A DNA stretch of 64,000 bases from positions 112,771-176,770 of the forward strand of contig RWJK01001951.1 of assembly GCA_004335835.1 (NCBI GenBank), in the 5' to 3' direction. The DNA comes from Scenedesmus sp. ARA3 (lineage: Eukaryota > Chlorophyta > Chlorophyceae > Sphaeropleales > Scenedesmaceae). The position numbers and the translations under genes are program-made. The notes beneath the pieces are model-generated. The model did no database searches. It was given only the letters and a program-made list of their open reading frames with translations, and was not told the DNA's origin. The stretch's first letter is position 1. Every line of letters starts with the position of its first letter. Positions 1-64,000 of the stretch are shown piece by piece.

Positions 1-28
1 TGCCCGACCCTGTTTTCTGCGTGTGCAG

Positions 29-2010
29 GGCTCAGGGCAGCCTGGTGCGCATCAGCAAGAGCTGCGGCGTGAAGCTCAACCTGTTCCACGGCCGCGGCGG
101 CACTGTGGGGCGTGGCGGCGGCCCCACCTACCTGGCCATCCAGAGCCAGGCGCCAGGCAGCGTGGAGGGCATGTTCCGCATCACAGAGCAGGGCGAGATG
201 GTGCAGGTGAGGGGCTGGTGAGAGCAGCAGGCAGGCCTCAACAGGCGCCCGGGCTGATGTCACAGCAGGCAGCCAACCGCAACACTACTTGCAGGAAAGT
301 GATTGCTGCAGTGTGTTTGCTGCTGCACGCAGCTGGTCCCATGGGCAGCGCGCTGCGCAGCTTGCAGCTCCAGCACAGCGCAGGAGGTATTATGCAGTAA
401 AGGCACAGCGCACAGCTTGCGCTCAACACCTCTGCAACCAGCACCACCTGCCCCAGCGTGCTCGCTGCTTCATCCTCCTTCCCTTGCTGCTGCTGTGCCG
501 CTCCTGCTGTGCGCGCGCAGGCCAAGTTTGGCATCCCCGTGGTGGCTGCCAACCAGCTGGAGATCTACACCACCGCGGTGCTGCTGGCCAGCATGAAGCC
601 GCCCAGCAACCCGCGCGAGGAGGCCTGGGTGGCCAACATGGACGCGCTGGGCGACCTGTCCTGCAACGCATACAGGTGCGCACTGCACCTGCAAGCCGTG
701 ACACCTATCCTGCTTCGCTGCGCAGCGGTGCGTACTGACTGCTGCAGTTTGTTGTGTGCTTGATGCATGCACACCAGCATGATGAGCATCGGAGGTTGTG
801 GTGGACTGCTGCCAGCACAAGCCGGCAGCTGCGCGGTTGCTGGTGGCGAAGCCTCAACATGTCTTGCACCCGCTGTCTGCTGGTGCCAGGTCCATCGTGT
901 TTGAGCACCCGCACTTCATCAGCTACTTCACTGCGGCCACGCCCGAGAGCGAGCTGGGCAACCTCAACATAGGCAGCAGGCCGGCGCGCCGCAAGACGGG
1001 CGCGAGCGTGCACAACCTGCGAGCCATCCCCTGGATCTTTGCCTGGACGCAGGTGGGCGGCTGAGGCGGCTGGCGCAGCGTCAACGAGCTGTGCTGGCAG
1101 CTTCAGCAAATTGGCAGGCACCTTTGCATGGCTCTGGTCTGTGCAGGAGCACATGCTGCAATCAGGGGTTAGAGCAAGCATGAGAGATAAAAACATGCTG
1201 CTTCGTTTGGTCGATGAGACCATGACCTGACTGCCTATCTTGCTGGCCACTGTGCTGCGCTGCAGACGCGCCTAATCCTGCCCAGCTGGCTGGGAGTGGG
1301 CGACGCCCTCAACCAGCTCATTCGCGATGTGAGTGGACAGCCGCCGCCACAGCGCAGCGACCATGCTGTGTGGCTAAGCAAACCAGGCGACAGCAGCAAT
1401 AGCGGCAACAACCCGGGGCTTTAGCTGGCATGCCTCTTCATCTCATCTTGCCAGAACACTGCCTGTGTACCTCCACAGCATGCTGTGCCCTGCAAACCTC
1501 ATGCTTTGCTGCCCGCCCGTTTCATACCATGCTTCTGGTACCACATAGCACACACATAGCACACATCACGCTGCATGACGCGCTGCTGCTGCCGCGCAGG
1601 GCAAGAAGAGTGAGCTGCAGAAGATGTACGAGGAGTGGCCCTTCTTTGCTGCCACCATCGACCTCATCGAGATGATCCTGGCCAAGGCCGACATGCGCAT
1701 CAGCGGGCTGTATGATGACGTGCTGGTGGACGACACGCAGGGCAAGAAGCTGGGCAGCGAGCTGCGCCAGAAGTTCACCGACACCGTGCGCGCCATCTGC
1801 GAGGTGTGGAAGGGGGTGTAGCGGTGGTTGAGGTGCAGTGTTTTGGCGGGGGNNNNNNNNNNNNNNNNNNNNNNNNNNNNNNNCAACGAAGGGTGACCTG
1901 TAACACTAAATCGGGAATGTGCGCAGAAGTGCGCGCAGGTTCAGCCTTACCCAGACATGCTCAAACATGTCCTGCATGTGTTGGTGGCTCGTAGGTTAAA
2001 AATTGTCGAC

Positions 2011-2067
<57 letters not shown>

Positions 2068-2528
2068 GTGACTGGGCACTCACGGCTGCTGGAGACCAAC
2101 CCCTCGCTGCGCTGCCTGATTGAGATGAGGAACCCCAACATCGACCCCATCAACATCCTGCAGGTGAGAGGAGGGAGGGGATGGGGTGCTGCAGCCGACA
2201 GCGGTCAAGGCCAGAGTGGCTGGAAGCAGGTAGAGGCAGTGGCTGGGGTGCTCCTGCAGCTGTGCAGCTGTGCTGCAGCATAATGCGTCTGGCCGTTGAA
2301 TGTCTTGGCAGTGTTTAGATAAAGGTTCTGTGTAATCTGCAGCTACTGTTGTTGACGACCGTGGCTGTCGCTGATGCAAGGGTATTGCTTGCTTGCTGTG
2401 CGGCTGTTGCAATGCTGCAGGTGGAGATCCTGCGCCGGGCCCGCGCTGACCCCAGGAACCCTCGCCTGCGCGAGGCGCTGCTCATCACCATCAACGGTAT
2501 TGCAGCAGGCATGCGCAACACCGGCTAA
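29..2528 (+). CDS. Phosphoenolpyruvate carboxylase, bacterial-type, C-terminal part (5' end outside window)
   Basis: PEPC carboxylates phosphoenolpyruvate with bicarbonate to oxaloacetate, feeding the TCA cycle and nitrogen assembly. Seven exons are visible: 29-206, 521-675, 890-1052, 1266-1328, 1600-1803, 2068-2163 and 2421-2528. All have GT/AG borders and joined phases, giving the last 321 residues. Exon 1 carries the glycine-rich active-site signature [14 protein letters not shown]. Exons 3-4 carry [11 protein letters not shown] and the LPSWLG block, all strongly conserved in PEPC. The protein ends in RNTG. Plant-type enzymes end in QNTG, while bacterial-type plant and algal enzymes end in R/K-NTG, so this is probably the bacterial-type (Ppc2-like) isoform. 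The N-terminal half, including any phosphorylation site, lies upstream of the window. The intron before exon 6 contains an assembly gap and a CTG-rich tract running directly into its 3' splice site. Family assignment is secure; the subtype is inferred from the tail. Confidence 0.94.
1853..1883. other. Assembly gap (31 N)
   Basis: A run of unresolved bases inside the intron between PEPC exons 1600-1803 and 2068-2163. It lies about 130 bp before a CTG/TTG repeat tract, so a collapsed or unread repeat is a likely cause. It does not touch coding sequence. Confidence 0.98.
2016..2067 (+). repeat. Imperfect CTG/TTG repeat forming the 3' end of a PEPC intron
   Basis: Triplets of CTG interspersed with TTG run without a break into the terminal CAG of the intron. 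The tract takes the place of a normal polypyrimidine tract in front of the exon at 2068. Confidence 0.85.
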
Positions 2529-3501
2529 GGCAGCTGCCGGAGCTGGTAGCAGGGAGATGTTGTTGCAAGCAGGGGTGGGATGTGGCTCAATGTCTGGCGC
2601 AGTGTATGGGCGGTTTCAACAGTTTGTACTTCTCTAGACGCGGACAGGATGCAGCGACTGTAGTGCACTGGACTTGCAGCACAGTGCCTGCAATTCTTTA
2701 CACACAGTATGTGGCTATTCCAAACTGTGTTTACATGCCAATGCAAGCTTTTTACAGTATGTGGCTGTGCACAGCTGACCATGAACAGCTGTACTGTGTT
2801 GCACACAACGATGGTACCTGCACCCAAGAATGTGGTGTGTTGCGTGCAGAGCGCAATCAAACTGTCACGATGAGCATTTTCTGGTTGAACAGAGGGTTGT
2901 TTTACTTGCCGCTATTGCATGTGGGTCATGTGAACTCTGGCGAAGGGACTGGTACCTTGGACGTCAGCGCTTCACTTGCAGCGAGTGACTGCACAAGTGG
3001 CTTTGAACCAAAGATGCTTAATTGCGTCGTGATAAGGTCATCAGATCGTGAGAAATTCGCGCATATCGCTTTAGTCAGCCAACAGGATTGCGTATCAGTC
3101 TGCCCTGGCTGCCAGAAATGACGATTGTCCGACTCACGGCTTCTCGTCCAACGATAAGTTCCACTAACAAAGATCAGCACATCAAGTGCAATTCACGCAA
3201 TTCTGCATAGCATCGCAGGGCAGCTGTTTGGCAGACAGCGGCGGGTACTAAAGCGGTTTGAATTGACCCTTTAGACTGCAGAGAGGCGTTCGGTAGGAGC
3301 TGCCGGCTTGTATCCCACTCAAGGTGAAAGCCTGATCGAGTCCGTGCTTGTATTGTTGCTGCAAGCGCCCGCAGAGTCCGTAGACGTCGCAGTTGCGGGT
3401 CATCAGGCTGTACAGTCGGTGGGCCTGGCTGCTCGCGCCGTCAGTGGTTGAGGCTGCCGTTTATTAAGTTCCCTCGTGGTTTAATTTTGCAGGTTGTTTT
3501 G
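2529..3501. other. Spacer between PEPC and expansin-like gene A
   Basis: Expected to hold the PEPC 3' UTR and the promoter and 5' UTR of expansin-like gene A. I see no TGTAA signal close to the PEPC stop. A TTTTGCAG at 3485-3492, ten bases before the ATG, looks like a 3' splice site of a 5'-UTR intron. A 179-codon open frame at 2582-3121 has no recognisable features and is treated as chance. Confidence 0.6.
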
Positions 3502-5801
3502 ATGGCGACAATGGCCCGCACCGCTGCCCTGGCCCTGTTGGCACACATGCTGCTGGCTGGCAGTTCATCTGTCAGCGCCTGGAAGAGGGGCAGGGCCACC
3601 TTCTACGGCAATGAGCCATGGTACTGGAGCATCCACCACGGCAGTGAGTGGCACGTTTTGAAGAAAAACCAGCAGCAGCAGCAGCAGCAACGTCAAGCAG
3701 TCGTATAGTGTCGTGTAGTCATTGTCGACTCAGCATCAGCCTTGGCAGCACATATGCGCCTGTGCATGCAACGGTGCTTGCCTTTGGGTTGCTTTGCTAT
3801 GGTAGCATGATCAAAGTAGGACAACAATTCATGTTCTCACCGCTTCTTGCTACCTGCTTCTGCTGCTGCTGTCGTGCCTGCAGGCTGTGGGCACAACTAC
3901 CAGTGGCCTGACCAGGGCACGGGCTGGGACGTTGCTGCCATGAACGATGGCAACCCCGAGTACAGGGGCAGCTGTGGTGTCTGCTACGAGATCAAGTGCG
4001 AAAGCTCGTCAGTGCGCGACGGTTATGGTGAGTCATGCAGGGCTGCTGCTGCTGCTGCAGCAGCACCTGCAGGATAGGTGAAGCTGCAACACAGAGCCTC
4101 ATCATGTCGTGGTGCTTCAGCCGCTGTTTCTGTAACAGCATCAACAGTCTCTTTTTGGACTCAGCTACTGGTCCATGCTACCATATCTTTTCCTGCAGCC
4201 GGTGGCATGCTTGCAGAGGAGTTACTGTTTGACTGTGACACAAGTGCCTACATGTAACCAAATTGCCGTAACCCTCTCACACACAAAGGTCTGCTCCACC
4301 TGCTGCCGCAGGTGAGAACATCGACAGGAATGGCGTCTGCAAGGACACCAGCAAGTCTGTCATCGTGAAGATCACCGACACGTGCCCCTGCAACTACCCA
4401 AACAACTACTTCAGTGAGTGGCTGCTGCCAGCATGCCAAACAGGCTGCACAGGCTAGCGCTTTCCTAGTGCTGCACTGCAGCTCCGCATGAAGCGCCACA
4501 CAGTCCTTCATGTGCTTTGGCCCACAAAATATAAAGTTGTGAAGTAATATTGAGGCATGACGTGCGATATGCTGCCTCAGCCGCATATTGAAGTTCTGCC
4601 TGAAGCTGAAGAGCGAGAAGCACCCGGTGCAGCAGGCATGACTCAATTGTCGAACTTGCCTTCGGCTTGTTGGATGCTGATGCAGAGGACGCTGCTGCCG
4701 TGCTGCTGCTCTCCTTTTGCAGGCAACAAGCGCTGGTGCTGCGGTGACATGGTGAGTCAACGCCTGCAGTCCTGCAACATGCAGAGGCTTCCTGTGCAGC
4801 CAACATCGGCCACACACGACTGTTCATCTGACGTGCAAGCTACAAAGAGGACATAGAGACATGAGGACAGACAGACATGAGAATGTTTGCGCCAGCTGCT
4901 GCCCTGTCCCTGCTGTCTGTGTACAGGAATGCGGCATGCTCAGATAGCAGTGCATGTTGCACAAGCGTGTTGCCATGCTTCAGGTTGCAGCTTCATCATT
5001 GTGTTTCGGTTGCTGGTTGGCAGTCATCACCACACACACCTCCTAGCCGCTCACCGTCCGTGCTGTCTGCTGCGTCAATTTGCGCACCATCGTGCATCCC
5101 ACCGCGCAGGACCACTTTGACATGTCAGTGTGGGCGTTCCAGAAGCTGACCGACATGAAGTGGGGCGTCATCCCCATCCAGTACCAGCGCGTGGACTGCA
5201 GCAAGCAGCCGGACAACAAGGCCTACCTCAACTACGACCAGATGTTCCCTGGAGAGTTCCCGCCCAAGTGGCAGGCTGGTGACAGGGACATTGACTGGTA
5301 CAAGTTTTTCCCCAAGGGTGGCTACATGAACTCGCATGCGGGTGATGGCTCCTACATGGTGAGCACGCTTGCATGCTGCTCCTGCATTGTGCAAGTATTG
5401 TCAGCATCATACCTCCAACAGCTGACTGAGCGATATACACATAACGTAGGCAGCAAAACTGTCAGCATGGTGTGCAGTGGTTGACCCTGCTGACTATGGC
5501 TACTAGTTGGCTTGCCAGATGCTGCAACACCATGGCACATCCAGTGCTCGCACTTGGTGTGTAGTGGTGCAATTCTATTGGCGTTCCAATGTCATTCAGT
5601 AAGTTGTGACGTCGCCACGGCACAGGCTGCGCCTGTGCCTTCTGCCGTTGGCATGTGTCATGAGTTCAGGCAATATTGACAACCCTGCGTGCATGCCGCC
5701 CTGCCCCGCACTTGCAGGTCAGCACTGATGACTTCCTGCGCAAGATCGGCAGGTCTGGTGGCGGTGGTGGCGGCAGCTCTGCGCAGTACGGCAAGAAGTG
5801 A
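3502..5801 (+). CDS. Expansin-like secreted protein, copy A
   Basis: Six exons: 3502-3643, 3884-4027, 4312-4413, 4723-4751, 5110-5358 and 5718-5801, encoding 249 residues. Residues 1-26 form a signal peptide ending VSA before WKRG. The double-psi beta-barrel follows: GRATFYG near residue 30, the cysteine-rich GSCGVCYEIKC, TDTCPC, KRWCCGDM, then HFD at 141-143 and VIPIQYQRVDC at 159-169. These match the expansin D1 order, including the HFD motif and the IVPVxYRRVxC end. Expansins loosen walls by breaking non-covalent contacts between polysaccharides without hydrolysis. The usual C-terminal CBM63-like D2 domain is not recognisable. A tail of about 80 residues, containing PDNKAYLNYDQMFPGEFPPK and ending in a Gly/Ser stretch with QYGKK, replaces it. 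It is the first of three tandem paralogues. A distant GH45-type endoglucanase is the main alternative. The ATG at 3511 is an equally possible start. Confidence 0.86.
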
Positions 5802-6061
5802 TTGTGTGTGGCTTAGTGTGGTTCGAGACGTGTAGAAACCCAACATGATGTTGTTCATGCAGACAGCTGAGCAGGTCCGGCACTTGCTGCCTCTGCTGGT
5901 CTTTGTATAGGTGTTGATGCTGAGGTAAATTGTTCGCACAGGTGTCACTGTTTTGTGCGGCACCCTGCAGCAGGCTGTCCACAGATAGTTTTGCTAGGAC
6001 GATCTGTCTGGTGTTGACGCAAAGTGACGTGTGCGATATGGAGGGTCTTGCTGTTGGCTAG

Positions 6062-6066
6062 TGTAA
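6062..6066 (+). terminator. Candidate TGTAA polyadenylation signal, expansin copy A
   Basis: First TGTAA on the sense strand after the copy A stop, about 260 bp downstream. TGTAA is the usual signal in chlorophycean algae; transcript ends are not known here. Confidence 0.4.
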
Positions 6067-8075
6067 GCAGGCAGTCTTCATCGCCATACTGGTGCTATGG
6101 TACAATTGTGTGAAGTGTGAGCGTGTGCTGCTGCAGTGAGGCGGCTAGCTGCGGTTCTTGCCTACTTATGGCAGTGAGCGCACAATGTCTGTACCTGCAG
6201 TGCACGTGCTTGTGTACAGGTGTGCTATTGGGTGGCAGCGTTTAGTCAATTTTCCAATAGCGTATGCAGCAGCTGTTTGACAGAGTTTGCAGCGTGGCCG
6301 CGGTGCCAGTGCTCGTTGATCCTTTCAGGACATAGAGCCTTGTGAAGTGCTGTGCATGCCATGTAGGACATGCAGGATGCGCATGGTTATTCCCCGTTTG
6401 GCAGGGACAGGCGTGTTTGCGACAGATATGGCTGTGTCCTACTTGCTGGTGCCGGCATGTGATTTGGTTTGCCTGCTGCGCAGATCAGTGTTGATAAGTG
6501 CGACGGTGGCTCCAATCTTCAGGCAGCCAGTATATCATCAGCACTGCGCTGATGGCTTCGGCATCATTGACAGCAGTTATGTTGCCCGCAGCACAAAATG
6601 ACAGGTCACCAGCAGCTCTACATGCATGTTATGTGGCTGCTGGTTCATTTAGCAGCATGCTTATATATGAGCAGCATTTGGGATTTGTGAGTTACCAGCT
6701 TCAAGTCCTGTGGACGGACCGGTTGCCAGCCCCACGGCATGCCTCAAGAGTCGCGTGCAATCCATGATGGTAGTCCAGTGCGCACAGAGGGCCGTGCTGC
6801 AGCATGCAGTGTGTGGGTGGTGTTGCCCACGCCAGCTGGCAGCAAGGGCACACCCCACAAGCAGCAGACTTATGCGTGCTGCACAGCAGTTCTGGCGCCC
6901 TAACATGCATGCGGGGCAGGTGCGGCAACAGCTGTTTGCCTGCAGCCAGCTTGCAGGACACGCATTCATATGCGTCTGTTGTTGCGGCAAGATCGTTATT
7001 CTTCGTCATGATCATGGTCAGTATGTACATCCTGCTTCTGTCTGGGAATGTTCAAGCTGCACATGGTGCAGCACAGGCGGCTCGAGCTTCCTGTGCTGCA
7101 CATTGCAGCGAGTGACCTCGATTGAGCCAGTGGAAGGAGGGTGATCAGCAGCGCTGCCTGCACCACTTTGTTTATTTCTGGCTGCTGCAATTGTGCTGCA
7201 GCCAGGCCCTGTGTCTGTGGCCTTCTACCTCATCGTTGGCTGGATATGCCTATTCAAGTATCCAGCCTTTCCAGCACAGCTTACAGAGCATAGCTCCATA
7301 GGTGGATTTGTTCTGTTTGGGTGGCCTATGGCCATGCGCCGTGACATCAGCAAGCTATCCTGGCATGTTGGCATGTGCCACGCGCTGCAGTGCTCTGTGT
7401 ATGTATTTTCTGTGAGAGGGCCACTTGGGCATATATACAGACAGGCCAAGGCAGTGTGCATGCTGCTGGCAGCTAATTTGCTGCTGCAGTAGCTGTCGGT
7501 TTCCTTTGCCTGGCAGCATGCTGCATGGCCTCCCGCTGTGCATCTTGATGCCAGACAGCATGTGTTTCAACGTACTCGACCACATCTGGGCAGTTTGTCA
7601 AGCATTATTAATGATATAAATTGAACAGCGTGGTGCTGCATGTACAACATGCACGTATGTGAATCATATATGTAACAGGACATGCATAACCGTTTCATGG
7701 CACCCACCACGAGTCCACAGTGTGCAGACAACTTCTTTTTTGTAGCAGGGATACGTTTCACAGCATAGGCTCGATGGAGTATGCACGAAGGCTCTGCAAC
7801 TGATCAGTCCACAAGCGCCAGATGTGATTCAATTAGTGTGAGAAAACGGGCGTGCCGCGACCTCTTCAGTCGCAAGACTTAGCGTCTGAGATTTCTACCT
7901 GTGTCATATTTGAAATATATAATTCTGCAAATAGCTGGCGTCAAGATAGCTAATCACACGATCTGCAGGGTACCCTTCGCAGCAAATCGACAACCTTGGA
8001 TGTCTCGCTCTTCGCACTCGCTGCTGGTCAGACAGGCGGTGTGACAGTGACTAAGAGGCGCTTACCCTGCTGGGG

Positions 8076-8083
8076 TATTTAAA
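8076..8083 (+). promoter_or_regulatory. TATA-like box for expansin copy B
   Basis: TATTTAAA in a local GC-rich setting, about 390 bp upstream of the copy B ATG. With a 5'-UTR intron before the ATG, the distance suits a core promoter with initiation near 8105-8110. Inferred from sequence only. Confidence 0.4.
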
Positions 8084-8469
8084 CGCGCTTGGCTGCTAGG
8101 CTTGATACCTTTTACTCCTAGAGCCGTTGGCACCCATCAGTTTGATCACAGCTTCGGCACGTCTGTTTGCCGTTCTGCTCGATCAGCTGCAACTGCTCAG
8201 CCTCAGGACCGCCAAACACAACAGACGACAGGTTGGTTGCTGATTAGCTTGTTGAGCACTGCATTGCGGTTCGGGTGCCAGGGCAGCGTCTGAAACCGTC
8301 GGTCTTACATCGTCAACGCCAAGCCGCACCGCCAAGTTGCATCATCTAACTATCATCACTGTGCCCTGCTCCTGGCCACAGCTATATCTTAAAATACATT
8401 TTGTTCTCTGTGCTGCGTGCTGCAGGTCTTCAGGCTGCCACCGGTCCCTCTCCCAGTCTCTACCGCAAG

Positions 8470-10261
8470 ATGGCTGCACTCACCCTCCTGCAGCTGGCCC
8501 TGCTGCTGCTAGCCACTGCCACCAGCAACGTCAGTGCCTGGAGGTGCGCATACCTTGGTTTTGATCGGCTACCACAGCAGAGGCTTGCAGCAGGACTGGG
8601 GCAAGGTGCCTGACCGCAAACAGCCATCACCAACCATGACCAGGATTCAGACAATCAAGCAGTGGGGAGTACTGCATATGCTGCGCACTGTGCTCAAGTT
8701 GCAGTAGCAAATTCAAAAGCCTCGACATGCTCGAAGGGCAGCACCCACTGCTAGCCACCCTGCTGACTTTATGTATGTCGTGTGTGCTGCTTGCGCAGGC
8801 AGGGCAGGGCCACCTTTTACGGCAACGAGCCATGGTACTGGAGCATCCATCACGGCAGTGAGTGACAACTTGCTGCAACGCCACCAACTGACAGCATGGA
8901 GAGAGGAGGCAGCTGCAGCATGCACTTGCATGTAGCTGTATTCTGCATCACCTGCTATGATTCTGCAGCAACGTCTGCCTGGTCAGCAGCTAGCACTCCA
9001 GTGCAACGCCTAGATAACTGTGTGGACGCAGCCTGCCATCATACCTCTTGTAACAGGCTAACTTGCCTGACCTTTAGCCTGCGCTTGCTGCTACAGGCTG
9101 CGGTTACGGCTACCAGTGGCCCGACCAGAACACTGGCTGGGACATCGCTGCGCTGAGCGACCAGCACCCTGAGTACAGGGGCAGCTGCGGTGGCTGCTAC
9201 GAGATCAAGTGCCAGTCATCTGACATCAAGGACGGCTATGGTGAGTGCAAGCTTGCTGATCAGCAGATATGGGTAATGCAGCCAGCACTGCTTCAATTCA
9301 TCGCATGCATCGGCACCTGAACATGGCGGAGAATGTGCATGTGTGATGCCCTCGTGTTTATCAGTCGCCAAGCAACGTTTTATGACAGCAATGTAGCCAG
9401 CACCACACCAGTACCAACACCTCACGGCTGCCCCTAAACACCGCCTGTCCAATGCTGCTCCTGCTCCTATGCCTGCCCCTGCAGGCCAGAACCTTAACAG
9501 GAACGGCGCCTGCAGGGACGGTAGCTCCTCCGTCATTGTGAGGACCACAGACACCTGCCCCTGCCAGTACCAGAACAACTACTACTCCAACAAGCGCTGG
9601 TGCTGCGGTGACATTGTGAGTGGGGTGCCTGCCACGCGGCGCTTGATGGGGTGGTTAGTGTGCTACAAAGCGAAGGCAGCAGGCAGCACGAGGCTTGGAT
9701 GTGCAATGGTCTGGCACGGCTGCCAGCACTGCATGGCAGCGCTGCCAGCACGATTGTCGTCTGGTGTGTGGCAGTCTGCTAGCTTGTGGTAGACACTGGT
9801 GTTCTCTTGAGGGTGTTTGTGCTGGCCTGCTTACTCATATAACCTGCTCCTATTCCACCGGCGTCTTACACTTTCTCACACGAGTACCTGCGCCTGTGCC
9901 ACACCGTTTTCATCCCACCCCGGAGGACCATTTTGACATGTCGGTGTGGGCCTTCCAGAAGCTGACCGACATGAAGTGGGGCGTCATCCCCATCCAGTAC
10001 CGCCGCGTGGACTGCGGCCAGCAGCCGGACAACAAGGCCTACCTCAACTACGACCAGATGTTCCCCGGAGAGTTCCCACCCAAGAGCCAGGCGGGAAACA
10101 GGGGCGACTTTGACTGGTACAAGTACTTCCCCAAGGGCGGCTACCTCAACAGCAAGGCTGGTGATGGCAGTGGCATGGTGTCTGTTGACGAGTTCCTGCG
10201 CATGACAGGCAGGGGAGGCTCGCGCGGCGGCAACAGCCAGGCTCAGTTTGGCAAGAAGTAA
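8470..10261 (+). CDS. Expansin-like secreted protein, copy B
   Basis: Five exons: 8470-8543, 8799-8857, 9097-9240, 9485-9615 and 9926-10261, encoding 247 residues. A signal peptide (MAALTLLQLALLLLATATS, then NVSA) precedes WRQGRATFYG. The D1-like barrel has GSCGGCYEIKC, TDTCPCQYQNNYYSNK, RWCCGD, HFD at 138-140 and VIPIQYRRVDC, closer to land-plant expansins (YRRVxC) than copy A. The tail matches copy A (PDNKAYLNYDQMFPGEFPPK) and ends in a short Gly/Ser/Arg stretch and FGKK. Relative to copies A and C it has one extra intron (after AWR) and lacks the intron before SNKRWCC. It also lacks the copy A intron near the C-terminus. The last intron ends in GAG rather than CAG. Role and location are as for copy A, by family inference. 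Confidence 0.86.
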
Positions 10262-12490
10262 AGCTGCTAGCTGTGTGTTCTGCTGCGTGGCGTAGTCGTT
10301 GCTGGACAGCTTTGCCTTGCTGCCTGGCAGCTGTGGTGTATGAGGCTACTGTCATGCCATGCCAGTGGAAGCAAGTGGGTCATCCTTACAAACAACACTT
10401 GAACAATCCTGCATAGGGGGCTGAATGCCGAGGGTGTGTGCGGGTGTGCGGGTGTGTAGGTGTGTACATTGGCTGCTCACCTTTTGAGTATCATGTAGGT
10501 TGTCGAGTAGCGGCAGTGTAGTAGCAATTGCAGAGAACAGGTGTACTCACATGAAACGACGCCCTCTGGATTCCTGTGTGTATCACCATTGTTGAGTCGT
10601 ATTGTGTTTGGTAGAGCTGTACAGAGCAGCAATTGACCAGGGTTTACTTGCAGAACAGGTTGTGTGCTGAAACTGGAAGAATGCATGTGGTGGCTGGCGA
10701 CAACTATCCTGAAGAAGCAGTGTGGTTTCTGGGGTGCCAGGAGTTTTGAAACACGCCTCACATGCATGTGTGGTGTGGCAGCCCATGGCATGCACCAATA
10801 ACAAACTCAATGAGCTCCAAGGGTGTGGTGGCTGCCGAGTGGCCCAGGGCGGCTTACAACACATGTACATGGTACACTTGGATGCAGCAGCTTTTTGATC
10901 CTCTTTTGCATGGTTTCTCATTGTTGGTAGTCTTGAGCAGGAGGTGCTAGTTGTGTGTGCCTTTGGTTGATGGCGGCATCTGTGGAGGCCTCTCAGATGC
11001 TACCATGTGCATTGAGGGAACATTTCAGGACCCTTCCTGCCCCACTTCTGTTGCCGCTGTCTGGTATGTGTGTTGCAGCCTTCGGCTTGCCGGAGAAACA
11101 CTGGTCCCGTTTTATATTAGTGACCGCTGCAGCAGTGTACTGCGTGTGTGGAGTGGCTGTGAGTGCTGGTCAAGCCAGCTGGAGCAAGTGCTGTTCCATG
11201 CCGCGACCCTGATGCTGTCCTGCACGCTGTTGCATCCTGGTGTGCTGAAGTGCTGCGCAGCTGAGAGGGTGAGTGCCGCTGATTGAGCCCTGTGTTTGGC
11301 TGAGAGTGTGCGCTGACTACATTGGCGGAGCTGCGCTATTGCGCAGAAGCTCTGATGCTCTCAATTTATGCAGCAGAATTGGAATCGGAGAGATGCTGCA
11401 GCAGAGGTATATATCGACAACATATTGTCCTCCTGCTCATTGCATTGCAGCATTGTGCATGCAAGGAGCAAGTGGGCCATGGGGCAAACTCCTTACAGCG
11501 AGTGGCACTCTTTGTGGAGCGGCGTGCTACTGAGCAACATGCAGCACTGATTGCATGTATAGGAGGTAGTACTATGGTCACATGTATAGGAGGTAGTACT
11601 ATGGTCACATGAGCTGTCCTGCTGTGTAACAATGGCAATATAACCTGTATAATCCATTGCAACAGCAGATGCGTGCGAATAGTTGTAGCTGCTGAGGTAC
11701 AGCAGATCTGCCACACATACAGCACTCTGCAAGCTGGCAATAAACGGATGACAAGGCAATAGCAGCTGCTGAATGTACAAGTAGCAGTGCTGAGGGTGCT
11801 GTTGTTCAGCGCCCAAGCCTGCTGTCATACTGCAGTTGCAGATGGCGCCAGCTTGGCAGTGGCACTTCTGTGTACTGCCAGCCTAGGCTGACGCAACAGC
11901 AGCTGCTGACCAGTCACGTGCTGTTGTATGATACACTTGCACACTGTTTGCTCTTCAATCGCTCTGCAGACGTTGCCTCTTACCTTTAGTGACCCTGGCA
12001 GGGCGGGTCTGACATACAGAGGAGCTAGTGAGACAGCAGCGATATAATGGGCTTTGCGTCTGCAAGCTGACGCAGGAGGGCAGGTTAATCAGCTAAATAC
12101 TATCAGTATTAAGCCTTTTCCAGCAACGTAGATGTCTGTAGCTTGGTTGACCGGATCTGTGCGGGATGTCCAATGCGGTCCCTACCTCGGCCATCGGCAT
12201 TGGTGAAACCGCCAGGCAGGGAGATCTGCGGGCGCGTGCCGCCAAGGAGCTGATAGGAGCTGCCGAACACCACCTACGGCACGTTGAGCTGCATAGCAGA
12301 TGTAGGTAAGCTACGGCTTAGACAGTGACAGCGACTGCGCGGTCGCAACAGGTTCCAGGAACAGGAGAGCAGGTAGGAATCCGGCAGTTACACAACTCAC
12401 GGCTGTAATGCATGCTCCGGAGGCTCATCGCTCGCTTAATTACCCCCATTGAAAAACCTTTCTTTGCAGGGCACGTCCAGGCGTCACAGC
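10262..12490. other. Spacer between expansin copies B and C
   Basis: About 2.2 kb without a supportable gene. It contains a GT-rich stretch at about 10433-10466, a perfect 27-bp direct duplication (11554-11607) and a distant TGTAA at 11625-11629. Just before copy C, CTTTGCAG at 12463-12470 looks like the end of a 5'-UTR intron. Confidence 0.55.
11554..11607. repeat. Perfect 27-bp tandem duplication
   Basis: Two adjacent identical 27-base units (11554-11580 and 11581-11607), each containing AGGAGGTAGTACTATGGTCA. No coding or RNA feature is attached. Confidence 0.95.
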
Positions 12491-14532
12491 ATGGTTCCAA
12501 TGAGCCCCACGTGCACCACCCTCCTGGCACTCCTGCTGTTGCTGGCAAGCAGTTCAAGTGTCAGCGCCTGGAAGAAGGGCAGGGCCACCTTCTACGGCAA
12601 TGAGCCATGGTACTGGAGCATCCACCATGGCAGTGAGTAGGCATTGGGTGTGATGGGATGATAGCTCTACGATCTGGCCACAGCAGATCAACCATGTCCA
12701 ATGCAGTGGTCAGCTAGCAGCCCTTCCTGCAAATGCTGACATGAACAATTGACAGCACCCAATGTCATACACTAAGCTCGAATGCTGCTCTTGGGCTGCT
12801 GTGGGCCTGGGATGAACCCATTGACTGTTGAACGTGCGCTCTGGCTGCTGCTGCTGTGCTTTCCTGCAGGCTGTGGCAAGGGCTACCAGTGGCCTGACCA
12901 GGGCCAGGGCTGGGACATTGCTGCACTGAGTGATGCGCATCCCGAGTACAAGGGCAGCTGCGGCGCCTGCTACGAGATCAAATGCGACAGCACAAGCGTG
13001 CGCGATGGATACGGTGAGGGGCGGCAGCTATGCCACAGCTGTGTGCGCTTGATCCCTGCAGTCCAGGTGCACAGGTTCAGCATGGTGCTGTCCCAGCTAA
13101 GAGTGCTGTGGTATAACACAGGCACCAGCTAATGATGATGCTGTACACTCTAGCCCAGTACGCTGCTGGGCTTAACAGCATCGGCTGAACAGCAGCTGAT
13201 GTAGAACAGTAATGCCAGGCTGGTGAGGTGGGGTGCCAGCCTCTTTGCTGCGGGGAACCAGTTGCTTCACTGCTTCAAGGAGGAGATCAAGCAGCATGTG
13301 ACAAGTTTGGCTGAGGGGGTGGTGCTGGTGTTGTTGCAGGCGAGAACATCGACAGGAACGGTGCATGCAAGGACACCAGCAAGTCGGTGATCGTCAAAAC
13401 CACGGATACCTGCCCCTGCAACTACCCCAACAACTACTTCAGTGAGTGGCAACTGCTTACAAGGATAGGCGTTTGCTGTCTGCCCTACAAACTTTGAATG
13501 AGTGTGGGACCACTTGTGTTGGCGCAAGGACGGCACAGTATGGAATGGCTTTGTGGCAAGCCTTATGTAGTTGGTGCAGAATGCCGAGTCCCACAGCATG
13601 CATGTGGCTTGAGCCTCAGTGCCGCGTCTGCAGGAACCTCTCCTGCTTCATGGCTGTTGCACCAGGCATGCTTGCTAATCTATTGTAACAACAATGTTTT
13701 AGCTAGATAGATGGCTGCCATCTATCTTGGCTGCTGGTTATCTCGTCGTGCGCAAAGCGCTTGTGTCAAAAACGCCTGACGTATAATGCTGCTGCCGTCG
13801 GCGCTGCATATCTGTGCTGTGCAGGCAACAAGCGCTGGTGCTGTGGTGACATGGTGAGCTGGCCTTCTGGGATCATCTCAATATGATGTTGCCATGACAC
13901 AACTCCTGTTGCATAACTCCTCGCTACCAGGCTGTGGCCCAGTAGTTTCTTGCACCACAGCAACGGCTGCAGGCGCCACAGCATGCTGGCCAGGCAGCTT
14001 CTGAGTCAGACTAAGCTGCATGCGCTAGCTGCAGCGCAGCGCAGCCTCGCACATCCTTTGCACCAGTTGTTGCATTGCATAAGCACAGCCGCGTATGTTC
14101 ATCAACAGGCAACTGTACGTGCCTGCACCTTACACCCGACAGCAGTTGTCTGCCTATCGTGCCGCCTGCAAGTCTGTCTAGACGAGGTTGCCTGGTCTCA
14201 CCCTGCCGTGTCAACAAAACTGCAACCCGCAGGATCACTTGGACGTGTCCGTATGGGCCTTCCAGAAGCTCACCGACATGAAGTACGGCGTGATCCCCAT
14301 CCAGTACCAGCGCGTGGACTGCGGCAAGCAGCCGGACAACAAGGCCTGGCTGGATTACAGCCAGATGTTCCCCGGGGAGTTCCCACCTAAGAGCCAGGCA
14401 GGCAGCAGGGGCGACTTTGACTGGAAGAAGTACTTCCCCAATGGAGGCTACATGAACTCAAGGGCAGGTGACGGCTCAGACAAGGTGTCTGTGGACGAGT
14501 ACCTGCGCAGGGCCAGGGGCGGCTCATCCTCC

Positions 14533-14568
<36 letters not shown>

Positions 14569-14667
14569 TCCAATTCTTGGGGCGGGAGCAGTAGCAGCAG
14601 CAACAGCAACAGTGGTTCGGGTGGTTGGGGCGGCTGGCGCTTTTTTGGCGGAATTTTTGGAAGGTAA
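12491..14667 (+). CDS. Expansin-like secreted protein, copy C, with Ser/Gly-rich tail
   Basis: Five exons: 12491-12632, 12870-13013, 13340-13441, 13825-13853 and 14233-14667, encoding 283 residues. The first four exons have exactly the same lengths as in copy A (142, 144, 102, 29), showing recent common origin. A signal peptide (MVPMSPTCTTLLALLLLLAS, then SSSVSA) precedes WKKGRATFYG. The expansin D1-like barrel follows, with GSCGACYEIKC, TDTCPC and KRWCCGDM. The usual HFD is HLD here (141-143); the Asp is kept and the Phe is lost. VIPIQYQRVDC and the PDNKAW...GEFPPK tail are present. After DEYLRR the protein runs into about 16 serines encoded by an AGC repeat, then a Gly/Trp/Ser-rich end finishing GGWRFFGGIFGR. 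That tail may be a wall-binding or glycosylated spacer (inference). An ATG at 12500 is an alternative start. Confidence 0.85.
14523..14575 (+). repeat. AGC/TCC repeat encoding poly-serine in expansin copy C
   Basis: A near-uniform AGC triplet run inside the last exon of copy C, giving a serine homopolymer. Copies A and B lack it, so it expanded after the duplications. Confidence 0.9.
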
Positions 14668-14834
14668 TGCTCTGCATGTGGTTGCGGCACTGTCCTTTGC
14701 AATTGTTTTGGCAATGCTCGGAAAGAGAGCGATGACGTGGTGTGCACATGCACCCGCATCGCTACAAACGCCCATGCGCGCGAGAGCTGTTTGCACGCCC
14801 AGCGCCAAGTTGGCGCTACGTTTGGGTCCTGTTT

Positions 14835-14839
14835 TGTAA
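14835..14839 (+). terminator. Candidate TGTAA polyadenylation signal, expansin copy C
   Basis: First TGTAA on the sense strand about 170 bp after the copy C stop, a normal distance for a chlorophycean 3' UTR. Confidence 0.5.
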
Positions 14840-16400
14840 GGCGCATTCAGTTTTGTTTAGTTTCTTTGAAAGTACTTGAAGCTTGGAATGCCTGGTGTGC
14901 TGCCACACGGTACATGTGCTTGCCAACTTGGTGTAGGTTGCAAGTCAGGGCTCACATCTTGTGCTCGATAGTAGGATGCTGTCGGCTGGCAAGCACTCAT
15001 TTTGTGCATTCTCATGCGGGTTCAAGCAGCATTGACAGGCCACTTATGTTTTTTACCCACCTCTGCAACGCCCCTACAGCGCTAGCCGGACCAAATCCTT
15101 GCCAAAAGTTGCTTCCAGCATGCACTGCAATCGCAGCAACTCGCAGCCGCCCTGTCCTTCCACTGGCAGCATGCCAGCCTGAAGGAGGAAAGCGGATTGA
15201 TGTGGCTCACTGTGACAGCTGGCTTGTTGTTGTTGTTGGGCCAGCCATGGCAATAAACGGTTTAGTCATCATGTTTTGTTCTGTGTGACAAGAGCTGCCT
15301 AGGAGGTCCTAGGCACAGGAAGCACAACCGTGGCGACGCTCATGCAGGTGGAGGCAGTAGCGCATGCCATAGGGCGCACTCAATATGACGCGCGTGCTGG
15401 CACCCGTAGTTGCAGTTCAGCAGCGTTGCGTAGCATCTTGCTGGTGTCGTTGTTCTGGATGTGCATAGGCTGATGTTCTGACAGGACCTGCAGCGGCCTC
15501 TGCTGCTGGCAAGAATAAGTATGGTGTGAGGCGAGGCAACCACTGGCCTGCCTGCTCTGTAGCCTGTCGATGTGTGCCGCATGGGTTGTGTGTTAAGAGC
15601 AGATGTACAGAGCTATAACACAGACTGCATTTCAGGGTGGAAAGTGGCAAAGGTAGCGCCTAGCAGTGCTGCAGCAAGGCTGCCTATGCAGATATGTACA
15701 TATTGGCACACTTGTGACGGCCGCCTGCGTTGGTGGCAAACAGGTGGCAGGAGGAGACTGCTCGGCATAAGCTGCTCGCTGTTGCAAGCAGCCAGGCTGA
15801 ACTATAGCGTCAATCGCAATAGCAAGTTGCTGCATTTTACAGTGTCATGATAGCACAGAGTGCTGCCAGGCATGGTTGGTGTTTGAACAGTGTTGAAGCT
15901 GAGATTGGCATGACCCGTCCGCACCCAGGCATGTGTTGAGGCGGCTGAGTCTGTACTGACATGTCTGAGTCAGGCAGGGAGCCGCTCCCTTGCACGGTGC
16001 AACAGAGGTTTGCAACCGCTGCAGTGGTTCAAGCGTGCAATATGTGTTGACAATGCGGTGGAGATCTAGACGGGTGAATGGCAAGCGTGGTCACTGGCAG
16101 TTAGTGAGAGGCACTTTACCTGTGCAGCATGCAATTAGAGGCTGACACAACCGTGTTGTATCACTGACGGAATGCTATCGACAGAGAGATTACAGTCGTT
16201 TACGTAGGTTGCTGTCATGCGTAAGTTGCTTGGAATGAAAGGGACCTTTCTAAGCCTGCACAGTTGGCAGGAGATATAAATTATCAGAGGACACTATCCT
16301 GTATCTGGTTCAATAATATGCTATACCTCCGCCGCTTTGAAGCAAAGAAATTCCCGTACCAGTTGTCATAACAATGACTGGTGATCAGCAGTGCCTACCT

Positions 16401-16408
16401 TATATAAG
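16401..16408 (+). promoter_or_regulatory. Orphan TATA box
   Basis: TATATAAG on the plus strand with no recognisable gene downstream. About 50 bp further is the 28-base interspersed repeat. It may be the promoter of a small non-coding transcript or a remnant of a mobile element (inference). Confidence 0.3.
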
Positions 16409-16459
16409 GAGCTGCAGGTAAGACAGCTTGAAAAGAGTTGAGATCAACGCTTCTTGACT

Positions 16460-16487
16460 CATCATGTTACCCATCAAGCCATAGCAT
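16460..16487 (+). repeat. 28-base interspersed repeat, copy 1
   Basis: Identical over 28 bases (core CATCATGTTACCCATCAAGC) to 43267-43294, about 27 kb away. Flanks differ apart from nearby TTGAC words. Confidence 0.8.
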
Positions 16488-17693
16488 CAACATGTTCTTG
16501 ACTGTTGCAGACATGTACCTGCTGCACAAATTGCACAAACAGTGTGCATAGCAGAGGCCACCTCATGCCAAACAATCTCCCATAACGTCACATTATTTCA
16601 GCTGATGACTCAGCTGCAGCAGCACTGCTTCTAAACACATTGGTAAGCAGAACTCACCACCATTCCACAGAGTTGCTTCATCAAGCATGTTCAACTTGGA
16701 AGTCGATACCAACCCACTGCCAGTGCTGCGGGGCCCCTTCTAGACAGCACATGCTGCATATCAACCCGTACAGGCCCAACCGAGGGCAGCACTGCTGCTG
16801 CCCAGACCAGCCTGCACTGCTCATCCACCTGCTGCCGCGCAGCACAGGACTAATGACTCGCCCGCCACGCTGCTGCTGTGGCATTCTCCCCACTCAGCAC
16901 CAGGCGGTGTCGCGTGCTGTTAATCACCCAACTCCCCACGGGCGTACAAGAAACATACTATGTAAATGGAAAAGGCCATGTATGTACGTTGCAAGCTGGA
17001 GCGTGCACGAGAACCCATGACACACATTTCGCAGCTGTAGCAACAGGGTCAGGCCAGGCCCAAGAAGGCTGCGGTATGGCGAGAATATGGCGCGCAGCCT
17101 AAAATTGCCAATACCAAAACATGAACCGAGTAGTCTGAACAGAAGCTGCTGCTGTCGAAACCAACCCCACACTGACACGGAGGAATGGGAGCAGACACCA
17201 CACAAGCTGTGGAGGGTCACAGGGAACCTCCATGGCTGACCGCTACGTAGCTGGAGTCCTCGCCACAGCTACACTGTGCATGCTTGCAACGCCAGTGTGC
17301 CCGGCCTTGTTCAGTGCACAACACACACAAACAGCAACACACACAACACTCCCTTCCATGATGCTCTTTCGACAGGAAAGCCAGCCAGTGCACACGATCG
17401 CCGTGTCAGGATCACGTAATGCTGCTGTATGCCTGAGCTGAGATCATCTCGACTGCCACTGCACCACACAAACACACTGCTCCCTACCCCGGCCAGCAGC
17501 GAACACCGGCTCAGAACAGCAGACCTACACAAACAATACCGCTTTCATCACTTCTCTGCCACATGCACGTGCTCCTCCTCCGGCAACCAACCGCACTCCA
17601 CCAAGGAAAGAACACGACTCGAGCACTCAAAAGAATATCCCTGTAGCAGGCCGATTCTGGCACTGCTCTTCCTCGCACTGATGGCACTGCTGC

Positions 17694-20600
17694 CTACTCC
17701 TCCTTGGCCCCGGCCTCCACACCTTCCACCAGCGCATCCACCGCGCTGTCGCTGAACACATAGAACAGGCGCGGGGAGGTCATGGCGATGCCGTTGAAGT
17801 CGCACGCGCCAGCCACGGTGTACGCGCCAGCATTGGGGAAGCACAGGAAGTCGCTGTTGCGCAGCAGCGGCAGCTGCACGTCCTTGTACACGCAGTCGGC
17901 GCTGTCGCAGGTGGGGCCCCAGATGGTGCTGGTGAACACGGGCACGCTGCCAACAATGGCTGGCAGCTCGGGCGAGCGCAGCACCAGGTACTCCGGGTTC
18001 TGGCCGTCATACCTGCACAGAAGAAAAGCAGAGCACGCAGCACATGCGTCAGCCACCAGCCAGCATCTGCATGCCTTGCAGGAAACATGGACAGACAGTA
18101 CACCATGCGTGCTAGAGCTTGTTTGCGTACATTGATACGTACATAGACAGACCGACATGCTGCCGCCTCTTCCAACTGGCCATTCACGAGACAAGCCCCT
18201 GACACTCAGACCCTCCCTGCCACAGCCGCACGCCACTCACAGGATGCAGTTGAAGCTGCCGTACAGCCCGTCGGTGATCCAGTAGTCCTTCTTGATGCCG
18301 CCGCTGCCGTCGGGGCGGTCACGCACGCCGTACACGGGAGTCAGCAGTGTCGCAGCTGTCTCCGCAAAGTAGCGGCCAGGCTCGGCGATGACCTGCACCC
18401 CGCTCTCAGGAGGGAAGTGGGCGGCCAGGGCGCCGTTGATGGTGGTGGCGATGTCGCCAAACATGACGTTGCCGCAGCTGTCAAAGTGGCCGGTGAAGCC
18501 ACCTCCGATGTCCAGCAGCTGCATGCTGAAGCCCAGGCTGTTGCCCAGGTCAAAGATCTGCGCAGCAGCAGCAGTTGGCAGCGGCAGCATGGGTCAGCCT
18601 GATGCCAAGACGCGCCTCAGCTTGCAACATGCATGGCTGCAAGGCAGGCACCTTCAGCTCCACCAGCGCTCAAACGTCAGCACGCACAATCAGCAACCAC
18701 ACGCTACCTGTCTGTCCGCACTGACCCAACTCACACAGCAATTATCGCCCAACAGTGCCAACCAGCAGCCTCCCGCCACCCACCTCGCGCGCCTTCTCGA
18801 TGGCTGAGCTGTACGCGGCCAGGTTCTTGCAGGCGGAGCCTACATGGAAGGACACGCCCACCACGTCCAGGCCCAGGCGCTGCGCCGTGGCCAGCAGCTT
18901 GGGCGCCTCCTCGGGGTTGGCGCCGTACTTGAGCCCCAGCGGCACACGCGCCTCGGGGTCGTCCGCGCGGATGCGCAGCACGCACTTGAAGCCCGGGAAG
19001 AAGTTGGCAATCTTGACGAGCTCGCTCTCCGTGTCAAAGGTGGTGAGCCCCACGCCGTGCTCGCGCGCGTAGCGGATGTCGCAGGGGCGCTTGCAGGGGT
19101 GCGCGAAGATGATGCGGCTGGGCGACACGCCCAGGTCCAGCACCTGCTGCACCTCCCCCAGGCTGGCGCAGTCAAAGCCCGCGCCCAGCGCTGCCAGCAG
19201 GCGCACCACGCCGGGGTCGGGGTTGCACTTGATGGCGTAGAAGGGCACCACGCGCGGCATGGCTGCGCACCAGGCCTGCAGCGCAGGAGGAGTAAAGAGA
19301 AAACAGGGGCAGAACGCGTGAGCGGAAGCGTGGCATACCATGCCGACAAATGCGCAGGTGGGTGGCCAGACAGCAGCATGCATTACAACAACAGCATGCA
19401 TGCAAAGACTCCAGCATTCATGCACATGTTAATATACTAGACTAGCATCACGACAACAGTCGCTTTGTGCAGCCAACTAATCAGCAGGTGCCCCTGCTGG
19501 ATTTACAACAGCATTTCCACACTTATAGAGTGTGCGATGTGGACGTGTGAGAATGGATTACCAGGCCCATTGTGAGTGCAGAAGTGAGAGAGCAGGAGCA
19601 GGTGGCTGAGGATGCTGCGGTGTGTTGGGTGTGCCGCAGATGACGCGCCTCCAGCCCAGATCGCCGCCTTCATGCCTCACTCCATGTGCCGTGGCCGGCT
19701 GGCGGGGCAATGCTGATGTGATGGGGCTGCTGCCCCCAGCAGGTGACTGGAGCATGTGATGCAACAGGTCATTGAAGACGCAGTGTGCACATGTCCAGCA
19801 CACAGGCTGGGTGGCGGATCGCTGCAGAGAGCACAAACACCTCATGGCGAGGTCGTGAGGCTGGAGCGGGTGCTTGCAGGAAGCTTCCTTCAGGCAGCGG
19901 CGGCTCCCAGGCGAGCTGACGGCTGATTGTTCTGCAGCAGGCGCGTTTGATGGGGCACAAAGTGCAACGGTCAGAGGCCGGAATAGGGGGCAGACAGGGC
20001 AACCTGCCCTGCTCCCATGTTCCCTGGATGTGCTTGAAATCTTGCTTGCAGCAGCATGCTGCTGCAAAGAGAAGTGACAGCAGCATAGCCGCTGGGGTGT
20101 GGGCCAAAAAAAACGTTTGTGTTTGCAAGTGGCGAGCACTCCACCTGCTTATAGTGGCTTGCACAACCCTTGGCAGGAGCGGGAGGCACCCCTACCATAC
20201 CCACACCCACTGACCCCACACCTTGAACAGGCGCACGACGTTGGCCAGGTCCACCACGTAGAAGGTGTCATCCAGCTGATGCTGCGTGATGAGCTGTGAA
20301 GCTACACCCTTGACGCCCTCAGGGCCGCCTGCATCAGCACCGCAGCATGAACAACGCAGCAACAGTGAGGCAGCATCCACAACGCTAGCACCTTTCCATG
20401 CGAAGCTGCTACTAGTGCAGAGCGTCAGATGCGTATGAACACGGCGTCACCCTTAAAGCAGGCAGCATATCACAGCACATGCACAGTCCCCACCGGCGGC
20501 AAATTAAACCAACACCAAGGAGCACTCACCATGAGAGACGCGCTGCACCTTCAGGTCCATCAGCACAGCAGCTGCTGCAGGCTTCTTCACTGCTGCCAGG

Positions 20601-20983
20601 TGCCATGAGCCACGCACTTTGGCCATGGTAGCAACATCAGGCACCTTTGGCGCTGCCTGCTCAGCAAGCTTGAGGCCGCACCCGCCAGAAGCAGCCTGCG
20701 GGACACGCAGAAGCAAGGTGAGGCAAAAAGCAGAAAGCAAGCGCCTCACTGCAGCTGCTCTGCCAGTCTAACAGCATAAGCTGCTGCTGCCACCAGACAA
20801 ACAAACGATCACAGTAGTGGTGGCACTGTCCCAGCGTCCGTTGCAGTCACTTACGGAGGGGGACTTCAGCTGCTCCAAGATGCAAGCCCTTGGGCTGCCC
20901 AGCAGGTAATCGAAAGCGTCAGCCTCGCTGCACCGGCGCTCAAGGCTGGAGCAGGGCATGAGAAGAGACACTGATGAGCTCAT
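17694..20983 (-). CDS. ODC: Ornithine decarboxylase
   Basis: A PLP enzyme of alanine-racemase fold (fold III) that makes putrescine from ornithine, the first step of polyamine synthesis, in the cytosol. Exons in transcript order: 20983-20855, 20695-20530, 20328-20222, 19275-18784, 18557-18241 and 18012-17694, all phase-consistent, 509 residues. Diagnostic sites are the PLP lysine in PFYAIKCNP (K150), HPCKRP, the GGGF loop (316-319), EPGR (357-360) binding PLP phosphate, and WGPTCD with catalytic Cys439 and Asp440, followed by YGSFNCILYD spanning the last intron. The family motif CDGLD reads CDSAD here; the key Cys and Asp are kept. The length exceeds typical ODC (about 450) because of N-terminal sequence. 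The start at 20983 is the simplest choice; an in-frame ATG at 21040 is possible. Arginine and diaminopimelate decarboxylases are related, but the WGPTCD context fits ODC. Confidence 0.95.
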
Positions 20984-22725
20984 CCTGTCTTCTAACGTCT
21001 GCGCGCAATAAGCAAAACAGCCAGTCCAACCAGAGAACATAGGTCAGCGAGAGCGTGACGCAAGGACGCGGCAGGAGTCGGGAGCCTGCTGGACAGACAC
21101 TATGTAAACGAAATCTTATGATCGTAGGTATCAGAAGCATCAAAGCTGTTCCGCAGCGCCTGCCAGCTGTATGGCTGCTGCCAACGCAAAGGAGCCCCCC
21201 GTGGCTGGCGTGCCTGACCACCTGTCTGACCTGCTGCTAGTCTTAAACCGCGTGCAATGCTTGGAAACATCAGAAGCGCTGTTGCGCTGCTCGCAAGAAG
21301 CCCTCAGCACAACTGCAGCCTGCTTCCACCCACAACCCGCTGCCCCGGCTGCTCTGGGGTAGTGCACTGACTAGCTGCGCACACACCTGACTCCACGTAT
21401 ACGTTCCTAGTGGAGGGATGCTAGCTCAAGCTGCAGTCTCCTGCCCAGATGAGAGCCCAGAACTTAACGCCGTGAGGCGTGCTAAAGAAAGTGGATGTGT
21501 TATCGTCAATTGATGGCATTTGTCATAGTTGAGGATATGCAGAAGCAGACGTGACGGGGCGCTTATGAAGGCGCAGGCTGCAACCCAAAAGGGTAGGCTG
21601 GGGTACAAGAACGATGATCATCTCGAGCTTCCGTGAAAGCATCTGCGGCTGGTGAACCGAAATAATACCTACTCGATTTTAAAAAAGCATGTCGAGCAGC
21701 TGCAGGATCAGGCAACGGCACTGGTACTGCTTGCAGGACAGGCCCAACTTTACGGAAGTAGGTGGCCTTTATTGGAAAGTCACCAACACGGCGCTACAAA
21801 GCTAGAAAAAGACTGATATAAGTCAATGCAGGCAATCTGTATCCTTCTTGTGTCGTTTGCATCACGTGTCACACCATCAGTGCGTTGATCCAGCTCATGA
21901 GAAGTGTGGGGTGTACCCTGCAGGCAGCTGCCTGGCATGAAATGCCAGCTTCTGGCCAGGACGTGCTGTGGGTGAGCTAGTGACTTCCTGTCACAATCAA
22001 ATGCAGCGTGAGGTACATTTGAAAAGCTTTCCTTGCTTCACGGCGCAAAATGACGTGCGAAAGTCTGCAGGGGGTCTGCCAGGCCGCCGGCGGCGCCTGG
22101 CGCCAGGCATCATGGAAATGATTTCCCGGCGGCCCACCACTGGGTGCTGAGTGACAGTCAGTGACTTACACTGTGAGGGTCGACATCATAGCGTCAACGC
22201 CTGCATTGCTGAGGCGCATATACAGTCTGCCAGTGCATATCACGAGGCAAGCAGGACATGCAGGCCCTGACACTCAGCATATATGGAGCACTTGCAAGTG
22301 CCAATCGGCACCTGACATCATTGTCATTGGACTCTGCTCCTTGTCATCACCACATACACCACGTTTGGCACCATTTGCATGAGCAAACCGGACCCATCCA
22401 AGGATGCCAACAATTCTATTGAGAACTACTTTTGGCTGAGCAGGTAGTCCGCTGGGTGCGGAATGCAGTTGAATGCAACCACTCCCAACATGTGTACACA
22501 TGGTCGGCATTTTGGACTGCGCGAGTGCCAAAGCAGATGTCGCTGGCCAACCCTGCTGGGGACGCCTACCTGACCTTCAAGCAGATGTGTGATAGGCTCA
22601 ACATCACAGCAATATACATCTATACAAGCTCATATTTCATGCGAGAACGCAATCATTAGCAATGCTCGTCAATAATGTTACTCACACCGCCCAGACTGGT
22701 CAATCTCCGCCAAGGCATGGCACGC
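20984..22725. other. Spacer upstream of ODC, 3' flank of HEAT gene
   Basis: Holds the ODC promoter side and the 3' UTR of the HEAT-repeat gene. Short open frames here (for example 21140-21367 on the minus strand) have no recognisable features, and no gene is called. Confidence 0.55.
22166..22170 (-). terminator. Candidate TGTAA polyadenylation signal, HEAT-repeat gene
   Basis: TTACA on the plus strand, i.e. TGTAA in sense, about 555 bp downstream of the stop codon. Confidence 0.4.
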
Positions 22726-25700
22726 TCAGTCAGCATCACAATCATGAAGCTGATCAGCTTCTGCTGGCCTCACCAGCAGCTCCATCACCAGCGGCATCTG
22801 CTGCTCAGCAAACATTCCCACTAGCTGCTCTGCTGCTGCTTGCGCCACAGCTTCCCAGCCGTACGGCACCGGCTGCTGCTGCAGACACTGCTGCCTGCAC
22901 TGCTCATGAACAGCCTGCTCATAGTCGTGCATTAGCAGCACAACAATCGGCTGCAGCTGGCGCTCACTCAACTGGCATATGTGGCCTGCGGTGCTGCTGT
23001 GTGCACTCCAGCTGCCTGCTGCCAGTCCCAGCCCAGCAGCCTGCTGCTGCACCTGCACCATTTCCCTGCCGCTCTGCATCGACAGCTGTGCACCTATGTG
23101 TGCTAGGCCAGCAGTTGGTTGCTGCTCGTAGTCTGCCAGTCGCTGCTGCAGCTGTGCACATGCCTGCTGAACCTTGGCAGCAGCCTGCAAGGATGCCACA
23201 AAACACACGACACAGCATCAATGACCCCTGCTGTGGCTCTAGGTAACAGCGACAAAAGGCGACAGCAACTCTGACAACTACATGGAACACACATGCTCAC
23301 AGCGCTGCAGTAGTAACTTCATCGCATGTCTTGACAGAGCTTGACCGTGGCAACGCTACACAGCTGACTGCCGCTCGAAAGCATCTGCGAGCAGGCCAAA
23401 CATGGTGGCAAGCTGCAAGCTCACCTGCAGCCCGCCGCTGTGCAGCTCCTGCAGGCCAATGCCCAGCACCAGCTGCAGCACTGCATCCTGCACCTGCCGC
23501 TGGTCTATTGCAGCAGCAAGCTGTGCTGTCGGGCTGGCTGTGGCGTCCACACTGCCAGGCATGAGTGCCAGGTCAGTGCTGCCTTCACCGGCCCAGCCTC
23601 CAGGGGAGGCGGGGCGCAGCACTGCCAGCTGCTGCCCCTGCTGCTGCTCAGCGGCAGCAGCACCTGTGCCTGCGGTGGCTGCTGCTGTCTCCGATGGCAA
23701 GGGCACAAACAGATCGTTGTGCCTGACGTGTGTCCACTGCTCAGGCTGGCTGTCTGAGCTGCACGCATCACCTGCTGCACTGTGAGGCCCCATGCCTGTG
23801 ATGGCAAATGGTGAGGCTGCTGCGCCTCGCCCACCCAGCAGCCTGCTAGGGGAAGCAGCAGCTTCAGTGTGCTGCAAACCAGGACAACAGGCAGCGCGTG
23901 ACACGCAACATCTGGTTTGTTCCATGCCGTGTGGTGCTAGCTGTCCTGCTGCACCAATCAGTCCCACGCGGCACATGCATGTCCATACAACAACCCAGTG
24001 ACAATGCTGTCGGTGCATGTACCAGTGCAGAAACATGGCAGGAATACCCCAAACAGCAAACATGCACTTATCCCATGCTCACCTGGCCTCTGAACTTCTT
24101 GGCGAGGGTGTCCAGCTTCAGCGCCAGCGACAGCAGCAGGGCCGTGTCATCACTCGCATCCAGCATCTGCTGCAAGCGCCCAGAAGGAGCCGCAGCAACC
24201 ACAGCCTCTGATACACCCACAGCTGCGTCACCAGCAGTGCCTGGGCCTGCTGCTGCTGCTGCTGCTGCACCAGCGCCAGCACCCTGTTGTGACGAGTGCA
24301 GGTGGCTGCTCAATGGGTGCAGCACAACACTGTTTGCTGCTGCGCGGCCATCCTGCGCAAACGCTGCTGCACTGCTTTCTATGAAGTCAAGGGCTGGCTG
24401 CCGCTGTACACCTGCTAGTGCAGAGTCACCTGCTGCTGTGCTGCTGGCATACGCAACGTCCTGCGGCTGGATTGCCTCCTCAACCGTGCTGATGCTGTTG
24501 GCTGTTGCCGTGCTCCAGTTGGGAGACCCAGGTCCTGTGAATGCCAGCCTGGCCAGCCACGGGTTGCTGGGCACCGCGCCAGTGGGAGTGCCAACCCTGC
24601 CAGCGTCAAGATCAGCAGCCGCTGTGCCCACTTCTGCGCTGGTAGCTGCCTCCTCACACGATGCCGCAGCAGCGACAGCAGCAGCTGCAGCTGCAGCAGC
24701 GGTGGCAGCTGCAGCAACTGCGGGTGAGCAGGCTGACTCCTCCTCACTGGCTTCGCTTGTGCAGCCTGAGTCCAACAGCTGTAGCAGCGGCGTCCTTGCG
24801 CGCAGGCTGCCCCTGTTGCCGCTGCTGCTGATGTGCTCTGCTGGCTCTGGCAGCCCTGGATCTGGCAGTACCGCTGTGGCTGTACAGGCTGCTGCTACTG
24901 CGGCTGCTGCATCACTGGCTGAGGTTGAGCCCGCGCTGCGGTCACCCACGTTGCCAGCTAAGGCAGCAGGCTCCCCAGGGTTCACTGCTGCTGCTGCTGC
25001 TGCTGGTGCTGCAATGTCTGCTCGCTGCGCTTGCAGTGAGGCCATGGCTGCCTCCAGCTGCGCAGCTGTGCTTGTGTCGCCTGTGCCAGCCTGCTGGATG
25101 CGCTGTGATATCTGCTTGATCCACTCCCTGGTAGATGTGGCTGCAGCATCGCCCTGCTCCGCAGGCAGGGCAGCTGAGCTTGCTGCATCTTCCAGGCTTG
25201 GTGCCACCGCCGCCGCAAAACCAGGGTTGGCAAGAGCACTGCCGCTGCCGACACCAGGCAATTGACTGATGCTTGCCTCCGGACTGCATACTGAACTTGC
25301 ACCAGTTGCGCTGATGGCTCTGCTACCTCTCTGTGACTGCTGCCTGCTGCTGGCAGCACTGCTGCCAAGGCTCTGCAGGGTGCTGCGCAGGCTCTGCAGC
25401 TTCAGCAACGCCTTCTCCACTTGCGCCAGGCCAGGCGAGCCACCCCCTGAGCTGGACAAGCTGTGCTGCGCCGCCTGCAGGGCATCCGCTGCAGGTTCAA
25501 CTGCCAGCTGTGTAGAGATCGCTGCTGTGCCTGCTGCTGCCAGGTCACCTTCAGCCTGATACAGTTCGTTAAGCTGCAGTGACATGCTGGGTGCTGCAAC
25601 AGCAGGCGCGTCAGCATCGCAGCAGCTTTGCTGCTGCTGTCCATATACTGCAGTGTGTTGCTGCATGTCTGGTGGCGCATCTGCTTCTGCACCCGCTGCA

Positions 25701-28700
25701 GCAGCCTGCTCTGCTGCACAGGTGGCTGATGAGAGCTGCTTCAAGGAGGCCAACAGTTGGTAGCTGTGCTCTGTGCTGGCTGCCATGTCCTGCTCCTGCT
25801 GCTGCAACTCAACACAATCGTGCTGCTGCTGGTTGAGCTGGGCGCTGCCGACAAAGAAAGCACCTCCTGCGCTGCAGCTCACAATAGCGTCACTTGTCTC
25901 TGTCGGCTGCCCTGCCGTTTCTACTGCTCTTGGCCCCCTGCTGTCCTCTGACAGCAGCCGCAGGGAGTCAAGCAGCTGGTAGCTCTCTGTTATTGTGTCA
26001 GGCGACGCGACAACCTCATGCTGCTGCTGTTGCTGGGCCTCCCGCTGCTGGTGGCCTGCCTCTGAGCCTGGGCTGCTGAGCAGGTCTGCCAGGCTTGCAG
26101 CTTCATAGCCAGCTGCGGCGCCTCCAGCAGCAGCGGCAGCAGCAGGCACAGCACCACCAAGAGACACCTCCTGTGCGCCATCCTCACTTCTGCCATCCAC
26201 AGCAGCGCCACCTGCACTGCTGCCCCTCCCTCCGCCACTGGTCTGGCGGCTGAGGGTCTCCAGCAGGCCCTGCACACGCGCCCCGACATTGCGCAGCACT
26301 TCCAGGCTGCTGCCATGGTCGCGGGCACTCCTGCTGCTCTGCCTGCTGCAGGACCTGTCAGCCGACTTGAAGCTGCGCCTGCTGGGGCTGGCGCTGTATG
26401 GTGGAGGGCTAGCAGTGTCGCTGAAGGCGACGTCATGCGCAGCTGCAGGTGACTGCACTGCAGCGCCTGCTGCGGCTGCTGGGGTGCCTGTTGCCAGCTC
26501 CAGGTGCTCTGTGCTGGGCAGCTGCCACCGCTGCCGCGCCCTGCGTGCTTGCTGCCCATCAGCGCTCACGCTGAAGACGCTTACACTGCCGTCCTCATCT
26601 TGCTGCTGCCCTGGCATTGCCGCAGGAGTCGGGGCTGCGCCAGCTGCTTCAGGGTGGCCTGCAGCTGCCAGCAGGCAAGCAGGGGTGAGGCCAGGCTGTG
26701 CACTGGTGTCCACCTCGCCGGCTGCTGCAGCTACAACTGCCTGGCTGCGTTCTGCTGCAGCAGCATTTACTTCCGCCTCTGCTGCTGCACCTGCAGCGGC
26801 AGCCGCGTGCATCCTTTGTGGGATGCAGTCCTCTGGAAGCAAGGCACAGCTGTGCTCCGCAGCTGCACTTCGTGCTGGACTTGATGCACGAGCATCGTGT
26901 TCTGTTACTGCTGTCCGCAGCAATCGCGCATCAGTGTGCGATACGTGTGCAGGGCCATAACTCTGCTGCTGCTGCTGCCGCTGCAGCTGCTCATGCTGCT
27001 GCTGCTGCTCCCACAGCTGCTGCTGAGCCTGTTGCTGCAGGTGCGGCTGCGGCCACCATGCCTGCTGCTGTGCACCACCTCCAAGGGGCACACCTGCGCC
27101 CCCAGGTGCTGCACCTGCCATGCTGTCCAGCGGGCCTCCACCTGCTGCTGCTGCTGCAGCAGCAGCTGCAGCCAGCATAGCTTCTGTGCCTGCTGCTGCA
27201 AACGCTGCTGCACCCGCTGCATCTGCTCTCAGAGGCGAGGCCAGGGGGCTGCCTGACACAATGCCCAGCTCCACCCTGCCGTGCACATGGTGGTTCACAT
27301 CCAGCCGCGCCGCACCCATGCCAGCAGCACCTGCTGCCAGCATCGCCAGCCCATGCTGCTGCTGGTTTTGGTCCATCATCTGCAGCGCATCGCTTGGGTA
27401 GAACGGCCCGGTGCCTGCCGCTGAGTGGGGTGAGCCGGGCACGCCCCCGGCCATGCCAAAGGGGCGCGCGTACACGCCTGACAGCGGCGACTGCACTGTG
27501 TAGGTCTGGTGCGCTGGGCCACATGTCTCGCAGGTCTGGGAGGCTGCGTCGGCAGATGCCTGCAACCTGCACAGACACAACAGCAGCATTGCCGTTGTGT
27601 TGACAGGCATTCGGCAAAGAAGCTTATGAACACAGCAAAGCGAACCACATGCACACAAGCAGCCTCATGCAGAGCCGGTGGCTGCGCTTAGCAAGCTTTG
27701 CAGGCAAACCACGATGTTGCCGGTTTCATGCATAGCTTGTACGCTGATTCACCCATGCGGGCTGCCACAATCTGCCTTGCCGCCAGCTGCGTCAAAGTCC
27801 AGCTGCCGCCGTGCTGGGCTCTGGTCAGCGCCTGCCTCGCGTGCAGCGTCGCCCTGGCTGTGCGCAAGCTGCGGGGACGCTGGGGTTGGCGTGGGCCGCC
27901 GCGGCGGTGATGGCGGTGCAAACACTTGGATGCCGTAGTCCAGCACTGCACCGGCTGGCACCGCTGGCCGTGCAAACCTGCACTGTTTGGCGCTGCAGAG
28001 CAAGCAACAATGTCCAATGGTGAGACAGTGGTGTGAGCTGTGTTTTGTAAGCAGGTGCTGTTGCTCAAGACTTGTTGCTGTCACATCTCTGGCAGTGCAA
28101 TGATGTCTTCACTTTGGCACACTGGCTGCCACAGGTCTGTCACTGCATTTGTCGCAGAGCCTACCTGTCACTGCGCGAGCCAGGTGTCTGCCGGAGTAGC
28201 ACACTGCCAGGTTGCCGTGTCCGCTCCTTTGCAGTGCTGCCTTTGCCGCTGCGCCTGCCGCTGCCACTAAACCCGCCGCCACCAGCGGCGGATGGTGTGC
28301 CTGGCGCAGCCGGAGCAGCTGCTTCTGCCGGCTTTGGAGGGTCTGGCAGTGCAGAGAACTTCGCCAGGGCTGCAGCTGCAGCTGTCCTTACGGCAGCAAT
28401 CTTGTCATATCTAGCGTCTTCCAGCACCTGCAGGCAGTGCACATCAGGACTGCTGGTGTAACATGCGTTGCCTTCCAGCATCATCATTACTGGTACAGTC
28501 TGCACACGTCATAAAGAAGACCGCCAGGCTACGAGTCTTGTGCATGCAGAGATCCAGTCAAGCATCACATGGTGCTGGGCACACCCTCTCAACAGCCTCA
28601 CCTGTACTGCTTGTGGCTTGCGCATCACCAGCACCCGCAGCGCGGGTGTGGTGTGCAGCAGCCGGCGCTCCGGCTCACCAGCAGCTTCTGCATCCTCGTC

Positions 28701-30440
28701 AGCTGCAGCAAGCCCCATCACACATGCCGCTAGCACTGCCAGTGTTTGCACAGAGTCCCGCCGCACCTGCACATGTCACAAGTTGAGCAGCAAGCACATG
28801 CAGGCAGCTTAGTACGCCAGCTGAGGCATCAGCTCCTGCCACGGTTTGATGATATTTGCGCAGCAGTGCGTGCTTGCTGTTGATGAGGCACCTCTCCACA
28901 GGGCTTGTGCCCTACAGGCTGCCAGGCGTGGAAGCAAAGCAGCAGTGCCTCTGGCTTAGCTGCAGATGCCTCTACTTCCTGCTGTGACGCACCTGCCACA
29001 CGTCCTTTGCAACTGCGCCTTTGAGGCACAGCAGCAGCACGCGTTTGATGCAGTCTTTGCCTGCACCTGCACCCAGCACGTCCAAGCACGTGCACACAGG
29101 CAGCAGCACGCCTGGCACGCGCTGTGCAAGGGTACCTGCGGCATGGCAGGCACAGCAACCAGGGTATTGCCGCACTTGTCACATGCATCATGTACAACAG
29201 CTCTTACTCTGGTTGTCGATGGCACTGCTGCTATGCTATTCAGGATCGATGGTGAAGTTTCCGCTGTCCAGGTCTGTACATTGTAGTCGACTTTGCTTGC
29301 GCAGTGGAGAGAACAGCCTGCCCAGAACTGTCATGCGACTAGCTGTGCTGCAGCTGCTTTTGCATTCAGGACATGGTGAAGCACAGGTGCTGCATGCACT
29401 CACCCATGCTTAGCAGCTGCACCATGAGCTCCAGGCTCATACGCATGGCCTCCACTGCGTGCTCCAGCTGCTGTGCGTATGCTTTGAGCACCTCCAGCAG
29501 CGCCAGCAGCACTTCGCTGCCAGCAGCAACACGCGCCTGCTCAGGGTCCCTGGCGGTTGGCAGAACAACAGCAGCAGCGTCAACAGCCAACACAAGCCTT
29601 GCACTACTGGCATCTGAGTTGCCTTACGTCAACTGCTGGCAACTAAGCAGTCAGCTGCTGCATCACGCACGCTTAAGTGAACACTACCTGCTAGGAATTT
29701 GTGCTGTGTGATGTGCCTGACCCACATACCTATATGTGCTCCTGATGACAGGAAACAACAGCACCTCGCAGAGCGTGCCTGCTGTGTCAACGTTTCCGCC
29801 AGACCGCCTGTGGGTGACGGCATAACTGCCTTCAGACGGCTCATGCAGCAGCTTTGCTAAGCAGCTGGCCAAAAGAGCGGCCAGAGCGCTGATGCAGTTT
29901 GCATCATTGCGGTTCTTGGCCAACACTTTGAACCCCTGCATAACACAACGCAGTGCCAGTGTGCTGTTACACGTCACCAGGATGGCTATGCGCACATGCT
30001 GCTGCTTGTGCAGGTCTAAGATGCTGGGCTGTGCGCATGCGCTGCCGGCACACTCTTAGATTTCACGGACATCGCTGGCTTACCTGCTTTGTCAAGAAGG
30101 GCAGCAGCGCGGGCAGCTGTGCCTTGGTGGTGCACTTGAGGATGCAGTATTCTGCTAGCTGCAGCCGGAGCTTCACAGCATTCCTGGAGCATGTGTCCAG
30201 ACCTGCAGGTGGTGTGTTGTGTCAAGGTGCTGTGTGCAGTTGCAGCAACTTTGACAGCTAAAAGGGGCACCTGACGTTCCCACCTGACAGCAGCTCCTGC
30301 AATGCACTCTTAACGTGCCCCCCGCTCTTCAGCTCCTGCTGCAACAGCAGTCGAGCACCTCCCACTGATTGTTGCTCAAGATCTCGACATTCTAACCCAG
30401 CTAGCTCAAATCGGAGGCGCTGTCTGGTTGCTTGCTCCAT
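22726..30440 (-). CDS. Large HEAT-repeat protein, TORTIFOLIA1/SPIRAL2-like (tentative)
   Basis: Eleven exons in transcript order: 30440-30284, 30202-30084, 29935-29730, 29549-29404, 29135-28993, 28766-28602, 28427-28165, 27977-27753, 27566-24083, 23871-23425 and 23184-22726. Phases agree throughout, giving 1,937 residues. The first ~360 residues are helical HEAT/ARM-like units, for example the helix in VRRDSVQTLAVLAACVMG and the unit VLEDARYDKIAAVRTAAAAA. The latter resembles the (R/C)(F/Y)DKxKxVR unit that closes the TOG-like HEAT array of plant TORTIFOLIA1/SPIRAL2 microtubule proteins. The other ~1,500 residues, mostly one 3.5-kb exon, are Ala/Gln/Ser-rich and low-complexity. Predicted helical segments such as LALKLDTLAKKFRGQ and a Gln-rich coiled end follow. 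A microtubule-associated role is an inference from the N-terminus. Another HEAT-repeat scaffold is possible. The gene starts 303 bp downstream of the sorting-nexin stop on the same strand. Confidence 0.65.
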
Positions 30441-30743
30441 GCTGCAGTACTACTGTGCTGCCCTGCTCGCCCACGAGTTATGCTTGCGTTCACTCATCAA
30501 GCACAAATAATCAAGCAGTTCGAAGTTATCTGTCCTCGTTGTTCTCGAGTCGAGTCATGAAATACAGGTTGTGGTTGCCAGGCGTATTCAACAACTCGAA
30601 TTTGTCGAAGGCTCGCCAAACACTCCGAAAATAAAATTGTGCATGATACCACGGTGCAATTGATTTGCCAACACCTTACGCACTGCACCGCAGTGCGAGG
30701 CTTTTTGAATCAAACCCCAACAGAACCGCATGACCGACTTGAA
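30441..30743. other. Short intergenic spacer between two minus-strand genes
   Basis: Only 303 bp separate the sorting-nexin stop from the ATG of the HEAT-repeat gene. It must contain the 3' UTR of one and the promoter and 5' UTR of the other, unless they overlap. It is more AT-rich than its neighbours. I see no clear TATA box or TGTAA. Confidence 0.7.
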
Positions 30744-33700
30744 TCAGGCAACAGATGCCTGGTGCATGGCCCGCACCGTTCCCTTGATCTCGGGGAACAT
30801 GGCTACAAGCACGGTCTCTACTAAGGTCAGCCCCAGGTGGTACATCAACGTCTTGCTCTGCATCATGCCATGGATGTCCCCCAAGCACTTCATGTAGGCG
30901 TTCTTGCCCAGCAGTGCCAGCAGCGGGGACGGCACAGTAGACGCGATCAGCCGCTGCCGCAGCTGCTCAGCCACCTCGTCGCAGTCTGCAGGTGGCGTCC
31001 AATCCAGGAAGTGCTCCGCGGTGATGGGCGGGCCCTTCGGCGGTACACTGCCCGCGGCTGCTGCGGCTGCGCGGGCAAACCACACGCCTCCAGGCCACAG
31101 CTGCGCCTGCAGGCGGATGAGGTGTCTGCTGATGCTGTCTTCAGACAAGCCGTTGGCCAGCTTTGTCTGCAGGAACTCGTCGATGGTGCCGCCAGCCACC
31201 AGTGACAGCAGCTGCCGCACCAACGTTATCACTGGCCGCCGCACAAAGCCTTGGTTCTGCAGCTCAAAAGCGCAGCTGACCACCTCATACAGAGGCACAA
31301 TGAGGCCCGTGCTGTCTTGCACGCAGTCCTGCCAGTCTGCTGCATCCTCCTGCCATTGCTGGCAGTCGCTGGTGGCGGCTGGGCTTGCCGGCTGCGCGTT
31401 GACAGCCCTGCTGAACTCACCAGCGCTGGACTTGCTGCTGCTGCTGCCCTGCTGCGGCGCCTTCGTGCCTGGCACTCCACGATCCACGGCTGGAGCACTG
31501 CCATGTGCCTCTTGCTGCTGAACATGCTGCAGCCGCCGCCCCTCTTGCGAAGCTGCAGCGTGAGCACCAGCAGCCTGAGCACCACCAGGGGGCACAGATG
31601 CGCTGAGCGCAGCATGCAACAGCCCCTGCTGTGCTGGCCCAAAGCCTACACGGTCAGATCTACCTACTGCTGCTGGCCTAGCACTAGTATGTATGGCGTC
31701 TAAAACTGCGCTGCTTGCTGCTGCTGACCTGGCTGGCCTGGGCTGCTCAGCCTCCAGCACACCAGAGGCAGCCGGCTTGCTGCCGATGCCCAGCGCGTCG
31801 CCAGTGTTGACAGCAGCTCTTCTCACAGCAGCCGCTGCTGCTGCTGCCGCCGCCACACCAAGCTGGCTGTTGCTGACTGGCATGCTGGTGCTCCGGCTGG
31901 TACCGGCTCCACTTGCCGCATGGTGCACAGCTGCCACTGCTGTGGTGCGCGTAGCGCTCCCTGCTGCCACTGCTGCCGCAGGATGCAAGCAGCTTTCACT
32001 GCATCCCAACAGCTGCTGCTGCCCGTCTACCCCACTGGCAGAGCGTGCTGCGTCCGACTCCTGCTTGCTAAGCTGCCGTGGCGTTCCGGCTGTGCGCTCA
32101 AAGGTTGCGCCCTCCACCACAAGGGAGTGCTCCGGCAACATCTTGTTGGGCACAGGCGGTGAGCTGGGCATCATGAGCACTGCTATGGCCTGCTGCTGAC
32201 TGAAGCTGGTGTCTACGCTGTCAACTGCCTGGAGCAGCTGAGGAGGTTGATCTGTCTGTGCTTGCTGTGCTACATGCGCCGCCCAATCCTGCTGGCTATG
32301 TGCTGTGGCGGGGACCAGAATATGTGCACAATTTCTGCTGCCGCTGCTGCTGCCGCTGCTCTGACCACCGTTGTGCTGAGGGGGTGCCACAGCTGCAACA
32401 ACGATAGCATGCTGCAGCACAGCGTGCGTTGTCTGCGTCATTGCTGTGCTGTGGTCCTGCTGCTGCATCGCACAGGCTTGGCCCATGGCCAGAACACCCT
32501 GCTGTACGGTGTGTGCTTGCTGCGGCTCGCAGGACAAGTAATCGCTGCTATGTGCATTCATTGACATTCCGTGACTTGTCCTCGTCCCTGCATCAGCCCT
32601 CGTGCCAGCCGCTGCTGGCCTGTTCTCTGACAGATACATCTGAGCTGAAGGATTGCTGCTTGAGGTACCTGCGCTACTGCTACCCTGAAGCTCCGCACTG
32701 GGGCGTCCACTTATGCTGCCGCTGCCGCTGCTGCGGCCTACGCTACTGCCGCACACCCTGCCAGTACCCTGTTCTGACGCTGCCTGGTGCTGCGGCTGCG
32801 AGGTGCAACTGCTGCTGCAGCAGCTCCCGTCGCTGACCTGCTGTGAGGGATTGTACCCGCCACCTACGCCCCGCCAGCTGTGCAGGCCAGCTGCGTCGTC
32901 CGAGCGTGAGCGGTGTGCCGACACGTCCACGTCAGCCGCAGGCTTGATGCCCTGCCGCTCATCCGCTGCTGCGGCCATGCTGTACAGCTCGCTCTGCTGC
33001 TCAAGGAACTGCGCGAGCTCCGGGTGGCTGCGCAGGAAGCTGCTGCACAGCAGCGCCTGCAGGTAGCAGTCCAGCTCGTCCCGCCGCTTCATGACAAAGG
33101 GAGCGTCTCGCGCTGTCAGCAGCCGCTTTGGTGGCAGGCTACAGGGCAGCTCCTTGTAATGTGGGGCGTCCTTGAGGCGCTTGTGCAGCGCTTCAAAGTG
33201 CCGGTACCTGCAGGCCCGCAGCACATGTCAGCTTTCAGCGAACCAGGCACTGTCTGCACTTTGTGACATGCGCCCTCATGCTGTCATGCATGCTGGATGG
33301 ACGCATCAGTCAACCAGATGTTGCCACTGCACCGTGGCGCAGCCATGGCTGCTAATTGTAAAGCACCACACGCAGTCCAGGGCGGCTGTGCAGCCCAAAA
33401 CATCAGTGCCCACCTGCGCGTGACGGTCCACTCGCCCCTGTTGTCAGCCACACGCACTTTGTACACGATGCAGTCCTTGCTGTCCAGGCTGAGCATCTCT
33501 GCACTGACAACCTGCGCCCGCAGCTTGCCGTGCGGCCGCGCCAGCAGCGCAGCCGCTGCCGCTGCAGCACCTGGCTGGCTACAGCCTGGCGACCACGGCG
33601 CTCTGCTCAGACCGCACAGTGCTGCAACCACAGGTGAGCGCGCGCTGCTGCTGCTGTTGCCGCTGCTGGCCACTGCTGGTCTCCCAAACATGCTGCCACT

Positions 33701-36389
33701 GGCCCCCTCACTGCTGCCCCAAGCTCCGGTAAAGCCCCCCGTGCTCATCGCCCTTGCTGCAGCAGCTGCTGCGGCGATTCTGTAGCCAGCCATGGGGTCT
33801 GGGCTGCTGCTGAGCTCCGCTGCACTCGCGCAGCTGCGCGGCGAGTCTGCGCCCACGGATGACGAGGGCGGGCTGCTGCCCATCACAGCAGCCATGCTGA
33901 CTCTGCCAGCACCCGGCCTGCAAACAAGTCACAAGCCCACTTTATGTAGCGGACCAGAACTACGATGCATGCCAAGCAGTTATGCCCACGCATGCACCCG
34001 CAGCTGACGTTGCTGAAAGCTATGCACGCTGCTGCCACCTGCAAAGTACCAGTGTTGTCCAGTAGCCTGCTGACGAGAACTAGCGCTGCTCACCTGCGGC
34101 GTAGTGACAGCTGCTGTGCTGCTGCCTTGACAGCCCCCATGCTGCCAAGCAGCGCCTGTGAAGCCTGCTGGCCTGCTGGCTGCATTGCTGAGGCGCCATG
34201 CCTGATGGGGCTGCTGCTTGGGGAGTCCCTCCACCTGCTGAATGTCTTGGCCATTGCAGAGCTGCCACTTGGCCAGACAGTTGCAGCTGCTGCTCCTGCT
34301 GCTGCCACTGCTGCTCTGCCAGGAGACTTGTTGCCTGCAGCATCCTTCACGTCCCCTAGGCTTCTGCTGCGCTTCATGAAGGATGCAGCACTGGCCTGCA
34401 GGAAAGTCACGGTGACTCATTGGTTCTGTTGAGTGTGCTCAGCACTGCCACACACAATGCCTTGGAAGAACATTGGTTTGAAGATAGTGCCACGCCTGAA
34501 CAGCTGTTGTGCAGCAGCCACACAGCTACATCGGCAGCACAATCCACTCACCCGTGCCAAGCCCTCTGGCACCACAGTGGCCGCATTCAGCAGTGATTTC
34601 CGGGAGTTGTGCTCGCTCTTGTGCCTGCAAGGCAGACGCACCATACCATGTCACCATGCCTGTAAACACACCATGTAATTTCACCAACCGCCTGGTTGCA
34701 CCATACAAGCGCAGCATGATGTGGTTACTGCTGAGTGCTGCTGTCGCCAGCTTGAACCGACTTGCGTGCACGTAACTCACTGGTTGCCGTGATCCTGCTC
34801 AGCTCTGCTGCTGTGGGCACCCTTCTGCTCAAACTCTGCTGCTGCACAAGCCATCTCCTGAGTGATGACCCGCTGGTTGGCGCCGCCGGCCATGACACTG
34901 AGCAGCAGCTGCAGCAGCAGGCGCAGCACAAACAAACTGTTGAGTTTCTAAACCAAAGCACCATGGTCAGCACTCACAGTTAGCAGCCCAGCTGGACAGC
35001 TGCAGGCGGGCACCGCTGGTGGCTGGCTTGCTGCTGTGCCATCCGCTGCTGCTTACCTTGTTGATGCTGTACGGTGCCAGGGATGCCAGCGTGCTGCGCA
35101 GCAGGCACGTCGCAAACAGCTCCCGCAGCATCGCCCGCATCATGGGGCACGCCCTGTCCTCTGGCGGCATGATGTGCACCACCACAGCCTCGGACAGGCG
35201 CTTGCAAGCCTGGTGCTGCCCATCTGGGGTGCTGAAAGCAGGGTGCAGCAAGTGCTGTTTGTTCAGCACGTTCCTGATTGCTGCATCAGCCTCTGCTGCT
35301 GGCAGCGCTCTCAGGGCTGCTGGGCCCAGAGTGTCAGCTGCTGTGCGATACAGCTGCAAAGTTGAGCACAGTGCCGATGAGCAGTCCCTACAGGCATAGA
35401 AATGACAAAGAAAGTACATCATGCGGTTGAGTTTAGTGTATCAACAGCTTGCTGGGCGAGTCATTGTGGTGCGTCAGCTGCTAGGTGCAAGCATGGTTTG
35501 ACACGTTGGTTGTGACGTGGTGTGTGCACTTGCTGTTCGTATCATTGCTTGTATGCTTCAGCTTCCCTGCTAAACTTGGCCCATAACATGTGCCGTACCT
35601 GATCAGCAGTGAGGTCCAGTCAAGCCGCTTGGCCCGCCTGCTGGCCTGCCCAAATGCGTGGTTCAACTGCCAGCGTACTTCAGCTGGAAACTCCCGGTCT
35701 GGAGACAGTTGACCAAACCACGCATCATAAATGAACTGCAGGGCAGCAAGCAAATGCATGGTTGGTGACGTCATTCGTTTTAACAGCGGCACCACGCCCT
35801 CGCTGCTGCTACTGCGGCTGCAACTGCTTGCACAGCTACACGGCGCTTGGCAAAAACACTTGCAGCTGGCCAGACGAGCACCAATAAATAGGCGCTGCTG
35901 CCCTTTGGCACGCATATACATGGCTGGCCGTGGCATAGCACATACCTCCTGTATGATGCTGTTGCACAGCTTGTCCCATGCTGATGCCACCAGCTCGCTG
36001 CCTACAAGCTTTCTCCATGCATCACGGTCCCTGTGCTGCCTTGGGCCCTTTGGGGTGCCTGGCTGCTTGGAGACCTTCTCCCTGCTCTGCTCATATGCGT
36101 CAGCTGCCGCTGCTGCTGCGTGTTCGCTGCTGCCACTGCTCGGAGGTGGCCATGCCAGCCGGCTGCGCACATCCAGGTGCGCTGCCAGCAGCCGCAGCCC
36201 GACCACCACTGCGACTGCCACAACCCAGCGCGCTGTTTGACTGCTGCACCCTGTATAGCAGTTTAGTTGGCAGAGAAGCAGCATGTCCGTGAGATGCATG
36301 TGGCTAATGTGCGGAGGCTGACAGTTTGACCATCCTGACAGATCCAGTGAAGCTGTGACCTTGATGATGATCGCAATGGCTGCCTCCAT
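30744..36389 (-). CDS. Sorting nexin with PXA, PX and nexin-C domains
   Basis: A peripheral or anchored endosomal protein family that binds phosphoinositides; relatives are animal SNX13/SNX19/SNX25 and plant PXA-PX-nexin-C proteins. Exons in transcript order: 36389-35946, 35735-35599, 35387-35057, 34908-34781, 34624-34552, 34395-34094, 33917-33414 and 33207-30744. Every phase matches, giving 1,460 residues. A hydrophobic segment (about 54-70, WVVAVAVVVGLRLLAA) suggests a membrane anchor. The PXA domain (about 125-345) shows FGQLSPDREFPAEVRWQLNH and a block ending LLIRDCSS. The PX domain (about 600-720) contains DNRGEWTVTRRYRHFEALHK, with the RRYxxF phosphoinositide-binding arginine, and LPPKRLL. 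The nexin-C domain fills the last ~165 residues (FELQNQGFVRRP, RLQAQLWPGGVWF). About 560 residues of Ser/Gln/Ala-rich sequence separate PX and nexin-C. No RGS domain is seen. The first exon start is uncertain; ATGs at 36299 and 36284 are alternatives. Confidence 0.9.
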
Positions 36390-39300
36390 GTGTGCTGAAA
36401 GCCCCTACATGTTGCATAATCCTTATAACTAGCAAGTCTCACTCGCAGCATTGTAAAGTAGGTTACTTGCTATGCTGTCAGGGGCAGTACAGCAGCATGT
36501 GCTATGCTACATGGACATTCACATGCTGCTCGCCTTCATGAGCTTCTGCAACAGTTTGACTCACATTCAAGGACCCCAGCCACCAGACAGCAGCACAGCA
36601 ACAGCTTCAGCAATCGAAAGGCAGCCCGGGAATCGCATGCAGCGACTCCGCAAGCAACCGCTGCTCTAGACAGCATCGAGTTTGGGGTTTCATATGGTCA
36701 GGTATATTGTTTTTTTATGCGTGCATAGTCCTGGCAGCAATTAGGAGTCCGAATCTCAGGCAGTACTATACAGCACCACGGGCTCAAGGTCTGTCCCTTC
36801 AAAACAAAGACTCTCTGCAGCAACCAAGCACACATCAAAGCCGTTACAGCATCAGTCTACTGGCTGAGGTTCACGGGTTGAAGCGCACCAGGAGTGACAA
36901 CCTTGATTGACGTGACAGTTGTCTATATCGGAGCTGACGACTCATCATGAACACCAAGGCTCTTGGCATGTTTCAAGCCATCTAAGTTGTGTGTACTGAC
37001 CATCACCCGCACCTTTCGGAAACTCGCGACTCTCTTGACCTGATATGTGAGACAGCTCACGTAGAACGCAGCATGGAAGACAAGCTTGACGAACATAAGC
37101 TGAAGGTCAGCCATCACGCCAATGACCACAAGGCCAAACTGGTAAGGTGGCCTTTTCTGTCCCGCTTCCTCTCGATCCTGGTCGTGCAGCAGTCTAAGAG
37201 CCTTCAAATGCGTTTGTGTGCCAGTGAAATTTGTTTTTAATTGTGAGTGCGCGCTTGCGATGCATAATTCTTGCAGGAGTCCAAGTCAGCAAGGATGGAG
37301 AGACACAGCGGTGAGGGTCCTACTGTCATCTGCGAACACACCTTATTGTACTAGTTTTGGTCTTTTGATGTTGTGTAGCTTACTGTCGGAAGGGCTTGGC
37401 TGTCCAAAGTACACGTGCCCAAACACAGATCCAAGGCTTCCGGAAATGCAGAAGTTGGTGCACACGCAGCGTGCCTCAAAACAACTTGATGCAGTAGGAA
37501 CAAGAGTTTTGTGACATCAGTGTGCATTGGCTCACGTCGTGCCAGTGCTCCCTGTTGGACAGCTTAGCAGCAGCACGTATCAATGCTGCAGCAGCAACAC
37601 ATATCAATGCTGCTGCTGCAATCCATCATGCAGCTCAGCTTAACAAGGACGTCCTGCAGCCAGCTACAACCAGTCACAACCGGACCAGCAGCACCGCCAC
37701 CACAATGACAGTGCTAGCCGCATAACAGCAGTGGCACCCTTGATTAAGGCTTGCCCATCGCAACATCCTCAGTGCTGCTGAGACCACATCACCACGGATG
37801 CACTTTTGACAGGCCCCTGTTACACGGCCGACTGTCGCTGCAAGGTTGCCGCTATAGTTTACGACATACACATGGGCCACAGCATTTGCAGGTGTTTTGC
37901 TGCACTCCCGGTTGACTTACTGCGCATGGCACTGGCATTGTCCTAATGCAGGCACCGGCCACCCCATCAAAGAGCAGGCAAAGAAGGGAGGCGGCGGTGG
38001 TGGCAATTGGGGCAGGTGGGCATAGCAGTAGCAGGTGGCTTGATGCAGTGTCTGCTGGCTGCTGGCTGCATCCATTTGTTGGAGGACACGGCTGCGCCTG
38101 ACAGCAGCGTAGCCCCACATGTCACTCGGGGTGGTGCTTGCAACACTGTCTGCCGGGACTTGATTTTGAGCGTCATCACAGTGCAAGCCCTTTAACCTGT
38201 TCTCAAGCCATGATGGGTCATTATTAGCTTCAAAACCAGCCATCAAGGGTCAAGCTACCCAACTGCAGTCGCATTAGCAGTGTTGTAGCGGCTCAAGCTG
38301 TGTACCATGGTACGGCTCTTTGACTGCTGCTGTTGCCGCTGCTGCTGTCATTGCTGCAGCTACAAGGACGACATTGAAGAGGCTAAGGCTGAGTTGTAGG
38401 AAGCAGCAGCATGTGTTAGGTGGATGAGGGCATAACAAGCACAGGAGACCAGGATGCGTTGTATGCAGCCGGTGGCAGGCGCCATGCAGTTGCCGCCGTG
38501 TCCTATGCAGCCTTTACATGTGCCTGATGCTTACTGTGAGGTGTTGTGACTGTTGTGACAGTGACTATTGGGCGTTTTGTAGTGAGTGCTGCGGCCTGTG
38601 GATGCTATGGTGCAGATGGCTTGCTCACCCTGCTCTGGCCGAGAAACACCAAGTCAGGCTTGGTTCAATGTAAATCAGCATGTGCATGGGTGCTTGCATG
38701 TAGAGGTAGAGCTGGTTGTAGTGCTGAACATGTACACTATGACCATGGATGTCAGCCCCTGCACGCAGTAGGATTGCTGCTCTGCAGTGCGGTTTTTGCC
38801 CAACCACCAATCTTGTGAATGTTGACCAATGCTACAAGTGAATTGCTGCCTTCTAAAAGGTTGTTAGGGTCGGTGTGGTTTTTCCCTGTCCACATTGCTG
38901 CCTGTCACAGGCATGTAACGGTTACATGACACTGGACCGCACGAGATCATGCGGTACATCTGTTGTCCCGTTGCATGATGCTTGGTGTGGCAGCTTTGTG
39001 CTTCTACATGCGTCTGCTGTCACACTGTCACAGCACTCCAGCTGGCCCAGGACAATGGCTGACACCTGTTTTCCCTCTTGTCAGCTTAATTGAGTTCAGC
39101 TTTCTGTTGCGCTGTGTGTGCAGCAACGTGTATGGCGCTTATGTAATTGGTACGCTTTACATCTTTCCTGCGTGGACTGCATCCGTAACTCGACCGATGT
39201 GTGCTGCACTGACGGCTGTGACCAAACAAAAATGCGGTGGCCGAGAACTTGGAAACCTTGGAGGCAGTGAACTGCAGTTACACCGCGCGCCGACTGATGT

Positions 39301-40612
39301 CACTGATGTCCCAAGACATTCATACTGCAAACCCCGTTGGGGTTTCACCAACAAGCGCGTGCCGCCATCAGGCATGCGCAATACCATGTGCACGCCCTCA
39401 CGTCCGCAAACGACAGAACCTGTTAATGATAACAGGCACCGTGCAGTGACTGCCAACGCACAAGCTTGCATGCCGTGTTGTGCGCGAAGTCACAATGCTG
39501 TGCAATGCCTGTGCACGTGCTAAAACACAGCAGGACGCTTACATGCAAGATGAAAACCCTCTATCCACAGCAGCTGGTGGTTTGCCTGATCTGCTGCAGG
39601 ACGACCCCATTATTGTGCTGCCACTGGCTCGCAGAGAGTCCATGATGCACGACCAGCCTTGCGCTGGTGGATGCTGCACAACGCACTGGCCGCGGCAGCC
39701 TCATACTATGTAGTACAAAAGACCCGGCAACACCAGTGTCACAGCAATTCAGCAAAACACAAAGTGCAGCAACAGCTGTCAAAGAGAGGAAATGTTCCAA
39801 ACAGAAGTCCAGCAGCCTTCACCATGCACTGAAATCCCACAGCATGATGCAGGCTGCTCACTGACTCCAGCAAACATATAGAGGTAGCAGTATCACTGGA
39901 CAGTGGTACTGGACGGCATTATATACTTGGCTGTCAACACCTTTGAAGCGTGCAGCCTGCACAACACCACTCTGTGCTGAGCGAGTACAAATGATATACC
40001 CCTTTGCGCCCTTCTGTCGCGCTTGCCTGCTGCAAAGTGCCGCACATGTTGCTGTTGAACTATGCACATGCCAAGGCATGCAAGCAACAGCAGGGCACCA
40101 GCCTCAACGCATTGGCCGGCAAGCAGCAAAGGTGTCTCTGACAGCGGCTGTGGCAGCACACACAGGCATGCCAGCACAAGCTGATTGCGTGAGCACAGTG
40201 TGCCCCAGCCTTGCAGGAACACAAACAGCTGTGCGGAAGTTCAGCACACAGGTGTGGTCTGTTGACATGCGTGTTGCGATGGCAGCTCACACGTGTCATG
40301 TGACGAAGTTGTGGCCCATCATACAGAGATGCCAAATCACTTGACACTGCACTGCTCCTGGGCTAGTCCACGAGACTGTTCAGCCCGAGGGGGAAGTGCG
40401 CAACACCTGGCTTTGCCGGCTGACACGTGCAGAACACGAGCAGCTGCTCTTTCTGCTGTGGGGTGCACATAAGCCGTGTATACGTCGTTAACACGTCTGG
40501 AGCTGCAGGGTTTGCACAAGCTATGACCGGCAGCACTCTCAACAACACACGGACATTCGCCACCACGGGGCGCCAAAGGTCCGCAGATACAGCATCAGCA
40601 GCACCTGCTGCT
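36390..40612. other. Gene-poor 4.2-kb stretch
   Basis: Contains the upstream region of the sorting-nexin gene and the 3' flank of the BET1-like gene. No gene can be supported by homology. One open frame at 36923-37207 (minus strand) has protein-like composition and is listed separately. An open frame at 38963-39523 (plus) has no recognisable motif. A TTACA at 39539-39543 could be a distant TGTAA signal for the BET1-like gene. Confidence 0.5.
36923..37207 (-). other. Possible short coding fragment of unknown function
   Basis: Open for 94 codons to a stop, without a clear ATG at its start. It contains a long hydrophobic block (FGLVVIGVMADLQLMFVKLV) flanked by charged residues (LLHDQDREEAGQKR before, basic residues after), as expected for a membrane segment. 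Possible splice sites lie inside it (CAG before TTTGGC; GTGAGC after TTCTAC). I do not recognise it. It may be an exon of an unannotated gene or chance. Confidence 0.2.
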
Positions 40613-41929
40613 TCATCGCCAGAAGAACAGCCTCCCCAGCCGCCGCAGCTTGTTGAGCACAAACACCAGCAGGCAGATGCCGACTATGAACAGCACCACA
40701 TACAGCATGAGGTTGCTGCGCGACTGCTTGTAGGCTATGTTCAATCGCCGCATGGCTTGCCGCAGCTTCAGCTTGGCCTTCTCCATCGCTTCCTCCTGCG
40801 CAGCAAGCCGGTGCATGCACGGATTGTTGGAGCGATTGGGCTAGTGTTGGAGAGAAAACAAGCTGAGGAGGCTGCAGGGAGCAAAGATGCTGACACTTGC
40901 AAGGTCGCCTGGAGGGTGATGGCACTGCAACCCAGATGGCGCTGCCAAAGTGATGGCGCTGCACACATGATGGCGGAGCATAGTTAGCTAAGCTGCAAGC
41001 ACAGAGCAATTCTGTAGCCGGCTAAGGCTGCCGCTTGCTGCTCACCAGCCCTTCCATAGCTGTACCGGTTAGTTTGGTTTCCTCCTCAATGGCCAGTGCC
41101 ATCTGCACGTTCACAAACACAACATCACTTTGCATGAGGAACAGGTGACATGGTGCTACTGTAGCCCAGCGCAACCACTGCACACTTCAACTCCAGCCAA
41201 ACAGCATGCATAGTGTGCCACTAACACCTACTAACAGAGCAACGCCCAGCAAGAACAAATCCGAGAACTACAAGCGATCGCCAATGAACCACAAGCAAAG
41301 CAAGCAAGCAAGCAAGCAGTACCATGTCTAATCTGCTGTTAGGCATGCACAAACAGTGGCCTTGTCTGCCTGCCTGCCTGCCTGCCTGCATGTGTCCAGT
41401 GCCCAGCTGCACCGCAAGCTCTGGCCCAACCAGAAACATGCAGCTGCTGCCCAGACCTTTGCATTACCAGTCTTGGGCCACAAGCAGTCGCAGCTTGGCC
41501 TGTCAGCAGGCAAGCCTTACACATGTGCGACTGCACTTTGCCGTGAGAGCGGCATGCCTCCCAGTGTGACGCTTTGAAAACGCTGCTGCCTCACCTGTTT
41601 GAGCTTTGCAACATCACCACGAAGTCCAGTTATCTGTTCATCAGCATCAAACTTCTCTATGCTGATTTGCAGGTGATCCTGGCGAGGGCGAGCAGACAAC
41701 CCTCCCCTGCAAGCCATGCACAGAGCCTTCAGGGGCAAAAGCTGTGCGCTGCATGTGAGCTGCCTGCTGGGCTTGGCCCGCCAACTAGATGTTACGTTGC
41801 TTCAGCTTCAAATGAGTTACACTTAGATGCCAAGGTACTCTTCAGTAGCAGAATTGTGCACAACAGGAACTGCATGGGATGTGCGCGTGTGCGCCCTTAC
41901 CTGGATGTGTACCCGCCCCCACCATCCAT
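40613..41929 (-). CDS. BET1/SFT1-like Qc-SNARE
   Basis: A small tail-anchored SNARE of ER-Golgi or intra-Golgi transport, similar to plant BS14/BET11. Four short exons in transcript order: 41929-41901, 41661-41595, 41102-41046 and 40795-40613, phases consistent, 111 residues. The start MDGGGGYTS is followed by DADEQITGLRGDVAKLK, matching the DDEITGLHGQVRQLK region of plant BS14 proteins. The SNARE helix runs to RQAMRRLN (to about residue 70) and a single hydrophobic anchor spans about 80-98 (LMLYVVLFIVGICLLVFVL), then a short basic tail. The zero-layer position, normally Gln, aligns with Thr in KLTGT. The short exons make this gene easy to miss. The first exon is the least certain. It is divergent from the gene at 42442, with a 512-bp shared upstream region. 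Confidence 0.82.
41291..41389. repeat. Two tetranucleotide repeats in a BET1-like intron
   Basis: An AAGC-type run at about 41291-41312 and a CTGC run at about 41366-41389, both in the intron 41103-41594 of the BET1-like gene. Confidence 0.8.
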
Positions 41930-42441
41930 GGCACACCCTGAAGACTTGATCCACTGCTTGTTTGTACGAGCAACTGCAAGCGGAAGAGATGTCAGCACAG
42001 TAGAGCTGCTGGTTCCTGCTGCTGTTCAGTTGCTGCTGTTCAGTTGCTGCTGCTGCTGCTGGTCCGTGGCAACAGAAGGAGAAAGGCAATGCTCTGATAG
42101 TAAATTGAGTGCAGCAACAAACAAATCGGTTGTGAATACCAGCCACAAGACAGCTGAACGCGAACGAACAATGTACTGCAGATTACAGACAGCTCATAGT
42201 CCGAGCGAGGACAATCGGTCAACAAAGGCACAGTGGAGTTAGCAAGCATTTGCAATAGTCCTGCGGGCTTTCAACCTTGTCGTCTGTACCAGATGCACTG
42301 GGTCCTCACCATGCCCTCAACCCAGTGTGACAAGTGACCGCAAGTGCGCTTACAAGGCAACACTGTTCCGGGGCCAACAAGCATAAGAAGTCGGTTAACT
42401 ATACTTCATCCTTACTTGTGAGCTTTGCCCACCTCAGCAGG
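41930..42441. promoter_or_regulatory. Bidirectional upstream region
   Basis: 512 bp between the start codons of two divergent genes, the BET1-like SNARE (minus) and the tail-anchored protein (plus). Both promoters must lie here unless there are further 5' exons. It includes a short CTG repeat near 42045-42060. No clear TATA box is seen. Confidence 0.5.
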
Positions 42442-42952
42442 ATGCTGCAGTCTGTCCAGCACTCTAGTTTTGTGCAGCACCACAGCAGCAGCATGAGAGT
42501 GCTGCTGCCAGGGAAAGTGCCATGCAGCTGCAGAACAGCAGCAATTGTATCAGGTATCAACCAAAGAAGTAGAATTTATAGTAACCAGCAGCGCGACGTA
42601 GGGTGCTCAGACCTGTACAACATGACAGAAGCCATTAACGCGCAAAGTCAACTGGACCAGACACCTCAAGGCACCGCCTTGCCTACAAGAAGCAATGCAG
42701 CTGATCAATGCCATACACCAAGTGAAGTAAGCCAAATGTGGACAACGGGCAATGCTTGTTTGCAGCTTTCAACTGTGCTTGCTTTGGGTACAATAGAGAC
42801 CAGGTGCCAGCCTGGAAGATCAGCGGGCATGGCAGCTACCTCCAGAAGCAGCTGAGACGCCATTGAGATGTACGTTTATTTCGACCAAGTACTGAATGGC
42901 AACGTGCTGGTTTGTCGCTTGCGCAGCATTGACTAGCATTGACGGAGATCCA

Positions 42953-42998
<46 letters not shown>

Positions 42999-43470
42999 AT
43001 GTGTTCTGCATGCAGGCGTCACAGCCAGTTAGCACCATAGAGGACGCGCCCACAGCAACTTCCAATGCCCAGAGAGGCGTGGGTTACTATGCCGGCATGG
43101 TAACCACCGATCTCAAAGTCGATAACAACGCGTCTGGCTCAGACATGCTGAAGCGCAGCCTGCAGCTGGCAGGTAGGCTGCGACAGTCCTGCAGGCAGCG
43201 CCAGGTCACAGAACAACATGTGCAGAACTAGCGGTGCCTGACTGCTTGAGTTGACATTATCATCATCATCATGTTACCCATCAAGCCATAGCATGAACGC
43301 CATGAGTTGACATTAATATGGTCAAGTGACTAGACTAACTGCTTTGCGTGCGGAGCAGTGTCCACAAGGGAGTTGCCATAAGCTTGTGTTTTCTGTTTTC
43401 TGCAGGCGGTGTTGCTGGGGTTCTGATGCTGCTGACATACCTTTTCCTGGCGTCAAACAACCTGGTGTGA
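42442..43470 (+). CDS. Small tail-anchored protein, probably plastid-targeted, unknown function
   Basis: Three exons, 42442-42726, 43016-43172 and 43406-43470, join in phase to 168 residues. The N-terminus is rich in Ser, Gln, Arg and hydroxylated residues and poor in acidic residues (MLQSVQHSSFVQHHSSSMR), as in chloroplast or mitochondrial transit peptides. The middle is polar. The last 21 residues after SDMLKRSLQLAG form one hydrophobic segment (GVAGVLMLLTYLFLASNNLV) ending at the stop, so it is probably a single-pass membrane protein with a stroma- or cytosol-facing body. The final block GSDMLKRSLQLAGG followed by a membrane span has the feel of small thylakoid or envelope proteins, but I do not recognise the family. 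Splice sites are good (GTAAGC, GTAGGC, CAG). Start alternatives include the ATG at 42493. Confidence 0.5.
42953..42998 (+). repeat. Perfect CTG triplet microsatellite in an intron
   Basis: About 15 uninterrupted CTG triplets in sense orientation in the first intron of the gene at 42442, ending 17 bases before its 3' splice site. Confidence 0.95.
43267..43294 (+). repeat. 28-base interspersed repeat, copy 2
   Basis: Same 28 bases as 16460-16487, here inside the second intron of the tail-anchored protein gene. It is preceded by ATC trinucleotide repeats and flanked by two TGAGTTGACATTA-like words (about 43248 and 43306). Confidence 0.8.
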
Positions 43471-45472
43471 TGGCACTAAAACGGCAACAGCAGTATAAGC
43501 ATGATGCGCCGTTGTGAAGCATGCTGTTATCTCAGGCGGTCTGTGTCAGTCTGTTTATCCATTGCCAATGTCGTGCTGGTCGTATCACTGCATGGCTGGC
43601 TGTTCTGTCACAGAGCTCGCGGCATGCTTCACGCCTGCTGTCCCAGCATGCTTGGCTGCTTGCACTTGCATGATGTGGAGCACAGCTTGACGGGTGCGGC
43701 ATGCACAGCTCGCTTCACCCATCATGGCAGCCATAGCAATCCTTCATCAGCTGCAAGCCGCTGCTATGTGAGCAGTTTGTTGACGAGGTGATGGCATCAA
43801 AGCATAGATACCATCTACTGTACTAGCGCTGGGGTGCTGCTGCAAGTCTGAGGAGCTGGTGTGCAGGCAAGCTTGCGTAAAGGGTTGTACCAAACCTGGG
43901 ACCTGACAGACAATGGCAAGAGCCAGCACTGGTGCCTGTCATTGGCCCCCCAACGGGCGAGGTGACTTGTGTAAGCAAAATGTGGGGAGCTGTGTTGGCC
44001 ACCTCAATGTTCAACATTTGATGCATCGTTATTCGATGCCTGCTCAGCAGATGTGGAAGCAGTGCTGGCAGGGATTGCCATTTCCACATCTGCAAAGTAC
44101 ACCCCAGAAATTTGAGGTCTGTTTCCCATGAAGCCAGTGCCACTACGTACAGTGTATGCGTTACCGCAGACATGGCAGGAAAGGCTGAATATGGCAAGGC
44201 AAGGCAAGGCTGACGCAGCCTACAGTAGGCTCCAATGCTGACGAATGTCGACTTGTTGACAGTAACACAGTGCGAGTTGACGACGCTGATATTGCTGAAC
44301 TCCGTCATGCGCTCTGCCGCGTGACGATCGGCCAGCAGGAACAGCAGTAGCTATGCACCCACTGGGCCAGCTGCTGACCTGTCATGCATGGCTGACCATG
44401 GCATGCCAGCACCAGTGACAGCTTGTGAAGCCTGCCAGGCCACAGCAATCTAAGTACCGTAGATCGTGCAACACTGGTCCTTGCAGCAATGCTGCTCCCT
44501 GGTACAGCCGAGATCTGTGCGCCACGACACACCGCGTGCTCGCAGTACAGTTGTTGTCATCTAGCACTACTAATCTGAGCAATTTGCGGCGATACTGAAA
44601 TATCGTGTGCCTGTGTTGTTGTTTTTGCCATTAAATACTAAATTTTGTGCTGCAAAGCCGTATTGGTCCTCTAAGCCAGGGCCTGGGGTTGCGGTTATTG
44701 CGACCGCACTTTGACTGTCTTACCTCGGCCCTGTCACGCCTTGAGACCGCCGGGGATTTGTTTTCATTACCTGTGACTTTGTTAGAACGCTGTTCAGGGC
44801 ATGTTAGAGATGTCGGGGCTGTGAGCAACGTTTTTTTAGCCTGCGGAGGAGCACGCTGCTGGGATATGAGACTGTTTTGGGATTGATTTATATGTGCACA
44901 ATAGGATATGCTACCCGTACCTGGGCAGCGGCTCGCTCGTGGCTTGTATACGGGTGGACCAGACCCAGGTGAGCTTAAGCAGCAGCTATCAAGCGACAGG
45001 CAGGCAGCGCGCTTACTTTGAGTTTCAATGTAGCTTTCCATGTTGATGAATTAGTGTCTACCAAGGAACAGCCTGCTGGACATGCAGTCAGTAGCCCAGC
45101 GACAGCAGCTTGGCTGGCAATCTAAACTCAATGCTTGAAACCAGCTAAATCCTTTCATTGCTTTAGATGTAATCAGCGGTCGCTGCTGCCGCAGCTGTTG
45201 GTTTCAAATGAGAGCAGCAGCTATGATGTCGCCGCCTCGAAGCAGGGTGCAAAGCCTTTTAGCAAGTACTTGCAGTTGTTCTTGGAGCTTTGTGGGCCGT
45301 GCCGCAGCATTGCAGCGCTGGTAGGTCGAGTTCAACAGCGAATACAGCATGAGGCTCTTTGCAGGCAACAGCCTGCTTCACAGGCTCAACAAGGCCCTCG
45401 AAGATGACATTGATTGGCTATCTGAGCTCGCGAATCCCTTTTGCTGCGCGCTTTTCGCAGTTAACTGGCTCC
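43471..45472. other. Spacer upstream of the HECT gene, with coding-like stretches
   Basis: The first part is 3' flank of the tail-anchored protein gene. From about 44900 to 45472 the plus strand has several protein-like stretches with usable splice sites (for example a GTGAGC donor at 44969). They may be 5' exons of the HECT gene or a small separate gene. They are not called because the reading frame cannot be settled. Confidence 0.4.
43970..43974 (+). terminator. Candidate TGTAA polyadenylation signal
   Basis: TGTAA 500 bp after the stop of the tail-anchored protein gene. Confidence 0.35.
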
Positions 45473-48400
45473 ATGGGGCAAGGGAGCAGCAGCACAAGAA
45501 GTAGACCCTTTGACGACGAAGGCTACATCGTCCCAGCAGGTAATGCAGCAGGCGTGGCCATTCTGCTCAGGCGGTTGATGAGCTGCACAGCATGCCAGCG
45601 CAAGCAGCATGCGCGATGTGTATGCAGCACGGCAGGGCTGGACTGACCTACGCTGGTGCTGCTGCCTGCAAATTGACTGCTTTGCAGGTGCAGCTGAATC
45701 AAGGCAGTCAGCGTCATCTAGGACTACGAGTAGTCAGCCAAGAACCCCGGCAGCAGTAGCATCAGCAGAATCAGGGCAGAGTCAGAGTAGCAGCAGCACA
45801 GCAACCCCCAGCAGTGGTGGTCAACAGGTGAGCACGGGGTGCTGTTGACTGCAGCAGGGACTGTTCTGACTGTGCTATTTACAAATGACTGTTCCTGTTG
45901 AGCCAGCACTTCCGGGGCTTCAGTTGACTTCTTCGGCTCACTTTGTGTGTGCCTGCTTGCAGACCCCGGCAATGGCTCAGGCTGCAGCGCAGCAGCCTGC
46001 AGCAGCAGCACCTGCAGCCCCAAGGACAGTACCTGTACATAAAAGTACTGCCATCATCCCAGGATGGTCACGGCCGCTGTCTTCGCAGCAGCTCACCATA
46101 GAATGCCAAAAAATCACGCAGCCCAGCAGGACGGCGTCAGCAAAGGAGTGCTATGGTGTGATGGAGCTGGAGGTCATGAAGTTCGTTGCCTACTGCGGCG
46201 GTCTGACCATCAAGCTGCGAGTTGATGACCTGCAGCATGGGCAGGTTGACAGGTGAGGATCCAGCACTGCTCTCAAGCAGCAGGAGCACCCAAAAAGCAT
46301 TGTTGACTGTGACCTGGCGCTGTCACCAACTCAGCTGCAAAAGCTCACAGCTGTTCTGTTTCCAATGTTCAACTCAAAGCCTGAGCTCACATACTTCCGT
46401 GTCTGCAACTGCCTTTGTTGCCTGCAGCGTGACCTGGGGCCTTGCCGCAATGCGTCCGTGCCACGCTCTGGCAAACAGCAGTGCAGCTGGCAGCGGTGGC
46501 AGCAGCTCACCAGATCGACGGGCAGGCACTCCTACTGGCAGCCGTAGCGGGAGCAGCGCAGGGTCCAATGCTATGAACAAGGCACACCCAACCACTCCTG
46601 TGACTGTGCAAAACCCTTCACAGAAGCCGCTGTATGCCATCTGCACCACAGCAACTGTGGCCCGCGTGACCAAGGGAGACGTGTTGTCAATGGACCTAAG
46701 CCCCAAGGAGGATGGCCAGCCAGTCATCATGGTGACGCTCAGCCACAACGACAGCGTGCTGCTGCGGGCGGCGCTGCCCTGTGCCAGCATTGCAGCGCTG
46801 CAGATGTACCCTTTTGTGACCGTGCTGGTGGGTGGCTGCGCCCAGTACTCACCTTATGCCATTACCCGAGCCTGAAACCTTATGTATACTTTGAAGCCAT
46901 AACCCAAGCTATTGCAGTTGCCATGCGTATATAGTCTGAGCATGCTAGGACGCGTGCTTCAATACATCATAGCCTGCAGTTGCTTTGGCTTTCTTGTTCA
47001 GCATGTAAGTGCAACCGTGTTCACCTAGCCTTACACCTGCTGTGCTGCTGCTGCTGTTGATGCTGCACTGTCCCTTCTGCATGCTCCTTCCTTGCAGTCT
47101 GGCATGGTTGTGTCGCTGCATGAGGCGCTGACCCCAAGCCCGCTGTTCACCTGGTACTCGCCAACATCAGCAACAGCGGACATCCAGATGGCAGACCTGG
47201 ACACGTGCGTCAAGTACAACACTGCTGCCAACACCATCAGCAGCGGTGTCTCGGAGTTCCACGGTTCCACCACCTTCACTGGTGGCCGCCACAGGTGGAC
47301 AGTGCAGCTGGACAACATGGGGCAGCTGCCGGGGCACATCTTTGTAGGTTTGGTCAATTCGGAACCCAACCAAGCCCCCAGCAGCAGCATACTGGCATCA
47401 GCACTGCCTGCCGCAATCAGCAGTCGCATGCTAGCCATCCCGGGATCCCCACTGGCAGCCCAGCCTGCAGCTGCAGGTGGTGTGCCAGTGTCGCCTGCTG
47501 CAGCAGCAGCAGTCTCGGCAGCTGCTAGCCCTGCTGGCACTTCAGCAGCAGCTGCTGCTGCAGGCATTGCAGCGTTGGGCCAACTGGGGCCAGCTGGGCC
47601 TCAGCAGCGCAGGTGGGGTGTGTGGGTGAAGCTGCCAGGGGCGCCGTCAGCTGGGGCTGCACCTGCTCAGGCCACCGCAGCTGTGCCGCCCAAGCTGGGA
47701 GATGTGCAGTTTGTGGAGTCTGTCAACAATCACTGCTGCATCACGGTTGACCTAGACCTGATAGGAGGCTACGCCAAGTTCTTCAGGAACGGCCACCTGC
47801 TGGGCCAGGCCTTCACAGGCTTGACAGCTCCTATCAGCCCTGCATTGGCATTCCTGCAGGTGAGGAACAACACACGTAATGTTAATACACGTTGTGACTA
47901 AGCCAGCTAGAGCGATGTTGCCTTGAGAAAGCAGCAGATATGCATGCATTGTGGTGCCACGACAACAGCAATGCAATGTCTGTATTGCGTCACTGCTGAG
48001 GCAATGGGTCAGCTTTGTTGTCAGCTGGGGTGGGCCTGACTGCTGACCTGGCTGCACTGCTGCTGCATGCAGGGCACCAACCAGCACCTACAAGCTGGTC
48101 TAGTGAACATCACCAAGCTGCAGCAACTGGACCTGGAGTGGAACCCTGAAGCGTGCAGCGGGGACCTGCGAGTCACTGGGCGTGTGGTGCAGAAGGTGTC
48201 AGAAGTGTTTGGTGACTACAGCACAGTGCTGTGCAACCAGGGGTTCATCAGCGGGGTGCACCTGTGGCTGATCAAGGTCAACAACCTGTCAGAGCCAGAC
48301 AGCATCTTCATCGGAGTGTGCAGGGGCTGCATGCCACTGGACCAGGACCCCCAGGTGTGTACTGGTGGCTCTTGGGGTTGCCCAGATTGCACTTCATGAG

Positions 48401-51400
48401 CTGCCAAGGAGATGCCAAACAACAGGCTAGGGATTAGCAGCACATGTCTTCCTAAGCAACCATGTCGGCTACGATGCAGCTTGTCGGCGCCAGTCACGCG
48501 GATGCGTGACACTTTTCTTCGCTGCCATGCTTGCTGTGTGCACTGCAGGACCTGCGTGACCGCACCTACTACCTCAGCAACGGCGTCATCCGGGTGGGCG
48601 GCCGCCGCGTGGCAACAAACGCAGCTGCCTTCACAAAGGGCGACATTGTGGGTGTGGTGCTGGATGCGGACCAGGGGGAGATTGTCTTCCTGCGCAACGG
48701 CATTGAGCAGGGACGAGCACGTGGCATCCGTGGCCGCCTGTACCCCTTCGTGTCCTTTGACAGCGAGCAGGACCAGATCACACTGCTGGGTAAGCTGTGT
48801 CAAGCCGGCAGGTGCTGAGTTTGCTGCTGGGCACATGGTGGCGGATGCTCAGGCTGACATGAGGATTAGTGGTGTGGAGGGCCGGTGCTGCTTCTTTTGT
48901 ACATGCTGTGCACACATTTTTCTGGTGTTTCTTGCTGCTGACTAGTCTGTGCCTTTGACTTGCAGGCTCTTACACGCTGCCATTGAATCGCACTCCCCGC
49001 ACCCTGGCGGACATGGAGTGGGACACCGTTGGCCGCAGTGGTGACATCGAGCTGTCCAGCAACTGCCTAACAGCCACCAAGACCTCCAGTGCCAGCCCAT
49101 CTACTGTCAGGGGCACCATTCTGTACAACGACACAGGTGTACATGAGTTCCACGTGATCCTGGACAGCTTGGGACCTGATGGCATCTGGGTGGGTGTGGC
49201 CAGCCCTGACATGGACCCAACCAAGTGCGTAGGCGACGTTGGCTGCGGGTGGGCCCTGCACAGTGATGGCGACAGGCGATTCAACGGACGGGAAGAGGAG
49301 TTCACAGGTGTGTGGTGCTGGCTGTGTTTTATGCACTTTGCAATATATGTGCGCCACCAGGTTGTACAGCACAAGCTTACCAACACGTGCTGGCTTTCTG
49401 CATAACACTGTGCTGGCATCACAGCGACACACAAAGTTGCTGTTGCTGCTATCCTGTCATACATATGTCTGGTTTGCTGCTGCTGCTGTTGCTGCTGCTT
49501 CACAAACAACAAACATCACATCATATTCCTCATTGGCCACAGGCATGCAGCTGTACTGATATGTTGCAAAACATTTGTTGCATGCAGGTGCCTTCAAAAA
49601 CGGCGATGTGCTGACAGTTGCCATGGACCTGGCCAACGGCATCCTGCGCTTCAGCCGCAACGGCATCCACATGGGTGACGCATTCACCGGGGTGAAGGGG
49701 CCGCTGGTGGCAGTGGTGACTCAGGCCAGTGAGGAGAGCAAGGTCACAATCCAGAACAGGCCGACAGTGCTTAACATGGGCGAGTACACGGGCGAGCTGA
49801 GGTGCGTGCAGGCTGCAAGAAGCCAGCCAGTACCAGATGTAGTGACAGCATGCTGACTGTTGTTCTGCTGTATTTATCTGTGCAGCGGAGGCTGTGCAGT
49901 TATGTGGAACTCAGCCACCAGTGTCTTTGGGTATGTGTCATGTTGCTGCTTCCTAGTGCTGAACATGCTGTTGCTGACTCTTCTGCTGCTGCTCCCGCTG
50001 GCTCTCCTGCTGCCAGGTGGGATGAGGTGCGTGCTGGCAGGGACCTGCACGTCATCGACGGCCTCACAGTCACCAAGATGTCCAACGAGGGCGGTGACTA
50101 CGCCACGGTCCTGGGCACCCTGTGCGTTGCCAGCGGCCAGCACACCTGGAACGTGTACATCAACCACGTGGAGGACAGCAACCTGTTCATTGGTGTGACT
50201 GTGGGCGGCCATGACCTCAACGCAGACCCACAGGAGATGAAGAGCCGCACATACTACCTCAGCAACGGCACCATTCGTGTTGCTGGCAAGCTGGTGACAC
50301 GCTGCGCCGAGCCATATGCTGAGGGTGATCTTGTGACTGTGCAGCTTGACATGGAGCAGCACCACATCTCCTTCTACAAGAATGGCATGCTGCAGGGCGC
50401 CGGAGACGGCCTCCCAGGTGAGAGCAGTGCCTGTGGTTTCGGTGATAACGACAGCTGTAACCAGATGAGCCGCCACATTACCAACTGCTTGTGCGCCTTT
50501 CAGCTACAGTTCAGCAGAGTGATAGCCAAGCTGCCAGCCATCCTCCTACTGGAGGGATCATCACTGCATGTGTTCTGCTTCCCTTGCGCTGCAGAGGAGG
50601 TGTGGCCTTATGTGTCGCTGGACAACATCATGGACAGCATCACCCTGCACAGCAGCAACATGTTCCTGGACCTGGCGCACAGCCTCAAGTGGAATGGCCA
50701 GAAGTGCTGCCAGTGGATTCAAATCAGTGAAGATGGCACCACAGCCAGCCTCAAGCCACATGCGCAATTCGACTCCTTCTTGGGACAGGCAACGGTGCTG
50801 GGGCTGCGGGAGTACAGCCGCACAGAGGTGCACAGCTGGGTCGTGCGCCTGGAGCAGGTGGGTTGCCCTTGTGTGCAGGCACTCGCACAGCCGTGGCTGT
50901 CCAAGCTTTGTTCTGCAGAAGCTGCAAGCTGCTTGGTTTTAATGTTCAGCAGGCAGGCAGGCAGCATAATCTGCAACATTGACTCACACCTCATCACGTC
51001 ATGATCACCAACTCACACCTGGCCTGCTCCTGCCCTGTGACTGCCTGTGCCTTGCAGCCGCCCAACACAAACATTGCCAACTTCCTGGTGGGTGTGGCAC
51101 CGGCCTCCATGGACCTCAACCACAGCATTGGGCAAGAGGGCTGCGGCATTGGCCTGGACTACTACGGCTACATCTACATCAACGGCAAGTACTTCCATGT
51201 CAGCAACCTTGCCAACTGGCAGCAGGTCGCCAAGCCCTGCCGCGGCTCCACTGCGCGCCACAAGGGCAAGGCTGGGCCCATGTTCAGGTTCCACGAGGGC
51301 AAGTGTGAGATCACCCTCACGCTGGACCTCAAGGAGGGAACCCTGCGCTTTAGCAGCGGTGGCCACAGCATTGGAACACTGGCCAATGTCAAGGGCCCAA

Positions 51401-54400
51401 TGCACGCAGCGCTGACCCTCACCAGCACCAAGCAGGCAGCACAGATTGCAGCAGGTGAGCCTGGTGGGCTTTGATGGCTGTTCTGTGCTGGCACTGCTTG
51501 GTTGTCCCTTCGCGCAGCTCTTTCCTGTGCTGAGAAGCTGGTGTCATATATAATGTGCTACATGTCAGATATGGTTGTGTTCTGCATTTTCCTCCAACAC
51601 TGCCAAGCATAGAACGGTGCACGAACCCTGAACATGCTGATGTCTGCATATTTTCCTGTTAGGTCCCATTGGCAAGACAGAGCACACTGCTGAGGAGCTG
51701 GTCAACATCCTGAAGGCCAAGGGCCACCTTGGCAACCAGCGCGCAGAGGCAGCAATGTTGGTTGTGCCACGCGACCTGTTTGTGCCGCGCGACCGGCACC
51801 GTGAGGCCTTCCGGGACCAGAAGGTGACCGTGCGCATGCCAGATGGCTCCACGCTCATCATGCCCAACCCCAGCTTTGTGGCAATGGCCCTGGAGAAGCT
51901 GGACCTGCAGCCGGGCAGCAGCTTCCTGGATGTGGGCTGCGGCAGTGCCTACGTGACTGCTGTGGCAGCCTGCATGATTGGCCCGACTGGCACGGTGCAT
52001 GGCATCGAGTGCCTGTCCAGCCGCCTGGAGAACGGCCGCAACAACCTGCGCCTGCTGAAGGAGCGCCTGCCACCCGAGCACGTAGTGAAGAACCTGGCTG
52101 TTGCAGGCTCAGTGCAGGCTGCCATCAACAATGTACACCTGTCATTGACCAACGTGCTCATCCCTGAGTGCACGGATGGCATGCTGTACGATGCCCTGTA
52201 CTGCGACAACTCCCTGTCAGAGGAGGATCTGCCAGCATTCCTGTCGCTGCTGAAGCCCAATGGGCGCATGGTGGTAGTGATTGAGGAGGATGTGCTGCTG
52301 ATCGCGCGGAGCAGCACCGACGCGCACGACTACAAGCGGGAGAGCCTCACCAAGATCACAGGCGACTTTGGCGAGCTGGAAGATCCCACACCCTGGGAGG
52401 TGCAGGAGGCGGTGCAACGGATCAAGCAGCGGGAGCTGGAGAAGGGCCTGGCAAAGGCAAAGGTGCGCAGCACAGAATACGCAGCATCAGGACAGTGTGG
52501 GCGTAGCTGCTGGAGTGCAGCACAGTGTACAGCTGCAGCTGCCAGGCTCTGTTGGCCTGTCTACTGTGACTAGCGTTGCAGCTATTGCCAGTGCTGGAAG
52601 CATGCCAATGCTCTGCTGATCGTGCTTTGCAACTGGCTTGAATTTAACTGACATGAAGGTAATCTGTGTGTAACCTGTATGCTGAACACACAGGGGGAGG
52701 TTGGCAACCTGCGCAGCAATGAGCTGCTGGACCTGCAGAGTCGCATGGGGGCAGCAATGCAGCGGATTGCAGAGCTGGAGACGGCCCTGCAGCGCAGCAA
52801 CGGAACAGCAGGCAGCAGGCCGGCTGGCAACGATGATACCCGGGCTGTGATCAGGGACAACAAGTTCAGGCGTACACCGCGCATCTCACCACACAACAGC
52901 GCACGCAGCCCTGGCTCGGACCCCAGCGCATTTGCAGGCAGCGCGTCAGACAATGTCAAGATGCGCACTCGCCAGGTGAGATGTGCACACTGGCTACGGC
53001 TGCGTGCAATGGTGTGCTGCAGCAGTTTCGCTAACTGTGTGGACGTGCATGCTTTCAAGGCATCCTCCAGCTGCACATCAGCTGCTGGGCCGTCTCCAGC
53101 TCTGCAGTCCGCTGCATGCCCAATGTATGTGAACCTCAATCAATTCTGCTCATTCAGTTCTGTTGTTGACATCTGTGGCACAAACTGAATACGCTGGCCT
53201 TGCCATGCTGCTGTGGCCAATCCTGCAGGTGCTGGATGACTCTGAGGAGCCTTTGATCCGCTCAGAGAAGCTTGCTTTAGAGGAGAAGCTGAGCTGTGGC
53301 AGCGGCAAGATTGGCACATTACTACAGGCACCAAGCAGCTGCGCAGACGTCATGCAGGCGTTGGGCGTGCAAACGCTGACAGTGGCGCAAGTTGCCAGCG
53401 TGACAGCTGGTGTGCAGCCGCAGCAGCGTGCTGGCTTCCAGTTGTTTCAGGGCAGCTTCCGTGGCACACGCGTGTCTGCCTGGCGGCTGACCATCAACCA
53501 GCCCATCAACACGCTGGAGGTGCACAGGGCTTACTCCAGGTTCTGTGCCGCACACCCCAACGTGTGTGCAGTCATGGGCATCTGCCTTGAGCCGCTGGAC
53601 ACAGCAGAGCCCATGGATGAGGATGGCTGCGGCAGCCCCACACGCGCAGCAGCCCAGCAGCAGCAGCAATGGCAGCAGCAGCCCCTGCAGGAGGTAGAGG
53701 AGGCTGGCTGCCACCTCTGGGTGCTTGAAGAGCACCATGGCAGCCAGACCCTTGCAGCACGCGTGGAGCAGGGCCTCATCAGCTGGCAGCACTGCCTGTC
53801 CATCGCACAGGATGTAGGTTCTGCTCTAGCCTACCTGCAGTCGCTCAAGCGCATCTGCCCCATCACGGCTGATGCGGGTGCTGAGGTGCTGGACAGCAAT
53901 GCCCTGGCAGCTCCGCTGTCTCCACTGGCAGTGGCGCAGATGCTGGTGTTGGACAATGTGCAGGTCAGCACTGCAGCGACGGCCAAGATTAGCTTGGTGC
54001 CAGCGTTGCTGACGCAGCTGGAGTTTGCCCTGTGTGTCGCGCCTGACACACAGCGGGTGGCAGAGGTCAGCTCATTGCTGCTGCCCTACATCCACCCAAC
54101 TTCCATGTTCAACAGCATCAGCAGCGCCGGCACACAGCAGGCAACTGGGCAGGCCTTTGACGGGCTGTACAGTTATGGTACTGTGCTCTTGCAGTTACTG
54201 ACTGAGCGCAGCGCCCCAGGCCTGCTGGGGACGGTGCAGGCAGCTATTCAGCAGCGGAGCTTAAGCAATCTGGTGCCACGCACGCCAGGTGCAGGCCCGG
54301 ACAGCGAACAGCTGGCAGCAGACTTTGCAGCACTAGCATTGCGCTGCTGTGGCTGCCAGCAGCAGCAACATCAGCAGTCGATAGCAGCAGCTTGGCCTGC

Positions 54401-56287
54401 AGACCAGCAGCAGCAACAGCAGCAGCAGCAGTCATTGTCGTTAGATCTGCATGTGCTACCGGCGCTGCAGCAGCTGCAGCGCAAGCTGGAGGCGTTAGGC
54501 ACATCTGCCATGTCCTGGGAGCAGGTCGAGGAGCTGCTGATGATGCCCCTGCAGCCCAGCACCAGCAGCAGTGATCCCACCACGCGGCGCTGGGTGCGGC
54601 AGGACTTCAAGATGCGGCGCAAGTTGTTCCTTGAGGAGGTAGCAAAGATGGCAGTTGAGGGGCCAATCCACAAGATCGAGGTCCGCCGCTCTCGCTGCTT
54701 CAAGGACAGCGTGGCTACGTTCAGTGGCAAGGTGAGACGACTGTATGTGCTACAGTCGGCCCACAGCTTACTGCGGAAGTGCGTCTGCAACTTAGCTACT
54801 TATGTTCGGCATCTGGCAGATAGCAGCTCTGCCTCTGCCTGAAAGTACAACCAGCCATTTGATACACATCGCGGCTGCAGCCAAGGCGCTGACGCATCCT
54901 GCTTGTGCTGCATCTGCTCTGTTGCTGCTCCATGTAGGGCCAGAATGTCTGGCGGCAGCCGCTCAAGGTCACCTTCATTGGTGAGGCAGGCATGGACAGC
55001 GGTGGTGTGACGCGCGAGTGGTTCAGCAGCATATGCGCTGCGCTGCGCCGTGGCAGCCTGGACCTGTTCTGGGCTGGTGGCCCCATTCGCAACCAGCTGT
55101 ACATCAACCCGCTGTCCAACAGCGCAAGCCACCTGAAGCGCTTCCACTTTGTGGGGATGCTGATGGCCAAGGCGCTGCTGGAAACTGCTGCGCGTGGCAA
55201 GGAGCTGGGCCCTGTGGTGCTCAACCTCAGCTTCTGTGAGCCATTCTGGAAGCTGCTGCTGGGCATCCCACTGGGGTTGATGGACCTGCAGGCACTGGAC
55301 CCCACCGAGTTCAGGAGCCTCATGCAGATCCTGCAGCTGGACATTGATGGGTGAGTGGCAGGCACAGTGGCTGGCACACCAGCCCACTTGATCAGCGGCA
55401 GTTGTCGCTGCTCAGCTGCACCTCTTGTTATGTTTTATGCACTCAGGTAATGATGCTGGCGACAAGCAGCCTGCTGCTGGTCACCCAGCTTTACTGAAGT
55501 GGCAGTGGATACACAGCAGCTGACATTGACACTGGCCTTTCCCCCTGCTTGCCCTGTTGCTGCCTGCAGGCTCATCTTTGAGAACTTCACCTGGAATTTC
55601 CAGCACACGCAGCGCGGCAACGGCGCCAAGGATGAGCCAGAGATTCCCGCGCTGCCCAGTGGCGCCAGCCCCTTCAGCGGCGACAGCAGCTCGCGCGTTG
55701 ACGCCAGCATTGCACTCAAGCCTGGCGGCAACCACGTCAAGGTCACCAACACCAACAAGCGTGAGTACGTGCTGCTCAAGGCCCAGAAGATGCTGTGGGG
55801 CACCGTGGAGGCGCAGATGAGTGCAGTGATCGACGCATTCCACAGCCTGGTGCCGCGCGAGCTGGTGGAGAAGTACGGCTTCTCACCCCTGGAGATGCAG
55901 ATGCTGGTGTGCGGCGAGCAGAACATTGACATTGCTGATCTGCGCCAGCACTGCAAGTACGAGGACGGCTACACCGGCAAGGAGCCGCAGATCGCCTGGT
56001 TCTGGCAGGCAGTGGAGAGCATGGACGAGTCGCAGCGGCGTGCACTGCTGCAGTTCTGGAGCGGCAGCGATGGCATGCCAGCTGAGGGCTTTGGCTCCCT
56101 GGAGCCCGCCTTCCACCTGGTCAGCGTCGACCGCATGTATGACCGCAACGACCGCACTGCGCGTCTGCCGGCAGCGCACACCTGCTTCAGGCAGCTGGAC
56201 CTGCCCCGCTACGCAACTTATGAGGAGCTGCGGGAGAAGATGATCACAGCAATCACCATGGGCCAGGGCTACATGGCGCTATCGTGA
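45473..56287 (+). CDS. Multidomain HECT E3 ubiquitin ligase: SPRY repeats, PCMT-like, pseudokinase, HECT
   Basis: Seventeen exons: 45473-45539, 45688-45827, 45963-46252, 46428-46827, 47098-47859, 48073-48354, 48549-48789, 48966-49307, 49588-49801, 50017-50417, 50595-50857, 51058-51454, 51663-52462, 52694-52975, 53229-54731, 54938-55350 and 55570-56287. All junctions are phase-consistent, 2,504 residues. About six SPRY-like modules fill residues ~95-1265 (repeated FxxNG and YPFVS blocks). A PCMT-like domain spans ~1275-1510 (SAM loop LDVGCGSA 1355-1362). A coiled coil (~1630 region boundary, LLDLQSRMGAAMQRIAELE) follows. A kinase-like region spans ~1697-2003 (YSYGTVLLQLLTE near the end), without HRD or DFG. 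The HECT domain is ~2110-2504: VRRSRCFKDS, GGVTREWF, WFWQAVESMD and catalytic Cys2471 in HTCFRQLDLP. HECT ligases take ubiquitin onto that Cys and pass it to substrate; SPRY modules bind partners. The 5' end is uncertain. MGQGSS would fit N-myristoylation. Confidence 0.9.
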
Positions 56288-56693
56288 AGTGTGTGCTGCT
56301 GTGGGGGTGCTTGTGCAGCAGCTGCAGTTAAGCTGGAGGTGCAGTGGAGCACCGGCACCACAGCATGCGCTGGAAGTTCTGCGGACAGCAGTGCCCCTAC
56401 GGGTTTTTTTATCTCTCTCTTTTGTGCGCTGTTCGTAGGTGTTGTCTTTTGTCTCCTGTACTGAGTGATTCTTATTGTGCGTGCTGATCAGCCTACAGGT
56501 TATGCTCAGACGGGCAAGTGACCAAACCCAAGGCAGCGGCTTGTATTTTGGCTGTGTTCACTGCATGCGCTGAGAGCGACCAACTGGGTGTTGTGCTGCT
56601 GGCCATGTGCTGGTGTGGCCATTGGTAGGTTAGGTTACACTGAGTCTGAGCTGGTCTTGTAGGACTATAGAGCCGGTTAGGACTTTTTTCAAA

Positions 56694-56698
56694 TGTAA
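56694..56698 (+). terminator. Candidate TGTAA polyadenylation signal, HECT gene
   Basis: TGTAA about 410 bp after the HECT stop codon, the first on the sense strand. Confidence 0.5.
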
Positions 56699-57569
56699 TT
56701 GCAGTCAGTGGCAGGTGCATGCTCTGCTCACTGCCTGTAAATCGCAGGGCCGCTGCAACACGCGGCTGCACATGACGTGTCTCTCCCCCAAGCGGGCGCG
56801 GGTGTAGGCCTTGTGCCGGGTGCCCCATACAACATGCGTGTATTTGACCGGTGACACCAGCGACTGGCATTTTGCCGGAGTTGCTGTGCGCTTGGGTGCT
56901 GAGCACTGGTGATGGAGCCCCAGTGACCAGCATGCCGGCGTGAATTTTTTGGCCAGCAGGCACCATGTTTGGCTGCCAGCTGAGCAGGTATAACGACGAT
57001 TTGACATCCATCAAAGTGTCACATGCTGCAAAGCATGCTGGTTGTTCATAATGATTTACGTATATTGCGTTCTGTTGCACCTGTAACTAGCAAAGAGGTA
57101 CGCTGTGTTTACGCCATGCGCACTCAGTGGCACCATGCGGTACACATCCAGCTCAGCCTGCAACGTTGGTAACTGGCAGCATGCATTGTCGCTCAGCGCG
57201 TCAGGCCCGGCGCTGCTGACAAGCGTGAGCTCCAAGCTTGCTATGCTGCCGTAGCAGCGATTGCACTGGCAGTACTATTGCGCTATCACAGCAGGCTGCG
57301 GCTGCATACCTGGCACTCCAATAGTATGCAATACATGTCTTACTAAGACAGTAGTAGGTGGCAACAATCTGCAATGCTGTGATTGAGACGCCAGAGCCAC
57401 ACAGCTAAGCACGGCGTGCTTGCAGCTGCAAATGCAGGCGGTTTGTACTTCCACATCACTGCAACTTGAAGACTCAGCTACCAACTTGCTGCAGCGAAGG
57501 CCACTCAGCCTAGCACGGGTGATCCGTCCATATGCCGTCCATGCACATTGCTGCACCAATCTCCAGCTG

Positions 57570-57574
57570 TTACA
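57570..57574 (-). terminator. Candidate TGTAA polyadenylation signal, fasciclin gene
   Basis: TTACA on the plus strand, 713 bp downstream of the fasciclin stop codon in sense direction. Confidence 0.35.
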
Positions 57575-58286
57575 GCAAACTCATCAGGTCAACACCAATC
57601 AGCGGCTGCTTGTGAGATCTTTTATAGTTATAGTTATGTTGCATCAATTGGCATTCATACAATGTATCTGATTGGAACTCACACGCTGGGACAGCACATG
57701 ATTTGTAACCCCAACTGAGCGCATCATCTATATGCATGATGCCACAGCAAGCCGCTTGCTGCCAGCACACAGTACACAAATGCATTCAGGCACACTTCAG
57801 CAACATATACACTTGTGGCCACGGGCATGCCCATGAAGTGGTTGCAACCATGAATGCTTCCAACACCTGAACAGGTTCACACTGCGCGTAGCCACCAGCA
57901 GATCTGCTGGTCATCTGGATGCCACTAATCAGGCGTGCCAATCATGTTCCTTCACACATTCTTTGGATCGCAGGAGATGCCGTGACTGAGTCTGCAAAAC
58001 AGTCGATGACAGTGGTTTTTGCCTTGCAAAAGAAGAACACACGAAAATTGTAAGTGGCATGTATGCAGTGCTGCCAGCTGCCGACACAGTGTGTTCTTGC
58101 ATAGTGCGCCTCCAGTCTGCACTGTACTGCAGCACAGCTCGCTGCTATGTCCAGGCCAATCCTACAGTTGCATGCATTTGCCAGTATAAGCAGATGCACA
58201 AACCCACACAGAGTGTACTGCAGTGACAGGCAACTCTGCTGGGCCTCTGCAGCAGAAGGCGGTGTGTTGTTGCGCTGCTGTTAGGC

Positions 58287-60157
58287 CTACAGCATGGCTG
58301 CCAGCATAGGCAGGGCCATCATCAGGCCTGCAGCAGCAGCGCTGGGTGCACCGCTCCTGGGGGTCGGCACAACCACGCTTGGCTTTGTAGGGGCGCTGCT
58401 TGGAGCCATGCCAACCTCCCCAGGCACAAAGCCAGGCATGCCCTTGGTGGACAGCTTGTAATCATCAATGAGAGCCTGTGGTATGAGCACAGCGTCGATT
58501 GTGTGAATGATGGACCTGCCTGCTTGAATGGACTTGCCAACAAGCTGCGCCTGCTGCTGGCTGTCGCTGTTGATGTAGACAGTTCTGTTGTTCGCGGCAG
58601 CCAGCAAGCGGCGTGCACCAACGCCCTCACTGCAAGCACAACAAACAGCGCAGTCAGCAGCGTGTTTTGTTCTGTTTGTGATATGCGGTGGCTTCATGTG
58701 TGTGCGCTGCTTGACATTTATCTGAAAAGCATAGAAGCAACAAACGGTCATGATGCCCTTATCCTGTGGGGCCAGCTGTACTGCATGCGAGGGTTGCCGA
58801 GGATGAAACCAATGATCTGCTATGACACATAACAGTGTTGCAAACGCGCAGCGTGAACATGTGCAAAGCACGTGCGCTGCAGCTGTGCACACACCACACA
58901 TCAGCGCACACTGCGCTTTGCGGCACTCACACAGTGATCTTGGTCTTGTTGCCGTCCAGCATCGTCAGCACCTGGTTGGCCTCCAAGCCACTGCTGGGCA
59001 GCGCTGCACCCTCAGCCACGTGGTAGGCCAGCAGCTGCTCCACCACGCCCTGCTCCTTCAGCTCAGCAGCAGTCATGTTGCTGGCAGCCTCCAGGTACGC
59101 CACTGCCGCTTCAACAGCCTGCATACATGGCGCGCACACAGCAGCAGGTCACCACACAGCTCAACTCAGCGGCAAGCACTGAACTCTGTGACAGCAGCTG
59201 CTGCTGATGCTGCTGCTGCTGCTGTTGTTGCTGTGCGTATGCCAGCCTGGGCAGGCGTTGTACCGTCAGCTATGAAGGTACGAGCATAACTTAACATGAG
59301 CTGCTGCTGCACTGGCAGCTTCGCCAGCAGCTGCGCTACGTGTGCATGCACTGTAGCTGTGTGCGAAGTGGCAGCCGGTGCATGTGCGTACTGCGTTGTT
59401 GGGTGCAAAGATGGTGGCCAGCAGCTGCTTGTCTGCCAGGGCCGTGTCGAAGGAGGTGCCCGCGCCCAGCTCAGCCAATGCTGCCAGCTCAGGTGTGGAC
59501 TGCAGGAGCAGCAGCAGCCAAACAATATACTCTGCGTTACGCCAACATGCTGCTATGTCAAACACTGCTGTCACTGCAGCAGGGTGCTGCACCCTGCACT
59601 ACCTTCCACACAAGACACATATGCATGCGTCATTTAGCTGATGTGTACAGTATGTAACATTTTTTGTGCAAGTTGGCCACATCATGGCTTGAAACTAACT
59701 ATCGCTGTGTTCAACTTACCTGAAGGGCAGACAGGGGACTGACATCACTGGGCAGTTCAGCACTGGCACCAGTAGCAGCTGCCTTGCTGGTGGCGGCTGG
59801 TGCAGTCACAGGTAGCGAGGCAGGAAGGTCAGTGGCACCTGGTGCTGCTGTTGCATTGGTGGCAGCTGCAGCTGGCAGTGGCGCTGGCTCTACTTGTTCA
59901 GGAACTGGTGCTGCTGTTGCATTGGTGGCAGCTGCAGCTGGCAGTGGCGCTGGCTCTACTTGTTCAGGAATCGGTGCTGCTGTTGCATTGGTGGCAGCTG
60001 GCAGCGGCGCTGGCTCTACTTGGTCAGGAACTGGCGAAGCGAGTGGCAGCACAGGGGAGGGTAACCGTGCAGGGGAAGGCGACGGCGAGGGCAGTGCTGC
60101 AGTGAGGGGTGCCAGGGATGGGGATGTGGGTGGTGCGGTGGCAGCAGCCGCGAGGTC

Positions 60158-60208
<51 letters not shown>

Positions 60209-61163
60209 GGGGTTCACGTCCAAAGCCGGAGCTGCTGGTGCTGTGTTGTTGGGCAGCAGCACCGGTGGCAAGGGAGGTGACTCCAGCGAAGGCGCCACCA
60301 CCACAGCACTGCACAGCAGCAGCAACAAGCAGGGTTTCAAAGTCAGCTCGCGGCATGCTGCAAGCTGGCTATGTGACGCGACAACTAAGCGTGCTTTGTG
60401 GCCGTCCAAGCTAAACATAAGCAGAGTATTGAGGAACATTGCTGATGATTCATGACCAGGCTGCTCCACGTCAGGTGATGTGGTAGGGCTTTGGTTGCGT
60501 GTGCTGCCAGCGCGTTCTGTTGCTGCTGGGAGCATGCACAGTGCCACTAGCTGCAGGTGCCCACCTGGGTGAAGGCGCGGGCAGTGCAGGCAGGGCAGGT
60601 GCTGGGCTGGGCAGTGCTGCAGGCAGCGAGGGGCTGGCAGGGGCGCGCAGCGGCAGTGCCAGGGGCGAGCTGGGCGAGGCTGACGCCAGCGGCAGTGCTG
60701 GTGGCGCCACCTGGGCGATAGCACAGCCTGCAGAGCGCGCCAGAAACACTGATTAGCTGTAGAAGATTTGGCTGTAGCAACAGCAGCACATGCAGCATAT
60801 TCCTGGTGCACTGCACCCGAAATATCATGGCATGATCTGGGGAGAGGACGTTGTACTGCATGGCATGGCGTATGGTGCATGTTGTGCTTTGCTATTGAAC
60901 TGCTGCATCAGACATGCATGGTGCACATGCGTGCGTCGAGTTGGTATGCCGGCATTTCAAGAGGTCTTCTATGCAGTACAAAGTTGGATTTTTTGGATCA
61001 GCCATATAGGTCGCAACTTTGGCAACCCAGTGTGCAGTGTTTGCAAGCCACCATGCAGCCGTACAGTAACGTTTAGCGCTGCAAGCGATGACGTGTCCAG
61101 TGACACCTGCAGCTGTGACTCACCAGCCGTGCTTGCCAGTACAACCAACAATAGGAGCCGCAT
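58287..61163 (-). CDS. GPI-anchored fasciclin (FAS1) domain protein with Pro/Ala-rich stalk
   Basis: Six exons in transcript order: 61163-61124, 60727-60565, 60308-59720, 59499-59392, 59118-58931 and 58629-58287; phases agree, 476 residues. A signal peptide (MRLLLLVVLASTAG) is followed by a long Pro/Ala/Ser stalk (PSPAPALPALPAPSPR) of the hydroxyproline-rich or arabinogalactan kind. It includes a poly-Ala run and three copies of a 22-residue repeat (EQVEPAPLPAAAATNATAAP). One FAS1 domain spans about 260-410: TIFAPNNAAVEA, LLAYHVAEGAALP and VGKSIQAGRSIIHTIDAVLI are its hallmark strands. The extreme C-terminus is small-residue-rich then hydrophobic (GLMMALPMLAAML), as in GPI-anchor signals. Several N-glycosylation sites (NAT, NMT, NKT, NRT) occur. 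It is probably an extracellular adhesion or wall protein like plant fasciclin-like arabinogalactan proteins. The first exon is chosen for its strong GTGAGT donor. Confidence 0.87.
59841..60035 (-). repeat. 66-bp coding minisatellite, three copies
   Basis: Units starting near 59841, 59907 and 59973, exactly 66 bp apart. They are nearly identical and encode the 22-residue Pro/Ala/Thr repeat with one NAT glycosylation site per unit in the fasciclin-protein stalk. Confidence 0.9.
60158..60212 (-). repeat. GCT/GCA triplet run encoding poly-alanine
   Basis: Triplet run in the third exon of the fasciclin gene giving a tract of about 18 residues, nearly all alanine with a threonine. Confidence 0.88.
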
Positions 61164-61901
61164 TCTGCAAATCACAAGTAACAGCAACAGGGGGTGAAAA
61201 TCCTTGGGATCCCCAGCAGCTGCTGGCAGCAGCCTGCTGTCCGTCATGCTTTGTTGACAAGCACTACACCATGATCAGCAACCGCTAGATGGTGCACAAG
61301 GCAACTTGCTTCGTCATTTGATGCTGTGCAACAACGTTGGCTTGCCTGCTGTCCGCGGCGAAGCTAGCGAGGGAAAGTGGTTACACGGTTGCGTTGGCAC
61401 GGTGCTGTCAAATCCTGCGATCGTGAATCAGGACCTTCTGCCACTGGTTTTTTAAAGAATGCATATCGACCGTTTGCATCAGGCTTGAAAGGTGGGAGAG
61501 TTGCTGGACCCTAGCTTCCGTCTTAACACACGCAGCATCCTGGTGCCTGGTTACACCTGCTGCAGCACCCGGCACGGCAAACGCGCTGAACTGCGGCAGC
61601 ACAACTCTGGGATGCCCGCACGTAATGACTACTCAGTGTCAGACTGACAACCATGTGGGCACATGCTGCCACCTGAGTTGGCAGCTGGTGCTGCAGCGCA
61701 CAGCTCAACGGATGCCACCAGGTGCTGCCAGTGCTCATCAGTACACACAGCTGCAGACATCCACCTGGAGTGCGGCGATCAGGCTCGCAGGAAGCAAATC
61801 ATTTGAACCACAACACGGCACATGCAGCACTCAAAGGGCCAGCGCGAGAGCCCGGCACCATGTTGGCGGGCCGCCAAGCCACGAGCAAAAGGCTGCACAT
61901 G

Positions 61902-62013
61902 CACGTGCGTCAAGTACAACACTACTGCCAAACCCATCAGCAGCGGTGTCTCAAAGTCCCACGGGTCCAGCACCTTCACTGGTGGCCGCTACAGCTGGAC
62001 AGTGCAGCTGGAC
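61902..62013 (+). pseudogene. Relic copy of a SPRY-module exon fragment from the HECT gene
   Basis: These 112 bases align without gaps to 47202-47313 in exon 5 of the HECT gene, with about ten mismatches by eye (roughly 90% identity). The match starts and stops abruptly. Both copies read TCVKYNT, ISSGV, STFTGGR and WTVQLD in the same frame. No other HECT exon is found nearby, no splice sites are kept, and the sequence after the match is unrelated. It lies in the 3' flank of the MYST gene. A partial ectopic duplication is the simplest reading. A second short echo (GGTGGACAGCGCAGCTGGAC, 62052-62071) follows, resembling the end of the block. Confidence 0.85.
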
Positions 62014-62188
62014 TCTCCCGACGCAATGTACAAGGCCTTGTGCTGCTGCCCAGGTGGACAGCGCAGCTGGACACCAGCAGTGCCAGCCCTTCAACACAAC
62101 CAGCGGGCATTGACTGAACGGGCTGCAATGCCGTCGTGTAACACACAACTCGACTGTCCATCCACACTCTTATTATCACTGTACATGC

Positions 62189-62193
62189 TTACA
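62189..62193 (-). terminator. Candidate TGTAA polyadenylation signal, MYST gene
   Basis: TTACA on the plus strand, 335 bp downstream of the MYST stop in sense direction. Confidence 0.45.
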
Positions 62194-62527
62194 CAAGCTC
62201 TTCGTAAAACTCACCATCCGCGTCAACGTGCACCATGCCCAGAACCACCCTGCGCAGGAGCCAAAGCTGTGACCTTTGACCAGCGATTGACAAGACACAC
62301 AGCACGCCGAGCAGCCACTCAGTGGCGTGACAGTGACTGTCACACACGGGCTATGCCACGCACAGAGACACACCTGCCCTGCAGCACCGGGCCTCACAGG
62401 CGCTGTGCTGTGCTTGCTGTGCAGCCTGGAAAGTCGCTGCACTGCTGCTGCTGGCTGCCTTTCACCAAGAAGCCACCGCTGCCACTGCTGCTGCTGTTGG
62501 CTGCATCCAGCCGCTGCTGCCGCCGCC

Positions 62528-64000
<1,473 letters not shown>

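Follow-up and report, generated by a model that had tools for sequence, protein, structure and literature searches.

Does one gene of this Scenedesmus join a PCMT-like methyltransferase fold to a HECT ubiquitin ligase, and what would such a protein do? The first-pass annotation of the window (the whole stretch of 64,000 nucleotides analysed) had proposed a single gene with SPRY-like modules, a PCMT-like domain with a SAM loop, a kinase-like region and a complete HECT domain with its catalytic Cys. That architecture held up in our analysis. The gene model contains 7,515 coding bases, all of its introns are GT-AG, and it has no internal stops.

45473..56287, forward strand: whole coding span (17 exons, 2,504 aa)

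The PCMT–HECT join was found in 13 database proteins, the named ones coming from six green-algal species. Two of the homologues, P0004 and P0006, are unbroken frames of ~2,400 residues on contigs of 8,465 and 8,436 bases, as an mRNA would give. Both frames reach the HECT domain; one begins in the middle of the start region of the SPRY block and the other at the N-terminus. No residue is inserted within 10 aa of junctions 3–16 in these two homologues, and the SPRY–PCMT, PCMT–exon 14–pseudokinase and pseudokinase–HECT joins are likewise free of insertions. Junctions 1–2 fall inside the poorly conserved N-terminus. Because 13 database proteins have the same join, its occurrence in one gene is, as judged by sequence comparison, not accidental. 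The window's gene model was built from genomic sequence, which gives some room to the idea that two genes were joined wrongly, through assembly or exon choice. We consider this exceedingly improbable and rule out an assembly or annotation artefact: the join recurs in two further T. obliquus assemblies, in both cases on 11-Mb contigs, and in five other named species, and the P0004 and P0006 contigs have no space for introns totalling ~3.3 kb. The refuting check proposed in the first-pass annotation thus turns out in favour of the single gene.

The named family members are Chlorophyceae throughout; P0012 is the C. incerta sequence. We observed no PCMT plus HECT protein outside the family among 55 matches from 7,974 scored candidates, nor among 26 matches from 7,976 scored candidates in a second search. 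Absence elsewhere is not proven, because both searches scored only the candidates sharing most words and the second recovered 9 of the 13 known members (it missed P0005, P0007, P0010 and P0013). A search with the PCMT domain gave 60 proteins, 48 of which (P0056–P0103) resemble, by identity, pieces of the same gene, and the other 12 resemble other PCMTs. Viral carriage was rejected after one scan of viral contigs (15 pattern matches, no relatives). The domain order had been called undescribed, and we too found no published description of it among the matches listed in a literature search comparing titles and abstract starts.

The N-terminal half of the protein contains the SPRY block.

45473..45493, forward strand: N-terminus MGQGSSS, N-myristoylation-type signal (pattern match)
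46056..47145, forward strand: aa 101–315, conserved N-terminal region, SPRY unsupported
47146..48132, forward strand: aa 316–573, SPRY-like module interrupted by a low-complexity insertion (C-terminal part against module 4, 3.9e-9)
48133..49012, forward strand: aa 574–743, SPRY module (profile-profile comparison; Pfam scan of the block)
49013..49796, forward strand: aa 744–911, SPRY module (Pfam scan, profile-profile comparison)
49797..50683, forward strand: aa 912–1076, SPRY module (Pfam scan; profile-profile, module 3 against 5, 1.4e-30)
50684..51453, forward strand: aa 1077–1266, SPRY module (profile-profile, module 4 against 6, 3.4e-18)

Pfam and profile-profile comparison make it certain that there are at least four SPRY modules. 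A sixth module at aa 101–315 is not supported, its best profile-profile match to another module reaching just E 0.013. The block from aa 574 to 1266 gave weak matches to the protein-binding SPRY domains of TRIM9, RanBP9/10 and SPSB2 (best 3.2e-5). The window model shares the start pattern MGQxxS, which we take to be a myristoylation mark, with 6 of 13 homologues. The pattern lies at the first residues of P0006, P0008 and P0011 and is internal in the upstream-extended models P0001, P0002 and P0003. This conserved start suggests membrane anchoring.

Downstream of the SPRY block, exon 13 encodes the PCMT-like domain.

51663..52462, forward strand: exon 13, PCMT-fold domain plus the beginning of the next helix
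51848..51880, forward strand: STLIMPNPSFV, at the place of (T)ISxPH in true PCMTs (family comparison)
51920..51955, forward strand: SFLDVGCGSAYV, SAM-binding motif I (LDVGCGSAYV, 8 of 10 positions invariant in 9 sequences)
52199..52234, forward strand: YCDNSLSEEDLP, at the place of HVGAA in true PCMTs (family comparison)
52370..52411, forward strand: GELEDPTPWEVQEA, almost invariant linker following the PCMT fold (12 of its 14 positions invariant across 9 sequences)

The domain spans aa 1267–1533; its identity is certain by profile (Pfam, 2.1e-21), and a membership test placed it in the PCMT fold. The window and 12 of 13 homologues carry SAM motif I (LDVGCG), a stretch missing from the predicted protein P0011. 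We compared the family in two alignments, A1 (10 of 14 sequences; P0001, P0002, P0009 and P0013 omitted) and A2 (9 of 14; P0001, P0002, P0005, P0011 and P0013 omitted). Outside T. obliquus and Scenedesmus (P0004–P0013, n = 10), identity to the window was 58–70% in the PCMT domain, 67–76% in HECT and 35–48% in the pseudokinase. The PCMT fold is thus strongly constrained, since its identity is near that of HECT and well above that of the pseudokinase.

The first-pass annotation had also linked the domain to isoaspartyl damage: it would recognise or methylate isoaspartyl residues, or other damage at the C-terminus, and pass the proteins to HECT. This reading is weakened by two observations, and we regard it as unlikely. 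ISxPH and HVGAA are absent from all 14 family sequences, and a separate PCMT gene in the same genome carries both (ISAPHM and HVGAA, contig C874). ISAPHM is also found on contig C1518. Two findings limit the argument from motif loss: the strict ISxPH pattern occurs in just 6 of the 12 non-family matches (P0104–P0115), and two further PCMT matches in the genome, on C683 and C398, had neither ISxPH nor HVGAA in the motif scan. Mere decay of the domain is disfavoured, because invariant positions are commoner in motif I (8 of 10) and in the altered segment YDALYCDNSLSEEDLP (10 of 16) than across all 266 domain positions (41%). These data suggest a repurposed PCMT fold in which the SAM motif is kept and the isoaspartyl signatures are replaced; we infer that it binds SAM.

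A conserved SAM motif beside changed isoaspartyl signatures would also fit a SAM sensor, in which SAM or SAH binding reshapes the protein and HECT is switched with methionine supply, as in SAMTOR, a methyltransferase fold that reports SAM to mTORC1 according to the accessible text of PMC11514484. We judge this somewhat unlikely: our data hold no link to methionine metabolism, and the altered substrate segment is partly conserved, which suggests that it binds something. The domain might instead be an active methyltransferase with another acceptor, such as a specific carboxylate; a target would then be methylated first and ubiquitylated afterwards. The intact SAM loop and the Thr/Ser near the PCMT serine position in P0004–P0013 agree with such an enzyme, but T. 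obliquus and Scenedesmus have Ile at that place (STLIMPNP), and the PCMTD1 precedent favours loss of activity (PMC10798966, accessible text); we hold it to be quite unlikely. Among solved structures, PCMTD1 comes closest to the repurposed domain by sequence profile (2.4e-15, profile positions 8–222 of 266). The sequence profile leans toward PCMTD1 over PCMT (59.7 vs 51.4 bits), whereas the structure Z leans toward PCMTs.

Exons 14 and 15 connect the PCMT fold to HECT.

52694..52975, forward strand: exon 14, probable coiled coil and disordered linker (by eye)
53229..54731, forward strand: exon 15, pseudokinase (RLK/IRAK-like fold) and helix into HECT (family profile, structure model)
53472..53489, forward strand: VSAWRL, Trp where the VAIK lysine sits (this Trp in all 10 sequences; placement by eye)
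53985..54011, forward strand: KISLVPALL, where the DFG motif would sit, lacking an Asp (alignment; placement by eye)

Exon 15 alone gave no match against Pfam and PDB, and its kinase likeness needed a family profile. In a low-confidence predicted model, exon 15 appears to fold as an RLK/IRAK-type kinase; the fold membership test also assigned it to kinases, and the best 50 Foldseek matches listed were kinases throughout. The VAIK Lys, HRD Asp and DFG Asp are not recognisable in the exon 15 alignment (10 sequences; placements by eye).

The coding span ends in the HECT domain.

54938..56284, forward strand: HECT domain, exons 16–17 (Pfam 4.7e-71; closest PDB chains NEDD4L, 1.7e-52, and HUWE1, 4.7e-50)
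56183..56185, forward strand: codon of the HECT catalytic Cys 2471 (LPAAHTCFRQLDLP, aligned to NEDD4L LPRAHTCFNRLDLP)

The domain identity is certain by profile, the Pfam match covering residues 32–372 of 376. A PDB search returned 77 distinct sequences at E ≤ 1e-3, and the best 60 of the 77 were all HECT ligases. Ten of 13 homologues retain the catalytic Cys motif HTCF, and the remaining three end or leave frame before the site. These results point to an intact-looking HECT-type E3 ligase with predicted ligase activity. The window's genome contains 22 HECT matches on 9 contigs.

HERC1 had been offered as the model for combining SPRY with HECT, and kinship with it is ruled out by the HECT tree, in which the family forms its own clade (100/100) and HERC1 sits beyond a starred branch (length 0.89). 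Ten HUWE1/UPL1 rows lie on one side of a 99/96 branch that excludes the family. The tree comprises 41 of 73 sequences and 8 of 14 family members (P0001, P0002, P0005, P0007, P0010 and P0013 omitted); three rows are short pieces, and NEDD4, HACE1 and E6AP types, known here as PDB chains, are not included.

The reading we prefer, to which we give about an even chance, is a HECT E3 ligase with SPRY modules, a docking or allosteric pseudokinase and a repurposed PCMT fold that binds SAM and serves as receptor or regulator. The protein would probably be membrane-anchored via N-terminal myristoylation. Its four to five SPRY modules and the PCMT-fold domain may recognise proteins; the latter, its isoaspartyl site gone, would keep SAM/SAH binding and act as substrate receptor or regulator, much like PCMTD1/2 for CUL5 ligases. 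The pseudokinase adjoining HECT could serve as the docking or allosteric element, with ubiquitin transferred by HECT through Cys 2471. More tentatively, the family, its named members all from Chlorophyceae, may be a new lineage of membrane-anchored HECT ligases that include a SAM-binding methyltransferase fold with a rebuilt active site, in which methyl-donor state or a self-written methyl mark selects SPRY-bound ubiquitylation targets and the pseudokinase relays the signal to HECT.

Finding a PCMT fold joined to a ligase of an unrelated class suggests that the fold is in itself of use for picking ubiquitylation targets, and the algal arrangement may be an undescribed way to choose proteins for ubiquitin tagging. 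Because presumed receptor and catalyst share one chain, the receptor question can be put to a single purified protein and its point mutants. The family also cautions against reading isoaspartyl repair into a Pfam 'PCMT' label.

Several known systems share parts of this architecture. The pseudokinase has the fold of RLK/IRAK-type kinases and pseudokinases (RKS1, BIR2, DRIK1) but is fused upstream of HECT. HERC1, too, is a large protein with both SPRY and HECT; its HECT belongs to another clade, and the Pfam scan of the algal model gave no RCC1 or WD40. Of the long proteins recovered, HUWE1/TOM1/UPL1 have the HECT domains most like the algal one (~33% identity), but the algal family forms a separate, fully supported clade, and the Pfam scan of the algal model gave none of the other domains listed for them. 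C. reinhardtii has nine HECT genes, one classed as 'Other', and plant HECT subfamilies I–VI are described with armadillo, IQ, UBA and ubiquitin domains; the main text of that study does not mention SPRY, PCMT or isoaspartate (Marin 2013, PMC3712016). PCMT1-type enzymes share the whole fold and SAM motif I with the algal protein and differ in the substrate-site signatures, which the algal family has replaced. According to the accessible text of PMC10798966 and PMC11514484, PCMTD1 binds AdoMet with isoaspartyl activity undetected, and PCMTD2 serves CUL5 as a substrate receptor; knowledge of this role of the fold in animal cullin ligases is just beginning (PMC10798966). No SOCS box matched when the model was scanned over its whole length, in six pieces, against Pfam (E ≤ 1), although a divergent box could escape such a scan. 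PCMTD1/PCMTD2 and the algal protein both place a PCMT fold in a ubiquitin ligase setting, but PCMTD1/PCMTD2 are separate subunits joined to a cullin-RING ligase by a SOCS box (PMC10798966, accessible text), whereas the algal fold is fused to HECT.

We rebuilt the gene from the DNA, picking splice sites by reading frame; the start, end and totals of the first-pass annotation were known to us, its exon list was not. The rebuilt model had 17 exons (45473-56287) and encoded 2,504 residues in 7,515 coding bases, its GT-AG introns measuring 135-280 bases each (~3.3 kb summed). Exon count, ends, coding bases and residue total were the same as in that annotation, which had described a single gene fusing SPRY modules, a PCMT-like domain, a pseudokinase and a HECT ligase, an observation that is correct in nearly every detail. 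No N was present inside the gene, the sole N run of the window being at 1853-1883. We observed that the window translation agreed with P0001 (Tetradesmus obliquus OEZ86_011784) at 98-100% in each region, and at 97-100% with P0002 (OEZ85_008612), which comes from a different assembly of T. obliquus. Exon 15 (53229-54731, pseudokinase) encodes 501 residues in the window model vs 422 in P0001 and 366 in P0002, leaving the public models 79 and 135 residues short over this exon. An NLVPR stretch absent from both was kept in the other homologues aligned. The window model is more complete than these two annotations. Other features of the window were as follows:

18748-19428, minus strand, ornithine/arginine decarboxylase-type exon (Pfam 3.2e-54)
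24074-27664, minus strand, a frame open for 1,197 codons with no Pfam match at E ≤ 0.01 and 24% one residue, which may be merely low complexity
30750-36404, minus strand, sorting-nexin pieces (an open frame with PX plus Nexin_C and a second with PXA), probably one gene

Two homologues, P0004 and P0006, carry SPRY, PCMT, pseudokinase and HECT in an unbroken frame. P0004 has 2,381 aa and a contig of 8,465 bases, P0006 2,415 aa and a contig of 8,436 bases. Because these contigs have no room for the gene's introns, we infer that they are most likely mRNA-derived, a point on which their source tag ('lgn') is silent. Neither had any residue inserted in the 10 aa to either side of junctions 3-16. Conservation is poor at junction 14 (9 and 4 of 21 residues identical, respectively), and junctions 1-2 fall in the weakly conserved N-terminus. 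Read-through introns occurred in other homologues, such as P0005 (+52 residues at junction 13) and P0003 (+62 at junction 12).

PCMT and HECT in one protein were sought elsewhere in the database, as the first-pass annotation had proposed. A search with the PCMT-to-HECT part (E ≤ 1e-5; 7,974 candidates scored) returned 55 proteins, and 13 of them (P0001-P0013) form the family. Precomputed Pfam labels for SPRY, PCMT and HECT were present together in 11 of the 13. P0005, truncated at the start, has no SPRY; P0011 goes without the PCMT label because the SAM-loop stretch is missing from its predicted protein; and in P0013 the HECT N-lobe is incomplete. Some database records already read 'HECT-type E3 ubiquitin transferase' or 'TOM1-like'. 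Of the members with a species name, T. obliquus (Sphaeropleales) and Dunaliella salina (Chlamydomonadales) are Chlorophyceae by taxonomy look-up; Scenedesmus sp. PABB004, Volvox africanus, Haematococcus lacustris and Chlamydomonas incerta belong to the same class. A profile search found no member beyond the 13, and its first non-family protein was UPL1-type, labelled Picsp_1, which we take to be Picochlorum. Only 9 of the 13 came back in this search, and neither search scores a candidate unless it shares most words, so the family range may be wider.

The MGQGSSS-type start (45473-45493) forms the first residues of P0006, P0008 and P0011. It is internal in P0001-P0003, behind upstream extensions of 32 (P0001, P0002) or 192 residues (P0003), and is absent or different in the remaining seven members. 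The pattern common to these six sequences supports the start codon originally chosen. Public T. obliquus annotations begin 32 residues upstream of the conserved MGQxxS start. MGQGSSS fits the N-myristoylation pattern; such a pattern was at the start of 1 of 39 non-family proteins compared. Judged from sequence, the conserved start is likely an N-myristoylation signal.

Pfam gave two passing SPRY stretches in each of two pieces scanned. Profile-profile comparison of six candidate modules showed that modules 3-6 (aa 574-1266) are mutually related (E = 1.4e-30 for 3 vs 5, 3.4e-18 for 4 vs 6, and 2.2e-4 for the weakest pair, 5 vs 6). Module 2 matched through its C-terminal part, and module 1 had no convincing match to the others. 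Against PDB, aa 574-1266 had 12 neighbours at E ≤ 0.01, among them TRIM9, RanBP9/10, SPSB2, ryanodine receptor and HERC1. Behind the PCMT fold lies GELEDPTPWEVQEA (52370-52411), invariant at 12 of 14 positions across 9 sequences and with no known role. Another contig of the same genome (C874, L010) carries TISAPHMHAIC in two separate open frames ~110 bases apart, as if a PCMT exon had been doubled.

In its most likely mode of action, a lipidated N-terminus would hold the ligase at membranes, the SPRY modules and PCMT-fold domain would face the target, the pseudokinase would act as a hinge and the HECT domain as catalyst. PCMTD1 is reported to bind AdoMet, with isoaspartyl activity not detected (PMC10798966; PMC11514484), and PCMTD2 is described as a CUL5 receptor that acts on IL2RB and CD247 (PMC10798966). 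Together these make a receptor role the nearest precedent. The route from isoaspartyl damage to ubiquitylation suggested at first pass is unlikely in its isoaspartyl form. Alternatively, the PCMT-fold domain might be a SAM sensor, for which SAMTOR, described in PMC11514484 as a SAM sensor with a methyltransferase fold, offers a precedent.

Among the matches listed, titles and abstract openings in the literature on PCMT/isoaspartyl, HECT, SPRY and algae held no description of the SPRY-PCMT-pseudokinase-HECT order. The main text of a plant HECT survey nowhere mentions SPRY, PCMT or isoaspartate (PMC3712016). One C. reinhardtii HECT gene goes unclassified in that survey and may be a member of the algal family. 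As far as these searches show, the protein is an undescribed variant of HECT ligase.

The HECT domain is complete, catalytic Cys included, by Pfam and NEDD4L alignment, and its best-scoring HECTs in PDB were NEDD4-like. In a tree of 41 domains, with NEDD4, HACE1 and E6AP types left out, the family HECTs formed a single clade with full support and a long branch. This clade was separate from HERC1, which thus does not fit as a model, and did not fall inside the HUWE1/UPL1 clade. Other SPRY-HECT proteins (P0122-P0124, P0126 and P0127; 4,659-5,082 aa, one named Pythium brassicae) have UBA-type domains; the algal family did not group with the three of them in the tree, two of which are short pieces. 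The interest of the family lies in the same methyltransferase fold having been adopted by two unrelated ligase classes.
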